A DNA stretch of 64,000 nucleotides from Arthrobacter crusticola (GTDB taxonomy: Bacteria > Actinomycetota > Actinomycetes > Actinomycetales > Micrococcaceae): contig NZ_SMTK01000002.1 in the NCBI RefSeq assembly GCF_004357995.1, forward strand, positions 620,001-684,000, written 5' to 3'. Made by a program: the position numbers and the translations under genes. Each line of letters begins with the position of its first letter. The stretch's first letter is position 1. Below are positions 1 to 64,000 of this stretch, piece after piece. Under the pieces are notes generated by a model, which made no database searches, was not told the DNA's origin, and saw only the letters and a list, made by a program, of their open reading frames with translations.

Positions 1-767
1 GTTCGATCGAGGTTCCCGCGGACGCGGGCCAGGGCCTGCGCGTGGTGTGCGGGTACGCCACGCACACCGGGCTGCGCCGCGACAACAACGAGGACTCGCT
101 GATCGCGGCGGACCCGATCTTCGCCGTCGCCGATGGCATGGGCGGCCACGAGGCGGGGGAGGTAGCCAGCGGCCTCTGCGTGCAGACCCTCGGCATGAGC
201 GCGATCGCCGGCACCCGGCTGCCCCGGCTCACCGCCGAGGACCTCGACGAGCTGGTGCAGGAGGCCGACGCCCGCATCCGTCAGGAGACCAGCGGACGCG
301 CCGGGACCACCCTCAGCGGCGTGGTGCTCGTCGAGGCGGCCGGTACCCCCCACTGGCTGTTCTTCAATGTCGGAGACTCCCGCACCTACCGTCTGAGCCA
401 GGGACAGTTCGGCCAGGTCACCGTCGACCACTCCGAGGTCCAGGAGCTTGTCGACACCGGGCAGATCACCGAGGAACAGGCCCGCACCCACCCGCGCCGG
501 CATGTGGTCACCCGCGCCCTGGGCACGGGCGACGACGCCGAGCCGGACTTCTGGCTGCTGCCGGTGGAGGAGGGGGACCGCATCCTCGTGTGCTCCGACG
601 GACTCAGCGGTGAACTCACCGACGAGGAGATATGCGGGATCCTCGCCGCCGTCGCGGACCCTCAGGAGGCGGCCGACACCCTCATCGAGGCCACCCTGCG
701 CTCCGGTGCGCGGGACAACGTCTCGGTCATCGTCATCGACGCCACGGGAGTCCCGGCGGCGCCCTGA
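1..767 (+). CDS. PP2C-family Ser/Thr protein phosphatase (5' partial)
   Basis: Metal-dependent protein phosphatase of the PPM/PP2C family, which removes phosphate from Ser/Thr of proteins phosphorylated by PknA/PknB-like kinases. Visible motifs are RRDNNEDS near the N terminus, the metal-binding VADGMGGHEAGE segment, GDSRTYRL, and the C-terminal CSDGLSGELTDEE and GARDNVSVIVID blocks. A GTG at 42 can serve as start, but the same frame stays open to base 3, so the true start may lie outside the window. No membrane segment follows the catalytic domain, so this looks like a short soluble form rather than a PstP with an extracellular domain. The ligA gene follows 42 bases later. Confidence 0.88.
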   Translation, partial: SIEVPADAGQGLRVVCGYATHTGLRRDNNEDSLIAADPIFAVADGMGGHEAGEVASGLCVQTLGMSAIAGTRLPRLTAEDLDELVQEADARIRQETSGRAGTTLSGVVLVEAAGTPHWLFFNVGDSRTYRLSQGQFGQVTVDHSEVQELVDTGQITEEQARTHPRRHVVTRALGTGDDAEPDFWLLPVEEGDRILVCSDGLSGELTDEEICGILAAVADPQEAADTLIEATLRSGARDNVSVIVIDATGVPAAP

Positions 768-3134
<2,367 letters not shown>

Positions 3135-3145
3135 CCGTCGAGTGC

Positions 3146-3188
3146 GCAGCAAACCACGCTTCGGCTCCGTAAAAGCGTGGTTTGCTGC
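3146..3188. terminator. 16-bp inverted repeat between convergent ligA and GH3 gene
   Basis: Perfect 16-bp arms (3146-3161 and 3173-3188, GCAGCAAACCACGCTT and its complement) around an 11-base loop. It sits between the stop codons of two convergent genes and is richer in A+T than its surroundings. There is no strong T-tract on either side. A bidirectional terminator is the simplest reading. Confidence 0.65.
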
Positions 3189-3242
3189 AGTTTCGGCGGT
3201 TTCCCGGGGGCATGGGGGCGTCCCGAGGGGCGGACGCCGCCC

Positions 3243-4760
3243 TCAGCCGAGCAGCCGGGCCGCGAGCGCCTCGGCGCTGGCCCGCGAAGTGCCGTGGGTG
3301 TACACGGCCGGGAGATCCTGTCCGTCGGCCGGCACGGTTCCGGTGTGGACCCAGGCCGCCCCGGGCAGCAGGCGGTGGACCGCCTGGGCGGCCGCGAGCT
3401 GGGCGCCGCCGGGGGCGAGATCGTCGGTCAGCACCACCACCCGGCTCTCCGGGGTGAGGCCGAGCGAGCCGACCAGGTCCGTGGTCCCGGCCGGGTCCGG
3501 AAGGGCGGACCGGCGGACGGGGGTGCGCCGGGCGAGGGCCGCGGAGAACACGTCGCTGAGCGGGCCCGCGGCGATATTGGTACGGCCGCGGCCGTCGAGG
3601 AGCTGGACCGGGTCCGCCGCCGTACCGTTCCGGGACCAGGCCGGCAGGACGCCGGTGAGTGCGCGCCCTGCGGCTTCCACCCAGTCCCGCCCGGAGGGCG
3701 CCGGAGCGCTTCCGGCCGAATCCGGTGCTGCGGCGCGGGCCTGCCGCGTCGTTTCCACGAAGCGCCGGATGCGCCGGGAGGCCGTCTCGAAGTGGGAGGT
3801 CGTCAGGGTGCCGTCGTCGAGGGCGGCCAGGAGCGCGTCGCGCACCTCTCGGTAGTCGTCCTCGTCCGAGGTGCTGCCGGCCTTGGGGCCGAGGTTCGAC
3901 GGATTGCCGACGCACAGCAGGTCGGCCCCGGCCTTCAGTGCCAGCACCGCGCCGGGGCCGGATCCGACACCGGCGCGGACCGCCGCCATGTCGAGGGCGT
4001 CGGTGACCAGGAGCCCGTCGTGGCCGAGTTCCCGCAGCAGGGCGGCGGCGGCGGGGTTGAGGGTCGCGGGCAGTTCGCCGAGCTCCGGAATCACAATGTG
4101 GGCGCTCATCACCGCAGCGACCGACTGTTTCACCGCGGCGGTGAACGGCGGCAGGTGGTCCCGGCGCATCTCCTCGAGGCTCAGCTCCACCCGCGGCAGT
4201 TCGAGGTGGGAGTCGGTGCTGGTGTCGCCGTGGCCGGGGAAGTGCTTGGCGCAGGCCCCGACGCCGGCTGACTGCAGGCCCCGGATCAACGCCGCCGTGT
4301 GCGCGGAGACGCGGGCGGTGTCCGCACCAAAGGACCGCACCCCGATGATGGGGTTGAGCGGATTGGTGTTCACATCCGCAACCGGAGCCAGCACCAGGTT
4401 CACGCCGGCGGCGCGGGCGAGGACGCCGATGTCGCGGCCGGCGTCCTCGGTGAGCCCGATGTCGTCCAGGACACCGAGGACGGCGGCGCCGGGGATGCCC
4501 GATCCGGCGGCGGACTGGAGGCGGGTCACATTGCCGCCCTCCTCGTCGATGCCGATGACGGCGTGCGGGTTGGCGGCCAGGACCGCCTCCGAGAGCCGGC
4601 CCACCGCGCCCGGAGTGTCCGGATCGATGTTCTGGCTGAAGTAGACGACGCCGCCCAAGCCGTTCCGGAGCGCCTCCTCCAGCCAGGCGGGCAGGGCCGT
4701 GCCCAGGAACCCGGGAAGGATGACGCTGTTGACGAGGCGGAGGCGGTCGGCGGCGTTCAC
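3243..4760 (-). CDS. GH3 beta-N-acetylhexosaminidase (NagZ-like)
   Basis: Family-3 glycoside hydrolase, likely releasing N-acetylglucosamine from imported disaccharides or muropeptides. Visible: VIGIDEEGGNVTRLQ near 68-82, the catalytic-dyad loop KHFPGHGDT at 172-180, and the nucleophile Asp254 in LLVTDALDM. A roughly 200-residue C-terminal domain follows, longer than the short Gram-negative NagZ. No signal peptide is visible, so it is probably cytoplasmic. The GTG at 4760 is chosen because it overlaps the permease stop codon as GTGA; longer starts run back through the permease gene. It is the last gene of the sugar ABC operon, which suggests its substrate is what that transporter brings in. 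Confidence 0.87.
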   Translation of the reverse strand: MNAADRLRLVNSVILPGFLGTALPAWLEEALRNGLGGVVYFSQNIDPDTPGAVGRLSEAVLAANPHAVIGIDEEGGNVTRLQSAAGSGIPGAAVLGVLDDIGLTEDAGRDIGVLARAAGVNLVLAPVADVNTNPLNPIIGVRSFGADTARVSAHTAALIRGLQSAGVGACAKHFPGHGDTSTDSHLELPRVELSLEEMRRDHLPPFTAAVKQSVAAVMSAHIVIPELGELPATLNPAAAALLRELGHDGLLVTDALDMAAVRAGVGSGPGAVLALKAGADLLCVGNPSNLGPKAGSTSDEDDYREVRDALLAALDDGTLTTSHFETASRRIRRFVETTRQARAAAPDSAGSAPAPSGRDWVEAAGRALTGVLPAWSRNGTAADPVQLLDGRGRTNIAAGPLSDVFSAALARRTPVRRSALPDPAGTTDLVGSLGLTPESRVVVLTDDLAPGGAQLAAAQAVHRLLPGAAWVHTGTVPADGQDLPAVYTHGTSRASAEALAARLLG

Positions 4761-5635
4761 CCCTTCACCGCCCCGGACACCAGTCCGCCGCTGAGCCGGC
4801 GCTGCACGAGGATGAAGAAGATCATCACCGGCAGGGTGATCAGGGTGGAGCCGGCCATCACGTAGCCCCACTCGTTGGAGTTCTCCCCGAAGAACTGCTG
4901 GAGGCCCACGGCGACCGTGTAGGTGGAGGGGCTGTCCATGAAGGTCAGGGCGAAGATGAACTCGTTCCACGCGATGATGAAGGCGAACACGCTGGTGGCG
5001 ACCAGCCCGGGCGCGACCAGGGGCAGCAGCACCGACCAGAACATCCGGCCCCAGCTGGCGCCGTCGATGTAGGCGGCCTCCTCCAACTCGACGGGCACCG
5101 CCGCCACGAAGCCGCGGAGCATCCAGATGGCGAAGGGCAGGGAGAACGCCACGTAGACGATGATCAGGCCCAGGAAGGAGTTGAGCAGCTGCAGGTCCCG
5201 CACCTGGATGAACAGCGGGATGACCAGCGCCTCCAGCGGCACCATCTGGATGATCAGGATCAGCATGAGGATTCCGGTGCGGAACCGGAACCGGAACCGC
5301 GCGACGGCGACGGCGGCGAAGAGGGCGAGGATTCCCGACAGCACCACCGTTGACACCGCCACGATGGCGGAGTTGCGCAGGAAGGTGCCAAAGCCCGCCT
5401 CGGAGAGGACGTAGCTGAAGTTCTCAAGCGTCGGCTCGGCGGGGAACAGCGACTGGGCCCCGCCCGTGGCGCGCCCGTCAAAGGCGCTGCTGATCATCCA
5501 GTAGGTCGGAAAGAGGGTGAACAGCAGCAGCGCCGCGACGGCGACCGCCTTCCAGGCGAGCGTCCACCGTGCCCGGCGGCTGCGCGGCCGGCGGGCCGGG
5601 ATGCGGACGGCGTCCGGCGCCGGGGGTGCTTTCAC
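4757..5635 (-). CDS. carbohydrate ABC transporter permease (MalG/LacG-like)
   Basis: Inner-membrane permease of a CUT1-type sugar importer. It has six predicted membrane segments (first: AVAVAALLLFTLFPTYWMIS) and the cytoplasmic EAA loop (ELEEAAYIDGASWGRMFWSVLLP, shown in part) that docks to the ATPase. The GTG at 5635 overlaps the stop of the preceding permease (GTGA) and the gene ends in the same way on the GH3 gene, so all are translationally coupled. Predicted length is 292 residues. Substrate is not readable from sequence; the GH3 neighbour suggests an amino-sugar oligosaccharide. Confidence 0.92.
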   Translation of the reverse strand: MKAPPAPDAVRIPARRPRSRRARWTLAWKAVAVAALLLFTLFPTYWMISSAFDGRATGGAQSLFPAEPTLENFSYVLSEAGFGTFLRNSAIVAVSTVVLSGILALFAAVAVARFRFRFRTGILMLILIIQMVPLEALVIPLFIQVRDLQLLNSFLGLIIVYVAFSLPFAIWMLRGFVAAVPVELEEAAYIDGASWGRMFWSVLLPLVAPGLVATSVFAFIIAWNEFIFALTFMDSPSTYTVAVGLQQFFGENSNEWGYVMAGSTLITLPVMIFFILVQRRLSGGLVSGAVKG

Positions 5636-6609
5636 TTTTCCTCCTTGAACAGCGTGCGGACGTAGACGACGCTGATGGCCAGCAGCAGCACGGTGAGCAG
5701 CACGGCGATGGCCGAGCCGAACCCGTACCGGTTCTGGGCGAACGACTCCACGTAGGACCACACGCCGAGGTTGAACACTGAACGGTTCGAGCCCGATCCG
5801 CCGGGCTGGAGGTAGATCTGCGCGAACACCTTGAAGTCCCAGATCGTGGAGAGGATCACCACGACCGCGAAGACGGGCCGAAGGGTGGGGAAGGTGATCG
5901 AGAAGAAGCGGCGGACGGCGCCGGCGCCGTCGACGGTTGCCGCTTCGAGCATCTCCTTGGAGACCCCGAGCAGGCCGGCCAGCACGGTGATCGCCACGAA
6001 CGGAAAGCCGTGGTGGATGATGTTGACCAGGACGACGGCGTAGAAGGACCAGCGGTCGGTGAACCAGTTGTGCGGCTCGTCGAGCAGGCCCACGCCCTGC
6101 AGGAACTGGCTGACGATGCCGCGGTCGGCGTCGAAGATCCAGATCCACACATAGGTGCCGGTCACGGCGGGCATCGCCCAGGCGACCATGACGGCGCTGC
6201 TGACGATCGTGCGCCAGAAGCGGTCAAGGCTGGCCAGCAGCAGGGCCACCAGGGTGCCGAGGATCACGGTTCCGCCCACGGCGGCCACCGCGAATCCCAC
6301 GGTGTTGGGAAGGACGACCGTCCAGAGTGCCGGGTCGGCGAAGACCTCGGCGTAGTTGGCGAAGCCGATGTAATTGGAGCGCCCGCTGACGATCTCGCGC
6401 AGTCCGTAGTCCTGGAAGGAGATGAGCACGACGCGGGCGAGCGGCCACAGCAGCAGCACGGCGAGCACTGCGAGGGCCGGGGCCAGGAGCAGCCACGGCC
6501 GGGTTGTCGACAGGCGCAGCCTGCCGGGCCGGCGGCGCTGGGGTGGGGTTGGGCCGGTGGCCGCACGCGGTGCCGGGCGTGCGGCTCCAACCTTGGTGGG
6601 GGTGGTCAA
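5632..6609 (-). CDS. carbohydrate ABC transporter permease (MalF/UgpA-like)
   Basis: Partner permease of the importer, 325 residues, with a Pro/Arg-rich N-terminal tail and six predicted membrane segments (first: PWLLLAPALAVLAVLLLWPL). The EAA loop reads EMLEAATVDGAGAVRRFFSI. Start is a TTG four bases after the lipoprotein stop codon; no in-frame ATG lies nearby. With the second permease it should form the heterodimeric channel. No ATPase gene occurs in the operon, so a shared MsiK-like ATPase elsewhere in the genome is implied. Confidence 0.9.
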   Translation of the reverse strand: MTTPTKVGAARPAPRAATGPTPPQRRRPGRLRLSTTRPWLLLAPALAVLAVLLLWPLARVVLISFQDYGLREIVSGRSNYIGFANYAEVFADPALWTVVLPNTVGFAVAAVGGTVILGTLVALLLASLDRFWRTIVSSAVMVAWAMPAVTGTYVWIWIFDADRGIVSQFLQGVGLLDEPHNWFTDRWSFYAVVLVNIIHHGFPFVAITVLAGLLGVSKEMLEAATVDGAGAVRRFFSITFPTLRPVFAVVVILSTIWDFKVFAQIYLQPGGSGSNRSVFNLGVWSYVESFAQNRYGFGSAIAVLLTVLLLAISVVYVRTLFKEEK

Positions 6610-6613
6610 AAAA

Positions 6614-7888
6614 CTATTTTCCGTTCAGGAGTTCTTCGATTTCGGTGGCGGCGTCTTCGGTCGCCGAATCGACGCTCTTGTCGCCCGAGAGGATTGACTG
6701 GATCATCGCCGGAACCGTCTTCTTGGCCTCGACGGCGCCCCAGCCCGGAGCGACGGGAACCGAGGTTCCGGCTTCAACCATCTGGGTGGCGAACGGCTTG
6801 ACCAACGGGTCATCGGACTTGGCCGCCTCCTCGAGCAGCGAGGCCTGGCCCGGGAAATAGTTGGTCTGTTCGGCCCACTCGGCCGCCGTCTCGCCGGTGG
6901 TCATCATCTCGACGAACTTCCAGGCGAGTTCCTGTTTCTTGGATCCTTCGAACACGCTCAGGTGCGAGCCGCCCAGGAAGGAGGGGCTGTAGCCGGACTC
7001 GGGGCCGGGGATCGGGAAGGCGCCGATCTTGCCTTCGAGGTCGGGGTTCTGCTCGAGGATCGCCGGCATCGCCCAGGAGCCCATGGTGGCCATTGAGAGG
7101 TTGCCCTTGACGAAGTTGTCGAGCACGTCCTTCTCGTTCCAGGTGGTGGCCCCGGCGGAGGACAGGCCGTCCTTCACGGCCAGGTCGGTGTAGAACTTCA
7201 CGCCCTCGCGGGCTTCGGGGGAGTCAATGCCCGAGGACCAGGTGTCTCCCTCCTGCTCGGCGAGCTCGGCACCGGCACCCCAGATGAAGGGGTAGGCCAG
7301 GTACGCGGAGTCTCCGGGAACGGCGAACGGCGTCATGTCCGGCTCGGCCTCCTTCAGGGCGAGGCCGGCCTCGCGCAGCTCCTCCCAGGAGGTGGGCGGG
7401 GTCAGGCCGTGCTTTTCGAAGATGTCCTTGCGGTACACGACGGAGCGGACCCCGGCATACCAGGGCATGCCGTAGAGGCTGTCCTCGAGGGTGCCGGCCT
7501 CGACCAGGCCGTCGACGAGGTCATCCTTCAGCCCGGCCTTCTCGATCTGCTCGTCCAGCGGTGCCAGAGCGCCGGCCTCGGCGAATTCCGCGGTCCAGGT
7601 GCTTCCGGTCTCGGCGACGTCCGGCGTCGTGTTCCCGGCGATGGACGTGACAAACTTGTCGTGGGCCTCGGCCCACTGAACGAACTGCACATCGAGGGTG
7701 GCGCCGGTTTCCTCCTTGAACTCGGATTTCACCGACTTGAAGAAGCTTTCGGCGTCGGGGTTCGTCCCCTCCATGATCCAGACGCTGAGCGTCTCGCCCT
7801 CGGCGTCGGAACCGCCGCCGTTTCCACATGCTGTCAGCGCCAGTGCTGCCACTGCAGTCACGGCCATTGAACGCTTGAGCTTTCTCAC
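6614..7888 (-). CDS. extracellular sugar-binding lipoprotein of ABC transporter
   Basis: Family-1 solute-binding protein that captures a sugar outside the membrane and delivers it to the two permeases downstream. The N terminus (VRKLKRSMAVTAVAALALTA then Cys21) is a lipoprotein signal peptide with lipobox LTAC. Typical family blocks include VWIMEGTNPDAESFFK and AWKFVEMMTTGETAAEWAEQ. Start is the GTG at 7888, preceded by AGGGGA; it gives a 424-residue precursor. It is the first gene of the operon and has a good promoter upstream. Confidence 0.93.
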   Translation of the reverse strand: MRKLKRSMAVTAVAALALTACGNGGGSDAEGETLSVWIMEGTNPDAESFFKSVKSEFKEETGATLDVQFVQWAEAHDKFVTSIAGNTTPDVAETGSTWTAEFAEAGALAPLDEQIEKAGLKDDLVDGLVEAGTLEDSLYGMPWYAGVRSVVYRKDIFEKHGLTPPTSWEELREAGLALKEAEPDMTPFAVPGDSAYLAYPFIWGAGAELAEQEGDTWSSGIDSPEAREGVKFYTDLAVKDGLSSAGATTWNEKDVLDNFVKGNLSMATMGSWAMPAILEQNPDLEGKIGAFPIPGPESGYSPSFLGGSHLSVFEGSKKQELAWKFVEMMTTGETAAEWAEQTNYFPGQASLLEEAAKSDDPLVKPFATQMVEAGTSVPVAPGWGAVEAKKTVPAMIQSILSGDKSVDSATEDAATEIEELLNGK

Positions 7889-7950
7889 TTGCTGTCCCCT
7901 CCATCGCGGCGAAGGCGGCGGCATCGGAATGTGCCACGGCCCATAGAGTG

Positions 7951-7979
7951 AAAGTAATCTCCATCACGGTCTAAGTCAA
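7951..7979 (-). promoter_or_regulatory. sigma-70-type promoter of sugar ABC operon
   Basis: On the minus strand TTGACT (7979-7974) is followed by a 17-base spacer and TACTTT (7956-7951), close to the TTGACA/TATAAT consensus. The lipoprotein start codon lies about 60 bases downstream. No clear LacI- or GntR-type palindrome overlaps it. Confidence 0.7.
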
Positions 7980-8157
7980 CGTAACTGATTTCCAGACACG
8001 CCGGACGGACCCCCCTTCATCCCCGTGCTGGCCGCGGTGCAGAGCCTCCGCGGAGGGCAGGCGGGGGCGGGAACCGTGCCCGAAAACACACCCCGGACCG
8101 GCGTGGTGCACTGGCGCCGGGCGTAAAATTGACTTTTTATTCTCGATGAAGGACACC

Positions 8158-8691
8158 GTGGAAACCGCACGCACCGACTCCTCCCGCCCCTCTGACACCC
8201 TCACGATCCGCCCGGTCCTGCCCGGCGACTACGACGAGGTGGCGCGCATCACCCGCACCGCCTACCTCGAGGCCGGCTACTTCGCCGACGTCGACCACCC
8301 CTACATGGCGGTCCTCTCCGACGTCGCGCACCGTGCTGAGCACGCCGAGATCTGGGTTGCCGAGCGGGGCGGCCGGGTTGTGGGTTCGGTGGCGCTGACC
8401 TTCGAGGGGCAGCGGTACACCGATATCGCCATCGCCGGGGAGCTCGAGTTCCGCATGCTCGCCGTCGACCCCGCCGTGCAGCGCGGCGGCATCGGCCGGG
8501 CCATGGTCGAGGCGATCATTGCCCACGCACGGACCCTGCCAGGCATCAACGCCGTCAGCCTCACCAGCGGATCCAACATGGTGCGCGCGCACCGGCTCTA
8601 CGAGTCCCTCGGCTTCCACCGCGTCCCCGAGCGCGACTGGCTCGTGCCCAATGAGGACATCCTGCTGTGGGTCTTCCGCCTGGAGCTCTAG
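8158..8691 (+). CDS. GNAT-family N-acetyltransferase
   Basis: Acetyl-CoA-dependent acetyltransferase; substrate unknown. The core RMLAVDPAVQRGGIGRAMVE carries the pyrophosphate-binding R/Q-x-x-G-x-G/A loop (QRGGIG), followed by MVRAHRLYESLGFHR, the usual C-terminal GNAT block. Two starts are possible: ATG at 8146 (181 residues) and GTG at 8158. The second is preferred because AAGGA at 8149-8153 lies 4 bases before it, whereas the ATG has no ribosome-binding site. Single gene, divergent from the sugar operon. Confidence 0.85.
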   Translation: METARTDSSRPSDTLTIRPVLPGDYDEVARITRTAYLEAGYFADVDHPYMAVLSDVAHRAEHAEIWVAERGGRVVGSVALTFEGQRYTDIAIAGELEFRMLAVDPAVQRGGIGRAMVEAIIAHARTLPGINAVSLTSGSNMVRAHRLYESLGFHRVPERDWLVPNEDILLWVFRLEL

Positions 8692-8795
8692 GGCCGGTGT
8701 TCTGAAGGCCTTCCGGGCGGGTTCCGCGGTGCCCGCCCGGGCCCTGTCCGCCCGTAGACTAGAGGCAGACACCCATCCACTTCCAGGGGAGATCC

Positions 8796-9092
8796 ATGGC
8801 TGAGATTAACCGTGAGGACGTCGCGCATCTGGCGCGGCTGGCGCACATCGACATGAGTTCCGAGGAACTCGACCGCATGGCCGGCGAACTGGCCGTCATC
8901 GTGGATTCGATCAAGAGCGTCAGCGAGGTGGCCGGCGACGACGTCCCCGCCACCAGCCACCCGATTCCGCTGAGCAACGTCTACCGCGACGATGTCGTGG
9001 GGGAGACGCTCAGCAACGAGGAGGCCCTCGCCGGCGCCCCCGACAATGCCGACGGACGCTTTCGGGTCCCTGCAATCCTGGACGGGGAGTAA
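8796..9092 (+). CDS. gatC: Asp-tRNA(Asn)/Glu-tRNA(Gln) amidotransferase subunit C
   Basis: Small (98-residue) structural subunit of the GatCAB amidotransferase, which converts mischarged Glu-tRNA(Gln), and in some species Asp-tRNA(Asn), to the amide form. Family hallmarks: [20 protein letters not shown] at the N terminus and the C-terminal GRFRVPAIL. Ribosome-binding site GGGGAGA lies 6 bases before the ATG. A possible -10 (TAGACT, 8755-8760) lies upstream. First gene of gatCAB. Confidence 0.96.
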
Positions 9093-9096
9093 CCCA

Positions 9097-10602
9097 ATGA
9101 GTGAAATCATCCGCCTGAGCGCCGCCGCGCTCGCGCAGAAGCTGCAGTCGCGCGAGGTCTCCGCCGTCGACGCCACGCAGGCGCACCTCGACCGGATCGC
9201 CGCCGTGGACGGCTCGATCAATGCGTTCCTCCACGTCAACACCGAGGAGGCGCTGCTCGTGGCCGCCGAGGTCGATAAGGCGCGCGCCGACGGCGACACC
9301 CTGCACCCGCTGGCCGGCGTGCCGATCGCCGTGAAGGACCTCATCGTCACCAAGGGCCAGCCCACCACGGCCGGCTCCAAGATCCTCGAGGGCTGGCACA
9401 GCCCCTACGACGCCACGGTGATCCGCCGGCTGCGCGAGGCGCGGATGCCGATCCTGGGCAAGACCAACCTCGACGAGTTCGCCATGGGCTCCTCCACCGA
9501 GCACTCGGCGTACGGGCCCACCCGCAACCCCTGGGACCTCGACCGCATCCCCGGCGGCTCCGGGGGAGGTTCCGCCGCGGCCGTCGCCGCCTTCGAGGCG
9601 CCGCTGGCCCTGGGCACCGACACCGGCGGCTCGATCCGCCAGCCCGGCGCCGTCACCGGCACCGTCGGCGTCAAGCCCACCTACGGCGGGGTCTCGCGCT
9701 ACGGCGCGATCGCCATGGCGTCCTCGCTGGACCAGATCGGCCCGGTCTCGCGCACCGTGCTCGACTCCGCGCTGCTTCACGAGGTCATCGGCGGTCACGA
9801 TCCACACGACTCCACCTCCCTCACCGACCCCGTCGGCGCCCTCGTTGAGGCCGCCCGGCGCGGCGAGGTGAAGGGCCTGCGCGTCGGCGTCATCAAGGAA
9901 CTTTCGGGCGAGGGCTACCAGGCCGGCGTCCTGAACCGCTTCGCGGAGTCCCTTGAGCTGCTCCGCGGCGCCGGCGCCGAGATCGTCGAGGTCTCCTGCC
10001 CGAACTTCAAGTACGCCCTGGGCGCCTACTACCTGATCATGCCCTCCGAGGCCTCAAGCAACCTCGCCAAGTACGACGGCGTGCGCTTCGGCCTGCGCGT
10101 GGTGCCCGAGGGCGCCCCGACGATCGAGCGCGTCATGGGCGCCACCCGCGCCGCCGGCTTCGGCGATGAGGTCAAGCGCCGCATCATCCTCGGCACCTAC
10201 GCCCTGAGCGCCGGCTACTACGACGCCTACTACGGCTCGGCCCAGAAGGTCCGCACCCTCATCCAGCGCGATTTCGACGCCGCCTTCACCCAGGCCGACG
10301 TCCTGATTTCCCCGACGGCGCCCACCACCGCGTTCCGCCTGGGCGAGAAGCTCGACGACCCGCTGGCGATGTACCTCAACGACGTCGCCACCATCCCCGC
10401 GAACATGGCCGGCATCCCGGGGCTGTCCCTGCCGGGCGGGCTCGCCGACGAGGACAACCTGCCGGTCGGCATCCAACTGCTGGCCCCGGCGCGCCAGGAC
10501 GCCCGGCTCTACCGGGTCGGCGCCGTGCTCGAATCACTGCTTGAAGACAAGTGGGGCGGACCGCTGCTGGCGCAGGCCCCCGAGATTGCGGGAGTGAAGT
10601 AA
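9097..10602 (+). CDS. gatA: Asp-tRNA(Asn)/Glu-tRNA(Gln) amidotransferase subunit A
   Basis: Amidase subunit that releases ammonia from glutamine for GatB. It carries the amidase-signature catalytic triad Lys80 (GVPIAVKDL), cis-Ser159 ([11 protein letters not shown]) and nucleophile Ser179 ([11 protein letters not shown]). The ATG at 9097 (501 residues) is chosen over an upstream in-frame start inside gatC because it matches family N termini and follows the gatC stop by 4 bases. The gene abuts gatB with no intervening base. Confidence 0.97.
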
Positions 10603-12117
10603 ATGACTGCTGTACACGACGAGGTCCTGTCCTTCGACGAGGCCATGGAGAAGTACGACCCGGCGCTCGGCTTCGAGGTGCACGTCGAGCTGAACACTCG
10701 AACCAAGATGTTCTCCTCGGCCCCTAACGGTTTCGGGGACACCCCCAACACCAACATCACCCCGGTGGACCTCGGCCTGCCCGGTGTGCTTCCGGTGGTC
10801 AACCGGGTCGCCGTGGAGTCCTCGATCAAGATCGGGCTCGCCCTGGGCTGCAAGATCGCCGAGCGCAGCCACTTCGCCCGGAAGAACTATTTCTACCCGG
10901 ACACCCCGAAGAACTTCCAGACCTCCCAGTACGACGAGCCGATCGCCTACGACGGCGCCATCGACATCGAACTGGCCGACGGCACCGTCTTCACCGTGGA
11001 GATCGAGCGGGCCCACATGGAGGAGGACGCCGGGAAGCTGACCCACATGGGCGGGGCCACCGGCCGCATCCAGGGCGCCGAGTTCTCCCTCGTCGACTAC
11101 AACCGGGCCGGCGTGCCGCTGGTGGAGATCGTCACCAAGCCCATCCTGGGTGCGGGCCGGCGCGCACCGGAACTGGCGAAGGCCTACGTCGCGGCCATCC
11201 GGGAGATCGTGAAGAACCTCGGGGTCTCCGACGCCCGGATGGAGCGCGGCAATGTCCGCTGCGACGCAAACGTCTCCCTCATGCCCAAGGGCAGCACCAC
11301 CCTGGGCACCCGCACCGAGACCAAGAACGTGAACTCCCTGCGGTCGGTCGAGCACGCGGTGACGTATGAGATCCAGCGGCACGCCGCAGTCCTGGACTCC
11401 GGGGCCGCCATCGTGCAGGAGACCCGCCACTGGCACGAGGACACCCGGTCCACCACCGCCGGCCGGCCCAAGTCCGACGCCGACGACTACCGCTACTTCC
11501 CGGAGCCGGACCTGGTTCCCGTCGTCACCAATGACGCCTGGATCGAGAAGCTGCGCTCGGAACTGCCCGAACCGCCCGCCGAGCGCCGCAAGCGCCTCCA
11601 GGCCGACTGGGGCTATTCCGACGCCGAGTTCCGCGACGTCGTCAACGCCGGAGTGATGTCCTCGATCGAGGACACCGTTGCCGCCGGCGTCAGCCCCGCC
11701 GTCGCCCGCAAGTGGTGGATGGGTGAGATCTCCCGGCGCGCCAAGCTTGCCGACGTCGAGCCGGCCGAACTGGGCGTCACCCCCGAGCTGATCGTCGAAC
11801 TGAACGCGCTGATCGAATCGGGAAAGATCAACGACAAGCTCTCCCGCGAGGTGCTCGACGGCGTGCTGGCCGGCGAGGGCACCCCCGCCGAGGTCGTCGA
11901 GGCGCGCGGCCTGGCCGTAGTCTCGGACGACGGCCCGCTGCTCGAGGCCATCGACGGCGCCCTGGCGGCCCAGCCGGACGTCGCGGACAAGATCCGCGGC
12001 GGCAAGGTCCAGGCCGTTGGAGCGATCGTCGGCGGCGTCATGAAGGCCACCCGCGGGCAGGCCGACGCCGGCCGGGTGCGCGAGCTGATCCTGCAGCGCC
12101 TGGGCGTCGAGGGCTGA
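10603..12117 (+). CDS. gatB: Asp-tRNA(Asn)/Glu-tRNA(Gln) amidotransferase subunit B
   Basis: Kinase/transamidase subunit that activates the misacylated aminoacyl-tRNA with ATP and transfers ammonia. Conserved blocks: GFEVHVELNTRTKMFSSAP, NYFYPDTPKNFQTSQYD, DYNRAGVPLVEIVT, DARMERGNVRCDANVS and KNVNSLRSVEHAV. The last 140 residues form the tRNA-binding YqeY-like tail. The 504-residue length is normal. The ATG follows the gatA stop directly; a strong hairpin lies downstream. Confidence 0.97.
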   Translation: MTAVHDEVLSFDEAMEKYDPALGFEVHVELNTRTKMFSSAPNGFGDTPNTNITPVDLGLPGVLPVVNRVAVESSIKIGLALGCKIAERSHFARKNYFYPDTPKNFQTSQYDEPIAYDGAIDIELADGTVFTVEIERAHMEEDAGKLTHMGGATGRIQGAEFSLVDYNRAGVPLVEIVTKPILGAGRRAPELAKAYVAAIREIVKNLGVSDARMERGNVRCDANVSLMPKGSTTLGTRTETKNVNSLRSVEHAVTYEIQRHAAVLDSGAAIVQETRHWHEDTRSTTAGRPKSDADDYRYFPEPDLVPVVTNDAWIEKLRSELPEPPAERRKRLQADWGYSDAEFRDVVNAGVMSSIEDTVAAGVSPAVARKWWMGEISRRAKLADVEPAELGVTPELIVELNALIESGKINDKLSREVLDGVLAGEGTPAEVVEARGLAVVSDDGPLLEAIDGALAAQPDVADKIRGGKVQAVGAIVGGVMKATRGQADAGRVRELILQRLGVEG

Positions 12118-12140
12118 CGCTCCGTCCCCCTGCCCCACGC

Positions 12141-12180
12141 CTGCCCGCCGACAGCACCCTGTCGGCGGGCAGTCGGTTTT
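12141..12180 (+). terminator. rho-independent terminator of gatCAB
   Basis: Perfect 14-bp arms (12141-12154 and 12159-12172, CTGCCCGCCGACAG and complement) with a CACC loop, followed by TCGGTTTT. It lies 24 bases after the gatB stop. Confidence 0.88.
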
Positions 12181-12331
12181 CCCGGGCAGGGGCGGGTCCG
12201 GCCCGCCCGCCTCGGGTGCCGTTCACCACTGATAATCTTGCGGTGGCTGTCACAACAGCCACCCGAGTTGCACCAGCTCGCCGCCGGCGGATCCAGCCGG
12301 CAGTGCGGGATTGGCGCGGAAGGAAGATGGA

Positions 12332-13375
12332 GTGAAGGCGCTTTACAAGTCCGGTGCGCATCCCGGATTCGAACTGGTCGACCGTCCCGAGCCGACGGTG
12401 GGCCTTGGAGAAGTAAAGATCCGGGTCATGACCACCGGGATCTGCGGAACCGATCTCCACATCGAGTCCTGGGACTCCTGGGCGCAGGGCATGATCAACG
12501 CCCCCCTGATCCCCGGCCACGAGTTCTACGGCGAGGTGGTCGAACTCGGCGGCGGCGTCCGCGACGTGAAGATCGGCGACCGGGTCTCCGGCGAGGGCCA
12601 CGTCGTCTGCGGCATCTGCCGGAACTGCCGCGCCGGGCGGCGCCAGATGTGCATCCGCACCTCGAGCGTCGGCGTCCAGCGCGACGGAGCCTTCGCCGAA
12701 TACGTCGTCCTTCCCGAGACCAACGTCTGGGTGCACCACGACGAGATCACCCCGGAGCTCGGCGCCGTCTTCGACCCGTTCGGCAACGCCGTCCACACCG
12801 CCCTGAGTTTTCCGCTGGTCGGGGAGGACGTCCTCATCACCGGCGCCGGACCCATCGGCCTGATGGCGGTCGCGGTGGCCCGCCACGCCGGTGCCCGGAA
12901 GATCGCGGTCACCGACATCGCCGCGCCCCGGCTTGAACTCGCCCGGGCCGTCGGGGCCGACATCGCCATCGATGTCAGCCGCATGCGCATCCTGGAGGCG
13001 CAGCAGGAGCTGGGCATGAAGGAGGGCTTCGACATCGGCATGGAGATGTCCGGCCACCCCTCGGCCCTGCCCGAGATGATCGACAACATGACCCATGGAG
13101 GGCGCATCGCCATGCTCGGCCTGCCGTCGTCGTCGATCTCCATCGACTGGGGCAAGGTGGTCACCCACATGCTCACCCTCAAGGGAATCTACGGGCGCGA
13201 GATGTTCGAGACCTGGTACGCCATGAGCGCCATGCTTCAGTCAAACCCGGCCCTGCGCGACGCCGTCGCGAGCGTCGTCACGGACACGCTGCCGGCCTCC
13301 GAATGGCAGGCCGGTTTCGACACCGCCCGCCGCGGGGCCAGCGGCAAGGTGGTCCTGGACTGGACCTCCCTCTGA
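12332..13375 (+). CDS. tdh: L-threonine 3-dehydrogenase
   Basis: Zinc-dependent NAD+ medium-chain dehydrogenase that oxidises L-threonine to 2-amino-3-ketobutyrate. Visible: catalytic-zinc Cys in GICGTDLH, the [12 protein letters not shown] block, a structural-zinc loop with Cys pairs (CGICRNC...MC), [11 protein letters not shown], and the Rossmann motif [11 protein letters not shown]. The GTG at 12332 is chosen, with AAGGAAG 5 bases upstream, giving 347 residues (E. coli Tdh is 341). Followed by kbl, its partner enzyme. Confidence 0.95.
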
Positions 13376-13471
13376 CCTCCCACTGACCTCCGGCGCCTCC
13401 CGGTCCTCCGCAGTCTCTCCTACCTCCAGCCGATTCACCTCCAGCCGTCCCATCCTCCAAGGAGCAGCGAC

Positions 13472-14671
13472 ATGTACACCTCCATCCGCGACCAGCTCAC
13501 CGGCGAGCTTGAGGAGATCCGCAGCGCCGGGCTGTTCAAGCACGAGCGCACCATCTCCTCGCCTCAGTCAAGCCACATCCGGGCCGGGCTGCGCACCGGA
13601 GGGTCAGCCGAGGTCCTGAACTTCTGCGCCAACAACTACCTGGGCCTCGCGGACCACCCGCAGATCATCGAGGCCGCGAAGAACGCCCTGGACGAGCGCG
13701 GCTTCGGCATGGCCTCGGTGCGCTTCATCTGCGGCACCCAGGACCTCCACCTGGAGCTGGAGCGGCGGGTCTCGCAGTTCCTCGGAACCGACGACACCAT
13801 CCTCTTCTCCTCCTGCTTCGACGCCAACGGGGGAGTGTTCGAATCCCTGCTCTCGGCGGAGGACGCCGTCATCTCCGATGCGCTGAACCACGCCTCGATC
13901 ATCGACGGCATCCGCCTGAGCAAGGCCCAGCGCTTCCGGTACGCCAACCGGGACATGGCCGACCTCGAGGCAAAGCTCAAGGAGGCCTCCTCGGCGCGGC
14001 GCCGCCTGATCGTGACCGACGGGATCTTCTCGATGGACGGTTACCTCGCCCCGCTCGAGGCCATCTGCGACCTCGCCGATCAGTACGACGCGATGGTCAT
14101 GGTCGATGACTCGCACGCCGTCGGCTTCATGGGCCCGACCGGTGCCGGGACCCCCGAACACGCCGGCGTCGGGCACCGCGTCGACATCTACACCGGAACG
14201 TTCGGCAAGGCCCTGGGCGGTGCGTCCGGTGGCTATGTCGCCGCCCGCCGCGAGATCGTCGAGGTGCTCCGCCAGCGCGCCCGGCCGTACCTGTTCTCGA
14301 ACTCGCTGGCGCCCTCGATCGTCGCCGCGACCCTGACCGCCCTGGACCTGGTCCAGAACAGCGCCGAGCTGCGCGCCACCCTCGTCGAGAACGCGGCCCA
14401 TTTCCGCCGCCGGATGACCGAGGAGGGCTTCGAGCTGCTCGAGGGAGAGCATGCGATCATCCCGGTCATGTTCGGCGACGCGGTCCTGGCGGCGAAGACC
14501 GCCGACGCCATGCTGGCCCACGGGGTCTTCGTCACCGCGTTCAGCTACCCGGTGGTGCCCAAGGGCGCCGCGCGCATCCGCGTCCAGCTCTCCGCCGCGC
14601 ACAGCAGCGAGGACATCGAGGCCTGCGTCCGGGCGTTCGTCGCAGCCCGGTCCGAGGCCGCAGCCGGGTAG
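13472..14671 (+). CDS. kbl: glycine C-acetyltransferase (2-amino-3-ketobutyrate CoA ligase)
   Basis: PLP enzyme of the alpha-oxoamine synthase family that cleaves 2-amino-3-ketobutyrate with CoA to glycine and acetyl-CoA, completing the Tdh route. Visible: [14 protein letters not shown], the substrate-contact [18 protein letters not shown], and the PLP lysine Lys246 in [13 protein letters not shown]. Length 399 matches E. coli Kbl (398). Ribosome-binding site AAGGAG lies 8 bases before the ATG. The 96-base gap after tdh contains no hairpin, so the two are probably one operon. Confidence 0.96.
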
Positions 14672-14845
14672 GGTCCCGAGGGGCGGCGCGTTCCTGCCGA
14701 AATCCCGGAGTTCCGGGCAGTCCCGGCCGGGGGAGGGCCCGCCGCCAGCGGGCGGTGCGTTCCCACCGGAACCGAGGCTCCCGGCGCCACTTCCCGCCGG
14801 ACGCGCCGGGCGGCCCCATCGTGCCCGACGCGCAGCGGATGTGCC

Positions 14846-14851
14846 TACGAT
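14846..14851 (+). promoter_or_regulatory. -10 hexamer TACGAT placed for leaderless start
   Basis: TACGAT ends 6 bases before the ATG of the FAD oxidoreductase, so transcription would start at or next to the A of the start codon. No Shine-Dalgarno is present. The same arrangement recurs before several genes in this window. Confidence 0.55.
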
Positions 14852-14857
14852 GGCGCC

Positions 14858-15943
14858 ATGAACCTTAGCTGCGATGTCCTCATTGTCGGTGGCGGCATCG
14901 CCGGCCTCTCGCTGGCCTCGGAACTCGCCTCCCGCGGAGGCCCGACCGTGGCCCTCGTCGAGGCCGAATCGACCCTCGGCTACCACACCTCGTCCCGGTC
15001 CGCCCGGCAGCTGAATCCCAGCTACGGCCCGCCGGTGGTGCGCCGGCTCACCGCCCGCACCCTCGGCCTGCTTGCCGGGGTGCAGGAGCGGACCCGCCTC
15101 GTGCTCACCACGCCGCGGAGCTACCTGCTGATCGGCAGCGAGGCCGACGTCGCCGCCAGGGCTGCCGGCCCAATGCGCCGGGTGACCCACGCCCAGGCCC
15201 TTCGGCTGTGCCCGCAGCTGCTTCCGGATACCTTCGAGGCGGCCGGGCTCGACACCACCTGCGTCGGCACCGACACCGACGCCCTGCTTGAATACCACCG
15301 GTCGGCCGCCGTGGGATCCGGGGCGGCGATCCTGACCGGCGCCAGGGTCACGGCCGCCGGGCGCAGCGGCGGCCGGTGGCGCGTGCGGGCCGGGGAGCAG
15401 GAGATCAGTGCCGGCGTGGTGGTCAACGCCGCCGGTGCCTGGGCCGACCGGCTCGCGGAGATGTGCGGGGCGGCACCCCGGAACCTGGTGCCCTACCGGC
15501 GCACCGCCGCCGTTGTCCGGGTGGGGTCGCAGCCGGTCCCGGGCACGCCGATGGTCGCCTCGGCCGATGACTCCTTCTACTTCCGCCGTGACGAAGCGGG
15601 CGTCTTGATCTCGCCGTGCGAGAGCGTTCCCAGCACCGCGGAGGACGCCCGCCCCAATCCCGGTGACGTCGAGGCGCTGATCGTCCGGCTCAACACCCTC
15701 ACCACCTTGGGCATCACCGAAGTCGTCCGGTCGTGGACCGGGCTTCGGACCTCCCCGCCCGGCGGGATCCCCATCGTCGGGTTTGATCCGGACGCCGAAG
15801 GGTTCTTCTGGCTGGCAGGCCAGGGCGGCTTCGGCTTCCAGACGTCCTCGGCCATTGCCGAGCTCGCCGCGGCGCAGCTGACCGGGCAGGAGCCGGGGGA
15901 CACGCAGGCCGCGGCCGAACTCGCCCCCGCCGCCGCCGGATGA
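14858..15943 (+). CDS. FAD-dependent oxidoreductase (DAO family, DauA-like)
   Basis: Flavoprotein of the D-amino-acid oxidase/glycine oxidase family. It begins with the FAD Rossmann motif IVGGGIAGLSLASELASRG and has the internal NAAGAWAD block and the C-terminal WTGLRTSPPGGIPIVGFDPD and GQGGFGFQTSSAIAEL segments. The last block resembles the D-arginine dehydrogenase (DauA) consensus more than sarcosine oxidase, so oxidation of a D-amino acid is a reasonable guess; the substrate is not proven. Length is 361 residues with no membrane segment. It lies between kbl and an antiporter pair and appears to be a single transcription unit. Confidence 0.8.
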   Translation: MNLSCDVLIVGGGIAGLSLASELASRGGPTVALVEAESTLGYHTSSRSARQLNPSYGPPVVRRLTARTLGLLAGVQERTRLVLTTPRSYLLIGSEADVAARAAGPMRRVTHAQALRLCPQLLPDTFEAAGLDTTCVGTDTDALLEYHRSAAVGSGAAILTGARVTAAGRSGGRWRVRAGEQEISAGVVVNAAGAWADRLAEMCGAAPRNLVPYRRTAAVVRVGSQPVPGTPMVASADDSFYFRRDEAGVLISPCESVPSTAEDARPNPGDVEALIVRLNTLTTLGITEVVRSWTGLRTSPPGGIPIVGFDPDAEGFFWLAGQGGFGFQTSSAIAELAAAQLTGQEPGDTQAAAELAPAAAG

Positions 15944-16031
15944 TCCACCCCGAGCCGGACCTCAATGTCACGCCGCCGTCCGCAGGCAGCAGCCGCGTTC
16001 GAGGGTCGGCAACGGCACCGCAGGACAGGCA

Positions 16032-16037
16032 TAGGAT
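16032..16037 (+). promoter_or_regulatory. -10 hexamer TAGGAT placed for leaderless start
   Basis: TAGGAT ends 6 bases before the ATG of the KhtT-like gene and no ribosome-binding site is present, pointing to a leaderless transcript for the antiporter operon. Confidence 0.55.
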
Positions 16038-16043
16038 GGTCGG

Positions 16044-16526
16044 ATGAACGTTGATGAAGTCCCACTGCCCGGGATCGGGGTCCGCAGGGATATTGAAACC
16101 TCGTCAGGACGCCGGATCGGCATCGTCGCGCACCGCGAAGGGAGCCTTGACCTCATCATCTCGGCGGCCAACGACCCCGACGCCTGCGTCGCATCCATTC
16201 CCCTGACCCCCGATGAAGCCGCAACGATCGGGAACCTGCTGGGCGCACGGCAGCTCGTGGCCCGGCTGACCGAGGAACACCGCGACCTGCCCGGGGTCAC
16301 CACCCGCCAGTTCCTGGTGGAGCGCGGCTCTCCCTTCGACGGGCGTTCCCTGGGCGAGACGCGCATGCGCTCGCGGTCGGGCGCCTCGGTGGTGGCGGTG
16401 CTCAGCTCCGGTGAGGTCCAGGCCTCTCCCACTCCGGATTTCGTCCTGGCCGCCGGCGACCTCCTGGTCGTTGTCGGTACCTCCGAAGGTTTGGACACCG
16501 CCGCGAAGATCCTCCGGCACGGCTGA
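16044..16526 (+). CDS. KhtT-like regulatory subunit of K+/H+ antiporter (TrkA-C domain)
   Basis: Cytoplasmic 160-residue protein with an N-terminal KhtT-type domain (LPGIGVRRDIETSSGRRIGI, HREGSLDLI) and a C-terminal RCK_C/TrkA-C domain (FDGRSLGETRMRSRSGASVV, DFVLAAGDLLVVVGTSEGLD). In Bacillus the homologous KhtT binds cyclic di-AMP or nucleotides and controls the paired antiporter. Its stop codon is 3 bases before the antiporter start, so the pair is co-translated. Confidence 0.87.
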   Translation: MNVDEVPLPGIGVRRDIETSSGRRIGIVAHREGSLDLIISAANDPDACVASIPLTPDEAATIGNLLGARQLVARLTEEHRDLPGVTTRQFLVERGSPFDGRSLGETRMRSRSGASVVAVLSSGEVQASPTPDFVLAAGDLLVVVGTSEGLDTAAKILRHG

Positions 16527-16529
16527 TCG

Positions 16530-17738
16530 GTGCACACAACCGCAATAACGCTGATTGAACTCGGCGCTGTCCTGCTGTGCCTTGGCGCCCTCGGCCGCCT
16601 CGCCGCACGCTTCGGACTGTCGCCGATCCCGCTGTACCTGGTCGGTGGGCTCTTCTTCGGCCAGGGCGGATTCCTCGCCCTCGAGGGCCTCGAACGCTTC
16701 AGCGAGGTGGCCAGCGAGATCGGGGTCGTCCTCCTGCTGCTGATGCTCGGCCTTGAGTATTCCGCCAAGGAACTCGTCACCGGTATGCGGCAGTCCTGGA
16801 TGGCAGGCGTGCTCGATATCGTCCTGAACGCCGTCCCCGGGGCAGCCGTCGCGCTCCTGCTGGGGTGGGGTCCCGTCGGCGCCCTGGTGATGGCCGGGGT
16901 CACCTATATCTCCTCGTCCGGCATCGCCGCGAAGGTGATCTCCGACCTCGGACGCCTTGGCAACCGGGAAACCCCGACGGTGCTGGCGATCCTCGTGTTC
17001 GAGGATCTCGCCATGGCCATCTACCTGCCGGTGCTGACGGCGGTGCTCGCCGGGCTCAGCTTCGCCGGAGGCCTCCAGGCCGTGGGTATCTCCCTCGTCG
17101 TGGTGACCCTCGTCCTGGTCGTCGCCCTGCGCTGGGGCAATGTGGTATCGGCAATCGTGGACAGCAAGGACCGCGAGGTGTTCCTGCTGACACTCATCGG
17201 GGCCGCGCTGCTGGTCGCCGGGCTCGCCTCGACCCTGCAGGTCTCGGCCGCCGTGGGCGCCTTCCTGCTGGGCATCGCTATCTCCGGCGCGACGGCGGAA
17301 AACGCCTCCCGCGTGCTCGAGCCGCTGCGCGACCTTTTCGCCGCGATCTTCTTCGTGGTCTTCGGCCTGAACACCGATCCGGCGTCCATCCCGCCGGTCC
17401 TGGGCTGGGCCGTGGTGCTGGCGCTGGTCACGGCGGCCACCAAGATCGCCACCGGCTGGTGGGCCGCGGCCCGCCAGGGGATTAAGCCGCGCGGCCGGGC
17501 GCGGGCCGGGGCCGCGCTGGTAGCCCGCGGCGAGTTCTCTATCGTCATCGCCGGGCTTGCCGTAGCCTCGGGGGCCGTGGTCCCGGAGATCGCGGCGCTG
17601 GCGACGACGTACGTGCTGATCATGGCGATCCTCGGACCGATCCTGGCCCGGATCGCCGAACCCGTGATGGACCTGCTGATGCGCCGCCCCCGCGCCGGGG
17701 GGACGGTGCGGGGGGTCGACACGAGGGCCGGCGGCTGA
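16530..17738 (+). CDS. K+/H+ antiporter membrane subunit (CPA2 family, KhtU-like)
   Basis: Integral membrane monovalent cation:proton antiporter, probably exporting K+ (or Na+) under alkaline or osmotic stress. The 402 residues hold 12 or so membrane segments. Diagnostic: LGLSPIPLYLVGGLFFGQGG-like first half, LLLLMLGLEYS, GVTYISSSGIAAKVISDLG, LVFEDLAMAIYLP and AALVARGEFSIVIAGLAV (the polar residues line the ion path of CPA2 proteins). No soluble RCK domain is fused, in keeping with the separate KhtT-like subunit. GTG start, no clear ribosome-binding site because of coupling to the upstream gene. Confidence 0.88.
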   Translation: MHTTAITLIELGAVLLCLGALGRLAARFGLSPIPLYLVGGLFFGQGGFLALEGLERFSEVASEIGVVLLLLMLGLEYSAKELVTGMRQSWMAGVLDIVLNAVPGAAVALLLGWGPVGALVMAGVTYISSSGIAAKVISDLGRLGNRETPTVLAILVFEDLAMAIYLPVLTAVLAGLSFAGGLQAVGISLVVVTLVLVVALRWGNVVSAIVDSKDREVFLLTLIGAALLVAGLASTLQVSAAVGAFLLGIAISGATAENASRVLEPLRDLFAAIFFVVFGLNTDPASIPPVLGWAVVLALVTAATKIATGWWAAARQGIKPRGRARAGAALVARGEFSIVIAGLAVASGAVVPEIAALATTYVLIMAILGPILARIAEPVMDLLMRRPRAGGTVRGVDTRAGG

Positions 17739-17756
17739 CCGGCTGTCCCGGTCAGC
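17734..17756 (+). terminator. hairpin at the antiporter stop codon
   Basis: 9-bp arms (17734-17742 and 17748-17756, GCTGACCGG and complement) overlapping the TGA stop. No T-tract follows, so termination strength is uncertain. Confidence 0.5.
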
Positions 17757-18301
17757 GGGGCGTAGCCCGGGCCGCCCGCAAGCCGGCAACCGTGAGCGGG
17801 TGGGACAAGATTTTCTGGTCAACCCCGGAGGACGACGCTACATTGATCCCACGGTGAATCGCCCGCCGAGCAGCAGGGCGAACCAGCGTAGGTCTCATGC
17901 TGCCGGTGCTGTTCGTGGTCTCCACTGCTTCGCTTGGTTTCCACTGCATCGCCGGTCCATGGCAGGCCGACGCTGCCCGGAGGGATACCCCTCCGCCGGC
18001 CTCGACAGTGCAGGCAGTCTGCCGGAACAAGCCCCGGTGGATTATGCGCCTCGACCCGGCGAGCACCCCGGGACCGACCATCGACGCCATGGAGTGTTCC
18101 GCGACGCGCCCTGAGAGTACGCGCTATCACCGTTCCCGATCGCGCATCGGCTCCTGAACCGGGATGGACCAGGACGGCCACCGCCTCGCCCTGATTCAAA
18201 CAGCAGACCGTCGGCACACTCCCGCTGCGGTCCCCGCAACCGGTGAGGAACTGTCTGGACGGAGACCGCGGGATGGGCAGCGATAGACCGAAGGAAGACC
18301 A
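17757..18301 (+). promoter_or_regulatory. long gene-free leader before the diaminobutyrate aminotransferase
   Basis: About 545 bases without a convincing gene. Short open frames on both strands show no recognisable motif and no ribosome-binding site. Features seen: a possible promoter TGGTCA(17 bases)TACATT with the -10 at 17839-17844, and an imperfect tandem duplication (17912-17928 and 17929-17947) in which both copies end in TCCACTGC. The unusual length suggests an upstream control region for the biosynthetic island; no known riboswitch was recognised. Confidence 0.45.
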
Positions 18302-19558
18302 GTGACGGATATTTTTGAAACCCTTGAATCCGAAGTCCGCAGCTACTGCCGCACCTGGGACACCGTCTTCGATCACGCCGAAGGCAGCCTGCTGTACGGC
18401 GAGGACGGCAAGGAGTACGTTGACTTTTTCTCCGGTGCCGGGGCACTGAACTACGGACACAACAATCCCCTGCTGCTCCAGCCACTCATCGAATACCTTC
18501 AGTCGGGCGCCGTTGTCCATTCACTCGACATGAAAACGCCTGCGAAGCGCAGGTTCCTCGAAGCCTTCAACGAAGTCGTCCTGACGCCCCGGTCACTGGA
18601 CTACAAAGTGATGTTTCCCGGCCCGACAGGGACGAACACCGTGGAGTCGGCGCTGAAGCTCGCGCGGAAGGTTACGGGACGGCACCACATCCTCGGCTTC
18701 ACCAATGCATTTCACGGCATGACCCTCGGCTCCCTGTCCGTCACGGGCAACTCCATGAAACGGCGGGGAGCGGGAATCCCCCTGACGAACACTTCGAGTA
18801 TTCCCTATGACGGATATCTGGAAGGCAGCGGCGGGGACTTCCAGTGGCTCAGCCGGACCCTGGAGGACAGCGGCTCCGGCGTCGATCTGCCGGCGGCGGT
18901 CATCGTGGAGACGGTGCAGGGCGAAGGCGGGCTGAGGGCGGCAAGGGCAGCGTGGCTCAGGGGACTCGCCGAGATCTGCAGCCTGCACGGTGTCCTCCTC
19001 ATCGTGGACGATGTGCAGGCCGGGTGCGGGCGCACCGGGACCTTCTTCAGTTTCGAAGAGGCGGGCATCGTCCCGGACATCGTCTGCCTGTCGAAGTCGA
19101 TCTCCGGTTTCGGACTGCCGATGGCCCTGACACTGTTCAAACCGGAGCTGGACATCTGGAAGCCGGGAGAACACAACGGCACCTTCCGCGGCCACAATCC
19201 CGCCTTCGTGACCGGGGCGGCGGCCCTTCGCCACTTCTGGGCGGATTCCGATTTCCAGCTCCAGATCGGCGAACGCTCGGTGCAGCTGCACGGGGGGCTT
19301 GAGGAGATTGCGCTGCGCACCGAGGGTGCCCACGTGCGCGGACGGGGCATGATCGCAGGCATCTACTACCCGGACCCGGAAACGGCGGGAAAGATCGCAT
19401 CCGAGAGCTTTGCCCGGGGCCTGCTCGTCGAGACTTCCGGGCCCAAAGGGGAGGTGCTCAAGGCCCTTCCCGCACTCACCATCGATCCGGATGCGCTTCG
19501 CCGGGGCCTCGCGATCCTCGCCGATGCCGCGGAGGCTGTCACCGGATCCATCGCCTAG
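18302..19558 (+). CDS. diaminobutyrate--2-oxoglutarate aminotransferase (EctB type)
   Basis: Class-III PLP aminotransferase that converts L-aspartate-4-semialdehyde plus glutamate to L-2,4-diaminobutyrate. The 418 residues match EctB throughout: [20 protein letters not shown], the [15 protein letters not shown] block, [42 protein letters not shown], the PLP lysine Lys265 in [11 protein letters not shown], and [22 protein letters not shown] start with AAGGAAG 4 bases before it. Neither ectA (acetyltransferase) nor ectC (ectoine synthase) is in the window, and the neighbours are NRPS genes, so the product probably feeds peptide-polymer synthesis rather than ectoine. Confidence 0.93.
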
Positions 19559-19627
19559 GCGGTCCCGGAACCGGCTGCCCGGCCAGCCGACGGGGAGCCG
19601 TCAGCACCGGTGGAGCCGGTCCAACCG

Positions 19628-19672
19628 GCTGGTACGCCCGGCCCGGGTGCCGCCCGGGCCGGGCGTACCAGC
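19628..19672. terminator. 20-bp perfect stem-loop between convergent genes
   Basis: Perfect 20-bp arms (19628-19647 and 19653-19672) around a 5-base loop TGCCG, between the convergent aminotransferase and M28 peptidase genes. It is nearly all G+C with no T-tract, typical of bidirectional terminators in high-GC actinobacteria. Confidence 0.75.
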
Positions 19673-19745
19673 GGAGACCTCCCCGGTGGAGAGTCTGGGG
19701 GCGGAGCAGGAGGAGCGGAAATCGGGTCGTCGGGCGCGTCCTGTC

Positions 19746-20756
19746 CTATTCCGGTGGCGGTGCCACCGCGAACGCCCGGGCCGCAAAAACCAAGGCGGCG
19801 GTCATCTCACGCAGCATCGTTGGATCGACGTTGTCGAGGGTGTCGCAGCCCTGGTGGTAGCAGGGGTCGTACTCCCTCCCGGCCGTTCCGCCGTGGAGCC
19901 GGACCTCGGCGTCGGACTTGATGCCGGAATCGCCGGTGAACAACCCGCCGACAGCGATCCCGGCGTCCTGGAAGGCCTCGTAGTCCGACCCTCCGTCCAG
20001 CGAGGTCGGCTCAGCGGCCAGGTCGTTCTGCGCGAAATAGTCGAGGAAGACCTCCTCGATGACGTCCGAGCCTTTCGGGCCGCCACGGTCGGAGTCCGAG
20101 CCGTCGCCGTCATGGACGAAACGGACACCGTTCGGGGATCCGACCATGTCGAGGTTGAGGTAGACGGCGGTGCTGTCGACCTGCTCCCCGGTCAGTTCGG
20201 AGACGTAGTGGTTGGAACCGTAAAAGCCGTCCTCCTCACCGCCCCAGAACGCGAAACGCACCCGGTTGGACGGTTCGATGCCGCTCTCCGCCAGCCACTC
20301 GGCCGTCTCGAGGATGGCGGCCACCCCGGTGGCGTTGTCGTTGATTCCCGCGCCCTCGGCGACAGAGTCGAGATGACCGCCCACCACAACGGTCTGCGCG
20401 TCGCTCCCCGGGCTGTCCGCGACGATGTTGAAGGATTGGACCTCCTCGTCGTTCCAGTCATTCCAATAACTGAAGCGCTGGCGGACGGGTTCATAGCCGG
20501 CCTCGCGCAGCTGCTCCTCGACGTAGCGGGCGGACTCCTCGTAGCCGGAGGTGCCCGAGGCGCGGGTTCCGCCCTCCGCATCGGCGACGGACTGCAGCGC
20601 CTGGACATGGGCAAGGACACCGCGTTCCGTGACAGCGTCCCGAATCGCCTCGGCGTCGGTGGCGGAGGTTGGTACCAGCGGCGGCGGGGACGAACACGAG
20701 GTCAGCGCCGCCAGTGCCAGACCGGCGGCAAGTGCCGGTCCTGCTCGGAATTTCAT
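19746..20756 (-). CDS. M28-family zinc aminopeptidase, lipoprotein
   Basis: Surface-anchored metallopeptidase. MKFRAGPALAAGLALAALTS plus Cys21 is a lipoprotein signal with lipobox LTSC, so the enzyme sits outside the membrane. The two-zinc ligands of family M28 are all visible: His128 (GGHLDS), Asp140 (INDNATG), Glu174/Glu175 (FWGGEEDG), Asp203 (LNLDMVG) and His301 (CYHQGCD). The ATG at 20756 is preceded by GGAGGAAC; longer frames are antisense to the transferase gene. It is convergent to the aminotransferase and divergent from the phosphopantetheinyl transferase, inside the biosynthetic island. Inference: it may trim or degrade the cationic polymer, the role zinc peptidases play in poly-lysine producers; an unrelated peptidase role is possible. 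Confidence 0.9.
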   Translation of the reverse strand: MKFRAGPALAAGLALAALTSCSSPPPLVPTSATDAEAIRDAVTERGVLAHVQALQSVADAEGGTRASGTSGYEESARYVEEQLREAGYEPVRQRFSYWNDWNDEEVQSFNIVADSPGSDAQTVVVGGHLDSVAEGAGINDNATGVAAILETAEWLAESGIEPSNRVRFAFWGGEEDGFYGSNHYVSELTGEQVDSTAVYLNLDMVGSPNGVRFVHDGDGSDSDRGGPKGSDVIEEVFLDYFAQNDLAAEPTSLDGGSDYEAFQDAGIAVGGLFTGDSGIKSDAEVRLHGGTAGREYDPCYHQGCDTLDNVDPTMLREMTAALVFAARAFAVAPPPE

Positions 20757-20868
20757 CCAGTTCCTCCTCCAACCCAGCCGGTCGCCCCTCGATGCTGGAG
20801 AGCAATCGGGAATGCCAGACCTGCCCAGCATTCGTAGCATAGGCTGGTTTGGATGTCCCCATCTATGT

Positions 20869-20910
20869 GAAAGACCGGTGTCCCCGGCTCCCGGCGGGCA
20901 CCGGTCTTTC
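20869..20910 (+). promoter_or_regulatory. 12-bp inverted repeat in leader of PPTase gene
   Basis: Arms GAAAGACCGGTG (20869-20880) and CACCGGTCTTTC (20899-20910) are separated by 18 bases. The right arm ends 21 bases before the PPTase ATG. It could be a regulator site in the divergent promoter region or an RNA stem in the leader; the sequence does not decide. Confidence 0.5.
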
Positions 20911-20931
20911 CCTGCCGGTTCCGGAGGCTGA

Positions 20932-21660
20932 ATGGACAACGCAGCTGGAGCAGTCTTCGACGGTGTCTTTCTCACGGCCCGGCGTCTTTCGGAGGTGGAC
21001 CCCGCGCTTGCCGTCCTGCTCGACGACGCGGAGCTGCGCAGGGCCGCCGCCTTCCGCGCGCCGGCTCCGCGCCAGCGGTTCCTGGCCGGACGCATCCTGC
21101 TCAGACAGCACGCCTCCCGGCTGGCGCAGGTCCCGCCCGAGCGGCTGCGGGCGGACTACCGTTGCTCCGCCTGCTCCCTGGCCGATGGCGTCCACGGCCA
21201 ACCCCGGTACACCCTGCCCGCATCCGCTTCCGCCCCCGCGCTCCGAATGAGCCTCAGCAGGTCCGGAGACTGGTGCCTGACCGCCGGAAGCGCCGATATG
21301 CGCCTCTCCGGTCTCGGCGTCGACATCGAAGCCGGACCGCTGCCGGCCCCCGACGGCTTCGAGGAGGTGGCGCTGGCACCGGGGGAGCGGAGGCTGCTCC
21401 GCCGGATGACGGGAGCACAGCGCACCACCGCGACGACAAGAATCTGGGTGCGCAAGGAGGCGGTACTGAAGGCGCTGGGCATCGGCATGGACCTGGATCC
21501 ATCGCTCGTGGACGCCTCCGCCTCCGTTCCCCTGGTACCCGGCGGGGATTGGAGGAACGGGCAGTGGCATACCCGGGATATTACCCCGGGCGCGGTCGGC
21601 CTGCCCCGCGAATTTACCGCGGCATTGGCGGTATTCCGAGGATCACAGCTCTCTACCTAG
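20932..21660 (+). CDS. Sfp-type 4'-phosphopantetheinyl transferase
   Basis: Attaches the 4'-phosphopantetheine arm of CoA to carrier-protein serines. The family magnesium/CoA motifs are present: GVDIE (Asp131, Glu133) and WVRKEAVLKALG (Trp172, Lys175, Glu176), plus an RFLAGRILLRQ segment near residue 50. Length 242 fits Sfp/EntD-like enzymes. The ATG is preceded by GGAGG at a 5-base spacing. The obvious client is Ser600 of the NRPS two genes downstream. Confidence 0.92.
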   Translation: MDNAAGAVFDGVFLTARRLSEVDPALAVLLDDAELRRAAAFRAPAPRQRFLAGRILLRQHASRLAQVPPERLRADYRCSACSLADGVHGQPRYTLPASASAPALRMSLSRSGDWCLTAGSADMRLSGLGVDIEAGPLPAPDGFEEVALAPGERRLLRRMTGAQRTTATTRIWVRKEAVLKALGIGMDLDPSLVDASASVPLVPGGDWRNGQWHTRDITPGAVGLPREFTAALAVFRGSQLST

Positions 21661-21677
21661 GTCAAGACGGGGCGCCG

Positions 21678-21696
21678 CCTAAGGTTTTCCTAAGGT
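21678..21696 (+). promoter_or_regulatory. direct repeat CCTAAGGT x2 with 11-bp period (candidate SARP site)
   Basis: CCTAAGGT at 21678-21685 and again at 21689-21696, separated by TTT. SARP-family activators bind heptamer direct repeats spaced one helical turn (11 bp), normally about 8 bp upstream of the -10. Here CACAGT (21705-21710) starts 8 bases after the second copy; TATCCT (21730-21735) is another possible -10. The site lies in the 107-base gap between the PPTase and aspartokinase genes. Confidence 0.55.
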
Positions 21697-21767
21697 ACCT
21701 GGAACACAGTCGTGGATGAGAAGAGCCCCTATCCTGCATCCGTCCCTGCTCGACTGAAGAGGCTGCC

Positions 21768-23237
21768 TTGAATGATGTTTTGCGTGATGCCGGTGCGCCC
21801 ACCGGCCATGGAGGATCCCCTGAAACATCCGGGCGTCCGGAACCCGGAGCCACCGACGATGAGGCGCCCGGCCAAACTCAGAGCCGCGCCGATCCGGCCG
21901 GAAGCCTCATCGTGCAGAAATACGGTGGCTCCTCGGTGGCGGATGCCGCCGGCATCCTCCGCGCGGCCCGCCGCATCGCCGAAACCCGGGCCGCGGGAAA
22001 CCGCGTTGTCGCAGTGGTTTCGGCGATGGGCGACACAACCGATGACCTGCTCGACCTTGCCGATGCGATCTCCACCCGGCCGCATCCCCGGAGCCTCGAC
22101 GCCCTGATCGCCACCGGTGAGCTTGTGTCGATCGCCGCCCTGGCGCTCGCCCTGACGGATCTCGGGGAGGACGTCACCACGTTCACGGGCAGCGAGGCAG
22201 GGCTCATCACCGACAACCTGCACGGCAGGGCGCGCATCCTCGATGTCCGGCCCGGCCGGATCACCACCTGCCTGGAGCGGGGAGGGATCGCCGTTGTCGC
22301 CGGATTCCAGGGCCGGACCGGGCGGAAGAAGTCATTGACGACGCTCGGACGCGGCGGGTCCGATCTCACCGCGGTCGCGCTTGCCGCCGCGCTTGGCGCA
22401 AGCATCTGCGAGATCTACACCGATGTTGACGGCGTTTACACCGCCGACCCGAGGGTTGTCCCGACCGCCCGCAAGATCGACGTGATTTCCAGCGAGGAGA
22501 TGCTGGAGTTCGCCGCATCGGGCGCGAAGATCCTGCATCTGAGGTGTGTCGAGTATGCCCGCCGGTTCGGTGTCCCGATCCATGTACGCTCCTCGTTCGC
22601 ACAGCACAGGGGGACCCTGATCCTGCCGAGCTTCGACCGGCAGCCCGGGGAGCCGGCAAGGGAACAGCCGGTGATCTCCGAGGTCATCGGTGTGAACTCC
22701 AGTGCCCGGATCACAGTGTTCGGGGTGTCCGAGGGCAGCGACACCACGGCGCGGATCGTGCACGACCTCACGGGGTCGGGCCTGAACCTGGAGATGATCA
22801 TCAAAAGTTCACGGTCCGCCGGCTCCGGGCGCACCGACATTTCCTTCACCATTCCCGCCGCCGAGGCCTCCACCGCCATGAAGGCGCTTGAGTCGGCCCG
22901 GACGGACATCACGTTCCAAGGAATCGATATCAACGAGCACGTGGGGAGGGTATCGGTCGTGGGACTGGGCATGCGGTCCTCACCCCACGTCTTCTCGACG
23001 TTCTTCCGGGCACTCTCCGATGCAGGCATCCACATGGAACTTGTCGAGATCTCCGAGATCTGCATAGCGGCAGTCACCCGGGCCGGCCAGCTTGACGCCG
23101 CCGTCGGGGCCGTTCGCCGGGCTTTCGGCCTGGCCCGTGTCGCCAAGGACGTTTCCGTCGAGGCACCCCCGGGGATACAGATCCAAGCCGCTCCGGAAAA
23201 CGGCGCGCTCGATGAAACCCGGACGCCGACCGCCTGA
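21768..23237 (+). CDS. aspartate kinase of the biosynthetic island
   Basis: Phosphorylates L-aspartate, the first step toward aspartate semialdehyde, the substrate of the nearby EctB-type enzyme. Residues 1-45 are a poorly conserved extension; the kinase domain starts at SLIVQKYGGSSVADA (Lys51) and includes VVSAMGDTTDDLLDLA, TLGRGGSDLTAVALAAALGA and YTDVDGVYTADPR. Two ACT domains follow (VFGVSEGSDTTARIVHDLTG; VSVVGLGMRSSPHVFSTFFR). Start is TTG at 21768 with AAGAGG before it; no ATG is better placed. There is no asd gene next to it, unlike the usual lysC-asd operon, so it is probably a pathway-dedicated second isozyme. In the first ACT domain the segment reads GRTDISF where actinobacterial LysC usually has GTTDITF. 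Confidence 0.93.
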   Translation: MNDVLRDAGAPTGHGGSPETSGRPEPGATDDEAPGQTQSRADPAGSLIVQKYGGSSVADAAGILRAARRIAETRAAGNRVVAVVSAMGDTTDDLLDLADAISTRPHPRSLDALIATGELVSIAALALALTDLGEDVTTFTGSEAGLITDNLHGRARILDVRPGRITTCLERGGIAVVAGFQGRTGRKKSLTTLGRGGSDLTAVALAAALGASICEIYTDVDGVYTADPRVVPTARKIDVISSEEMLEFAASGAKILHLRCVEYARRFGVPIHVRSSFAQHRGTLILPSFDRQPGEPAREQPVISEVIGVNSSARITVFGVSEGSDTTARIVHDLTGSGLNLEMIIKSSRSAGSGRTDISFTIPAAEASTAMKALESARTDITFQGIDINEHVGRVSVVGLGMRSSPHVFSTFFRALSDAGIHMELVEISEICIAAVTRAGQLDAAVGAVRRAFGLARVAKDVSVEAPPGIQIQAAPENGALDETRTPTA

Positions 23238-23300
23238 GCCGGCGCCACAGCACCGGGACAAACGGGGGATGGCCCACCGGGGTCGTCCCCAAGGAAGAGA

Positions 23301-26300
23301 TTGGAGACCTGGATGGGGCGACATGTAGCCGACCCGGTGACCACCGGCAGGGCGTTCGCCCGCCCGCACCGCCCGAAGGGGCGCGTCATGGATGACGTGC
23401 ATGCCCGGACGCTTACCCGTCCGGAACAGGGCGTCCGCTGGGCGCCGGGAGAGCGCTTGAACCATCTGTTCGAGGACCGGTGCGACCGGCTTCGCAGGGA
23501 GGGCAAAAGCGGCCAGCTCGCGGTCGACGCCGACGATGTCGCCCTGACCTACGACGAGCTGGACGGGCGGGCCAACCAGCTCGCCCGCCACCTGCTGTCG
23601 CATGGTGCGCGCTCTGGTGACCGGATCGCACTGCTCTTCGACCTGCCCTGGCGCTCATATGTCGGAATGCTCGCGGTGCTGAAAATCGGCGCCGCCTACG
23701 TGCCCCTGGACCCGGGATTCCCTCCTGACCGGCTGAAGTACATCCTCGATGACGCCAACGTGGCGCTGGTGGTTTCACTCGCCCACCTTGGGGAGCTCGT
23801 ACCTGAAGGACGCCGGACCGTGTTCCTCGACGCGGAGCAAGCCCGCATCGACGCCTTGGAGTCCTCACGGCTCGACACCGTCCTGGGGGCGGAGGGGGCC
23901 GGTGAACTGGCCTACATCATCTACACCTCGGGTTCGACCGGCAGGCCGAAGGGGGTGGCGATCGAACACGCCAGCATCTGCAACTTCGTCCGGGTCGCGG
24001 CAGACACCTACGGGGTCGTCCCCACGGACCGCTTCTACCAGGGGATGACGATCGCCTTCGATTTTTCGGTTGAGGAGATCTGGGTGCCGTGGATGGCAGG
24101 GGCGACGCTTGTTCCCAAACCCCGCGGTTCAAGCCTGCTCGGAGCCGACCTCGCCGACTTCCTGCATGCAAAGCACGTGACCGCCATGTGCTGTGTGCCC
24201 ACCCTTCTTGCAACAATCGACGACGACCTGCCCGAGCTGCGGTTCCTCCTCGTCTCGGGGGAGGCATGCCCGCGGGACCTGATTGCCCGCTGGCACCGGC
24301 CGGGCCGGCGGTTCCTCAACGTCTACGGCCCAACCGAAGCGACGGTCACCGCGACATGGGCCGTCGCCGACCCGCACCAGCCGGTCACCCTCGGCGTCCC
24401 CCTGCCCACCTACTCGGCGGTCATCCTCGACCCGCACGAGCCGCGGGAGGTTCCCCGCGGGGAAGTGGGGGAGATCGCCCTGGCCGGAATCGGACTCGCC
24501 AAGGGGTACGTCAACCGGCAGGACCTCACCGACCGAGCCTTCATCCCGGACTTCCTCAACCTCGCCAACAACCCCTCCGGGCGGATCTACCGCACGGGCG
24601 ACCTCGGCCGGTTCACCGAGGAAGGCCAGATCGACTACCTCGGCCGGATCGACACCCAGGTCAAGATCCGCGGGTACCGCATCGAGCTGACGGAGATCGA
24701 ATCCGTGCTGCTGCAAGTCTCCGGAATCGCGCAGGCCGTCGTCACCACCTACGAGTCCAGCCCCGGAAACACGGAACTGGCCGCCTACTACAGCCTCCGC
24801 CGGGACACCGAGGCGGTGGACAAATCGATGATCCTTGAGGTGCTGCGGGAGAGGCTGCCGGGGTACATGGTGCCCGCCTACCTCGACCGGCTCGACGTCA
24901 TCCCCATGCTCACCAGCGGCAAGGCCGACCGCAAGAGCCTGCCCGCACCCGTCAACAAGCTCAGTGCCGTCAGCAACGGCACCTACACCGCGCCGGTCAC
25001 CGCGGCAGAGGAAATCCTCGCCGACGTCCTGGCCGAAGTGCTCCAGGTCGAGAAGGTATCGACAACCGACCACTTCTTCAACGATCTCGGTGCGAATTCG
25101 CTGTTGCTTGCCCATTTCTCCGCCCGCCTGCGCAAGGACGGGAGAGTTCCCCCGGTCCCGATGCGGGAGATCTACCTGAAGCCGACGATCATGGACCTTG
25201 CCGCCTCCCTGGGCGCACCGACGGGAGCCACGGCCGCCCACCTGGTACAACCCGACAGTCCGGCGCCGGCGCCGGCAAGCACAGCATCGTATGTGCTGTG
25301 TGGCGTCCTCCAGGCCCTGTTCTTCCTGGGCTCGACCTTCGCCGCCTCCTTTCTGTTGCTCGCGGGCTTCCGGTACGCCTCGGGGGCCGACACCCTCGGT
25401 GAGGTCCTCCTGCGTTCCTTCCTGTTCGGGACGGTGACCTTTCTGGCTTTCTGCCTGCTGCCGATCGCCGCTAAATGGCTGCTCATTGGCCGGTGGAAGG
25501 TGCAGGAGATCCCGGTATGGACGCTCGGCTACGTTCGGTTTTGGCTGGTCAAGGTGCTCATCCGGAACAGTCCCCTCAGGATGTTCGTGGGCACGCCCGT
25601 GTACGCGCTGTACCTGCGCGCGCTCGGCGCGAAAGTGGGCCGCAACGTGGCGATCTTCGCTTCGGCCGTTCCCGTCTGCACCGACCTCATCACCATCGGG
25701 GACGGAACAGTCATCCGGAAGGACGCGGCGTTCAGCGGCTACCGTGCCCACCGGGGCCGGATCCAGACCGGGGCGGTCACCATTGGGGCGGACGTGGTGA
25801 TCGGCGAGGCGGCCATCCTCGACATCGGCTCATCGATCGGCGACGGCTCACAGCTCGGACACGGCTCGTCGCTCTATGCGTCGCAGTCGATCCCCCCGAA
25901 CGAGCGGTGGCACGGATCCCCGGCGCAGCCCACCACCACCGACTACCGGGCCGTGGCCCCGGCGGACTGCAGCCCCCGCCGGCGCATCACCTATGGCACC
26001 TTTGCGGTAATCAACCGCGTCTTCCTGGTCGCGCCGCTCGGCCTGGCCGCCCTCTCGACGTTCATCCCGGTGTACATGTCCAGTGACAAGCGGGACCACG
26101 CCGACCTGATGTTCTACGTGGAGGCCCTGGCTGTCTCCTTCATCATCTTCTTCGGGGCCGTGGTGACCGGCCTGCTCCTCCTTGCGACCGTGCCGCGCCT
26201 GCTGAACCTGTTCCTCACGCCGGGGAAGGTGTACCCGCTCTACAGCCTGCCGTACATGCTCCAGCAGGCCATTGCCGGCATGACGAACCTGCGGTTCTAC

Positions 26301-27473
26301 ATGGAACTGACCGGGGACAGCTCGCTCATCGTCCACTACCTGCGGTTGCTGGGCTACAAGCAGCCGGGCCTGGTCCAGACGGGCTCGAACTTCGGTGTGG
26401 CGCTCAAGCATGAAAGCCCCTTCGCGGCGACCATCGGCAGCGGCACCATGGTCGCAGACGGCCTCTCGATCATGAACGCGGACTTCTCCAACAGCTCCTT
26501 CAAGGTCTCGCCCACCTCGATCGGCTCCCGCAGCTTCTTCGGCAACAATATCGTCTACCCCTCCGCGGGGCGGACCGGGGACAACTGCCTCCTCGCCACG
26601 AAGGTCATGGTGCCCGTCGACGGCCCCGTGAGGGAAGGGGTGGGCCTGCTCGGCTCTCCGGCCTTCGAAATCCCGCGCTCGGTGCGGCGGGACAGCGAGT
26701 TCAAGGCGATCCGGCCTGAGGAGCTGAAGACGCAGCTGCGCGCCAAGAACAACCACAACGGGCTCACCATCTGGTTCTTCCTGATCAGCCGGTGGATCTA
26801 CACCTTCGTGGCCCTCGTCATCGCCTCCTTCGGTGTCGCCCTCCACACGATCTTCGATGTTCTGGCCGTCGCGGCGTGCTTCACCGCGCTGCTGCTGTTC
26901 ACCACTTTCTATTTCATCCTCATCGAGCGGGCCTCCCTCGGATTCCGAAGGCTGAACCCGCTGTTCTGCTCGATCTATGACCGCCGCTTCTGGCGGCATG
27001 AGCGTTTCTGGAAGCTCAGCGGAACGACCTACCTCGAATTCTTCAACGGAACCCCGTTCAAGAACCTGGTGTGGCGGATGCTGGGGGTCCGGGTCGGCCG
27101 GAGGGTGTTCGACGACGGCTGCTCGATCCCGGAGAAGACGATCGTCTCGATCGGCGACGACTGCACCCTTAACGCCCTGAGCACCATCCAGTGCCACTCG
27201 ATGGAGGATGGCGCGTTCAAGGTCGAAGGCATCACCATCGGGGCGGGCTGCACCGTGGGCGTCAACGGCTTCATCCACTACGGCGTCACCATGGGCGACG
27301 GCGCCGTGCTTGAGCCCGACTCGTTCCTCATGAAAGGCGAGGACCTTCCCGCAGGCAGCCGCTTCGGCGGCAACCCGGCACAGGAACTCACGCGTTCCGC
27401 CGTCGGCCTTCCCTCAGCGGCGAAAACCCGAACGCACCCCCTTGAGGAGGGGAATATCCCTTACCTCGGCTGA
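23301..27473 (+). CDS. membrane NRPS of the poly-lysine synthetase (Pls) type
   Basis: Single-module NRPS of up to 1390 residues with the architecture of epsilon-poly-L-lysine synthetase. Adenylation domain about 40-560 (A3 YTSGSTGRPKG near 207-217, A4 FDFSVEEIW, A5 NVYGPTEAT, A8 GRIDTQVKIRGYRIE, A10 Lys541 in SGKADRKSLP). Thiolation domain with Ser600 in DLGANSLL. Then about six membrane segments interleaved with three left-handed beta-helix domains (roughly 765-880, 1000-1140, 1240-1370; hexapeptide repeats such as VTIGADVVIGEAAILDIG). No HHxxxDG condensation domain and no thioesterase. A hand-read specificity code is D-F-E-T-L-S-V-V-T-K; Glu at the third position is also found in lysine codes. 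With the EctB-type gene nearby, the likely monomer is L-2,4-diaminobutyrate. Starts are ambiguous: TTG 23301 (after AAGGAAG), ATG 23313 (after GGAG) or ATG 23388 (after AAGGGG). Confidence 0.92.
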   Translation: METWMGRHVADPVTTGRAFARPHRPKGRVMDDVHARTLTRPEQGVRWAPGERLNHLFEDRCDRLRREGKSGQLAVDADDVALTYDELDGRANQLARHLLSHGARSGDRIALLFDLPWRSYVGMLAVLKIGAAYVPLDPGFPPDRLKYILDDANVALVVSLAHLGELVPEGRRTVFLDAEQARIDALESSRLDTVLGAEGAGELAYIIYTSGSTGRPKGVAIEHASICNFVRVAADTYGVVPTDRFYQGMTIAFDFSVEEIWVPWMAGATLVPKPRGSSLLGADLADFLHAKHVTAMCCVPTLLATIDDDLPELRFLLVSGEACPRDLIARWHRPGRRFLNVYGPTEATVTATWAVADPHQPVTLGVPLPTYSAVILDPHEPREVPRGEVGEIALAGIGLAKGYVNRQDLTDRAFIPDFLNLANNPSGRIYRTGDLGRFTEEGQIDYLGRIDTQVKIRGYRIELTEIESVLLQVSGIAQAVVTTYESSPGNTELAAYYSLRRDTEAVDKSMILEVLRERLPGYMVPAYLDRLDVIPMLTSGKADRKSLPAPVNKLSAVSNGTYTAPVTAAEEILADVLAEVLQVEKVSTTDHFFNDLGANSLLLAHFSARLRKDGRVPPVPMREIYLKPTIMDLAASLGAPTGATAAHLVQPDSPAPAPASTASYVLCGVLQALFFLGSTFAASFLLLAGFRYASGADTLGEVLLRSFLFGTVTFLAFCLLPIAAKWLLIGRWKVQEIPVWTLGYVRFWLVKVLIRNSPLRMFVGTPVYALYLRALGAKVGRNVAIFASAVPVCTDLITIGDGTVIRKDAAFSGYRAHRGRIQTGAVTIGADVVIGEAAILDIGSSIGDGSQLGHGSSLYASQSIPPNERWHGSPAQPTTTDYRAVAPADCSPRRRITYGTFAVINRVFLVAPLGLAALSTFIPVYMSSDKRDHADLMFYVEALAVSFIIFFGAVVTGLLLLATVPRLLNLFLTPGKVYPLYSLPYMLQQAIAGMTNLRFYMELTGDSSLIVHYLRLLGYKQPGLVQTGSNFGVALKHESPFAATIGSGTMVADGLSIMNADFSNSSFKVSPTSIGSRSFFGNNIVYPSAGRTGDNCLLATKVMVPVDGPVREGVGLLGSPAFEIPRSVRRDSEFKAIRPEELKTQLRAKNNHNGLTIWFFLISRWIYTFVALVIASFGVALHTIFDVLAVAACFTALLLFTTFYFILIERASLGFRRLNPLFCSIYDRRFWRHERFWKLSGTTYLEFFNGTPFKNLVWRMLGVRVGRRVFDDGCSIPEKTIVSIGDDCTLNALSTIQCHSMEDGAFKVEGITIGAGCTVGVNGFIHYGVTMGDGAVLEPDSFLMKGEDLPAGSRFGGNPAQELTRSAVGLPSAAKTRTHPLEEGNIPYLG

Positions 27474-27526
27474 ATGCGAACGCTCCACCCTGCGCCCGAC
27501 AAGATGTTCGGGTACTCGTCTCTGAT

Positions 27527-27553
27527 GGTAAGACACCTGTCTTCCTTGTTACC
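27527..27553 (+). promoter_or_regulatory. nested inverted repeats upstream of SARP gene
   Basis: GGTAA (27527-27531) pairs with TTACC (27549-27553) and within it AAGACA (27530-27535), CC, TGTCTT (27538-27543) forms a perfect palindrome. The element lies about 125 bases before the regulator start in a 203-base gene-free gap. It is a candidate operator; no clear promoter hexamers could be assigned. Confidence 0.4.
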
Positions 27554-27676
27554 CCACAGAACGAGTATTCGGGCTTCTTGACCCACGCGCCCGGACGGTG
27601 CCACGGTTGCTGCAGGTTGAGCAGTTGGGCGCTGAGTAGGGTTTCGGCCTGGCACCTCGGACGATGGTGAGAAGAG

Positions 27677-28645
27677 ATGTCCCTGGACAAGTTGAAGAAC
27701 CACTCGGAACCGGAGGCGGAGTTCCCCCGGTCGATTTCCGTGAACCTGATCGGAGACTTCTCGGTCACGCGGGGAGACGGCACCGTGCTCCGCGCGGGGG
27801 ACCTGGGCGGACTCAAGACACGGCAGATCTTCGAGTTGCTCCTGCTGCGGCTGGGCTCCCCCATATCGAAGGACCGGCTGATCGAGGTGCTGTGGGGCGG
27901 CCGCGCCCCCAACGGTGCCGTTGCGACACTCGAAAGTTACGTCAGTATGCTGCGCAGGATCATCCAGCCGGGGCATGCGCGCACCGGGCCGCTGCGGACC
28001 GCCACCGGCGGATACCTGCTCGACGCGAAACTGGTCGACCTTGACTACGCGCGCTTCCAGCACCTCGTCCGCTCCGCCGAACGATGCCAGCCTGCCGATG
28101 CGCTTCCGCGCCTGCTGACGGCACTCGAGCTGTGCACCCGACCCCTGCTGGGGCATGAGCTGACCGCGGAATGGGCGGAGGAGGCCCGGCTGGGCCACGC
28201 CGCCGCCGCACAGGAGGTGCGCCTCAAGGCGGCCGAAACCGCATCGCTGCTGGGCCGGACAACGGAATCAATCCGTCTCGCGCAGGAGGCCCTCTCGGCC
28301 GACCAGCTCAGCGAACGGGCCTGGATCTCCATGATCCTCGGCCTGGAACACGCTGGAATGGCGGCCGAGGGCCTTTCGGCGTTTGAGCGCTGCCGGAGGG
28401 TTTTCGCCACCCACCTCGGGTGTGAGCCGGGCCCGGTACTCAAGGGCGCCCACCGGCGGCTGCTCCACCAGACGGCTGAGGCCGACCCCGACCTGTCCGA
28501 GGAGGTCGCTGCGCTGCTCTATCTGGGCGGACGCCTCAACGGGACCGGCGGTTCCCGGAGCCTCGACAGCGGGCGCGAATGGACCAGCGAGATCGCCGGC
28601 CGGATCCTCCACAACTTCATCCAGCGGGCACACGAGGCGAGCTGA
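27677..28645 (+). CDS. SARP-family transcriptional activator (OmpR-type DNA-binding plus BTAD)
   Basis: 322-residue regulator of the Streptomyces antibiotic regulatory protein family. Residues about 18-110 form a winged helix (SVNLIGDFSVTRGDGTVLRA, LLLRLGSPISKDRLIEVLWG, TLESYVSMLRRII) and about 115-265 the bacterial transcriptional activation domain (DYARFQHLVRSAERC, SIRLAQEALSADQLSERAWI, FATHLGCEPGPVLKGAHRRLL). No NB-ARC ATPase follows, so it is a small SARP. These proteins bind 11-bp-spaced direct repeats and activate clustered biosynthetic genes. It follows the NRPS by 203 bases on the same strand and is the natural pathway-specific activator. SARPs are much commoner in streptomycetes than in Micrococcales, a hint that the island was acquired. 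Confidence 0.92.
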   Translation: MSLDKLKNHSEPEAEFPRSISVNLIGDFSVTRGDGTVLRAGDLGGLKTRQIFELLLLRLGSPISKDRLIEVLWGGRAPNGAVATLESYVSMLRRIIQPGHARTGPLRTATGGYLLDAKLVDLDYARFQHLVRSAERCQPADALPRLLTALELCTRPLLGHELTAEWAEEARLGHAAAAQEVRLKAAETASLLGRTTESIRLAQEALSADQLSERAWISMILGLEHAGMAAEGLSAFERCRRVFATHLGCEPGPVLKGAHRRLLHQTAEADPDLSEEVAALLYLGGRLNGTGGSRSLDSGREWTSEIAGRILHNFIQRAHEAS

Positions 28646-28673
28646 GCACCGGGCCGGGCGGACGCGGAGCCCC

Positions 28674-29504
28674 TCAGTCGAGAATCTTGCCGATCGGTTC
28701 GCGCTTCTCGGCCTGGAACCGGTCCTCGGCCCGGCCGTACGCCCAGTAGCCCGAGAGGGAGACCTGGGTACGTTCGAGCCCGCGCTGGCCGAACAGGACA
28801 TCGCGCAGCGCCTTCATGGCCCCCCGCTCGCCGTGGACGAACGCCTCGGCCCGACCCTCGGGCCACTGGGCGGCGGCGACGGCGTCCGCGAGCAGCGACG
28901 TCGTCCCGGCCGGACGGCCACGACGGAACAGCCAGCGGAGTTCGACGCCGGCGGGGGCCTGAAGCGGGAGGATGTCCTCCTCGTCGTCCACCTCAAGCCA
29001 GGCGATGCCGGTGGCGGCCTCCGGGAGCGCCTCAAGGCCTGCGGCGATGGCGGGAAGAGCCGCCTCGTCGCCGGCGAAGAGGTACCAGTCGGCGTCGCGC
29101 TTCGGCGTCCACGCTCCGGACGGGCCCATCAGCACGAGCGGGTCGCCGGGCCGGGCGCGGGCAGCCCACGGGCCGGCGATCCCCTCGTCGCCGTGGACCA
29201 CGAAGTCGATGGCGAGCAGCTGCCGCTCCCGGTCCATCCACCGCACCGTATAGGTCCGCTTGATGGGCAGGTCCCCGGGAGGGAGCTGCTCCGCGAGGGT
29301 CTCGAGGTCGTAGGGGGGAACGAGCCCGAGTTCCGGGCGTGCGAAGAGCAGCTTGACGTACCGGTCGGTGGAATCGTTCTCGAGGAGCTTGGGAAAGGCC
29401 TCTCCGCCGGCGATGACGCGGACCATGTGCGGGCCGAGCCGGATCGTCTCGAGGACACTGAGCACCACCTGGGGACGGGGCTTTCGAATGGCGGGTGCGC
29501 TCAT
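28674..29504 (-). CDS. siderophore-interacting protein (FAD ferric reductase)
   Basis: Cytoplasmic flavin reductase of the SIP family that reduces imported ferric siderophores to release iron. N-terminal FAD-binding domain with KRTYTVRWMD (RxYTxR/S motif) and DFVVHGDEGIAGPWAARARPG, C-terminal NAD(P)H-binding domain with DWYLFAGDEAALPAIAAGLE and SGYWAYGRAEDRF. The ATG at 29504 (276 residues) is chosen over an upstream in-frame start that would run through the iron-box sequence. It is convergent to the SARP gene with a 28-base gap and is not part of that island. Confidence 0.92.
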   Translation of the reverse strand: MSAPAIRKPRPQVVLSVLETIRLGPHMVRVIAGGEAFPKLLENDSTDRYVKLLFARPELGLVPPYDLETLAEQLPPGDLPIKRTYTVRWMDRERQLLAIDFVVHGDEGIAGPWAARARPGDPLVLMGPSGAWTPKRDADWYLFAGDEAALPAIAAGLEALPEAATGIAWLEVDDEEDILPLQAPAGVELRWLFRRGRPAGTTSLLADAVAAAQWPEGRAEAFVHGERGAMKALRDVLFGQRGLERTQVSLSGYWAYGRAEDRFQAEKREPIGKILD

Positions 29505-29527
29505 GGGTACGGCTCGCTTCCGGAGAG

Positions 29528-29546
29528 GTTGGTAAGCCAACCCTAA
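29528..29546 (-). promoter_or_regulatory. DtxR/IdeR-type iron box
   Basis: Minus-strand TTAGGGTTGGCTTACCAAC matches the 19-bp DtxR/IdeR consensus TTAGGTTAGGCTAACCTAA at 14 positions by eye, and contains the perfect arms GGTTGG/CCAACC. It lies 24 bases upstream of the siderophore-interacting protein start, where an iron-dependent repressor would act. Confidence 0.7.
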
Positions 29547-29577
29547 CAAACGCGCCGCGCGCGGCCGTTCCCCGGGC

Positions 29578-31230
29578 CTACAGCAGCCCGGTCCGGAGTG
29601 CTTCCTCGGCGGCGGCGATCAACGCGCCGTTGTCGACCAGCACCCGTGCTGCCTCGATCTCCGGCGCGAGGTAGCGGTCGGTGCCGGGGCCCTCGATGTC
29701 CCGGCGCAGCACGCGGCGCACCGCGGTGATGGCCTCCGAGCTGCGTGCCGTGACGAGGCCGCCGTCCCGCAGGTCGAGGGCGCGGGCAGCGGTCAGGATT
29801 TCAATGGCGAGGACCCGGGTCAGCCCGTCGAGGGAGCGGCGCAGCTTCAGCCCGGCCGCCCAGCCCATGGAGACGTGGTCCTCCTGCATGGCGGAGGACG
29901 GGATGGAGTCGACCGAGGCCGGGTTGGCCAGCCGCTTCAGTTCGGAGACGATGCCGGCCTGGGTGTACTGGGCGATCATGTGCCCCGAATCCACCCCCGG
30001 GTCGTCGGCCAGGAAGGCGTTGAGGCCGTGGTTGCGTGCCTTGTCGAGGAACCGGTCGGTGCGGCGTTCACTCATTGAGGCGACGTCGGCGACGGCGATG
30101 GCCAGGAAGTCGAGCACGTAGCCGACGGGGGCGCCGTGGAAGTTGCCGTTGGATTCGATCCTGCCGTCGGGGGTGATCACCGGGTTGTCGATGGCCGAAC
30201 CGAGTTCGATGCCCGCCACCGAGTTGCCGTGGGCGAGGGTGGCCCGGGCCGCCCCGTGGACCTGCGGGGCGCAGCGCAGCGAGTAGGCGTCCTGGACCCG
30301 GGTGAAACGGTGGCGTCCGGTCTCGGCGGTCAGCTCCGCGGCAATGAGCCCGGAATCCTTGAGGAGGGCGCGGATGTTCGCGGCGGAGTCGCGCTGCCCG
30401 GGGTGCGGGCGCAGCTCGTGCAGGTCGGCGGCGAAGACGGCGTCGGTGCACAGGAGACCCTCGACGCTCATGGCGGCGGCGAGGTCGGCCGTCTTCAGCA
30501 GCCGGTGGAGGTCATCGGCTGCCAGCACCAGCATGCCGAGCATGCCGTCGGTGCCGTTGATCAGCGCCAGTCCCTCCTTTTCGCGCAGCTCGACCGGAGC
30601 GATGCCCGCGGCCGCCAGTGCCTCCGCAGCGGAGGCGGCGGAGCCGTCCGGGGTGCGTACCGTGCCCTCGCCCATGAGGGCCAGCGCCACGTGGGAGAGC
30701 GGGGCGAGGTCCCCGGAGCACCCGAGGGAGCCGTACTCGCCGATCACCGGGGTGATGCCGGCATTGAGCATCGCTGCATAGGTTTCGGCGACCACCGGCC
30801 GGACGCCGGTGCGCCCCGTGGCCATTGTGGAAAGCCGCCCGAGCATCAGCCCGCGCACCACCTCACGGTCCACCTCCGCTCCCGAGGAGGCCGCGTGGCT
30901 GCGGATCAGACTGCGCTGGAGCTGGGTGCGCTGGGCAGGTGGGATGTGCTTCGTGGCCAGGGCGCCGAAGCCGGTCGAGACTCCGTAGTGGGGGGTGGTG
31001 TCCCCGGCGAGCTGATCCACAACGCGGCGGGAGGCGGCCATCGCCTCGAGGGCATCGCCGTCGAGCTCCACCTGCGCGCCGTAGCGGGCGATCGCAACCA
31101 CCTCGGCCGGAGTGAGGGGGCCGGTGCCGATCCGGATGGGTCCGCCGCCGCGGCCGGCGGTGGCGGAGCCGGGTGCCGGGGCGGACGGAAGGGTGCCGGT
31201 GGTGCCCTGGGCTGTGTGCTCTGCAGTCAT
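29578..31230 (-). CDS. hutH: histidine ammonia-lyase
   Basis: Deaminates L-histidine to trans-urocanate, first step of the hut pathway. The autocatalytic MIO cofactor is made from Cys171-Ser172-Gly173 in GSLGCSGDLAPLSH; Cys in place of Ala is within the family pattern. Other blocks: HYGVSTGFGALA near the active-site Tyr, and QEDHVSMGW. The first 30 residues are a variable extension rich in Gly/Ala; the ATG at 31230 (550 residues) is preceded by GAGGCTCCCC rather than a strong ribosome-binding site. It is transcribed away from iclR-hutU and shares their regulatory gap. Confidence 0.95.
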   Translation of the reverse strand: MTAEHTAQGTTGTLPSAPAPGSATAGRGGGPIRIGTGPLTPAEVVAIARYGAQVELDGDALEAMAASRRVVDQLAGDTTPHYGVSTGFGALATKHIPPAQRTQLQRSLIRSHAASSGAEVDREVVRGLMLGRLSTMATGRTGVRPVVAETYAAMLNAGITPVIGEYGSLGCSGDLAPLSHVALALMGEGTVRTPDGSAASAAEALAAAGIAPVELREKEGLALINGTDGMLGMLVLAADDLHRLLKTADLAAAMSVEGLLCTDAVFAADLHELRPHPGQRDSAANIRALLKDSGLIAAELTAETGRHRFTRVQDAYSLRCAPQVHGAARATLAHGNSVAGIELGSAIDNPVITPDGRIESNGNFHGAPVGYVLDFLAIAVADVASMSERRTDRFLDKARNHGLNAFLADDPGVDSGHMIAQYTQAGIVSELKRLANPASVDSIPSSAMQEDHVSMGWAAGLKLRRSLDGLTRVLAIEILTAARALDLRDGGLVTARSSEAITAVRRVLRRDIEGPGTDRYLAPEIEAARVLVDNGALIAAAEEALRTGLL

Positions 31231-31279
31231 GGGGAGCCTCGCTTCGCATGGCCTCCGGGGTTCCACCGGACTATTGCCA

Positions 31280-31310
31280 TTGAGTGAAAATGGAGTTTCA
31301 ATAAGTGAAA
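31280..31310. promoter_or_regulatory. candidate IclR operator in hutH-iclR divergent region
   Basis: TTTCA-ATAAG-TGAAA (31296-31310) is a perfect 5+5 palindrome, and a second AGTGAAAA half-site occurs at 31283-31290 with ATTGA before it. The A/T-rich patch is unlike the surrounding sequence. IclR proteins usually bind short palindromes of this kind, and the regulator gene starts 32 bases downstream. Confidence 0.6.
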
Positions 31311-31342
31311 TACAAATCCGACCAAGGCGCAAGGGGATCCGA

Positions 31343-32008
31343 GTGGCAGATACCTCAACCCGCACCGTCGAACGGGCGCTGCTGCTCCTGGGCGCGGTGT
31401 GCGAGCGGGGCACGGTCTCCCTGGCCGAGGCCGCCCGGGACGCAGGGCTTTCGGCTTCGACGGCGCTGCGGCTCCTGCGCACCCTCGAAGCCACCGGCTT
31501 TGTGCGCCGGGACGACGCCGGCGGCTACCGGCCCGGGCTGCGGGTCGTCCAGCTGGGCGCCCAGGCGCTCAGCTCCGAATCCCTCGTCTCCCTGGCCGAG
31601 GGCGCCCTTGACCGGCTCGTCGGCCTGACCGGGGAATCGGCCTACCTCAGCGTCCCTTCCCACGACGGCCACGGGGTCTACCTCGCCGTGCGCGAAGGAA
31701 CCCACTCGGTGCGCCACGCCAGCTGGGTCGGCCGCAGCATTCCCCTTGAGGGGACGGCGGTCGGCGCTGTCCTTTCGGGGGCGACACCCTCCACGGGGTA
31801 CGTCGTGGTGCGCGACGGCGTCGAAGCCGATGTCACCGCCATCGCGGCCCCCGTCCGCGCCGGAGGGCGCATCGCCGCGGCGCTCAGCGTTGTCGTGCCC
31901 AGCTACCGCATTCGAGAAGACGAATCAGCAGAGATTGGGATGCATGTGGCCCGCGAGGCCGCCGCCATCCTCCCCGCCACCGCAACCCCTGAAGGAGAAT
32001 CAGCATGA
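31343..32008 (+). CDS. IclR-family regulator of histidine utilisation
   Basis: N-terminal winged helix-turn-helix ([40 protein letters not shown]) and a C-terminal IclR effector-binding domain ([50 protein letters not shown]). 221 residues from the GTG at 31343, which has AAGGGG 6 bases upstream; longer starts enter the operator region. The stop overlaps hutU as ATGA. Probably binds a pathway intermediate such as urocanate and controls hutH and the hutU operon; the ligand is inference. Confidence 0.9.
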
Positions 32009-33702
32009 GCACATCCGAGGCCACTGCCCCGACTCCCCGCGCCACCACCCATGATCCGTCCCGGAGCATCCGCGCGGCCCGCGGTACGGCCCGGACGGCC
32101 AAGAGCTGGCAGACCGAGGCTCCGCTGCGGATGCTGATGAACAACCTCGACCCCGAGGTCGCCGAACGCCCGGAGGACCTCGTGGTGTACGGCGGAACGG
32201 GCCGGGCCGCCCGCAGCTGGGAGGCCTACGACGCCATCGTGCGCTCCCTTGAGGACCTCGAGGACGACGAAACCCTGCTGGTGCAGTCGGGCAAGCCCGT
32301 CGGCATCTTCCGCACCAACCCGTGGGCCCCGCGGGTGCTGCTGGCCAACTCGAACCTCGTGGGGGACTGGGCCACCTGGCCGGAGTTCCGCAGGCTCGAG
32401 GCCGAGGGCCTGATGATGTACGGGCAGATGACCGCCGGGTCCTGGATCTACATCGGCACCCAGGGCATCCTGCAGGGCACCTTCGAAACCTTCGCCGCGA
32501 TCGCCGCCAAGCGTTTCGGCGGCACCCTCGCCGGGACCCTGACCCTCACCGCCGGCTGTGGCGGCATGGGCGGGGCGCAGCCGCTGGCCGTCACCCTCAA
32601 CGGGGGCGCTGTGCTGATCGTCGACGTCGACGGATCGCGCCTGCGCCGCCGCGTCGCCAAACGCTACCTCGACACCGTCGCCGACTCGCTCGACGACGCC
32701 GTCGCCGCCGTCCTCGCCGCGAAGGCCGACGGGAAAGCACTGTCCGTGGGCGTCGTGGGCAACGCGGCGGAGGTGTTCCCGGAACTGCTCCGGCGCGGGG
32801 TCGACATCGACATCGTCACCGACCAGACCTCGGCGCACGACCCGCTGAGCTACCTCCCCGAAGGCGTGGCCCTCGTGGACTGGGCCCGGGAGGCCGAGGC
32901 GGACCCGGTGGGCTTCACCAAGAAGGCCCAGGCCTCGATGGCCCGCCACGTCGAGGCAATGGTCGGTTTCCTCGACGCCGGCGCCGAGGTCTTCGACTAC
33001 GGCAACTCCATCCGCGACGAGGCGCGCTCCGGCGGCTATGCGCGGGCCTTCGACTTCCCCGGCTTCGTCCCCGCCTACATCCGCCCGCTGTTCTGCGAGG
33101 GCCTCGGCCCGTTCCGCTGGGTCGCGCTCTCCGGGGACCCGGCCGACATCGCGGTCACCGACGCCGCCCTCAAGGAGCTGTTCCCGGAGAACACGCACCT
33201 CCACCGCTGGCTCGATGCCGCCGCCGAGCACGTCGAGTTCGAGGGCCTGCCGGCACGCATCTGCTGGCTCGGCTACGGCGACCGCGCCAAGGCCGGCCTC
33301 CTCTTCAACCGCCTCGTCGCCCAGGGGAAGGTGTCCGCGCCGATCGTCATCGGCCGGGACCACCTCGATTCGGGCTCGGTCGCCTCGCCCTACCGGGAGA
33401 CCGAAGCCATGGCCGACGGGTCGGACGCCGTCGCCGACTGGCCGCTGCTCAACGCCCTGATCAACACCTCCTCAGGCGCCACCTGGGTCTCCATCCACCA
33501 CGGCGGCGGGGTCGGCATCGGCCGCTCCATCCATGCCGGCCAGGTCTCGGTGGCCGATGGTACCGAGCTGGCCGCCTCGAAGCTCGAGCGGCTGCTGACC
33601 AACGACCCCGGCATGGGCGTGATCCGCCACGTCGACGCCGGCTACCCCCGGGCCGCCGAGGTCGCCGCCGAACGCGGCGTGCGCATCCCCATGCAGGAGT
33701 AA
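32005..33702 (+). CDS. hutU: urocanate hydratase
   Basis: NAD+-dependent hydratase turning urocanate into 4-imidazolone-5-propionate. Conserved: [74 protein letters not shown] (NAD-binding region, conserved Cys) and [19 protein letters not shown]. 565 residues, close to the usual 555-560. The ATG is preceded by GAAGGAGA and overlaps the iclR stop. Confidence 0.97.
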
Positions 33703-33798
33703 CGGCGGCGGCTCACCCGCGGCATGCCGCGTGTCCCCCAGCCACCGCCTACACCCACCGCACCCCTACCGCCCGCAGCCGTTCTGCCCGGAGGCTTC

Positions 33799-35007
33799 AT
33801 GGATTCCGTCTCAACCCTTCTCGACTCGATCGACGGCGTCGGCCGCGACGCCCGCCGCGGCGGGTACTCCCGGCCGGTGTACTCCGCCGCGGAGAGCGAA
33901 CTGCGCGAGTGGTTCACGGCCGAGGCCGGCCGGCGCGGGCTGGCCGTCGAAAGCGACCGCAACGGCATCCTGTGGGCCTGGTGGGACGTCCCGGGGATCG
34001 GACGGAGGGGATCGCTCGTCACCGGCAGCCACCTCGACTCCGTGCCGGGCGGGGGAGCCTTTGACGGGCCCCTCGGGGTCGCCTCGGCCCTGGCCGCCGT
34101 CGACCTCCTGCGCGGGCGCGGCGTGCAGCCGAACCGCTCCCTCGCGGTTGCGGTCTTCCCCGAGGAGGAGGGCTCCCGCTTCGGCGTGGCGTGCCTGGGT
34201 TCGCGCCTGCTCACCGGGACCCTCGACGCCGACCGGGCACGCAGCCTCACCGACGCCGACGGCACCACCTTCGCCGACGCCTCCCGCGCCGCGGGCCTCG
34301 ACCCGGCGGGGCTGGGGCGCGATGACGAGGCGCTGGGAAACATCGGCGACTTCATCGAACTCCACGTCGAGCAGGGCCGGGGACTGATCGACCTGGACTC
34401 CGCCGTCGCCGTCGGCTCCTTCGTCCTCGGCCACGGGCGGTGGAGGCTGTCGGTGCGGGGGCAGGGCAACCACGCCGGCACCACCCTGATGGCCGACCGC
34501 GCCGATCCCATGGTGGCGGCGGCGCAGATCGTGCTGGCGGTGCGCGAGGCCGCCCGCCGCCAGGACGGCGCCCGCGCCACTGTGGGCCGCCTGACCCCGG
34601 TGCCCGGCGGCACCAATGTCATCGCATCCCGGGTCGACCTCTGGCTCGACGTGCGCCACCCCGACGACGCCGTCACCGCCGCCCTCGTCGAAACCATCCA
34701 CGGCAAGGCGCAGAAGGCCGCCGCCTTCGAGGGCTGTTCGGTCACCCTTACGGAGGAATCCTTCAGCGGCACCGTGGCCTTCGACCCCGCCCTGCAGCGG
34801 GGACTCGCCAACTCCCTCGGCGGGGTGCCGGCCCTGCCCACCGGTGCGGGCCACGACGCCGCGGTGCTCGCCGGCGTCGTGCCCTCGGCCATGCTGTACG
34901 TGCGGAATCCCACGGGGGTCAGCCACTCCCCGGAGGAGTATGTCGAGCGGGAGGACGCCGACGCCGGTGCCGCCGCGCTCGCCGACGTGCTCGAGGATCT
35001 GCTGTGA
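33799..35007 (+). CDS. M20-family amidohydrolase in the hut operon (N-carbamoyl/allantoate hydrolase type)
   Basis: Zinc-dependent hydrolase of the allantoate amidohydrolase/beta-ureidopropionase group. Metal ligands are visible in SHLDSVPGGGAFDGPLG (His, Asp), FPEEEGSRFG (Glu), ELHVEQG (His) and GAGHDAAVL (His). The ATG at 33799 has GGAGG 5 bases upstream; 402 residues. Annotation pipelines usually call it allantoate amidohydrolase, but it is embedded between hutU and hutF and overlaps hutF. HutF makes N-formyl-glutamate and no hutG deformylase is present, so this enzyme probably supplies that step. That role is inference from context. Confidence 0.85.
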   Translation: MDSVSTLLDSIDGVGRDARRGGYSRPVYSAAESELREWFTAEAGRRGLAVESDRNGILWAWWDVPGIGRRGSLVTGSHLDSVPGGGAFDGPLGVASALAAVDLLRGRGVQPNRSLAVAVFPEEEGSRFGVACLGSRLLTGTLDADRARSLTDADGTTFADASRAAGLDPAGLGRDDEALGNIGDFIELHVEQGRGLIDLDSAVAVGSFVLGHGRWRLSVRGQGNHAGTTLMADRADPMVAAAQIVLAVREAARRQDGARATVGRLTPVPGGTNVIASRVDLWLDVRHPDDAVTAALVETIHGKAQKAAAFEGCSVTLTEESFSGTVAFDPALQRGLANSLGGVPALPTGAGHDAAVLAGVVPSAMLYVRNPTGVSHSPEEYVEREDADAGAAALADVLEDLL

Positions 35008-36497
35008 GCGGCGGCAGGGCGGACGGGACGGCCGGAGCGCCCGCCCCGGCCCCGCTGTGGTGCGCTGCGGCCTGGCTGGGGGACCGCGGCGTCGTCGAGG
35101 GCGTTCGGGTGGTGCCCGCAGGCGACGGGACGGTGGCCTCCCTCGAGGCGGGGGTTCCCGCGGAGGCCGGGGACACCGTGCTTCCCGGCGTGGTCTTCCC
35201 GGCCGCCGCCAACGCCCACTCCCACGCCTTCCACCGGGTGCTGCGCGGCCGCACCCATAACGGGGCCCCGGGCAGCTTCTGGACCTGGCGCGAATCGATG
35301 TACGCCGCGGCCCGGCAGCTGACCCCGGAGCTGTACGAGGAGCTGGCCACCGCGGTGTTCGCGGAAATGGTGGTCACCGGGTGGAGCAGCGTCGCCGAAT
35401 TCCACTACGTCCACCACCGGCCCGACGGATCGCCCTACGGAGCGGGTCCGGCCGCGGCGGGTTCCGGCACGGCTGAAAGCGCCGACGGCACGGACGGGCC
35501 CCACGCCATGGAACTGGCCCTGGCCCGGGCGGCTGTCCGCGCCGGGATCCGGCTGACCCTTCTCGACACCTGCTACCTCGGCGCAGGCTTCGGCGCTCCA
35601 CCCGGGCCGGATCAGCGCCGGTTCACCGACCCCTCCGCCGGCGACTGGCTGCGCCGCTTCGCCTCGCTGCGGAAGACGGTGGCCGATCGCTTTCCGGTGT
35701 CCGCCGTCACGGTCGGCGCGGCCGTGCACTCGGTGCGGGCGGTCCCGCCGGGAGCGCTCGCGGAGATCGCCCGGGCCCTTCCACCGGAGGTCCCGGTACA
35801 CATCCACCTCTCCGAACAGCCCGCCGAGAATGAGGCCTGCCTCGCCGCGACGGGGCTGACCCCGACCGGCCTGCTCGCCTCCACCGGACTGCTGACGTCC
35901 CGGCTCTCGGCGGCGCACGCCACCCACCTCACCGCCGCCGACATCGACCTGCTCGGCGGCGCCGGAGCCACGGTGGTGATGTGCCCCACCACCGAGGCCG
36001 ACCTGGCCGACGGAATCGGACCCGCCGGCGATCTGCAGCGAGCCGGCGCCCGGATCGCCCTGGGCACCGACCAGCACGCCGTTATCGACCCGTGGATCGA
36101 AATGCGGGCCCTCGAGCACGGTGAACGCCTCGCCACGGGAGGCCGCCCGCAGTTCACCCCGGCCCAGCTGCTCACCGCCGGAACGGCGGGCGGGCTCCGC
36201 GCGCAGGGCCGACCGCCGGCCGGCCTCGAGCCCGGCGCCGTGTGCGACGTCATGGCAGTCGACCCCCGCTCGGTGCGCACCGTCGGCAGCGACCCGGAGC
36301 AGCTCATGTATTCGGCCACGGCACAGGACGTCACCGACGTCGTCATCGGCGGGGTCCCCGCCGCCCACCGCGGGCGGCACCTGGGTCTGGGCGACCCGGC
36401 GGAGCTGCTCGTGGCCGTCCTCGGGAAGATGGACGGGGCGGGCAGCGGCGCCTCCCGCAGCGACAGCCACACGAATCTAGGAGCAGCAGCACCGTGA
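35004..36497 (+). CDS. hutF: formimidoylglutamate deiminase
   Basis: Amidohydrolase-superfamily enzyme that deiminates N-formimidoyl-L-glutamate to N-formyl-L-glutamate. Metal and active-site blocks: AANAHSHAFHRVLRGRTHNG, VHIHLSEQPAENEAC, LSAAHATHLT and IALGTDQHAVIDPWIEMRAL. The GTG at 35004 overlaps the preceding stop (GTGA) and gives 497 residues, somewhat longer than proteobacterial HutF, with an extra Gly/Ala/Ser-rich loop near 150-165 and a C-terminal tail. It commits the organism to the five-step, formate-releasing branch. Confidence 0.92.
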   Translation: MSGGRADGTAGAPAPAPLWCAAAWLGDRGVVEGVRVVPAGDGTVASLEAGVPAEAGDTVLPGVVFPAAANAHSHAFHRVLRGRTHNGAPGSFWTWRESMYAAARQLTPELYEELATAVFAEMVVTGWSSVAEFHYVHHRPDGSPYGAGPAAAGSGTAESADGTDGPHAMELALARAAVRAGIRLTLLDTCYLGAGFGAPPGPDQRRFTDPSAGDWLRRFASLRKTVADRFPVSAVTVGAAVHSVRAVPPGALAEIARALPPEVPVHIHLSEQPAENEACLAATGLTPTGLLASTGLLTSRLSAAHATHLTAADIDLLGGAGATVVMCPTTEADLADGIGPAGDLQRAGARIALGTDQHAVIDPWIEMRALEHGERLATGGRPQFTPAQLLTAGTAGGLRAQGRPPAGLEPGAVCDVMAVDPRSVRTVGSDPEQLMYSATAQDVTDVVIGGVPAAHRGRHLGLGDPAELLVAVLGKMDGAGSGASRSDSHTNLGAAAP

Positions 36498-37750
36498 CCT
36501 CGACGCTCATCACCAATATCGGCGAACTCTCGACCTCGGATCCGGACCAGCGGGTCCTCACCGACGCCGCCGTCGTCCTCGAGGGCGAGCGGATCAGCTG
36601 GATCGGCCCGGCAGCCGGCGCTCCGGCGGCGGACACCGTGCACGACGCCGAGGGCCGGGCGGGCTTGCCCGGCTGGGTCGACAGCCACACCCACCTCGTC
36701 TTCGCCGGCGACCGTACCACGGAATTCGAGGCCCGGATGGCCGGTGCCGAGTACCGGGCCGGCGGCATCGCGGTCACCACGGAGGCCACGCGGGCCGCCG
36801 GGGACTACGAGCTGACGCGGCTGCTGCTGGGCCGGGCCGCCGAGGCGGCCTCCGGCGGCACCACCTACCTCGAAACGAAGACCGGCTATGGGCTCGACGT
36901 CGAACACGAGGCCCGCAGCGCGCGGATCGCCGCGGGCGTCGTCGACGAGGTGACCTACCTCGGCGCGCACCTCGTGCCGGCCGGCATCGATGCTGACGAG
37001 TACACCGAGCTGGTCTGTGGACCCATGCTCGACGCCGTGCGCCCCTACGTCCAGTGGGCCGATGTCTTCTGCGAGCGGGGCGCCTTCACCCCCGAGCAGA
37101 GCCGGGCCGTACTCACCGCCTGCCGGGATGCGGGGCTGGGGCTGCGGGTCCACGGCAACCAGCTCGGCCCGGGGGAGGGGACGGCGCTCGCCGTGGAGTT
37201 CGGCGCCGCGAGCGTCGACCACGTCAATCACCTCAGCGATGCCGACATCGACGCGCTCGCCGGGTCCTGGTCCGGCTGGGATCCTGCGGACGCCGCGGAG
37301 GCCGGAGCGGAGGGCGGACCGGCCGGGCAGGCGTCCGCACCGGGGCGGGGCACCGTGGCCACCTGCCTGCCGGCGTGCGACCTCTCAACCCGCCAGCCCT
37401 TCCCACCCGCCCGCCGGCTGCTTGACGCCGGGGTCCAGATCGCCCTGGCCAGCAACTGCAACCCCGGCACCTCCTACACCACGTCCATGGCGTTCTGCGT
37501 CACCACGGCCGTGCTGCAGATGGGCCTGAGCGTTCAGGAGGCGGTCCGGGCCGCCACCTACGGCGGCGCCCTGTCCCTGGGGCGCGGGGCCGGGACCGAC
37601 GCCGACGGCCGGCGCGCGGTGGGCTCCCTCGCCGTCGGGCACCGGGCCGACCTCCAGCTGCTCAACGCACCCTCGGCCACCCACCTCGCCTACCGGCCCG
37701 GCATCCCGCTGACCGGGGCGGTGTGGCGTGCCGGGGTCAGGCGCGGCTAG
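36494..37750 (+). CDS. hutI: imidazolonepropionase
   Basis: Hydrolyses 4-imidazolone-5-propionate to N-formimidoyl-L-glutamate. Diagnostic: PGWVDSHTHLVFAGDRTTEF (metal-binding HTH), GGTTYLETKTGYGLD, LRVHGNQLG, ASVDHVNHL and the HutI-specific SNCNPGTSYT. An Ala/Gly-rich insertion (about residues 255-285) enlarges one loop; overall 418 residues. The GTG overlaps the hutF stop. Last gene of the operon. Confidence 0.94.
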   Translation: MTSTLITNIGELSTSDPDQRVLTDAAVVLEGERISWIGPAAGAPAADTVHDAEGRAGLPGWVDSHTHLVFAGDRTTEFEARMAGAEYRAGGIAVTTEATRAAGDYELTRLLLGRAAEAASGGTTYLETKTGYGLDVEHEARSARIAAGVVDEVTYLGAHLVPAGIDADEYTELVCGPMLDAVRPYVQWADVFCERGAFTPEQSRAVLTACRDAGLGLRVHGNQLGPGEGTALAVEFGAASVDHVNHLSDADIDALAGSWSGWDPADAAEAGAEGGPAGQASAPGRGTVATCLPACDLSTRQPFPPARRLLDAGVQIALASNCNPGTSYTTSMAFCVTTAVLQMGLSVQEAVRAATYGGALSLGRGAGTDADGRRAVGSLAVGHRADLQLLNAPSATHLAYRPGIPLTGAVWRAGVRRG

Positions 37751-37792
37751 GGCGGCTGGGAATCGGAGCCGGGCGCTGGAAAGATAACCCCC

Positions 37793-38575
37793 ATGCGCTC
37801 TCTCTCACCCACCGTCCACCCGCCTGCACTGCGGGAGCGGCGGAGGATCACCGCGGAAATCCTGATCGTGATGGGGCTCTCCCTCGGACAGTCGGGCGTG
37901 TACGCGGTGGTCCGCCTGTTGGACAAGGCGACCTCCGGTCCGCTCGCCGGCCAGACCACCACCCTGAACCCGGTGCTGAACGACCGGCAGTACTTCGACC
38001 TGGCGTACCAGCTGCTCGGGATCTTCTTCGCCCTCGTGCCGGTCGCCCTCGCCCTGTTCCTGCTGAGCGCCGGCGGGGCCTCGGCGTTCCGGCGGATCGG
38101 CTTCACCTTCGAACGCCCCGCCCTGGATTTCGGCCTCGGGCTGGGGCTGGCCGTGGCCATGGGGGTGGGCACCCTCGGCGTCTACGCCGCCGGACGCGCC
38201 CTGGGCGTCACCACCGCCATTGTCCCGGCGGCCCTCGACGACTACTGGTGGACGGTGCCCGTGCTCGTGCTGTCGGCCCTGCGCCACGCGGTCCTCGAGG
38301 AGGTCCTCGTGGTGGGGTACCTGTTCGAGCGGCTGCGCCGGCTGGGCTGGTCCGTTCCGGCCGTCCTTCTCACCAGCGCGCTGCTGCGCGGCAGCTACCA
38401 CCTCTACCAGGGCATCGGGCCGTTCGTGGGCAATGTGATCCTGGGCCTGATTTTCGGCTACGCCTACCTGCGCACCGGCCGGGTGATGCCGCTGGTCATC
38501 GCCCACGCGGCACTCGACATCACCGGCTTCGTCGGCTTCGCCCTGCTCGGCCCGGCCATCGGCATCGGGGACTAG
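37793..38575 (+). CDS. CPBP-family intramembrane metalloprotease (CAAX/Abi)
   Basis: Integral membrane protein, 260 residues with about seven hydrophobic segments. The CPBP glutamate motif appears in RHAVLEEVLVVGYLFERL, the second in LLRGSYHLYQGIGPFVGN and the third in VIAHAALDITGF. Family members cleave prenylated or other membrane peptides; some act in bacteriocin immunity. No substrate candidate adjoins it. AAAGAT lies 7 bases before the ATG and no ribosome-binding site is seen, so translation may be leaderless. It follows hutI by 42 bases but need not belong to hut. Confidence 0.85.
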   Translation: MRSLSPTVHPPALRERRRITAEILIVMGLSLGQSGVYAVVRLLDKATSGPLAGQTTTLNPVLNDRQYFDLAYQLLGIFFALVPVALALFLLSAGGASAFRRIGFTFERPALDFGLGLGLAVAMGVGTLGVYAAGRALGVTTAIVPAALDDYWWTVPVLVLSALRHAVLEEVLVVGYLFERLRRLGWSVPAVLLTSALLRGSYHLYQGIGPFVGNVILGLIFGYAYLRTGRVMPLVIAHAALDITGFVGFALLGPAIGIGD

Positions 38576-38610
38576 CGGACCCGGACAAAAAAGCCCGCCT
38601 CAAAGAGAAC

Positions 38611-38636
38611 GGTTGCAGGGCAAAGGCCCTGCAACC
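38611..38636 (+). terminator. hairpin downstream of CPBP gene
   Basis: 11-bp arms (38611-38621 and 38626-38636, GGTTGCAGGGC and complement) with a 4-base loop, between convergent genes. The rest of 38576-38850 holds no recognisable gene; the decamer ACTTCGGCGC occurs twice in it (about 38673 and 38724). Confidence 0.65.
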
Positions 38637-38850
38637 ACTCCCGGCCCCGCAGACTGCTCTCTGCTTGACAACTTCGGCGCCACCTCTAACTAAACCAGTC
38701 CCGGCAGCCCCCTGGGCGGATACTTCGGCGCTCAGGGTGTCTTGACATGCCTGCCCGCCGTCAGGAACGGGAGGCAATCCATCGCTCCCGCCGCCGGTCC
38801 GGTTCCGCCGAAGGACGGCTGCAGAACGCGCTGCCGCACCGAAGTTCCCG

Positions 38851-39612
38851 TCAGCGGATGTCGGTATCCCTGCCCAGCCTGCCCCGCAGGCCGGGCAGCA
38901 GCTGGTGCACGGCCGCCCGCGCCGGCCCATAGGCGCGGATCCTGCGCATCGAGGTCGCCACCACGAGGCCGCGGTCGATCCGGACGGCGGAGCGGCCCAG
39001 CGCCCGCGCAACCCGCAGCGCGTACTCGACGTCCTCGTCGAGCTCGGCGATCGACGTGCGCGGAAATCCCCCCACCCGCTCGTAGGCGGCGGCGCGGGTT
39101 GCCAGGTTGTGCCCCGCGACGAGCCTGAGGTAGCTGCGGTCGAGGTGGCCGGCGGCCAGCGCCGTGCGCAGCACGAGGAAGGCGGCGGGGATCACCAGGG
39201 CGTCCCCGGCGCGGCGGTGGGCGTCGTCGAGGGGCACGCTCCTCCCGCCCAGCAGTGCGGTGCCGGGGCGGCCCGCGAAGCCTGCCAGGATCCGCCCGGT
39301 CCAGTCGGGCCGCGGAACACTGTCCCCGTCGGTCCGGGCCACCAGGTCGAAGCCGTCCGCGATGGCACGGCGGAATCCGGTGTCGCTGGCCGCCCCGGTG
39401 CCCTTCACGGGCTCCTCAAGGACCGTCAGCGGGAAGCCGTCCCGGCCGGCAAGGAATGCGGCGATCCGCGCCCGGGTGCCGTCGGTCGACCCGTTGTCGA
39501 CTACATAGACGGAGACGCCGTCCCGGTGCTGCTGGCGGTACAGCCCCTCAAGGGTCCTGCCGATGGAGGGCTCGTTGAACACCGGGACCACCACAGCGAG
39601 CCGTGCGACCAC
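38851..39612 (-). CDS. family-2 glycosyltransferase
   Basis: Nucleotide-sugar-dependent GT-A glycosyltransferase, 253 residues. Seen: the N-terminal VVVPVFNEPSIGRTLEGLY, VYVVDNGSTDGT, the DxD-type VARTDGDSVPRPDW and the acceptor-side ELDEDVEYALRVARALG (ED motif). No membrane segment is obvious, so it is cytoplasmic or peripheral. GTG start with GGGGGA 6 bases upstream. Acceptor and product cannot be told from the context. Confidence 0.85.
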   Translation of the reverse strand: MVARLAVVVPVFNEPSIGRTLEGLYRQQHRDGVSVYVVDNGSTDGTRARIAAFLAGRDGFPLTVLEEPVKGTGAASDTGFRRAIADGFDLVARTDGDSVPRPDWTGRILAGFAGRPGTALLGGRSVPLDDAHRRAGDALVIPAAFLVLRTALAAGHLDRSYLRLVAGHNLATRAAAYERVGGFPRTSIAELDEDVEYALRVARALGRSAVRIDRGLVVATSMRRIRAYGPARAAVHQLLPGLRGRLGRDTDIR

Positions 39613-39645
39613 AGCGTTCCCCCGGACGGCGTTTCCCGGTGCGGG

Positions 39646-40287
39646 CTAAATTTCGATCTTGCCGTTGGCGGTGTCGAAGGTGACCGACATCAGTCCGGGC
39701 GTTCCGTTGGGGGCGGTCCACTTCACGGAGACGTCCCCCAGCGGCGCCTCGACGGGAGTGCCGAGCCATTCGGTGACCCGCGCGCGCGACCCGGCGATGG
39801 TCAGTGAGTCAAGCCGCACCGTCGAGGGGCGGGCGTTGGAGGGGTGGAGCGCCTCAGTCCCGTCGTCCCACCGCAGCAGGTAGGGAACCTGGGGGTCGGC
39901 GATCAGGCCCTTGATGCCGATCTGCTGCCAGGTGAGCTCCTGGCCGTCGGGGAACTTCCGGTTGCCCGGTACCGACTGGCGCCCAAGCCGTTCTTCGAAG
40001 GGCGTGAGGTCATCGACCGCGACCACCCAGCCCATCCAACCGCCGCCGGCCTCGGAGCGGGCACGCACGGCCTGGCCGAACGGGGCCTTGATGGACGCGG
40101 GGTGGTCGAGGACCTCGACCACCTCGACATACTGGCCGTTGGCCAGGGGCACGATCATGTTCCGGGTTCCGAAACGGGGGTGCACACCACCCTTGACCGC
40201 TTCGACGCCCAAAGCTGAGGAAATCCGGTCCGCGGTAGCGGCCAGTCCGTCGGGTTCGCAGGCATAAGATACATGGTCCAAGCGCAT
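39646..40287 (-). CDS. VOC/glyoxalase-like domain protein
   Basis: 213-residue protein of the vicinal-oxygen-chelate superfamily, glyoxalase_3-like. It begins MRLDHVSYACEPDGLAATAD, typical of the metal-binding first strand, then HPRFGTRNMIVPLANGQYVE and EVVEVLDHPA. Found widely in Arthrobacter relatives with no assigned reaction. CACTAT (40299-40294 on the minus strand) lies exactly 6 bases before the ATG, consistent with a leaderless transcript. Confidence 0.8.
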   Translation of the reverse strand: MRLDHVSYACEPDGLAATADRISSALGVEAVKGGVHPRFGTRNMIVPLANGQYVEVVEVLDHPASIKAPFGQAVRARSEAGGGWMGWVVAVDDLTPFEERLGRQSVPGNRKFPDGQELTWQQIGIKGLIADPQVPYLLRWDDGTEALHPSNARPSTVRLDSLTIAGSRARVTEWLGTPVEAPLGDVSVKWTAPNGTPGLMSVTFDTANGKIEI

Positions 40288-40323
40288 GGCTACATAGTGG
40301 CACTTTGTGATCCGCGTCTCGAC

Positions 40324-40342
40324 TTAGGTGCACCTTACTTAA
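40324..40342. promoter_or_regulatory. iron-box-like palindrome between VOC gene and metY riboswitch
   Basis: TTAGGTGCACCTTACTTAA contains the perfect decamer palindrome AGGTGCACCT and agrees with the DtxR/IdeR consensus at 13 of 19 positions by eye, mainly in the outer parts. It lies just upstream of the -35 region expected for the leaderless VOC promoter. A different regulator is equally possible. Confidence 0.4.
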
Positions 40343-40393
40343 CGCTGAGTCACAAATTGCCCCCGGCCGCGGGTTTCGGCTTTCATGGGGAAA

Positions 40394-40500
40394 AGGTCAT
40401 GAGTGCCAGCACACAGCCCCGGCTTGCTGGCCGGCAACCCTCCACCGCGGCGGGGTGCCCCGGGTGAAGACCTGGCGGAGCGCCACACGGCGCTGCGCAA
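40394..40500 (+). ncRNA. SAM-IV-type S-adenosylmethionine riboswitch
   Basis: The leader of metY carries the SAM-I/IV core. P1 pairs AGGTC (40394-40398) with GACCT (40469-40473). The conserved TCATGAGTGCCAGC follows, P2 pairs GCCAGC (40405-40410) with GCTGGC (40426-40431), and the P3 arm GGCAACCC pairs with GGGGTGCC (ending near 40459). The GGTCATGAGTGCCAGC and CCGGCTTGCTGGCCGGCAAC strings match actinobacterial SAM-IV by memory. SAM binding is expected to turn off metY-metX. The right boundary is approximate; a GC-rich stretch up to the metY ribosome-binding site (AGGGA) would be the expression platform. Confidence 0.88.
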
Positions 40501-40561
40501 GCGCGGGTCCCCGCCGGCGGTTTCCGGCGGCGGACGGGCCCCTTCATCGACAGGGAACGCC

Positions 40562-41878
40562 ATGTCCAGCAACTGGTCCTTCGAAACCCGCCAGATCCAC
40601 GCGGGGCAGACGCCCGACGCCGCCACCGGGGCACGGGCGCTGCCCATCTACCAGAGCACGTCCTTCGTCTTCCCCAGCACACAAAGCGCGGCCGACCGGT
40701 TCGCGCTGACCGAGCTCGCCCCGATCTACACCCGCATCGGCAATCCCACCCAGGAGGTCGTTGAGGCCCGCATCGCCTCGCTCGACGGCGGGGTGGGCGC
40801 CCTGCTGCTCGCCTCGGGGCAGGCGGCCGAAACCTACGCCATCCTCAACCTCGCCGAGGCGGGCGACCACATCGTCGCAAGCCCGAGCCTCTACGGGGGC
40901 ACCTACAACCTCTTCCGGCACACCCTGAGGAAGTTCGGCATCGACACCACCTTTGTGGAGAACCCCGACGACCTGGGGCAGTGGCGCGCCGCCGTCCGGC
41001 CCAATACCAAGGCGTTCTTCGGGGAGGTCGTCTCGAACCCCCGCCAGGACGTGCTCGACCTCGAGGGCATCAGCGCGGTCGCCCACGAACACGGCATCCC
41101 CCTGATCGCCGATGCGACGGTGTCCACGCCGTACCTCATCCGCCCCATCGAGTGGGGCGCCGACATCGTCGTGCATTCCGCCACCAAGTACCTCGGCGGC
41201 CACGGCACCGCCATCGGCGGCGTCATCGTCGACTCCGGCCGCTTCGACTACGGCCGTGACCCGGAGAAGTTCCCGGGCTTCAACACCCCCGATGAGAGCT
41301 ATCACGGACTGGTGTACGCCCGGGACCTCGGCGTGGGAAGCGCCCTGGGGGCGAACCTCGCCTTCATCCTGAAGGCGCGCGTCCAGCTGCTGCGCGACCT
41401 CGGATCCGCGATCTCTCCGTTCAATGCCTTCCTCATCGCCCAGGGGCTCGAAACGCTCAGCCTGCGGATGGAACGCCACATCGCCAACGCCCGCGCCGTC
41501 GCGGAATGGCTCGAACTCCACGACGACGTCGAGTCGGTCGCCTACGCCGGCCTGCCCTCAAGCCCCTGGTACGAGCGCGGGCTGAAGTACGGACCGAACG
41601 GCACCGGCGCCATCGTGTCCTTCGACATCGCCGGCGGGATCGAGGCCGGCAGGCGCTTCGTCGACGGCCTCGAACTCCACTCCCACGTGGCCAATGTCGG
41701 CGATGTCCGCTCCCTGGTGATTCACCCCGCCTCCACGACCCACAGCCAGCTCGGCGCCGAGGCGCAGCTGGCCGCGGGAGTGCGCCCGGGCCTGGTGCGC
41801 CTGGCCGTCGGGCTGGAGAACCTCCAGGACATCCTGGCGGACCTCGACGCCGGGTTCCGCGCGGCCAAGGGAAGCTAG
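40562..41878 (+). CDS. metY: O-acetylhomoserine aminocarboxypropyltransferase (sulfhydrylase)
   Basis: PLP enzyme that makes homocysteine from O-acetyl-L-homoserine and sulfide. Family blocks: SFETRQIHAGQTPDAATGAR, PIYQSTSFVF, YTRIGNPTQEVVEARIASLDG, ADATVSTPYLIRPIEWGADI and the PLP lysine in VVHSATKYLGGHG. The ATG at 40562 (438 residues) is preferred to in-frame upstream starts, which lie inside the riboswitch. metX follows after 6 bases. Confidence 0.95.
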   Translation: MSSNWSFETRQIHAGQTPDAATGARALPIYQSTSFVFPSTQSAADRFALTELAPIYTRIGNPTQEVVEARIASLDGGVGALLLASGQAAETYAILNLAEAGDHIVASPSLYGGTYNLFRHTLRKFGIDTTFVENPDDLGQWRAAVRPNTKAFFGEVVSNPRQDVLDLEGISAVAHEHGIPLIADATVSTPYLIRPIEWGADIVVHSATKYLGGHGTAIGGVIVDSGRFDYGRDPEKFPGFNTPDESYHGLVYARDLGVGSALGANLAFILKARVQLLRDLGSAISPFNAFLIAQGLETLSLRMERHIANARAVAEWLELHDDVESVAYAGLPSSPWYERGLKYGPNGTGAIVSFDIAGGIEAGRRFVDGLELHSHVANVGDVRSLVIHPASTTHSQLGAEAQLAAGVRPGLVRLAVGLENLQDILADLDAGFRAAKGS

Positions 41879-41884
41879 CGGGCC

Positions 41885-43024
41885 GTGACCGCCTACCTAC
41901 CCGCCCCCGGGCGCGCCCCGGCACCGGGCGTTCCCGGGCGCGACGGCGCCGTCCGGACCGCCCGCCTCGGCCCCGCCACCCTCGAGACCGGAGGGTTCCT
42001 GCCCGGGGTCGAGCTCGCCTACGAGACCTGGGGCGTGCTCGACGCCGACGCCTCCAACGCCGTCCTGATCGAACACGCCCTGACCGGCAGCTCCCACGTG
42101 GCCCGGGGCGGGTCGGACGAGGACGGGTGGTGGGACCCGCTCGTCGGTCCCGGCCGCACCGTGGACACTGACCGGTACTTCGTCGTTGCCGCCAATATGC
42201 TCGGTGGCTGCTACGGGTCCACCGGCCCCTCGACGCCGGCTCCCGACGGCCGGCCCTGGGGTTCGCGCTTTCCCTTTGTCACCATCCGGGATTCTGTCCG
42301 GGCCGAAGCGCTGCTGGCCGACCAGCTCGGGATCCGCCGCTGGCATTCGGTGGTGGGCGGTTCAATGGGCGGGGCGCGGGCGCTTGAGTGGGCGTTGATG
42401 TACCCGGAGCGGGTGGCCCGGTGTGCCGTCATCGCCTGCTCCGCCGCGAGCACGGCCGAGCAGATCGCGTTCGCGCAGGCCCAGCTGCAGGCCATCCGCC
42501 TCGATCCGCACTACGCCGGCGGGGACTACTACGGGTCCGCCCCTCCGGCGGCCGGCCTGGGGCTGGCCCGGCGGATCGCGCACATCACCTACCGGTCCGA
42601 GGTGGATTTCGCCCTCAGGTTCGGGCGGAGCGCCCAGGGCACCGAGGCCCCCTTCGGAGGGCGGCGTCCGGCGGACCGCGGGCGGTATTCGGTGGAGAGC
42701 TACCTCGACCACCAGGCCGCCAAGCTCGTGCAGCGGTTCGACGCCAACAGCTACCTCGTCCTGACCGAAGCGTTGATGAGCCACGACGCCGCACGCGGCC
42801 GGGGCACCCTGCGGCAGGCGCTCGGCGCGGCGAGCGCCGAGTTCCTCGTCGCCGCCGTCGATTCCGACCGGCTCTACTTTCCCGAGCAGGCGCGCGGCCT
42901 CGCGGCCGCCCTCCCGGGGGAGGTGCCCGTCCATACCATTTCCTCACCGATCGGCCACGACGCCTTCCTCACCGAGATCGGGCAGCTCGACGCACACCTG
43001 CGCGCCCGTTTCTACCCCCGGTAG
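41885..43024 (+). CDS. metX: homoserine O-acetyltransferase
   Basis: Alpha/beta-hydrolase-fold acyltransferase that makes O-acetyl-L-homoserine for MetY. Visible: NAVLIEHALTGSSH, NMLGGCYGSTGPSTP (oxyanion region), the nucleophile Ser160 in VVGGSMGGARALEW, the Asp of VDSDRLYFPEQ and the His of SPIGHDAFLTE. 379 residues, normal. The GTG start lies 6 bases after metY; both are under the upstream riboswitch. Confidence 0.95.
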   Translation: MTAYLPAPGRAPAPGVPGRDGAVRTARLGPATLETGGFLPGVELAYETWGVLDADASNAVLIEHALTGSSHVARGGSDEDGWWDPLVGPGRTVDTDRYFVVAANMLGGCYGSTGPSTPAPDGRPWGSRFPFVTIRDSVRAEALLADQLGIRRWHSVVGGSMGGARALEWALMYPERVARCAVIACSAASTAEQIAFAQAQLQAIRLDPHYAGGDYYGSAPPAAGLGLARRIAHITYRSEVDFALRFGRSAQGTEAPFGGRRPADRGRYSVESYLDHQAAKLVQRFDANSYLVLTEALMSHDAARGRGTLRQALGAASAEFLVAAVDSDRLYFPEQARGLAAALPGEVPVHTISSPIGHDAFLTEIGQLDAHLRARFYPR

Positions 43025-43122
43025 CCTCCCCGAAAGGACTGGGCGCGCCGGAGTAACCAGCCCTACAGTGGTGCCGAGCACGCCCGCCGCCGGCCGGCGG
43101 CGGCCGCGAGGAAGGATCGTTC

Positions 43123-43365
43123 ATGGACCTGAACAGCATCGGCTGGAACGAGGAAGCCCGGGGGAAAATCCTGCTGGACGCGGACCGCGCGCTGCAGGAG
43201 GCGGTGAGGGAGGCAGTGGAAACCTTCAGCGGCCGCAGCAGGGAGGAAGTGTATGAATTCCTCTTCGCCAAGCTCCAGCCGCAGTTCGTCGACTTCCAGC
43301 CGGGACCGGACCTCAGCGCCTGCGCCGACGCCGTGGCTAACGGAGAGGTTTCCCTCGACGCCTAG
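43123..43365 (+). CDS. small conserved-type hypothetical protein
   Basis: 80 residues, acidic, mostly helical, no signal peptide or cysteines; not recognised. It has a good ribosome-binding site (GAGGAAGGA, about 7 bases before the ATG) and normal codon use, so it is probably real. Segments such as RDEVYEFLFAKLQ-like REEVYEFLFAKLQPQFVDFQ suggest a compact helical bundle. It is downstream of metX and upstream of a bidirectional hairpin. Confidence 0.65.
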   Translation: MDLNSIGWNEEARGKILLDADRALQEAVREAVETFSGRSREEVYEFLFAKLQPQFVDFQPGPDLSACADAVANGEVSLDA

Positions 43366-43398
43366 GTGCAATGCAGTGCGCCGTGGGGCCCGCAGCCG

Positions 43399-43418
43399 CG
43401 GCGGACCGGGGTCCGCCG
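43399..43418. terminator. hairpin between convergent genes
   Basis: 9-bp arms (43399-43407 and 43410-43418, CGGCGGACC and complement) with a 2-base gap as written, so the real loop opens to 4 or more bases. It lies directly at the end of the SGNH hydrolase gene. Confidence 0.5.
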
Positions 43419-43421
43419 TTC

Positions 43422-44276
43422 CTAGAGGCCCGCGCCGGGTGGCATGGCCGGACCGAAGATTGTCGAAGCTTCCGGACGCTTGGGGCTGATGCCATCACCG
43501 GAGGAACGGTGGCGCAGGCGCCTCAGGATCCAGGGCATCAGGTATTCCCGGGCCCAGACGACGTCCTCGGTGCGTGCAAGGCGCCAGCTCTTCGGCGGAA
43601 GCGGCTTGGCCTGCATCGGTTCGAGGGTGTGGTTCACCGCGAGCGTGTCGAGGACCATCATGGCGATCGTGTGGTGCCCCAAGGGGGAGAAGTGGAGACG
43701 GTCGTCGGACCACATCTGGGGATCGGAGAGCTGCCGCAGCGCCCACATGTCGGCGATCACGGCGTCGTGCCGGGCCGCGATGACCCGCAGGTTTTCGTTG
43801 TACACGGCGGTCTTAAGGCGCACCTTTCCCAGCACCGTGTCGCGCACGTCGGGCCCGGTGAACAGCACCACCGTCGCGCCCTCGCTGCCGAGGGTCTGTA
43901 CGGCGGAGTCGAACCGTGCGGCGAGCTGATCGGGGTCGGCGCCCGGCCGCAGGAGGTCGTTGCCGCCGGCGGAAATGCTCACGAGGTCGGGCTTCAGTGC
44001 CAGCGCCGGCTCCACCTGCTGGTCAACGATCTGCTGGAGCAGGCGCCCCCGGATCGCAAGGTTTGCGTAGGAGAAGCTGCCGCAGCCCCGGCTGAGCTCC
44101 TCGGCGACCCGGTCGGCCCAGCCCCGGTTTCCCCCGAGGCTGTCGGGGTTGGGATCCCCGATCCCCTCGGTGAAGGAATCACCAAGGGCGACGTACCGCC
44201 GCCAGGGGTGGGGAATGGCCTCCCCTTCAACGTGTACTGATTCTCCAACTGCAGGTACTGCCTGTTTCTCACTCAC
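43422..44276 (-). CDS. SGNH/GDSL-family hydrolase
   Basis: Esterase or lipase of the SGNH fold. Block I YVALGDSFTEGIGD (nucleophile Ser), block II Gly in LAIRGRLL, block III SAGGNDLLRPG and block V DRLHFSPLGH (catalytic Asp/His) are all visible. No signal peptide; a cytoplasmic 284-residue enzyme. The GTG at 44276 is chosen; CAGGAT (44288-44283, minus strand) lies exactly 6 bases upstream, fitting a leaderless transcript. Longer in-frame starts run antisense to the neighbouring hydrolase. Confidence 0.87.
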   Translation of the reverse strand: MSEKQAVPAVGESVHVEGEAIPHPWRRYVALGDSFTEGIGDPNPDSLGGNRGWADRVAEELSRGCGSFSYANLAIRGRLLQQIVDQQVEPALALKPDLVSISAGGNDLLRPGADPDQLAARFDSAVQTLGSEGATVVLFTGPDVRDTVLGKVRLKTAVYNENLRVIAARHDAVIADMWALRQLSDPQMWSDDRLHFSPLGHHTIAMMVLDTLAVNHTLEPMQAKPLPPKSWRLARTEDVVWAREYLMPWILRRLRHRSSGDGISPKRPEASTIFGPAMPPGAGL

Positions 44277-44390
44277 CCCTTCATCCTGCCAAGTCCGGGG
44301 CCGCCTACGCGACCGTAGGTAGCCCCGGTTACGGCGCCGCGGGTGGGTGGAGCGCGTGGGCCGGGGCGGGGTGCATGCCAGAATTGGGGG

Positions 44391-45086
44391 ATGACGAAAA
44401 CCGGCCCCGCCCCCCTGTCCACGCCCGTCTGGGACCCGGTCACCCTCTGGTCCCGGCCCGAAAGCGAGAGGGCAGGAACCCCGCTTCTTGTGCTGTTTCA
44501 CGGCTATATGGCCGACGAACGCGACCTCATGGGGCTCGCCGATTACCTGCCCGAGGAGTTCACGGTGGTCTCGGTCCGCGCACCCCACGCGGAGGACCAG
44601 GGGTACTCGTGGTTCCCGCTGTCCCGGGACGCCGGGTACTCGGTGGAGGCCGTCGTCGACGCGCTTACGCCCTTGGCGGAGTGGCTCGATGCAATCCGGG
44701 CGCCGCACTCGAGCGTCAGCCTGCTGGGGTTCTCCATGGGCATGGGCGTCGCCACCTCGCTGCTGCGCCACCGCCCTGGCGACTTCGCTACCGTTGTGGG
44801 CCTCTCAGGATTCGCTGTTCCACCCGAAGGCCATCCCTTCTTTCAGGACGAGGCGCTGGCGGGCCAACAGGTGCCCTTCTTCTGGGGACGGGACCAGGCG
44901 GACGAGGTGATCTCCTCCTCGATGGTGGAGTACACGCACCGCTGGGCAACCTCGACCACCCGACTGACGAAGGTGCTGTACCCCACCATGGGGCACAGCA
45001 TCAGCCAGCAGGAACTGGCCCACGTCCGGGAGTTCCTGACGCTGACGGTGCTGAATGCGCCGTCCGGCGGGACCGGCGGAAGCTGA
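44391..45086 (+). CDS. alpha/beta hydrolase, phospholipase/carboxylesterase family
   Basis: 231-residue serine hydrolase. Oxyanion region LLVLFHGYMADERDL, nucleophile elbow LLGFSMGMGVATSLL, acid in FFWGRDQADEV and His in LYPTMGHSISQQEL. Resembles the small carboxylesterases of the YtpA/EstB type; substrate unknown. The ATG at 44391 has no ribosome-binding site better than GGGGG; CAGAAT (44379-44384) lies 6 bases before it, a leaderless arrangement. Divergent from the SGNH hydrolase. Confidence 0.84.
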   Translation: MTKTGPAPLSTPVWDPVTLWSRPESERAGTPLLVLFHGYMADERDLMGLADYLPEEFTVVSVRAPHAEDQGYSWFPLSRDAGYSVEAVVDALTPLAEWLDAIRAPHSSVSLLGFSMGMGVATSLLRHRPGDFATVVGLSGFAVPPEGHPFFQDEALAGQQVPFFWGRDQADEVISSSMVEYTHRWATSTTRLTKVLYPTMGHSISQQELAHVREFLTLTVLNAPSGGTGGS

Positions 45087-45098
45087 AGGGCCCCGCGC

Positions 45099-45350
45099 TC
45101 AGCCGGCCACGATCTTCACGCTCTGGCCGTTGACGCTCACGACGTCGCCGGGGTGGAGCTGGCGCCCGCGGCGCTCCTCGATGTCGCCGTTGACGTGGAC
45201 CAGCCCGTTGTCGATCAAGGTCTTCGCCTCGGCTCCGTCCTCGGCCAGCGAGGCAAGCTTCAGCAGCTGTCCCAGCCGGATCATGCCGTCGGAGATGGGA
45301 AGTTCGCTGATGCCGGCCGACGCGCCGGGTCCGTTCGGTTCGCTGCTCAT
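45099..45350 (-). CDS. S4-domain RNA-binding protein (YaaA/RlbA-like)
   Basis: 83 residues with one S4 domain: IRLGQLLKLASLAEDGAEAK then LIDNGLVHVNGDIEERRGRQ and LHPGDVVSVNGQSV. These small proteins bind structured RNA, often ribosomal. The ATG at 45350 has no Shine-Dalgarno, but CAGAAT (45362-45357 on the minus strand) lies exactly 6 bases upstream, so a leaderless mRNA is likely. Divergent from the DMT transporter. Confidence 0.87.
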   Translation of the reverse strand: MSSEPNGPGASAGISELPISDGMIRLGQLLKLASLAEDGAEAKTLIDNGLVHVNGDIEERRGRQLHPGDVVSVNGQSVKIVAG

Positions 45351-45389
45351 AAGGCAATTCTGCCCGACCGGATGCGGCCACCGGTCCAC

Positions 45390-45395
45390 TAAACT
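45390..45395 (+). promoter_or_regulatory. -10 hexamer TAAACT placed for leaderless start
   Basis: TAAACT ends 6 bases before the GTG of the DMT transporter; no ribosome-binding site is present. The divergent S4 gene has CAGAAT in the mirrored position, so two leaderless promoters share this 51-base gap. Confidence 0.6.
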
Positions 45396-45401
45396 TGACC
45401 G

Positions 45402-46409
45402 GTGACTTCCTCAGCACCGCTCCCGCCCCTGATCGGCATCCCGGTGGCGCTCGCCGCCGGCACAGCCATCCCCGTCCAGGGGCGCATTAACGGGGCCCTG
45501 GGTGCCCGGCTCGACGACGGCGTTGCCGCGGCCCTGGTGAGCTTCGGCACAGGGCTGGTGGTGATGATCCTGATCTCCCTGGTGCTGCCGCGCGGCCGGG
45601 CGGGCTTCCGGGCGATCGGTCCCTCGGTGCGCGAACGCCGGTTCCCGCCGGTGTACCTGGGGGCCGGGGCAATCGGCGCGTTCTTCGTGTTCTCCCAGTC
45701 CCTGACCATCAGCCTCATCGGCGTCGCGCTGTTCTCCGTGGCCGCGGTCATGGGCCAGTCCCTGAGCGGACTCGTCGTCGACCGGCTCGGCATCGGCCCG
45801 GCGGGCAAGCGGTCTGCGACCCCGATGCGCATCATCGGCGTCGTGCTGACGGTGGTGTCCGTGATCTGGGCCGTCTCACCCCGGTTCGGTGCGGCGGGGG
45901 AGCCCTCGTCCTGGCTGATCCCGGTCCTGCTGCCGGTCGCCGCCGGCATTCTCCTAAGCTTCCAGCAGGCCATGAACGGGACGGCGGCCTTCCACTACGG
46001 AACCCCCATCACCGCCACCCTGGTGAACTTCATCGCCGGGACCGTGGTCCTGCTCGCGGCCTGGCTGGCGAAGGTCGCCATCGCCGGACCCGGCAACGCC
46101 CTGCCGTCGGAGTGGTGGTACTACCTGGGCGGGCCCATGGGCTGCGTCTTCATCGGCCTGGGAGCGCTGCTGGTGCGCAGCCTCGGCGTCCTGCTCACGG
46201 GCCTCGGCCTGATCGGCGGCCAGCTCGTGGGATCGCTGGCCCTTGACCTGTTCGTCCCGGCACCCGGGAGCGTCGTCGCCTTCGCCACCGTCGCCGGCAC
46301 CCTCCTGACCCTCGTCGCCATCGTGCTGACCACCCTGCCGTGGCCCCGGGGCGCCGCGGCCGCGGCGGCGCGCCGCCGGCGGACCGGGACGACGGCCGGG
46401 CGCACGTAG
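45402..46409 (+). CDS. DMT-superfamily transporter (YdcZ/DUF606 type)
   Basis: Integral membrane protein with ten predicted helices arranged as two five-helix halves; both halves carry the GxxxPxQxxxNG-like entry ([20 protein letters not shown] and [20 protein letters not shown]) characteristic of YdcZ. 335 residues ending in an Arg/Ala-rich cytoplasmic tail. Family members are small-molecule exporters of unknown substrate. GTG start, leaderless arrangement. Confidence 0.87.
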
Positions 46410-46453
46410 GGCAGGTTCGGCTCCGGTGCCGGTAGGCTTGGAGCAGGACTGTC

Positions 46454-46495
46454 CCTTCCGGATTTCCGTGGTTTTCTGTCGGGAATCCCGGAAGG
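46454..46495 (+). terminator. imperfect hairpin between DMT gene and glyS
   Basis: CCTTCCGG (46454-46461) pairs with CCGGAAGG (46488-46495), extended inward by partly paired ATTTCC/GGGAAT. It lies 45 bases after the transporter stop and 70 before glyS. No T-box elements were recognised in this leader. Confidence 0.45.
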
Positions 46496-46563
46496 ATCCA
46501 CAGCTTTGCACCCATCATCCCGCGGACCGCACCCAGCGGCCTGCTGACGACCGGAGAACCCCC

Positions 46564-47951
<1,388 letters not shown>

Positions 47952-47952
<1 letters not shown>

Positions 47953-48860
47953 TGGCCCTCGAGTACCGTGCCTGGCAGGAGGGCGATGACCTCGAGCTGC
48001 TCCAGCTGTGGGGCGGCCCGGAGTCGACCCCGTCGGAGCAGTTCCGCGGCTCCTTCCGGCCCTCCTCGGAGGAACCCTGGAACCGCTGCATCACCGTCCT
48101 GGACCAGGGCATTCCGGTCGCCGCCGGTTTCGCTTATGAAACGGCACTGCACCCGGAGAGGCTCTGGTGCTATGTCGAGGTCGCGGCGGACCACCGCCGC
48201 GCCGGTGTGGGGTCGACCCTGCTGGCGATGCTGCGCCACGAGGCCGCGGCATCGCCGTCGGGCGTCACGGCCCTGCGCAGCAAGGTCCAGCCCGGCACGT
48301 CGGGGGCGGCCTTCGCTGAGGCCACCGGATTCACCACCATCCAGCGTTCCCGCGTGGTCGTCGTGAAGCCGGGCGCGCTGCCGGCCCCCCGGTTCGAGGA
48401 CGCCTCAGGGCCCCAGCTCGAAGAGGCAGCGACCGGCTCCGTCGAGCTCACTCAGGCCGTCGCCGCCTTCTACACGGCCGTCCACGGCTGGGACCGGGCG
48501 GAGATGACCCTCGGCCGGGCCCAGAACCTGCTCCTGGCCGACGCAACCGGCGCCGGAGGGGCGGTGGTGCTGCGGGATAAGCCCAAGAGCGACGGCGGGT
48601 CCATCGCGGCCTTCGCCGTCAGCTACACCTCGGCCCGCACCGACGCGCCGGCCGACGTCCTGCTCGGATACGACACGTCCCTGCCCGCTGCGGAGCAGGA
48701 AGCCGCGGTGGCCAGCCTGCTCGCCATGCTCGTCCACACCTACCCGGTCCAGCTCGAGGTTGACGATTCGATGACGGCGCTGGTGAACGTCGTCGAACCG
48801 CTGCTGGCCGCGGGCTCCGCCGTGGAGGCCGCTCCGGCCACCTTCGTCGTCGCCGGCTGA
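47952..48860 (+). CDS. GNAT-family protein with two acetyltransferase-like halves
   Basis: 302 residues. The N-terminal half is a recognisable GNAT fold with CYVEVAADHRRAGVGSTLLA (acetyl-CoA loop RRAGVG); the C-terminal half has a similar predicted order but a degenerate loop. Comparable two-domain proteins are common in Arthrobacter relatives; substrate unknown. Its ATG overlaps the glyS stop by one base (TGATG), so it is co-translated with glyS. Confidence 0.8.
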
Positions 48861-48933
48861 CGGCCCGCACCGGGGGAGCGGCCGCACGCGTCCGTCGGTC
48901 AGCGCCTCTCCGGAGGCGGCCCGCCCGGGCCTC

Positions 48934-48969
48934 CCGGGTGCCGGCCCGAGGCGGGCGGCCGGCACCCGG
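48934..48969. terminator. 13-bp hairpin between convergent genes
   Basis: Perfect arms CCGGGTGCCGGCC (48934-48946) and its complement (48957-48969), loop of 10, between the GNAT gene and plsC. Functions in either direction. Confidence 0.7.
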
Positions 48970-48980
48970 CCACCCGCGGC

Positions 48981-49796
48981 TCAGCCCCTGCTGTACCGCC
49001 CGGTGGCGAGGTCGTGTGCGTCCGCGGCGGCCCGTTCGGCCTCTGTCATGGCACCGCCGCCCAGGTGGGCCGGCTGCCACCACTCACCGGGGGCCGGGAC
49101 CAGCGGGAAGGTCTCGATGCACCGCTCGATGCCGTCCTGCAGTTCGGCTCGCAGCTTCTCCGTCTCTGCGGCCACATCCGCGCCTGGCGTCTGCCGGATC
49201 GGTCCGCTCACGTGGATCCGCACCGGGGAGCCCCACGCGCGTCGAAGCGAAAAGCCGTGGCCCCGGGTCAGCAGGCGGTGCGAACCCCACACCGAGACGG
49301 GGAGAATCGGCACGCCGGCCTCCGCCGCAAGCCGCACGGCCCCGGTCTTGAGCTCGCGCACCGTGTAGCTGCGGCTCACCCCGGCCTCCGGGAGGATGGC
49401 AACGTATTCGCCGGCGCGCAGCTTCGCCAGCGCGTCGGCGTAGGCCTCGGCCCCGGCCCGGCGGTCGGTGACGACGTGCCCCAGGCCGTACACGACCGGC
49501 CCGACCACCGGATGTGATGCCGCCGCCTTGGTGATCATGTACCGCATCTGCACCCGCGCGTGCTTCCAAAGGACGAGTTCGGCGAAGGCGAAGTCGAGGT
49601 ATCCGAAGTGGGTGATGGCCACGACGGCGCCCCTTCCGGGCACCGCGCGGCGGGAGCGGCCCTGCAGCGGGTCCGGGGCCGGAAGGTTTTCGGTGCCCGT
49701 GACGTCAATCCGCAGCCGAAGCGCCGCGAAAGTCAGCAGCCCCGCCCGCACCACCGCACGGTACATCCGGTCGCTCTGCTTCGGTTTCCATACCAT
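48981..49796 (-). CDS. plsC: 1-acyl-sn-glycerol-3-phosphate acyltransferase
   Basis: Acyltransferase that makes phosphatidic acid or a related acyl ester at the membrane. Motif I HX4D is HFGYLD in VVAITHFGYLDFAFAELVLW, motif III ILPEAGVSRSYTVRELKTGA, motif IV VPILPVSVWGSHRL. 271 residues from the ATG at 49796 (AGGA 10 bases upstream); a start 25 codons earlier is possible. A C-terminal 35-residue tail is rich in Ala and Gly. Lies downstream of another hydrolase on the same strand. Confidence 0.87.
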   Translation of the reverse strand: MVWKPKQSDRMYRAVVRAGLLTFAALRLRIDVTGTENLPAPDPLQGRSRRAVPGRGAVVAITHFGYLDFAFAELVLWKHARVQMRYMITKAAASHPVVGPVVYGLGHVVTDRRAGAEAYADALAKLRAGEYVAILPEAGVSRSYTVRELKTGAVRLAAEAGVPILPVSVWGSHRLLTRGHGFSLRRAWGSPVRIHVSGPIRQTPGADVAAETEKLRAELQDGIERCIETFPLVPAPGEWWQPAHLGGGAMTEAERAAADAHDLATGRYSRG

Positions 49797-49879
49797 CGTG
49801 TTTTTGTCCTGTTCCGGTTGGTGGAGGGGCGGCGGTGGCCATCCGCCCCGGTGACTGTTGCCCGGCCGCATGCGGCGCC

Positions 49880-50644
49880 TCAGACTCGAATGGCCAGTGG
49901 TTCGTCGGCGGTCAGCAGCGTCCGCGCCAGGCGCAGATGCGCGGGCTCGACGCCGGCTCCGGTGTCCGCCGCGAAACGGCTGAGGATGAAGGAGGCCGTG
50001 AGGCCGTGCCAGCTGCCGACCTTGCGGAACATGAAGTGTCCGGCGTTGCGGACGCTGACGTAGTTCACCGAGGCGGCAAGGGGCAGGGCGCGCTCGGCGA
50101 ACCGGCGGGACTGGCGCGGGCTGGTCCAGCGGTCGGTGTCGCCGTGCACGATCAACAGGTGCCGGTCCTTGACGGGATCCACCGGGGTGTTGCTCTCAAG
50201 CCACGGGGCGAGGGCCGCCACGGCTCGGACCTGCGGGTCATCCGCAGCGCAGATCGCGGTGAGCCCTCCCATGGAGTGCCCCACCAGGTAGATCGGAACC
50301 CCCGGATGCTGCTGCCGGATGCGCTCGAGGGCCCACCGTGCGTCCTGCAGCGCCGACATTTCGGGGCCGTTCCAGCCGCGCACCCGGTTGCGCAGTGCCA
50401 TCACAGCCAAGCCGAGCGGACCGCCCCGGCGGTGGAGGATCGAGGCGAAGGGGATCATCCGCGAGGGACTGAGGTGCCGGCTGCGCACGGGATCGAAGCT
50501 GTGGGCCCGGCCGCCGTGGAGCACCAGGGCGACGGCGGTGACCTCACCCCGCGGCGCGCGCACCGTCAGGACCGGATCGGCCGGCACCACCGCGCGGGCG
50601 GGACGCCGGGGTGTCCCGCCCATTCCAGCACCGTTCCCGCTCAT
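49880..50644 (-). CDS. alpha/beta hydrolase (serine hydrolase)
   Basis: 254 residues. Oxyanion region VALVLHGGRAHSFDP, nucleophile elbow YLVGHSMGGLTAICA, acid in LIVHGDTDRWTSPRQS and catalytic His in SVRNAGHFMF. Substrate unknown; the fold resembles lysophospholipase-like monoacylglycerol lipases, and plsC lies 83 bases downstream on the same strand, so a lipid role is conceivable. The ATG at 50644 has GGAGGGGG 5 bases upstream. Confidence 0.85.
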   Translation of the reverse strand: MSGNGAGMGGTPRRPARAVVPADPVLTVRAPRGEVTAVALVLHGGRAHSFDPVRSRHLSPSRMIPFASILHRRGGPLGLAVMALRNRVRGWNGPEMSALQDARWALERIRQQHPGVPIYLVGHSMGGLTAICAADDPQVRAVAALAPWLESNTPVDPVKDRHLLIVHGDTDRWTSPRQSRRFAERALPLAASVNYVSVRNAGHFMFRKVGSWHGLTASFILSRFAADTGAGVEPAHLRLARTLLTADEPLAIRV

Positions 50645-50802
50645 CGCGTCCCCCTCCACTCCTCGGCGCCGTCAGCACCGGTGCCCGCCGGGTACCTTTA
50701 CCTCCAACCCTAGGCGGCACCGCCCGGGTGTCCACCCTGCGTAGACTCCGTATGAAAACCTTGCTCTTCCGTAACTTCTGCACCACCAACCGAAGGATGT
50801 CC

Positions 50803-52212
50803 GTGGGTATCAGCCACACTTCGACTGCCGGTTCTTCGGAGCCGACCGCTCCAATGATTGCCACCCGCCGCCGGGCAAACTTCCTCCTGGCGGCCATCCT
50901 CCTTCCGCTGGGGCTGCTGACGGTCGCTGGCATGTGGCTGCTGTGGCCCTCGGGCGACACCTCGGAGATTTCGGTGGCGAATCCCTACGCGACCGCGGAG
51001 GGTGTGCAGTTCGAGACCGGAACGGTGCAGCGGGCGGCCTTCGAGGACTGCCCGTCCTCCCAGCCGACCGTGGACGCCGGCGGCGAGGCCCTCACCTGCC
51101 TGGTGGCCTTCACGGTGCCGGACGCGGGCGGCCCCACGGTGCCCGTCGAGGTGACCCCCGAACTGGCCAAGGCCAGTGCCGTCGAGGCGGGGGACCGGAT
51201 TCGGTACCTGAACCTCGAGGGGGTCATCCAGGGCGGATCGGCGCCCTATGTCTTCGTCGACTTCATCCGCACCGTGCCGATCGCCGCCCTGACGATCCTG
51301 TACGCCGTCGTGGTCGTCGCCGTCGCCCGCTGGCGCGGATTCCGGGCGATGCTCGGGCTCGTCGGTGCACTGTTCATCCTGGCGCAGTTCATCCTGCCGG
51401 GCCTCGTGGAGGGCGCACCGCCCCTGCTGCTCGGCCTCGTGGGCTCGGTGGCCATCATGATCGGGGTGCTGTACTTCGCCCACGGTTTCTCCGCGCGCAC
51501 CTCGACGGCGTTGCTCGGCACCATCTTCGGTCTGGGTATCACCGCGGTGCTGGCGGCCTGGGCCACCGGGACGGCCCACCTGACCGGGGTGGGCGACGAC
51601 AACGCGTACGCGCTGGTCAACTCCTCCGACCAGTTGTCCATCTCCTCGATCATCCTGTGCGGGCTGATCATCTCCGGCCTGGGCGTGCTCAATGACGTCA
51701 CCATCACCCAGTCCTCGGCGGTCTGGGAGCTCTACGAACTGGCCCCGTCCACCCCGGCCCGGCGGCTGTTCACTGGGGCGATGCGCATTGGCCGCGACCA
51801 CATCGCCTCGACCGTCTACACGATTGCGTTCGCCTATGCAGGTGCGGCCCTGCCCGTGCTGATCCTTGTCTCGCTCTATGACCGGGCCCTGATCGACACC
51901 CTCACCAGCGGCGAGCTCGCGGAGGAAGTGGTGCGCACCTTGGTGGGCTCAATCGGTCTGGTCCTGGCCATCCCGGTCACCACGGCCATCGCCGTGGCGG
52001 TCGTGAAGGCCGTCGGGGGCCGCGGAACGGGTGCCGCGCCGGTACCCGCCGCCGTTCCGGCGGGTCCTGGCGGCACGCCGGAGCCGGCCCGGCAGCAAGC
52101 TTTGCAGGAAGCTTCGCAGGGGGCACCGTCGGGGGCCGGGAACGGACCCGAAGCGGAGCCGGAGGTGCATGCAGGCTCCCGCCGGGCCCGCCGGGAGGCA
52201 GAATCCCACTAG
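50803..52212 (+). CDS. YibE/F-family membrane protein
   Basis: 469 residues: an N-terminal membrane anchor (FLLAAILLPLGLLTVAGMWL), an extracytoplasmic domain of about 110 residues with two Cys, then about seven helices with family blocks VPIAALTILYAVVVVAVARW, GLGVLNDVTITQSSAVWELY and GRDHIASTVYTIAFAYAGAAL. The last 65 residues are a Pro/Ala/Gln-rich cytoplasmic tail. Function of the family is not known (the Lactococcus members are nisin- or stress-related by name only). The GTG at 50803 is chosen because GAAGGA lies 5 bases before it; an ATG at 50752 is in frame. Confidence 0.84.
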   Translation: MGISHTSTAGSSEPTAPMIATRRRANFLLAAILLPLGLLTVAGMWLLWPSGDTSEISVANPYATAEGVQFETGTVQRAAFEDCPSSQPTVDAGGEALTCLVAFTVPDAGGPTVPVEVTPELAKASAVEAGDRIRYLNLEGVIQGGSAPYVFVDFIRTVPIAALTILYAVVVVAVARWRGFRAMLGLVGALFILAQFILPGLVEGAPPLLLGLVGSVAIMIGVLYFAHGFSARTSTALLGTIFGLGITAVLAAWATGTAHLTGVGDDNAYALVNSSDQLSISSIILCGLIISGLGVLNDVTITQSSAVWELYELAPSTPARRLFTGAMRIGRDHIASTVYTIAFAYAGAALPVLILVSLYDRALIDTLTSGELAEEVVRTLVGSIGLVLAIPVTTAIAVAVVKAVGGRGTGAAPVPAAVPAGPGGTPEPARQQALQEASQGAPSGAGNGPEAEPEVHAGSRRARREAESH

Positions 52213-52324
52213 GCGGCACCGCGGCGGCCCCAAAAACGCTCCCGAGACGCCGCGCGGTCCCGCGGATGCGCTGCCGCCCGGGCAGCCGCCGGAGGGCCGA
52301 TGTGCCCGATTTGCCCGCACTTGC

Positions 52325-52330
52325 GACAAT
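52325..52330 (+). promoter_or_regulatory. -10 hexamer GACAAT placed for leaderless start
   Basis: GACAAT ends 6 bases before the GTG of dusB. GGAGG lies only 2 bases before the GTG, too close for normal ribosome binding, so a leaderless mRNA is more likely. Confidence 0.5.
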
Positions 52331-52336
52331 GGAGGG

Positions 52337-53617
52337 GTGACTGCCGTAACCACCCGGACCGCCGGGCCCGCACTCCATTCCGCCGCCCCCGCCGTCGACG
52401 CCTCGGCCCCTGACGCGCCCGCCGCAGCCGACGCAGCGGCATCGTTAGCTTCCGCCGACGCCGCCACCCGGCTCGACCTTCCTCCGCTGCGCCTCGGCCC
52501 GATCACCGTGGACACCCCCGTGATCCTGGCCCCCATGGCGGGCATCACCAACAAGGCCTTCCGTCGGCTGTGCCGCGAATACGGCGGCGGACTGTACGTC
52601 TCCGAGATGGTCACCTCGCGCGCGCTGGTCGAACGCAGCCCCGAATCCCTCCGGATCATCTCCCACGACGAGGACGAGTCGGTCCGCTCCGTGCAGCTGT
52701 ACGGGGTGGATCCGGCCACCGTCGGCGCCGCCGTGCGCATTCTCGTCGAGGAGGACCGGGCGGACCACATCGACCTGAACTTCGGCTGCCCCGTGCCCAA
52801 GGTGACGCGGCGCGGCGGCGGAGCGGCGCTGCCCTGGAAGCTAGACCTGTTCACGGGCATCGTCCAGACCGCGGTCCGCGAGGCCTCCAAGGGCGGCATT
52901 CCGCTGACCATCAAGATGCGCAAGGGCATCGACGAGGACCACCTGACCTTCCTCGAGGCCGGCCGGATCGCCCGCGACAGCGGAGTGGCGGCCGTCGCCC
53001 TCCACGGCCGCACCGCCTCGCAGTACTACTCGGGAAAGGCCGACTGGTCGGCCATCGCCGAACTGCGCAACGCCCTTCCCGACATCCCGGTCCTGGGCAA
53101 CGGTGACATCTGGAGCGCCGAGGACGCGGTCCGCATGGTGCGCGAGACCGGCGTCGACGGCGTCGTCATCGGCCGCGGCTGCCAGGGCCGCCCCTGGCTC
53201 TTCGGCGACCTGATGAACGCCTTCGAGGGAAGCGCCGAGCGCCACCAGCCGGGCCTCGGCCAGGTCGCCGAGACGGTGTACCGCCACGCCGAGCTGCTCG
53301 TCGATGCCTTCGGCAGCGAAATGATGGGCCTGCGGGACATCCGCAAGCACATGGCGTGGTACTTCAAGGGGTACGTCGTCGGGGGAGAACTGCGCGCCAA
53401 GCTGGCCACGGTGCCGACGCTCGAGGTGCTGCGGGGCCTGCTCGCCGAGCTCGACGCCGAATCCCCCTACCCGGGCGCGGACGCCGAGGGCCCCCGCGGC
53501 CGGGCCGGCTCGCCGAAGAAGACCTCACTGCCGGAGAACTGGCTTCAGTCGCGGCGCCTCAACGAGGCGCAGCAGGCCGACATCTCGGCGGCCGAACTGG
53601 ACGTCTCCGGTGGCTGA
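52337..53617 (+). CDS. dusB: tRNA-dihydrouridine synthase
   Basis: FMN enzyme reducing uridines in the tRNA D-loop. After a 50-residue Ala/Asp/Pro-rich extension come VILAPMAGITNKAFRRLCRE, LYVSEMVTSRALVER, the catalytic Cys in IDLNFGCPVPKVTRRGGGAA, VALHGRTASQYYSGKADW, VLGNGDIWSAEDAVRM and VVIGRGCQGRPWLFGDL. 426 residues; the C-terminal 60 residues extend beyond the usual Dus domain. Followed by dgt after 72 bases. Confidence 0.94.
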   Translation: MTAVTTRTAGPALHSAAPAVDASAPDAPAAADAAASLASADAATRLDLPPLRLGPITVDTPVILAPMAGITNKAFRRLCREYGGGLYVSEMVTSRALVERSPESLRIISHDEDESVRSVQLYGVDPATVGAAVRILVEEDRADHIDLNFGCPVPKVTRRGGGAALPWKLDLFTGIVQTAVREASKGGIPLTIKMRKGIDEDHLTFLEAGRIARDSGVAAVALHGRTASQYYSGKADWSAIAELRNALPDIPVLGNGDIWSAEDAVRMVRETGVDGVVIGRGCQGRPWLFGDLMNAFEGSAERHQPGLGQVAETVYRHAELLVDAFGSEMMGLRDIRKHMAWYFKGYVVGGELRAKLATVPTLEVLRGLLAELDAESPYPGADAEGPRGRAGSPKKTSLPENWLQSRRLNEAQQADISAAELDVSGG

Positions 53618-53689
53618 CTCCCCGGACGCCCGGTGTCCCGCGGCACGCCGCGCCGATTCCGACCACCGGCCGAAAGGCAGGAAGGGCCC

Positions 53690-54973
53690 ATGAGCTTTCC
53701 CTCCGCACCGCTGACCGCGGGCTACGCAGTCGAGGATCTCCACCGGTGGGTCGACGAGCCCGCCAAGAGCACCCACCGCTCGGACTTCGAACGGGACCGT
53801 GCCCGGGTCCTCCACTCCTCGGCGCTCCGGCGCCTCGGCGCGAAGACCCAGGTCGTGGCCCCGGACACCGACGACTTCGTGCGGACCCGGCTCACCCACA
53901 GCCTCGAGGTCGCCCAGGTCGGCCGCGAACTCGGCCGCTCCCTGGGCTGCGACCCCGACATCGTCGACGCCGCCTGCCTCGCCCACGACCTCGGCCACCC
54001 GCCCTTCGGGCACAACGGCGAGACCGCCCTGAATGAGATCGCCCACGGCATCGGCGGATTTGAAGGCAACGCCCAGACCCTGCGGCTGCTCACGCGCCTC
54101 GAACCGAAGGTCATCCGCCCCGACGGCACGTCGGCGGGCCTGAACCTCACCCGGGCCAGCCTCGACGCCGCCTGCAAGTACCCCTGGACGGCCGCGGACG
54201 CCCCGCTCATCAACGGGCACCGCACCTCCAAGTTCGGCGCGTACGACGACGACCTCCCGGTCTTTTCATGGCTGCGCGCCGGCGCCCCGGCCGGCCGCTC
54301 CTGCCTCGAGGCCCAGGTGATGGACCTGGCCGACGACATCTCCTACTCGGTCCACGACGTCGAGGACGCCATTGTCGCCGGGCACCTTCAGCTGCGCTGG
54401 ATGGACAGTCCCGACGCGCGGGCCCGGGTGGTGGGCTACACCCAGCAGTGGTACCTGCCCGGCAGCGACCCGGCCGCCGTCGATGCGGCCCTCGCGCGGC
54501 TCGAGAAGACAGCGGTCTGGGTACGGGAGGCCGACGGCAGCCGCCGCTCCATGGCCGCCCTGAAGAACATGACCAGCCAGCTGATCGGCCGGTTCTGCCT
54601 GAGCGCCCTCGAGGCGACCCGCGCCATCTACGGCACCGACCCGCTCACCCGCTACACGGCACAGATGGTGGTTCCCGAGGAGACGCAGCTCGAGATCGCC
54701 GTCATGAAGGGCCTGGCCACCACCTACGTGATGACCACCGATCACCGGCAGCCGCTCTACGAACGCCAGCGCGAGGTGCTTTCCTCGCTCGTGGCGCAGA
54801 TGGCCGCCAACGGGGACCGCTACCTCGAACAGTCCTTCGCGGCCGACTGGCAGGCCGCCGGCGATGACGACGCGCGGCTGCGCGTGGTGATCGATCAGGT
54901 GGCCTCCCTCACTGACGGCTCGGCTTTGGCCCTGCACGAGAGGATCGTCGGGCCGGTCCCTGCCCTCTGGTAG
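53690..54973 (+). CDS. dgt: deoxyguanosinetriphosphate triphosphohydrolase-like protein
   Basis: HD-superfamily dNTPase that releases tripolyphosphate from dGTP or other dNTPs. Metal ligands: RTRLTHSLEVAQVGRELGRS and DAACLAHDLGHPPFGHNGE (His, HD), then FEGNAQTLRLLTRLE and DLADDISYSVHDVEDAI (distal Asp). 427 residues from the ATG at 53690 with AGGAAGG 4 bases before. The dusB-dgt-dnaG order is common in actinobacteria. Confidence 0.94.
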   Translation: MSFPSAPLTAGYAVEDLHRWVDEPAKSTHRSDFERDRARVLHSSALRRLGAKTQVVAPDTDDFVRTRLTHSLEVAQVGRELGRSLGCDPDIVDAACLAHDLGHPPFGHNGETALNEIAHGIGGFEGNAQTLRLLTRLEPKVIRPDGTSAGLNLTRASLDAACKYPWTAADAPLINGHRTSKFGAYDDDLPVFSWLRAGAPAGRSCLEAQVMDLADDISYSVHDVEDAIVAGHLQLRWMDSPDARARVVGYTQQWYLPGSDPAAVDAALARLEKTAVWVREADGSRRSMAALKNMTSQLIGRFCLSALEATRAIYGTDPLTRYTAQMVVPEETQLEIAVMKGLATTYVMTTDHRQPLYERQREVLSSLVAQMAANGDRYLEQSFAADWQAAGDDDARLRVVIDQVASLTDGSALALHERIVGPVPALW

Positions 54974-55064
54974 CGCGGTTCCGGGCCCCTGGCCGCCGCT
55001 GAGCTCCGGGGCGGCGCAGCGGGCCCGCCGGGGCGCCGCCGCCGAAGCTGTCAGTGGCGGGGCC

Positions 55065-55070
55065 TAAACT
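55065..55070 (+). promoter_or_regulatory. -10 hexamer TAAACT placed for leaderless start of dnaG
   Basis: TAAACT ends exactly 6 bases before the dnaG ATG and no ribosome-binding site is present. Identical in sequence and spacing to the one before the DMT transporter at 45390. Confidence 0.6.
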
Positions 55071-55076
55071 GTTGTC

Positions 55077-57104
55077 ATGGCCGGACTCATCAAGCGCGAA
55101 GACATCGATGAGGTACGCCAGCGCACCGACATCAAGGAGATTGTCGACGGCTACGTCACCCTCAAGTCGGCCGGCGTGGGCTCCTACAAGGGGCTGTGCC
55201 CCTTCCACGACGAACGGTCGCCCTCCTTCCACGTGCGACCCCAGCTGGGCTCCTACCACTGCTTCGGCTGCGGCGAGGGCGGCGACGTCATCTCCTTCCT
55301 CCAGAAGCTCGACCACACCTCATTCACCGAGACGGTGGAGAAACTCGCCGCGCGCCTGGGCCTCGAGCTCCACTACGAGGACGGGGGCACCGGCCCGCGC
55401 CGGGAGGACGTCGGCCGCCGCCAGCGCCTCCTCGACGCCCACAAGATTGCCGCCGAGTTCTACCGCGACCAGCTGCTGACCCCCGGGGCTGCAGCCGGAC
55501 GGCAGTTCCTCCAGGAGCGCGGGTTCGACCGTGAGGCCGCCGCCCACTTCGGGGTGGGCTACGCCCCGCAGGGCTGGGACGGGCTGCTGAACCACCTCAC
55601 CGGGCGGGGTTTCACACACGACGAACTCAAGCTCACCGGCATGTTCAGCGTCTCCTCGACCAACGCCTCGCGCCTCTACGACCGCTTCCGCGGCCGGCTC
55701 ATCTGGCCCATCCGCGACATCACCGGCGACACCGTCGGATTCGGCGCCCGGAAGCTGTACGAGGAGGACCAGGGGCCGAAGTACCTGAACACCCCGGAAA
55801 CCTCGCTCTACAAGAAGTCATCGGTCCTGTACGGCATCGACCTCGCCAAGAAGGACATTGCCAAGACCCGCCAGCTGGTCGTCGTCGAGGGCTACACCGA
55901 TGTAATGGCGTGCCACCTCGCCGGCGTAGGCACCGCCGTCGCGACCTGCGGCACGGCGTTCGGGGCGGACCACATCAAGATCGCCCGCAGACTGCTCTCC
56001 GACGACGGCACCGGGGGAGAGGTCGTCTTCACCTTCGACGGCGATGCCGCCGGGCAGAAGGCCGCCCTGAGGGCCTTCGAGGAGGACCAGCGCTTCATCG
56101 CCCAGACCTATGTCGCCGTCGAGCCCTCGGGAGCCGATCCGTGCGACCTCCGCCAGACCCGCGGCGACGAGGCGGTGCGGAGCCTCATCGCCGACCGCCG
56201 GCCCCTCTTCGAATTTGCCATCAAGGCATCGTTCGCGAACTTCGACCTGACCACCGGCGAGGGGCAGGTCAAGGCGCTGCGCCATGCGGCCCCCATCGTG
56301 GCGCGCATCCGCGACGTGTCCCTGCGCTCGACCTACACGCGGGAGCTCTCGCGCTGGCTGGGCATGCAGTTCGTGGGGGAGGACCAGGTGGGGCGGGCCG
56401 TCGCGGCTGCCGCGCGCCGTGAGGGCGCGGCGCCGGCGGCCACCCCAGGAGCCTCGACGGGCGCCGGTTCCGGGCGCACAGACTTCGGCTCGGCCGGATC
56501 GGGCCGTGCAGGGTACGGCGGGCCCTCCGGCGGCGACCGCCCCACCTTCCAGGCCGGGGAGGGCCCGGTGGGGTCCCCAGCGGCCGGGCAGGACGGTCCT
56601 GCCGGGGAGGGGATCCTCGACCAGCCGCAGTTCTCCCGGCCCGATCCGCGCGATCCCATGGCGCGGATGGAGCGCGAAGCCCTCGAGGTGGTGCTGCAGC
56701 AGCCAGGACTGCTCGATGTTACCCAGTGGGAGCGGTTCGGCGAAGCCCCGTTCTCGGTGCCCGTCTACGCCGCGCTGCGAACCGCCGTGCTCGCCGCGGG
56801 CGCCGCCGGGACCGATGCCGGGCAGTGGGTCGAGCGGGTGCGCCGGGAGGTGCCCGACGTGCTGCGGCCGCTCGTGAGCGAGCTCGCCGTGCGTCCCCTG
56901 CCGGCGAAGGACGCCGACGCCATGGCCGTGTACTGCCGGGACATCCTGAACCGGTTGACCGAGCTGCGGATCACCCAGCAGAAGGCCGAGAAACTGGGGC
57001 AGCTTCAGCGCATGGATCCCGCCGCCGATCCGGTCCTCTACAACCAGCTGCAGCGTGAGCTGATGGACCTCGAGATGCAGCGCCGGCAGCTCCGGCCGGA
57101 CTGA
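55077..57104 (+). CDS. dnaG: DNA primase
   Basis: Synthesises RNA primers for replication. CHC2 zinc finger from Cys41 (LCPFHDERSPSFHV, YHCFGCGEGGDVISF), DnaG N-terminal RNA polymerase domain (FYRDQLL, GFGARKLYEEDQGPKYLNTP), TOPRIM domain (LVVVEGYTDVMACHLAGVGT, TFDGDAAGQKA). A Gly/Ala/Pro-rich linker of about 90 residues (450-540) precedes the C-terminal DnaB-interaction domain. 675 residues. Likely leaderless. Confidence 0.96.
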   Translation: MAGLIKREDIDEVRQRTDIKEIVDGYVTLKSAGVGSYKGLCPFHDERSPSFHVRPQLGSYHCFGCGEGGDVISFLQKLDHTSFTETVEKLAARLGLELHYEDGGTGPRREDVGRRQRLLDAHKIAAEFYRDQLLTPGAAAGRQFLQERGFDREAAAHFGVGYAPQGWDGLLNHLTGRGFTHDELKLTGMFSVSSTNASRLYDRFRGRLIWPIRDITGDTVGFGARKLYEEDQGPKYLNTPETSLYKKSSVLYGIDLAKKDIAKTRQLVVVEGYTDVMACHLAGVGTAVATCGTAFGADHIKIARRLLSDDGTGGEVVFTFDGDAAGQKAALRAFEEDQRFIAQTYVAVEPSGADPCDLRQTRGDEAVRSLIADRRPLFEFAIKASFANFDLTTGEGQVKALRHAAPIVARIRDVSLRSTYTRELSRWLGMQFVGEDQVGRAVAAAARREGAAPAATPGASTGAGSGRTDFGSAGSGRAGYGGPSGGDRPTFQAGEGPVGSPAAGQDGPAGEGILDQPQFSRPDPRDPMARMEREALEVVLQQPGLLDVTQWERFGEAPFSVPVYAALRTAVLAAGAAGTDAGQWVERVRREVPDVLRPLVSELAVRPLPAKDADAMAVYCRDILNRLTELRITQQKAEKLGQLQRMDPAADPVLYNQLQRELMDLEMQRRQLRPD

Positions 57105-57159
57105 TCCGGCGCCAATTTCACTTCACCCGGTTTCGTATGTAAAGTTGTATCTGCCGCTT

Positions 57160-57232
57160 TCCTCCGTAGCTCAATTGGCAGAGCATTCGACTGTTAATCG
57201 AAGGGTTACTGGTTCAAGTCCAGTCGGAGGAG
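57160..57232 (+). tRNA. tRNA-Asn (GTT)
   Basis: 73-base cloverleaf: acceptor TCCTCCG/CGGAGGA, D arm around AGCTCAATTGGCAGAGC, anticodon arm TTCGA-CTGTTAA-TCGAA with anticodon GTT, T arm CTGGTTCAAGTCCAG. Discriminator G; the terminal CCA is not encoded. Confidence 0.96.
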
Positions 57233-57237
57233 CAATC

Positions 57238-57280
57238 AGGGCCGTTGACGGGTTTTCCCGTCAACGGCCCTTCTTTTTGG
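57238..57280 (+). terminator. rho-independent terminator after tRNA-Asn
   Basis: Perfect 15-bp arms (57238-57252 and 57257-57271, AGGGCCGTTGACGGG and complement), loop TTTT, then TCTTTTT. One of the clearest intrinsic terminators in the window. Confidence 0.93.
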
Positions 57281-57316
57281 GTCCGGTTTGTGGATCCGCA
57301 CCCCGTGGATGCCCGG

Positions 57317-57931
57317 CTACCGCAGCGAGGCCAGGGCGGAACGGTAAAGGGCCTCCTCGGCCCGGTCCCAGCTCCAGCCGCGCTCGCTCACCAGGGTGCG
57401 CCACGACGCGGGGCCGAACCACAGCCACAGGAGGTCCGCGGCCTCCCCGGTGGACATGCCCGGGCGCAGCGCCCCGAGGGACCGGAGATGCTCCGCCACC
57501 TGCGCCAGCGCTTCGAGGTAGGAGGCGGTGGTGCGCTCCCACAGGGCCTCGCCCTCCTCGTGGACCGGGAGGGCCTTGTAGACGGCCTCAAGGGGTACGG
57601 CCTGGCCCTCGTTGCCCCTCCGGGTGCCTGAGGCGAGTTCGCGCAGGACCTCGTCGATCCCGCTGAGGCTCCGCACCGCCTCGACGGTCGCGGCGCCGGG
57701 GGATTCGACGACGGCGCGGTCGACGATCTCATTGAGGATCGCCGCCTTGCCGCCGACGCTCGCGTAGACCGTCTTCGCTGCCACGCCGGCGGCCGCCGCA
57801 ATGTCGGCCACGCTCACCCGGGCGTACCCGCGGACGGCGAACAGTTCGGAGGCCCCCCGCAGGATCGAGGCCCGGGTTTCGGCGGCGCCGAGCTCCCGTG
57901 AAGGGGAGGTGTAGGCGCGTTTCCCGCTCAC
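57317..57931 (-). CDS. TetR-family transcriptional regulator
   Basis: 204 residues with the N-terminal helix-turn-helix RASILRGASELFAVRGYARV followed by SVADIAAAAGVAAKTVYASV, then a variable ligand-binding domain. The GTG at 57931 matches the expected N terminus; longer frames run through the divergent promoter. It is divergent from a hemerythrin-domain gene 157 bases away and probably controls it and itself; ligand unknown. Confidence 0.87.
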   Translation of the reverse strand: MSGKRAYTSPSRELGAAETRASILRGASELFAVRGYARVSVADIAAAAGVAAKTVYASVGGKAAILNEIVDRAVVESPGAATVEAVRSLSGIDEVLRELASGTRRGNEGQAVPLEAVYKALPVHEEGEALWERTTASYLEALAQVAEHLRSLGALRPGMSTGEAADLLWLWFGPASWRTLVSERGWSWDRAEEALYRSALASLR

Positions 57932-57985
57932 GCCGAGCTTCTGCTGCCTGGGAGATGGATCACAAAGGCACTGTACCGTCCCGAT

Positions 57986-57997
57986 ATTCGATAGAAT
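57986..57997. promoter_or_regulatory. short palindrome in TetR/hemerythrin divergent region
   Basis: ATTC-GATA-GAAT lies in an A/T-richer patch about 55 bases upstream of the regulator start. It is a plausible but short TetR operator; GATAT and TAGAAT strings in the same patch may be -10 elements. Confidence 0.35.
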
Positions 57998-58088
57998 GGG
58001 TGTTACCCCAATTGCTCCGTGCGGTGCGCTTCTGCGGCCCGCGGGGCGCATTCCGGCGGATTCTCCGTCCCTCCACGAAGGAACACCC

Positions 58089-58763
58089 ATGCAGATCGAT
58101 CCCTCCGCACCGGCGGACAAGCCGGAAACGCAGCAGATGATCGTCATCCATAAGGCGCTGCGCCGCGAGTTCGGCCTGCTCCCCGGGATCGTCGGGAAGG
58201 TGGCCGGCGGGGACACAGCGCGCGCCGGGGTTGTGGCCGATCACACGAAGCTCACCCTGCGGTTCCTCCATGAACACCACGAGAGCGAGGATCGCCTGCT
58301 CTGGCCGGTCCTTGAGCAGCGGGTCCCCCTGGAGCGGTCCCTTGTGGAGACGATGGAGGCCCAGCACACGGTGGTGGCCGACCTCATCGCCTCCCTCGAG
58401 GCCGAACTGGCGGCCTGGCAGGCCGACGCCTCGGCGGCCGCCCGGGACCGCATCACGGGGCTGCTCACGCGCCTTGATGCCGCGCTCGCGGAGCACCTCG
58501 ATGCCGAGGAGACCAGCGTGCTTCCACTGATCCACGACAACCTGACCGTTGCGGAATGGGACGCGCCGGTGAAGGACGCGGCCTCGAACATGCCCAAGGA
58601 CCTCCGCTCCCGCCTGATGCTGGCGGGAATGGTGATCGAGAGCGCGACCGACCGGGAGCGCGTGTGGTTCCTGAACGAACTCCCCGCTCCCGCCCGGCTC
58701 TTGTGGAAGCTGGCCGGCATCCGGATGTACGGCAGGTACGTCAGGACCGTCCGCGGAGCCTAG
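58089..58763 (+). CDS. hemerythrin HHE-domain protein
   Basis: 224-residue helical protein with the iron-binding His/Glu pattern: IVIHKALRREFGLL (His), FLHEHHESEDRLLWP (HxxxE), METMEAQHTVVADL-like TMEAQHTVVADLI (His) and AEHLDAEETSVLPL (HxxxE). Such proteins bind a di-iron centre and sense or buffer oxygen or NO. The ATG at 58089 has GAAGGAA 6 bases upstream. A 60-residue C-terminal region after the HHE domain is typical of the actinobacterial form. Confidence 0.88.
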   Translation: MQIDPSAPADKPETQQMIVIHKALRREFGLLPGIVGKVAGGDTARAGVVADHTKLTLRFLHEHHESEDRLLWPVLEQRVPLERSLVETMEAQHTVVADLIASLEAELAAWQADASAAARDRITGLLTRLDAALAEHLDAEETSVLPLIHDNLTVAEWDAPVKDAASNMPKDLRSRLMLAGMVIESATDRERVWFLNELPAPARLLWKLAGIRMYGRYVRTVRGA

Positions 58764-58891
58764 GCGCGGTTACGCCGGCCGCGGGCCGGAGTGACCGCGG
58801 CCGGCCCGCCGTGGTTCCTCCAACCGGGAATGCGCCGGCTGCGGCAGTCGGAACCCTGCTGGTGGAACGCGCTCGGGCGTAGGGTTGAGCC

Positions 58892-60379
58892 ATGAACACC
58901 CACGGCAGTGTCATCCTGGTCACGGGCGCCACCGGCTACATCGGTGGACGGCTCGTCTCGCGCCTCCTGAACGAAGGCCACACCGTCCGGGTGGTGGTGC
59001 GCACGCCCGAGAAGCTTAAGGACGTCCCCTGGGCCGAGCGCGTCGAGATCGTCCAGGGCGACCTGCAGGACCCGGAGACCATGAAGGCCGCCTGCGGAGG
59101 CGTCGACGCCCTCTACTACCTGGTTCACTCAATGGGCTCGGGCCGCGGTTTTGAGCGCCGCGAATCGTCGATCGCCGCCACGGTGGCGTCCGCTGCGACG
59201 GCCGCCGGGGTGGGGCGCATGATTTACCTCGGGGGGCTCCACCCCGACGGTGTCGCACTGTCGACGCACATGCGCTCACGCACCGAGGTGGGGCGCATCC
59301 TGCTCGAGTCCGGCACCCCGACCATCGCCTTCCAGGCCGGCGTCGTCATCGGTTCCGGATCCGCGTCCTTCGAGATGATCCGCCACCTCGCCGACGTCCT
59401 GCCCGTGATGCCCGCACCCAAGTGGGTGCTGAACCGGATCGAACCCATCGCTGTCCGTGACGTCATCCGGTACCTCATCGGGGCCCTGGGCCTCCCCGCG
59501 GGCCTGAACCGGACGTTCGATATCGGCTCACGGGAGGTGTTGACGTACGCCGAGATGATGAACCAGTACGCCGAGGCGGCGGGCCTGCCACGCCGGACGA
59601 TCCTGGCCCTGCCCGTGCTGACCCCGCGGCTGGCCGGGCACTGGGTAAACCTCGTCACTCCTATTCCGCGGGTCATGGCCATGCCGCTCATCGAGTCCCT
59701 CCAGCACGATGCCATCACCGCCGAACATGACATCGACGAGTTCATCCCCGTGCCCGAGAGCGGGCTGACGGGCTACCGGACGGCGGTTGACCTGGCGCTC
59801 GGCAAGATGCGCGGCGGCGAGGTCGAAACCAGCTGGGCGGGAGCCTCGAGTTCCGATGCCGTGGCGGACCCGCTGCCGTCGGACCCGCAGTGGGCCGGCC
59901 ACACCGTCTTCACCGACCTGCAGACCTACCGCTCCTCGGCCCCGGCCTCAGCGCTGTGGAACGTGGTCGAAGGCATTGGCGGCGAGAACGGCTGGTACTC
60001 CTGGCCCGTCGCCTGGGCCGCGCGCGGGTGGATGGACAAGCTGGTCGGCGGCGTCGGCCTGCGCCGCGGCCGACGGGACGCCGACGAGCTCCTCACCGGC
60101 GAAGCGCTCGACTTCTGGCGCGTCGAGGAACTGGTCAGGGGGGAGCGGCTCCGCCTGCGGGCGGAGATGAAGGTTCCCGGCCGGGCCTGGCTCGAACTGA
60201 GCGTCGAACCGGATGGCACCGGGAGCACCTACCGCCAGCGCGCCGTGTTCTTCCCCCGTGGCCTTTCAGGACGCCTCTACTGGCTCGCGGTGCTGCCCTT
60301 CCACAACTTCATCTTCAAGCCGATGGCGCGCAATATCGCCCGGGCCGCCGAGGCCCAGGCCGCCCAAACGGCGGGCTGA
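58892..60379 (+). CDS. NAD(P)-binding SDR fused to DUF2867
   Basis: 495 residues. Residues 1-300 are an atypical SDR (VILVTGATGYIGGRLVSRLL, HTVRVVVRTPEKL, YYLVHSMGSGRGFERRESSI); residues about 330-480 are a DUF2867/SRPBCC-like domain (ALWNVVEGIGGENGWYSWPV, LDFWRVEELVRGERLRLRAE). This fusion is common in actinobacteria and its reaction is unknown. TAGGGT (58880-58885) lies 6 bases before the ATG with no ribosome-binding site, another leaderless candidate. Confidence 0.87.
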   Translation: MNTHGSVILVTGATGYIGGRLVSRLLNEGHTVRVVVRTPEKLKDVPWAERVEIVQGDLQDPETMKAACGGVDALYYLVHSMGSGRGFERRESSIAATVASAATAAGVGRMIYLGGLHPDGVALSTHMRSRTEVGRILLESGTPTIAFQAGVVIGSGSASFEMIRHLADVLPVMPAPKWVLNRIEPIAVRDVIRYLIGALGLPAGLNRTFDIGSREVLTYAEMMNQYAEAAGLPRRTILALPVLTPRLAGHWVNLVTPIPRVMAMPLIESLQHDAITAEHDIDEFIPVPESGLTGYRTAVDLALGKMRGGEVETSWAGASSSDAVADPLPSDPQWAGHTVFTDLQTYRSSAPASALWNVVEGIGGENGWYSWPVAWAARGWMDKLVGGVGLRRGRRDADELLTGEALDFWRVEELVRGERLRLRAEMKVPGRAWLELSVEPDGTGSTYRQRAVFFPRGLSGRLYWLAVLPFHNFIFKPMARNIARAAEAQAAQTAG

Positions 60380-60444
60380 GGATACCCGGACGGATCCCCC
60401 GGGTCCGCCGGCCGCCGTCGTATCGGGGAATCCGGCCCGGGCGG

Positions 60445-61668
60445 CTAGGCCAGCGCTGGCACGCTCCGCGGCCGCACGACCGTCCAGAGGGCCACGATGG
60501 CCAGGGCGATGCAGGCGGCCATCACCACCGCCATGGGAGTGGCGCTGTCGATGCCCAGCACGCCCACGACCGGCGAAACGGCGCCGGCCAGGCCGAAGGT
60601 CACGGCCCCTAGGATCGAGGCGGCGGTGCCGGCCTGCGCGCCGTGGTTGAACAGGGCAAGCACCTGCACGCAGGGGAAGACGAAGCCGGCGGCCATGATG
60701 TAGAACCACAGGGGGACGGCGGTGCCCCACAGGCCCAGCCCCAGCTGGTCAAACGCCAGGATCAGCAGCGACATCACCAGCATGACGACGGTGGCGGCGG
60801 CAATCACCCACTGCGGCCCGTATCTCCGCAGCACCCGGGAGCTGATCTGCACGCCGGCGACGATGCCGAGGGAGTTGATCCCGAACAGCAGGCCGTACTG
60901 CTGCTCACTGAGCCCGTAGAGGTTCTGGAAGAGGAACGGCGATGCCGACAGGTAGGAGAACAGGCCCGAGAAGTTCATCCCGCCGACCAGAAGCACCCCG
61001 AGGAAGATCCGGTCCGTGAGCACGGCGCGGTAGCGCTGGAGCGCGGTCGAGCCCGAGCTCTTCCGGCGTTCCCGCGGAAGCGTCTCGATGATGAAGACCG
61101 AAACGGCGATGATGACCAGGATGCCGTACGCGGCGAGGAACCAGAAGATTCCGGGCCAGTCCACCACCACCAGCAGCTGCGACCCGATCACCGGGGCAAA
61201 GATCGGGGCCATGCCGTTGACGAGCGCCAGGTAGGAGAACATCCGCACCAGCGCATAACCGCTGAACAGGTCGCGCACCGTGGCCAGGGCCACGACGCCG
61301 CCGCCCGCGGCACCCACGCCCTGCAGGACGCGGAAAAACATGAGCATGCTGATGTCCATGGAAAGGGCTACGCCGATCGAGGCTCCGACATGGAGCGAGG
61401 TGGCAAGGATCAGCGGCACCCGCCGGCCGACCTTGTCGCTGAGCGGGCCCACGATGAGCTGGCCCACGGCGAGGCCGATAATCGTGCCGGTGAGGGTCAG
61501 CTGGACCGCGGCTTCCGTGACGTTGAAGTCACGCTGCAGCGCGGGGAAGGCCGGGAGGTAAAGGTCGATCGTGAAGGGGCCCAGCGCCGTCAGGGCACCG
61601 AGAATGCCAACGTAAATCAGTTTCTCCCTGCGGGAGAGGCTGTCGCCGGGGGAGATCGGGGAGGTCAA
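60445..61668 (-). CDS. MFS drug/H+ antiporter (Bcr/CflA family)
   Basis: 407-residue 12-helix exporter. Diagnostic blocks: LGPFTIDLYLPAFPALQRDF (Bcr/CflA motif D1 region), GPLSDKVGRRVPLILATSLH (motif A) and FRVLQGVGAAGGGVVALATV (motif B). Likely exports drugs or small metabolites. Start is a TTG at 61668, the only one near the family N terminus; no good ribosome-binding site, and ATAGGT lies 5 bases upstream on the minus strand. Confidence 0.88.
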   Translation of the reverse strand: MTSPISPGDSLSRREKLIYVGILGALTALGPFTIDLYLPAFPALQRDFNVTEAAVQLTLTGTIIGLAVGQLIVGPLSDKVGRRVPLILATSLHVGASIGVALSMDISMLMFFRVLQGVGAAGGGVVALATVRDLFSGYALVRMFSYLALVNGMAPIFAPVIGSQLLVVVDWPGIFWFLAAYGILVIIAVSVFIIETLPRERRKSSGSTALQRYRAVLTDRIFLGVLLVGGMNFSGLFSYLSASPFLFQNLYGLSEQQYGLLFGINSLGIVAGVQISSRVLRRYGPQWVIAAATVVMLVMSLLILAFDQLGLGLWGTAVPLWFYIMAAGFVFPCVQVLALFNHGAQAGTAASILGAVTFGLAGAVSPVVGVLGIDSATPMAVVMAACIALAIVALWTVVRPRSVPALA

Positions 61669-62064
61669 GGGCTACCTATCGGGACGTGGTGGTTCGGGGT
61701 GGCTCGGGCGGCCCCGGTCGTCAGCAACGCTATTCCACCGGGGGATTGAAACGGTAGGGAGGCGCCGCGCTGCGCCGTTTCATGACGTGGGCCGAAGGGT
61801 CGAGGCCGGGCCAGGCCCGCCTATTAGTTGCTATGGCGAACCAGTGTCTTGGACATCTTAGAACGTCTCCCGGGGAAATGGGTGCTAAGCAGGCTTCCCG
61901 CTGACGTAGTGTGTTGGGAATGCGGGCCGCGGGCAGGTCCAGCAGAGCTGGACCCGTCCGCAAGTACGCAGAGGAAACAATTTACGGCTGCCCGTCCTCC
62001 GACCGGTGGTAATTTTAGGGTCAGTATCTCTCAGGCAGCAGGATCACGAATGGAGGCAGGGCGT
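61669..62064. other. gene-free interval with inverted repeats
   Basis: About 395 bases with no convincing gene. Seen: TGAAACGG (61747-61754) with CCGTTTCA (61775-61782), and GGTCCAGC-AGA-GCTGGACC (61936-61954), an 8-bp perfect hairpin. A/T-richer stretches occur near 61822-61870 and 61985-62030. It must hold the promoters of the MFS and holin-family genes; a small RNA cannot be excluded but no known family was recognised. Confidence 0.4.
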
Positions 62065-62889
62065 ATGAGCAGCTCGGCTAGTACACGCGGCAAGCGGTCA
62101 ACCGGCTCGCTTTCCCTCTTTGGCATACTTCGGCTCTTCGCGCGGCTCACCCCGCGCCAGCTCAGCGACGAATACTCGCTGGCCCTGGAGCAGATGAAGC
62201 AAAAGGGAATCAAGGCCGGGGTCGCGGCTGCGTTCCTCGCCGTCGCTGTTGTCTTCCTCGTCGCCTTCGCGATCTCCCTGCTCGTCGCGGGCATCATGGG
62301 CCTCGCCACGATCATGCCGGCCTGGCTCGCCGCCCTGCTGGTTGCCGCCCTGTTCCTCGTCCTCGCGGCAATCATCGGCCTGATCGGTGTCTCGCGCTTC
62401 AAGAAGGCCCTGCCGCTGCTGCCGGAGGATGCGATCCGCGGCGTGCGGTACGACATCGGCGTCCTGCGCGAGGGCCGGAGCTTCGACCCGGCGACCCTCG
62501 ACGTCAAGAAGCCGAAGGACGAGCAGGAGGAGGCCGAGAAGGCCAAGGAGCGCAAGCCCAAGGAGCCCACGCCCTCGTACGAGGAACTGCGCGGTCGCTC
62601 CGGGGAGCGCCGGATCCACATCGCCGAGGCCCGCGATTCGCTGGGGAGCCGCCTCGACGTCAAGAGCCGCTTCGCCGAGAACCGCGAGAAGGCCAAGGCG
62701 CGCGCCGCGCGGACCCGTGCGGAGCGGGCCGGACGGCAGGGTGTCCCCGCAGCCGCAAGCTCTGCGACCGCCGTCGAGAAGCCCGTCCCGCACACGATCG
62801 AGCTCAAGGACCGCTGGCAGCCGCTGAGCGTTCTTGGTGCATCCCTCGTGGCCCTGGCCGTGATGGTCCGCCGTCTGGCCGCCAAATAG
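62065..62889 (+). CDS. phage-holin-superfamily membrane protein (actinobacterial holin-like)
   Basis: 274 residues: a short Ser-rich N terminus, two hydrophobic helices (VAAAFLAVAVVFLVAFAISL and WLAALLVAALFLVLAAIIGL) separated by a tight turn, then a long charged Lys/Glu/Arg-rich region, and a C-terminal helix (SVLGASLVALAVMVRRLAA). This is the Phage_holin_3_6-type housekeeping membrane protein of actinobacteria and not evidence for a prophage. The ATG at 62065 has GGAGG upstream with a 9-base spacing; an ATG at 62050 is also in frame. Confidence 0.75.
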   Translation: MSSSASTRGKRSTGSLSLFGILRLFARLTPRQLSDEYSLALEQMKQKGIKAGVAAAFLAVAVVFLVAFAISLLVAGIMGLATIMPAWLAALLVAALFLVLAAIIGLIGVSRFKKALPLLPEDAIRGVRYDIGVLREGRSFDPATLDVKKPKDEQEEAEKAKERKPKEPTPSYEELRGRSGERRIHIAEARDSLGSRLDVKSRFAENREKAKARAARTRAERAGRQGVPAAASSATAVEKPVPHTIELKDRWQPLSVLGASLVALAVMVRRLAAK

Positions 62890-62934
62890 CGGATCGCCCC
62901 GGATCTGCCTGCATAATGGCAGTGGAGGCACTCA

Positions 62935-63588
62935 GTGATTCGACTTATCGGCGCCGGCACGCGTCCCGGCGGAGAAGGCCCTGTGCTGGCGACCGCATGG
63001 ACCCTGCCCAATGCCGTCACCCTGGTCCGCTTCCTTGGGGTGCCGTTGTTCGTCTGGTTCATCGTCACCAACCAGTACGGCCCGGCTGTGGTCACCCTGG
63101 TGCTCGTCGGGTCAACCGACTGGATTGACGGCTACCTCGCCCGGCGCTTCAACCAGGTTTCCTCGGTGGGCCAGTGGCTCGACCCGGTCGCAGACCGCAC
63201 GGCCCTGATCATCGTTGCCATCACCTTCGTCGTCGACGGGGTGGCACCGGCCTGGCTGGTGTGGTCGATCGTCATCCCCGACGCCATCCTCATCACCAAC
63301 GCCCTGATCCTCTTCGGCAGCCGGCTGCGCCTGCGCGTCAGCGTCGTGGGGAAGATCCGCACGGCCCTGCTGCTGCTCGGTTCGCCGCTGCTGCTCCTTC
63401 ACCGGGTGCCCGGGTATGACTCTCCATGGCTCCTGGCGGTCGCCCACGCGCTCCTGATCGCCGGTTGCGTGGGTCACCTGATCGCCTTCTACGGGTACTT
63501 CACCGCGGCCCACCGCCTCCACCGTGCCGAGCGCGCGGCGGGCCGACCGCTGACCCAGCCGGCGGCAGAGACGGCACGTGAGGGCTGA
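62935..63588 (+). CDS. CDP-alcohol phosphatidyltransferase
   Basis: Membrane enzyme of phospholipid synthesis (phosphatidylglycerophosphate or cardiolipin synthase-like). The family signature D-x2-D-G-x2-A-R-x8-G-x3-D-x3-D is complete in STDWIDGYLARRFNQVSSVG plus QWLDPVADR. About six helices, 217 residues. GTG start with GGAGG 6 bases upstream; CATAAT (62912-62917) is a good -10. Head-group specificity cannot be fixed from the motif. Confidence 0.9.
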   Translation: MIRLIGAGTRPGGEGPVLATAWTLPNAVTLVRFLGVPLFVWFIVTNQYGPAVVTLVLVGSTDWIDGYLARRFNQVSSVGQWLDPVADRTALIIVAITFVVDGVAPAWLVWSIVIPDAILITNALILFGSRLRLRVSVVGKIRTALLLLGSPLLLLHRVPGYDSPWLLAVAHALLIAGCVGHLIAFYGYFTAAHRLHRAERAAGRPLTQPAAETAREG

Positions 63589-63660
63589 GCCGCCGCGGCG
63601 GACCTCACGGGGACGGGGGCCAGGCGGAGGGTATGGACAGCGGCGGCAGCCGGTGCGCCC

Positions 63661-64000
63661 ATGACGCTTCTCGCGATCCTCCTCGCGCTGCTGGGCGCTG
63701 CCTGCCTTGCCCTGGGCGCCCAGCGGCAGGGCAGCGCCGTGCGCGCGAACACCGGAGGCCTGGCACTCGGCTCCACCGCCGTCCTGCGCCTGCTGCGCAA
63801 CCCCCGCTGGGTCCTCGGGCTCGCCCTGCTGGTGGCCGGGATGGGGATGAACGTCGTCGCCCTGGCCATGGCGACCCTCACCGTCGTCCAGCCCATCGGC
63901 GCCATCGCCCTGGTGATCACCACCGTCATCAACTCCAAGGACCAGGGGATCCGGCTCAACCGACCCACCGTGGCCGCCATCACCGCCTGCGTCACCGGCA
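63661..64000 (+). CDS. DMT/EamA-like membrane transporter (3' partial)
   Basis: The first 113 codons of a frame that runs off the window end. It starts MTLLAILLALLGAACLALGA, a membrane helix, and continues with further helices VLGLALLVAGMGMNVVALAM and TVVQPIGAIALVITTVINSK. The pattern is that of NIPA/EamA-like DMT proteins with a PxGxxAL motif in helix 3 or 4. No ribosome-binding site is evident. Specific substrate unknown. Confidence 0.75.
   Translation, partial: MTLLAILLALLGAACLALGAQRQGSAVRANTGGLALGSTAVLRLLRNPRWVLGLALLVAGMGMNVVALAMATLTVVQPIGAIALVITTVINSKDQGIRLNRPTVAAITACVTG

Follow-up and report, generated by a model that had tools for sequence, protein, structure and literature searches.

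A probably acquired gene block of Arthrobacter crusticola predicted to encode a poly-2,4-diaminobutyric acid pathway

Several systems resembling the locus described here have been published. For the gamma-poly-L-2,4-diaminobutyric acid (poly-L-Dab) synthetase gene pldA of Streptoalloteichus hindustanus, a figure legend that cites Yamanaka 2020 names pldA, dat, ask and pddA (PMC8117764). In the gamma-poly-D-Dab cluster PddA-PddD, PddB reportedly has only weak homology to DapF, and its gene is reported to be translationally coupled to pddA (PMC8225329). The novelty that the preliminary description saw in our locus is mostly not supported; among other things, both papers describe poly-Dab synthetases accompanied by dat and ask. 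A peptidase gene adjoins the Pls gene of Corynebacterium variabile (PMC8117764, PMC9223678). Homologues of cysteine synthase and ornithine cyclodeaminase have been assigned the formation of 2,3-diaminopropionate (Dap) (PMC4668381). The second residue of the A-domain pocket is given as Phe in poly-Dap and poly-Dab synthetases, Ala in lysine enzymes and Met in PosA (PMC10522769). Published Pls homologues of the poly-lysine type come from Arthrobacter of cheese and skin, Micrococcus and others. To the credit of the preliminary description, the Dab type is less documented in the host family than the Lys type, since the same cheese-and-skin survey left the two poly-Dab synthetases and the poly-Dap synthetase unmatched at 40% identity and 80% coverage (PMC8117764).

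The window is a stretch of 64,000 nucleotides from Arthrobacter crusticola. At 17.7-28.6 kb it contains six genes, which are listed here with the block that encloses them and a candidate regulatory site:

17688..28672, no strand assigned: probably acquired block (island), its ends set by the alignment break against three relatives without the block
18302..19558, plus strand: EctB-type diaminobutyrate--2-oxoglutarate aminotransferase (TIGR02407)
19746..20756, minus strand: M28 zinc peptidase, predicted lipoprotein (PF04389, 155 bits; 336 aa)
20932..21660, plus strand: Sfp-type 4'-phosphopantetheinyl transferase, PPTase (PF01648, 44.5 bits)
21678..21696, plus strand: candidate SARP box CCTAAGGT-TTT-CCTAAGGT, a direct repeat (spacing 11 bp) located upstream of the genes for the aspartokinase and the synthetase
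21768..23237, plus strand: second, pathway-linked aspartokinase with an altered ACT domain (AA_kinase, 166.5 bits; ACT_9)
23388..27473, plus strand: Pls/PosA-family synthetase, 1361 aa (TIGR02353; A and T domains, then three units of a TM pair and a C domain)
27677..28645, plus strand: SARP-family regulator (BTAD, PF03704, 52.1 bits; Trans_reg_C, PF00486, 29.7 bits)

All six genes named in the preliminary description are thus present with family matches, with one correction: the six do not form one operon, because the M28 gene lies on the minus strand between those for EctB and the PPTase. They are nevertheless more than a chance neighbourhood, because the ends of the block coincide with a stretch that is missing from three relatives. 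In blastn comparisons with these (L123, L124 and L130), the flanks match up to about 17678-17687 and resume at 28673-28677; in place of the block, 92-163 bp bridge the flanks. The antiporter gene, which extends to 17738, is unaligned over its last 51 bp, and the left edge is accordingly placed only to within about this distance. Two of the relatives are sister genomes with flanks 93-95% identical, and the third is more distant. The 11-kb block was probably acquired horizontally. Carriage on plasmids was considered and rejected: no plasmid record spans most of the island, and the best match covers 8%. The nearest named relative is Arthrobacter sp. H5, with identities of 77% for EctB, 70% for the synthetase, 62% for the aspartokinase, 60% for the M28 peptidase and 46% for the PPTase.

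We consider it likely that the block encodes a pathway for gamma-linked poly-Dab, with the L polymer as the most likely product. The synthetase matches practically the whole TIGR02353 model (NRPS_term_dom; 2-695 of 695; 711.8 bits, cut-off 423.1), preceded by the A and T domains. Six hydrophobic segments (Kyte-Doolittle) are arranged as three pairs around three tandem C domains, and the 98 conserved columns of the terminal domain show no deviation. The start at 23388 is that of the database copy P0001, while the longest frame begins at 23301. The preliminary description held that synthetases of this type are described mainly from streptomycetes and relatives, but of 295 genomes sampled across the host family, 162 have a match above the TIGR02353 cut-off.

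The pocket residues of the A domain are D-F-E-C-L-S-V-V-T-K, with Phe at the second position. The identical code is found in 162 of 190 aligned sequences (loci and database proteins pooled, some sequences being counted twice; L031, L039 and L041 by a second frame only). Since almost every aligned relative that has an A domain shares it, we rejected the code as a discriminator of Dab from Dap, and it does not separate L from D either. The genomic context can be used where the pocket cannot tell the products apart: a Dab aminotransferase on the one hand, a Dap-forming gene pair on the other.

The neighbours of related synthetases were compared along a tree. Row labels followed the priority EctB, then Dat, then Dap. 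Where fewer than 600 terminal-domain residues were matched, the row was excluded, and the careful tree omitted five distant rows and an identical one. Several lower-GC genes escaped a GC3-based gene caller, and neighbour counts were therefore taken from phmmer searches of stop-to-stop frames. The Dap labels came from the GC3 caller and were later checked by phmmer, upon which one "none" row and one "Dat" row, neither in the clade of our synthetase, also proved to have Dap-type genes nearby. This clade comprises 22 rows including the window (bootstrap 88, SH-aLRT 95). Eleven rows are linked to Dat and nine to EctB, so that a Dab aminotransferase stands beside 20 of the 22; the other two have neither, despite flanks of about 10 kb on each side.

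Homologous islands without EctB and aspartokinase had been named in the preliminary description as evidence against poly-Dab. Such islands occur to some extent: two of the 22 rows lack a linked Dab aminotransferase, and an aspartokinase is linked in only some. In a genome that we take for Arthrobacter sp. JZ12, some 0.7 Mb separates the EctB-aspartokinase pair from the closest relative of the island synthetase. The PPTase, M28 peptidase and SARP are not conserved parts, having separate linked homologues in few relatives or none. For M28, the flanks fetched around 78 named loci contained homologues at 6 of them.

Fusions also connect supply to polymerization. Synthetase and Dat form a single open frame in L028, L040 and L045 (Pfam was run on L040), a fusion that occurs in Pseudonocardia. 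The synthetase is fused to an aspartokinase in P0035 and to a PPTase in P0006; among the homologues listed, 4 of 120 carry a PF01648 domain within the synthetase protein. The A-domain pocket, the position on the tree, the gene neighbourhood and the fusions together give good support to a cationic homopolymer of Dab rather than lysine, as the preliminary description had proposed.

Both supply genes are linked to the synthetase in the island. EctB scores 629.2 bits against TIGR02407 (cut-off 552.2), its closest solved structures are diaminobutyrate transaminases (e.g., 6rl5), and it is the only gene of the genome above the TIGR00709 cut-off. A housekeeping aspartokinase is encoded elsewhere (C4:351943). 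In the island copy, KS replaces the QN motif of the first ACT domain. This motif is kept in 30 of 30 sampled housekeeping aspartokinases versus 9 of 28 cluster copies (partial aspartokinases below 150 bits, L017 and L020, being excluded). Loss of the motif suggests a desensitized supply from the aspartate pathway. The pattern is directly testable and may be of use for engineering Dab supply.

A D-Dab polymer of the kind made in Streptoalloteichus hindustanus, where a racemase works together with a D-selective A domain, is unlikely. The supply logic is the same as that of PddC and PddD (PMC8225329). However, a DapF search with a 332-aa frame as query had no significant match in the window or in the fetched relatives, although a divergent PddB could escape it. 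The reported translational coupling of PddB to pddA also speaks against this reading. The L form is favoured, as the window yielded no racemase of the DapF type. The only PF01678 gene found in the genome (C2:774282) is about 126 kb from the block and presumably is the housekeeping DapF.

Somewhat less likely still is poly-Dap, with the Dab genes serving another purpose. It would fit the pocket class, which is reported to be the same for both polymers and has a nearly invariant code among relatives. The A domain of the poly-Dap synthetase from S. albulus also activates L-Dab, more weakly, so that specificities overlap (PMC4668381). EctB yields Dab, however, and the window has no PALP or ornithine-cyclodeaminase homologue (phmmer, E 1e-5, frames of at least 80 codons); at the clade's 21 other loci, too, none lies within 5 kb of the synthetase. 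Both genes are present in 13 of 15 Dap-labelled rows.

Poly-lysine or poly-ornithine is very improbable. Similarity has led to poly-lysine assignments for Pls homologues in Micrococcales (PMC8117764), but the island block contains Dab supply genes, and its synthetase has Phe as the second pocket residue rather than Ala (lysine) or Met (ornithine). A Lys-like code, DAESIGTVIK, sits in the very distant row L039_2, which is the Lys-like synthetase of its locus and carries its EctB label by neighbourhood only. That the EctB-aspartokinase pair is a remnant of ectoine or other osmolyte synthesis beside an unrelated synthetase is hardly credible: the aminotransferase is of EctB type, a specialized aspartokinase occurs in 133 ectoine clusters among 510 putative producers (PMC5924519) and one relative has the pair with no synthetase nearby, but EctC is unmatched in the genome (control genomes also gave no match), 40 of the 78 named relatives have EctB- or Dat-type genes in the locus that was fetched, and Pseudonocardia fuses Dat to the synthetase.

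The poly-Dab pathway might operate as follows. The island aspartokinase would phosphorylate aspartate under relaxed feedback control, Asd, encoded elsewhere in the genome, would supply aspartate semialdehyde, and EctB would transaminate this to L-Dab. The PPTase would arm the carrier domain of the membrane-bound synthetase. As judged from characterized Pls enzymes, the A domain would activate Dab and the three TM-paired C domains would polymerize it; we guess that the synthetase itself exports the polymer. The M28 protein, with a lipobox-like LTSC at its N-terminus, probably trims or destroys the polymer outside the membrane, protecting the producer.

The SARP probably turns on the aspartokinase-synthetase unit via the direct repeat. 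This assignment of the repeat is suggestive only, because an exact 8-mer repeat with a spacing of 11 or 22 would arise by chance in the six gaps with a probability of 0.076; the genome has no second exact copy. As a conserved part of the island the SARP was rejected, since phmmer (E 1e-3) detected no homologue in the flanks fetched for the 78 named loci. In Arthrobacter sp. H5, the distance between EctB and a BTAD gene is about 35 kb. Where an organism name is given, close homologues of the SARP come mostly from Arthrobacter and relatives. A SARP had been called unusual for such a host, but 27 of 38 genomes from this genus carry BTAD (SARP-type) domains.

On balance, we lean towards a modular poly-Dab system with a repeatedly rebuilt supply. 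EctB and Dat types would replace each other on the synthetase tree, the ACT feedback site would be lost repeatedly from pathway aspartokinases, and some supply enzymes are fused to the synthetase; here, the whole unit may have arrived as one 11-kb block with its activator, PPTase and protective peptidase. For a host that is not a streptomycete, this would be a poly-Dab pathway that is compact and seems self-sufficient. Together with the sister genomes that are devoid of the block, it offers a natural plus/minus pair for testing the roles of such polymers.

Compared with ectoine clusters, the island shares an extra aspartokinase that is paired with EctB and has unconserved feedback residues (Ask_Ect; PMC5924519), but its genome has no EctC match (with silent controls), and the pair adjoins a polymer synthetase. 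The poly-Dap synthetase of S. albulus PD-1 (PMC4668381) belongs to the same family and pocket class; its Dap comes from cysteine-synthase and ornithine-cyclodeaminase homologues, none of which was found in the island window. With the epsilon-poly-lysine synthetase Pls and PldII of Streptomyces albulus, the island has in common the synthetase architecture and a nearby zinc peptidase (PMC8117764, PMC9223678). It differs by Phe instead of Ala in the pocket and by the Dab supply genes within the block; the putative role of its peptidase in polymer hydrolysis is assigned from M28 family and position. The PddA-PddD cluster (PMC8225329) also combines a synthetase, a Dab aminotransferase (PddC) and a pathway-specific aspartokinase (PddD), while a PddB-type racemase was not found in the window by the DapF search, whose sensitivity to PddB itself is unproven. 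The pldA context likewise has a Pls-type synthetase, and a Dab aminotransferase and an aspartokinase are named among its genes. In contrast, the island aminotransferase exceeds the EctB cut-off, whereas five tested Dat-type genes beside synthetases of relatives (Actinokineospora, Actinosynnema, Streptomyces, Paeniglutamicibacter and Arthrobacter bambusae) stay below it, and the island block additionally holds the PPTase, the M28 peptidase and the SARP. This pathway type is already known from other actinobacteria, and the island is an unusually complete member of it.

The block (17688..28672) contains six genes, and domain and profile matches within the window bear out every one of the assignments made in the preliminary description. 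The M28 peptidase gene is the only one on the minus strand.

Genes of the block
18302-19558, plus strand, EctB-type aminotransferase (gene 1 of 6)
19746-20756, minus strand, M28 peptidase (gene 2 of 6)
20932-21660, plus strand, PPTase (gene 3 of 6)
21768-23237, plus strand, aspartokinase (gene 4 of 6)
23388-27473, plus strand, Pls/PosA synthetase (gene 5 of 6), start as in its database copy P0001
27677-28645, plus strand, SARP (gene 6 of 6)

The open frame of the synthetase begins at 23301, upstream of the P0001 start at 23388. TIGR02353 spans positions 2 to 695 of 695 (711.8 bits), and A and T domains were found, as were three pairs of hydrophobic segments (six; residues 640-691, 871-932 and 1128-1179). 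The enzyme looks intact, because it does not deviate at any of the 98 terminal-domain columns with at least 97% conservation across 80 other rows.

With pocket positions placed according to what we take to be the GrsA layout, the A domain reads D-F-E-C-L-S-V-V-T-K. The full code is common to 162 of 190 aligned sequences, a set that pools window, loci and database proteins (some counted twice) and in which 13 of the non-sharing sequences are missing the A domain. The Lys-like code DAESIGTVIK was seen once among the 190, in the second synthetase of a locus from Arthrobacter sp. VKM Ac-2550 (L039). This locus has two synthetases less than 5 kb apart (1094-5203 and 9608-14053), the Lys-like one and another that is related to the window synthetase. 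Two Pls-like database proteins, P0017 (Arthrobacter pigmenti, 1828 aa) and P0022 (1739 aa), have two AMP-binding stretches each. The additional one is presumably N-terminal, since the best stretch begins only near residue 535 in P0017 and near 445 in P0022.

Poly-D-Dab requires a DapF-like racemase, PddB, which is translationally coupled to pddA (PMC8225329). DapF has no significant match among the window frames, and the one PF01678 gene found in the host genome (C2:774282) is ~126 kb away from the block. We thus infer that the monomer would be L-Dab.

The host is an Arthrobacter in the wide sense, and its histidine ammonia-lyase matches that of an uncultured Arthrobacter at 95% identity across 86% of the protein. 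The host genome (3.67 Mb in 15 contigs) has only one other aspartokinase above the cut-off (C4:351943, 432.7 bits). One Asd was found (TIGR01745, 580 bits). Beyond the block's own, no TIGR00709 gene in this genome is above the cut-off. The EctC profile search gave no match there, and none in any control genome. In the first ACT domain, the housekeeping aspartokinase reads MIVQN, while the island copy reads MIIKS. The QN motif, presumably part of the inhibitor site, is kept in 30 of 30 housekeeping enzymes (the best-scoring 30 of 37 genomes with a match) but in only 9 of 28 cluster-linked copies, and the window enzyme is among the 19 devoid of it. Compared with the host's own housekeeping enzyme, cluster copies have a median identity of 60% over the kinase part but 33% over the first ACT part. 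For housekeeping copies the values are 92% and 87%, a contrast exaggerated by relatedness as these controls all come from a single genus. Unconserved feedback residues are also described for Ask_Ect of ectoine clusters (PMC5924519).

The fetched stretches of 78 named loci contain an EctB-type gene (>400 bits) in 14 cases and a Dat-like gene (174-268 bits), coding for a Dab aminotransferase not of the EctB type, in 26. NCBIfam, applied to 10 of these 40 loci, concurs (EctB cut-off passed by five, failed by five). In an 82-row synthetase tree, labels within 5 kb are Dat for 26 rows, EctB for 16 (taking in the window plus one Lys-like row), Dap-type for 15 and none for 25. An aspartokinase gene is nearby in 21/26 Dat, 7/16 EctB, 0/15 Dap-type and 1/25 unlabelled rows, and such linkage is undercounted because many loci stop early at a contig end.

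In the careful tree (76 rows), the sister of the window synthetase is that of Arthrobacter sp. H5 (support 100/98), and two Kocuria rows join this pair next (99/95). The clade of the window (88/95) has 22 rows: 11 Dat, 9 EctB (including the window) and 2 unlabelled. The expectation that related islands carry EctB and aspartokinase genes is therefore borne out in part: 20 of the 22 rows have a Dab aminotransferase of either type, two are unlabelled, and an aspartokinase is near only some rows. Against all other labels, EctB requires 7 changes on this tree and Dat 9. Supply genes were thus repeatedly gained, lost or exchanged.

PALP and ornithine-cyclodeaminase homologues are both present in 13/15 Dap-labelled rows, and this is the kind of gene pair with which S. 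albulus PD-1 makes Dap (PMC4668381). Neither has a match among the window frames or within 5 kb of the synthetase in the 21 other loci of the clade. Twelve loci from Streptomyces, Pseudonocardia and Geodermatophilus (L058, L060, L064, L068, L071-L073, L075, L077, L078, L082, L083) have two synthetase-matching genes each, paired or split, and adjoin at least one of PALP, ornithine-cyclodeaminase and TauD-type dioxygenase genes. They may produce a modified Dap polymer. Relatives of the same synthetase also occur beyond Actinomycetota, in Halomonas (L052), Sphaerotilus (L053) and a Myxococcales MAG (L044), with an EctB-type neighbour in L053 alone. One genome has an EctB and aspartokinase pair with no synthetase nearby (L127, G099:C1:1039992), ~0.7 Mb from its synthetase, which is 59% identical to that of the window.

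Among the 120 synthetase homologues listed (7941 found), four include a PPTase domain (P0006, P0014, P0018, P0024) and one an aspartokinase domain (P0035); Pfam confirms the fusions in P0006 and P0035. Three Pseudonocardia loci (L028, L040, L045) have synthetase and Dat matches within a single open frame of 2008-2356 codons, an apparent fusion. Pfam, applied to L040 only, places a class-III aminotransferase at 1710-2115. Such fusions link the Pls-type synthetase family with three partners: Dab aminotransferase, PPTase and aspartokinase.

Separate PPTase homologues are in the fetched flanks of 5 of the 78 named loci and M28 homologues in 6 (L021, L033, L039, L042, L054, L055). The peptidase at L039 may serve the Lys-like synthetase, since this locus also carries one. 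PldII of S. albulus, a zinc aminopeptidase coupled to pls, is thought to be protective (PMC9223678, PMC8117764). The fetched flanks of the 78 loci contain no SARP homologue. A SARP had been considered unusual in such a host, which is contradicted by the genus itself: 27 of its 38 genomes have BTAD domains, some within large proteins. The direct repeat CCTAAGGT, with 11-bp spacing (21678-21696), is the sole exact copy in the host genome. Shuffles yield such a repeat in the six gaps 7.6% of the time, and 8/100 window shuffles contain a match to the pattern when up to three mismatches are allowed. At two mismatches, the pattern has 2 genome matches versus 2 for the backward-pattern control.

In 2-kb windows, GC is 0.64-0.68 across 18-28 kb, versus 0.68-0.73 across 12-18 kb and 28-34 kb. 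The gap in third-position GC is modest (0.79-0.87 in the six genes, 0.90 in the preceding antiporter gene, 0.87 in the two following genes). The site was fetched in 3 of 37 other genus genomes searched: G231 and G309, the closest by right flank (flank identity to the window 93-95%), and G079 (70-86%). In all three, the antiporter and siderophore-interacting-protein genes abut via 92-163 bp, and the block is absent. The alternative is that the block was lost from these three lineages; the simplest reading is that it was gained in that of the window. By eye, no flanking repeats were seen at the block ends, and domain annotation shows no integrase among its genes. An imperfect 19-bp tandem repeat (17907-17944) is inside the 563-bp gap upstream of ectB.

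Poly-amino-acid synthetases of this kind had been taken to be described mainly from streptomycetes and their relatives. This is too narrow, as Lys-type Pls homologues are reported from several cheese/skin Micrococcales genera (PMC8117764) and antiSMASH NAPAA regions from Pseudarthrobacter and Arthrobacter genomes (PMC12025171). The cheese/skin survey (PMC8117764) gives no homologue, at its cut-offs, of the two poly-Dab synthetases or the poly-Dap synthetase. Titles and abstracts among the matches listed describe neither poly-Dab from Arthrobacter nor an EctB-type poly-Dab cluster. The literature already covers the Pls-type synthetase family, both the L and the D form of poly-Dab, and the occurrence of dat and ask genes with poly-Dab synthetases (PMC8117764, PMC8225329, PMC10522769). 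The Arthrobacter block is a well-equipped addition to this already known type of pathway.
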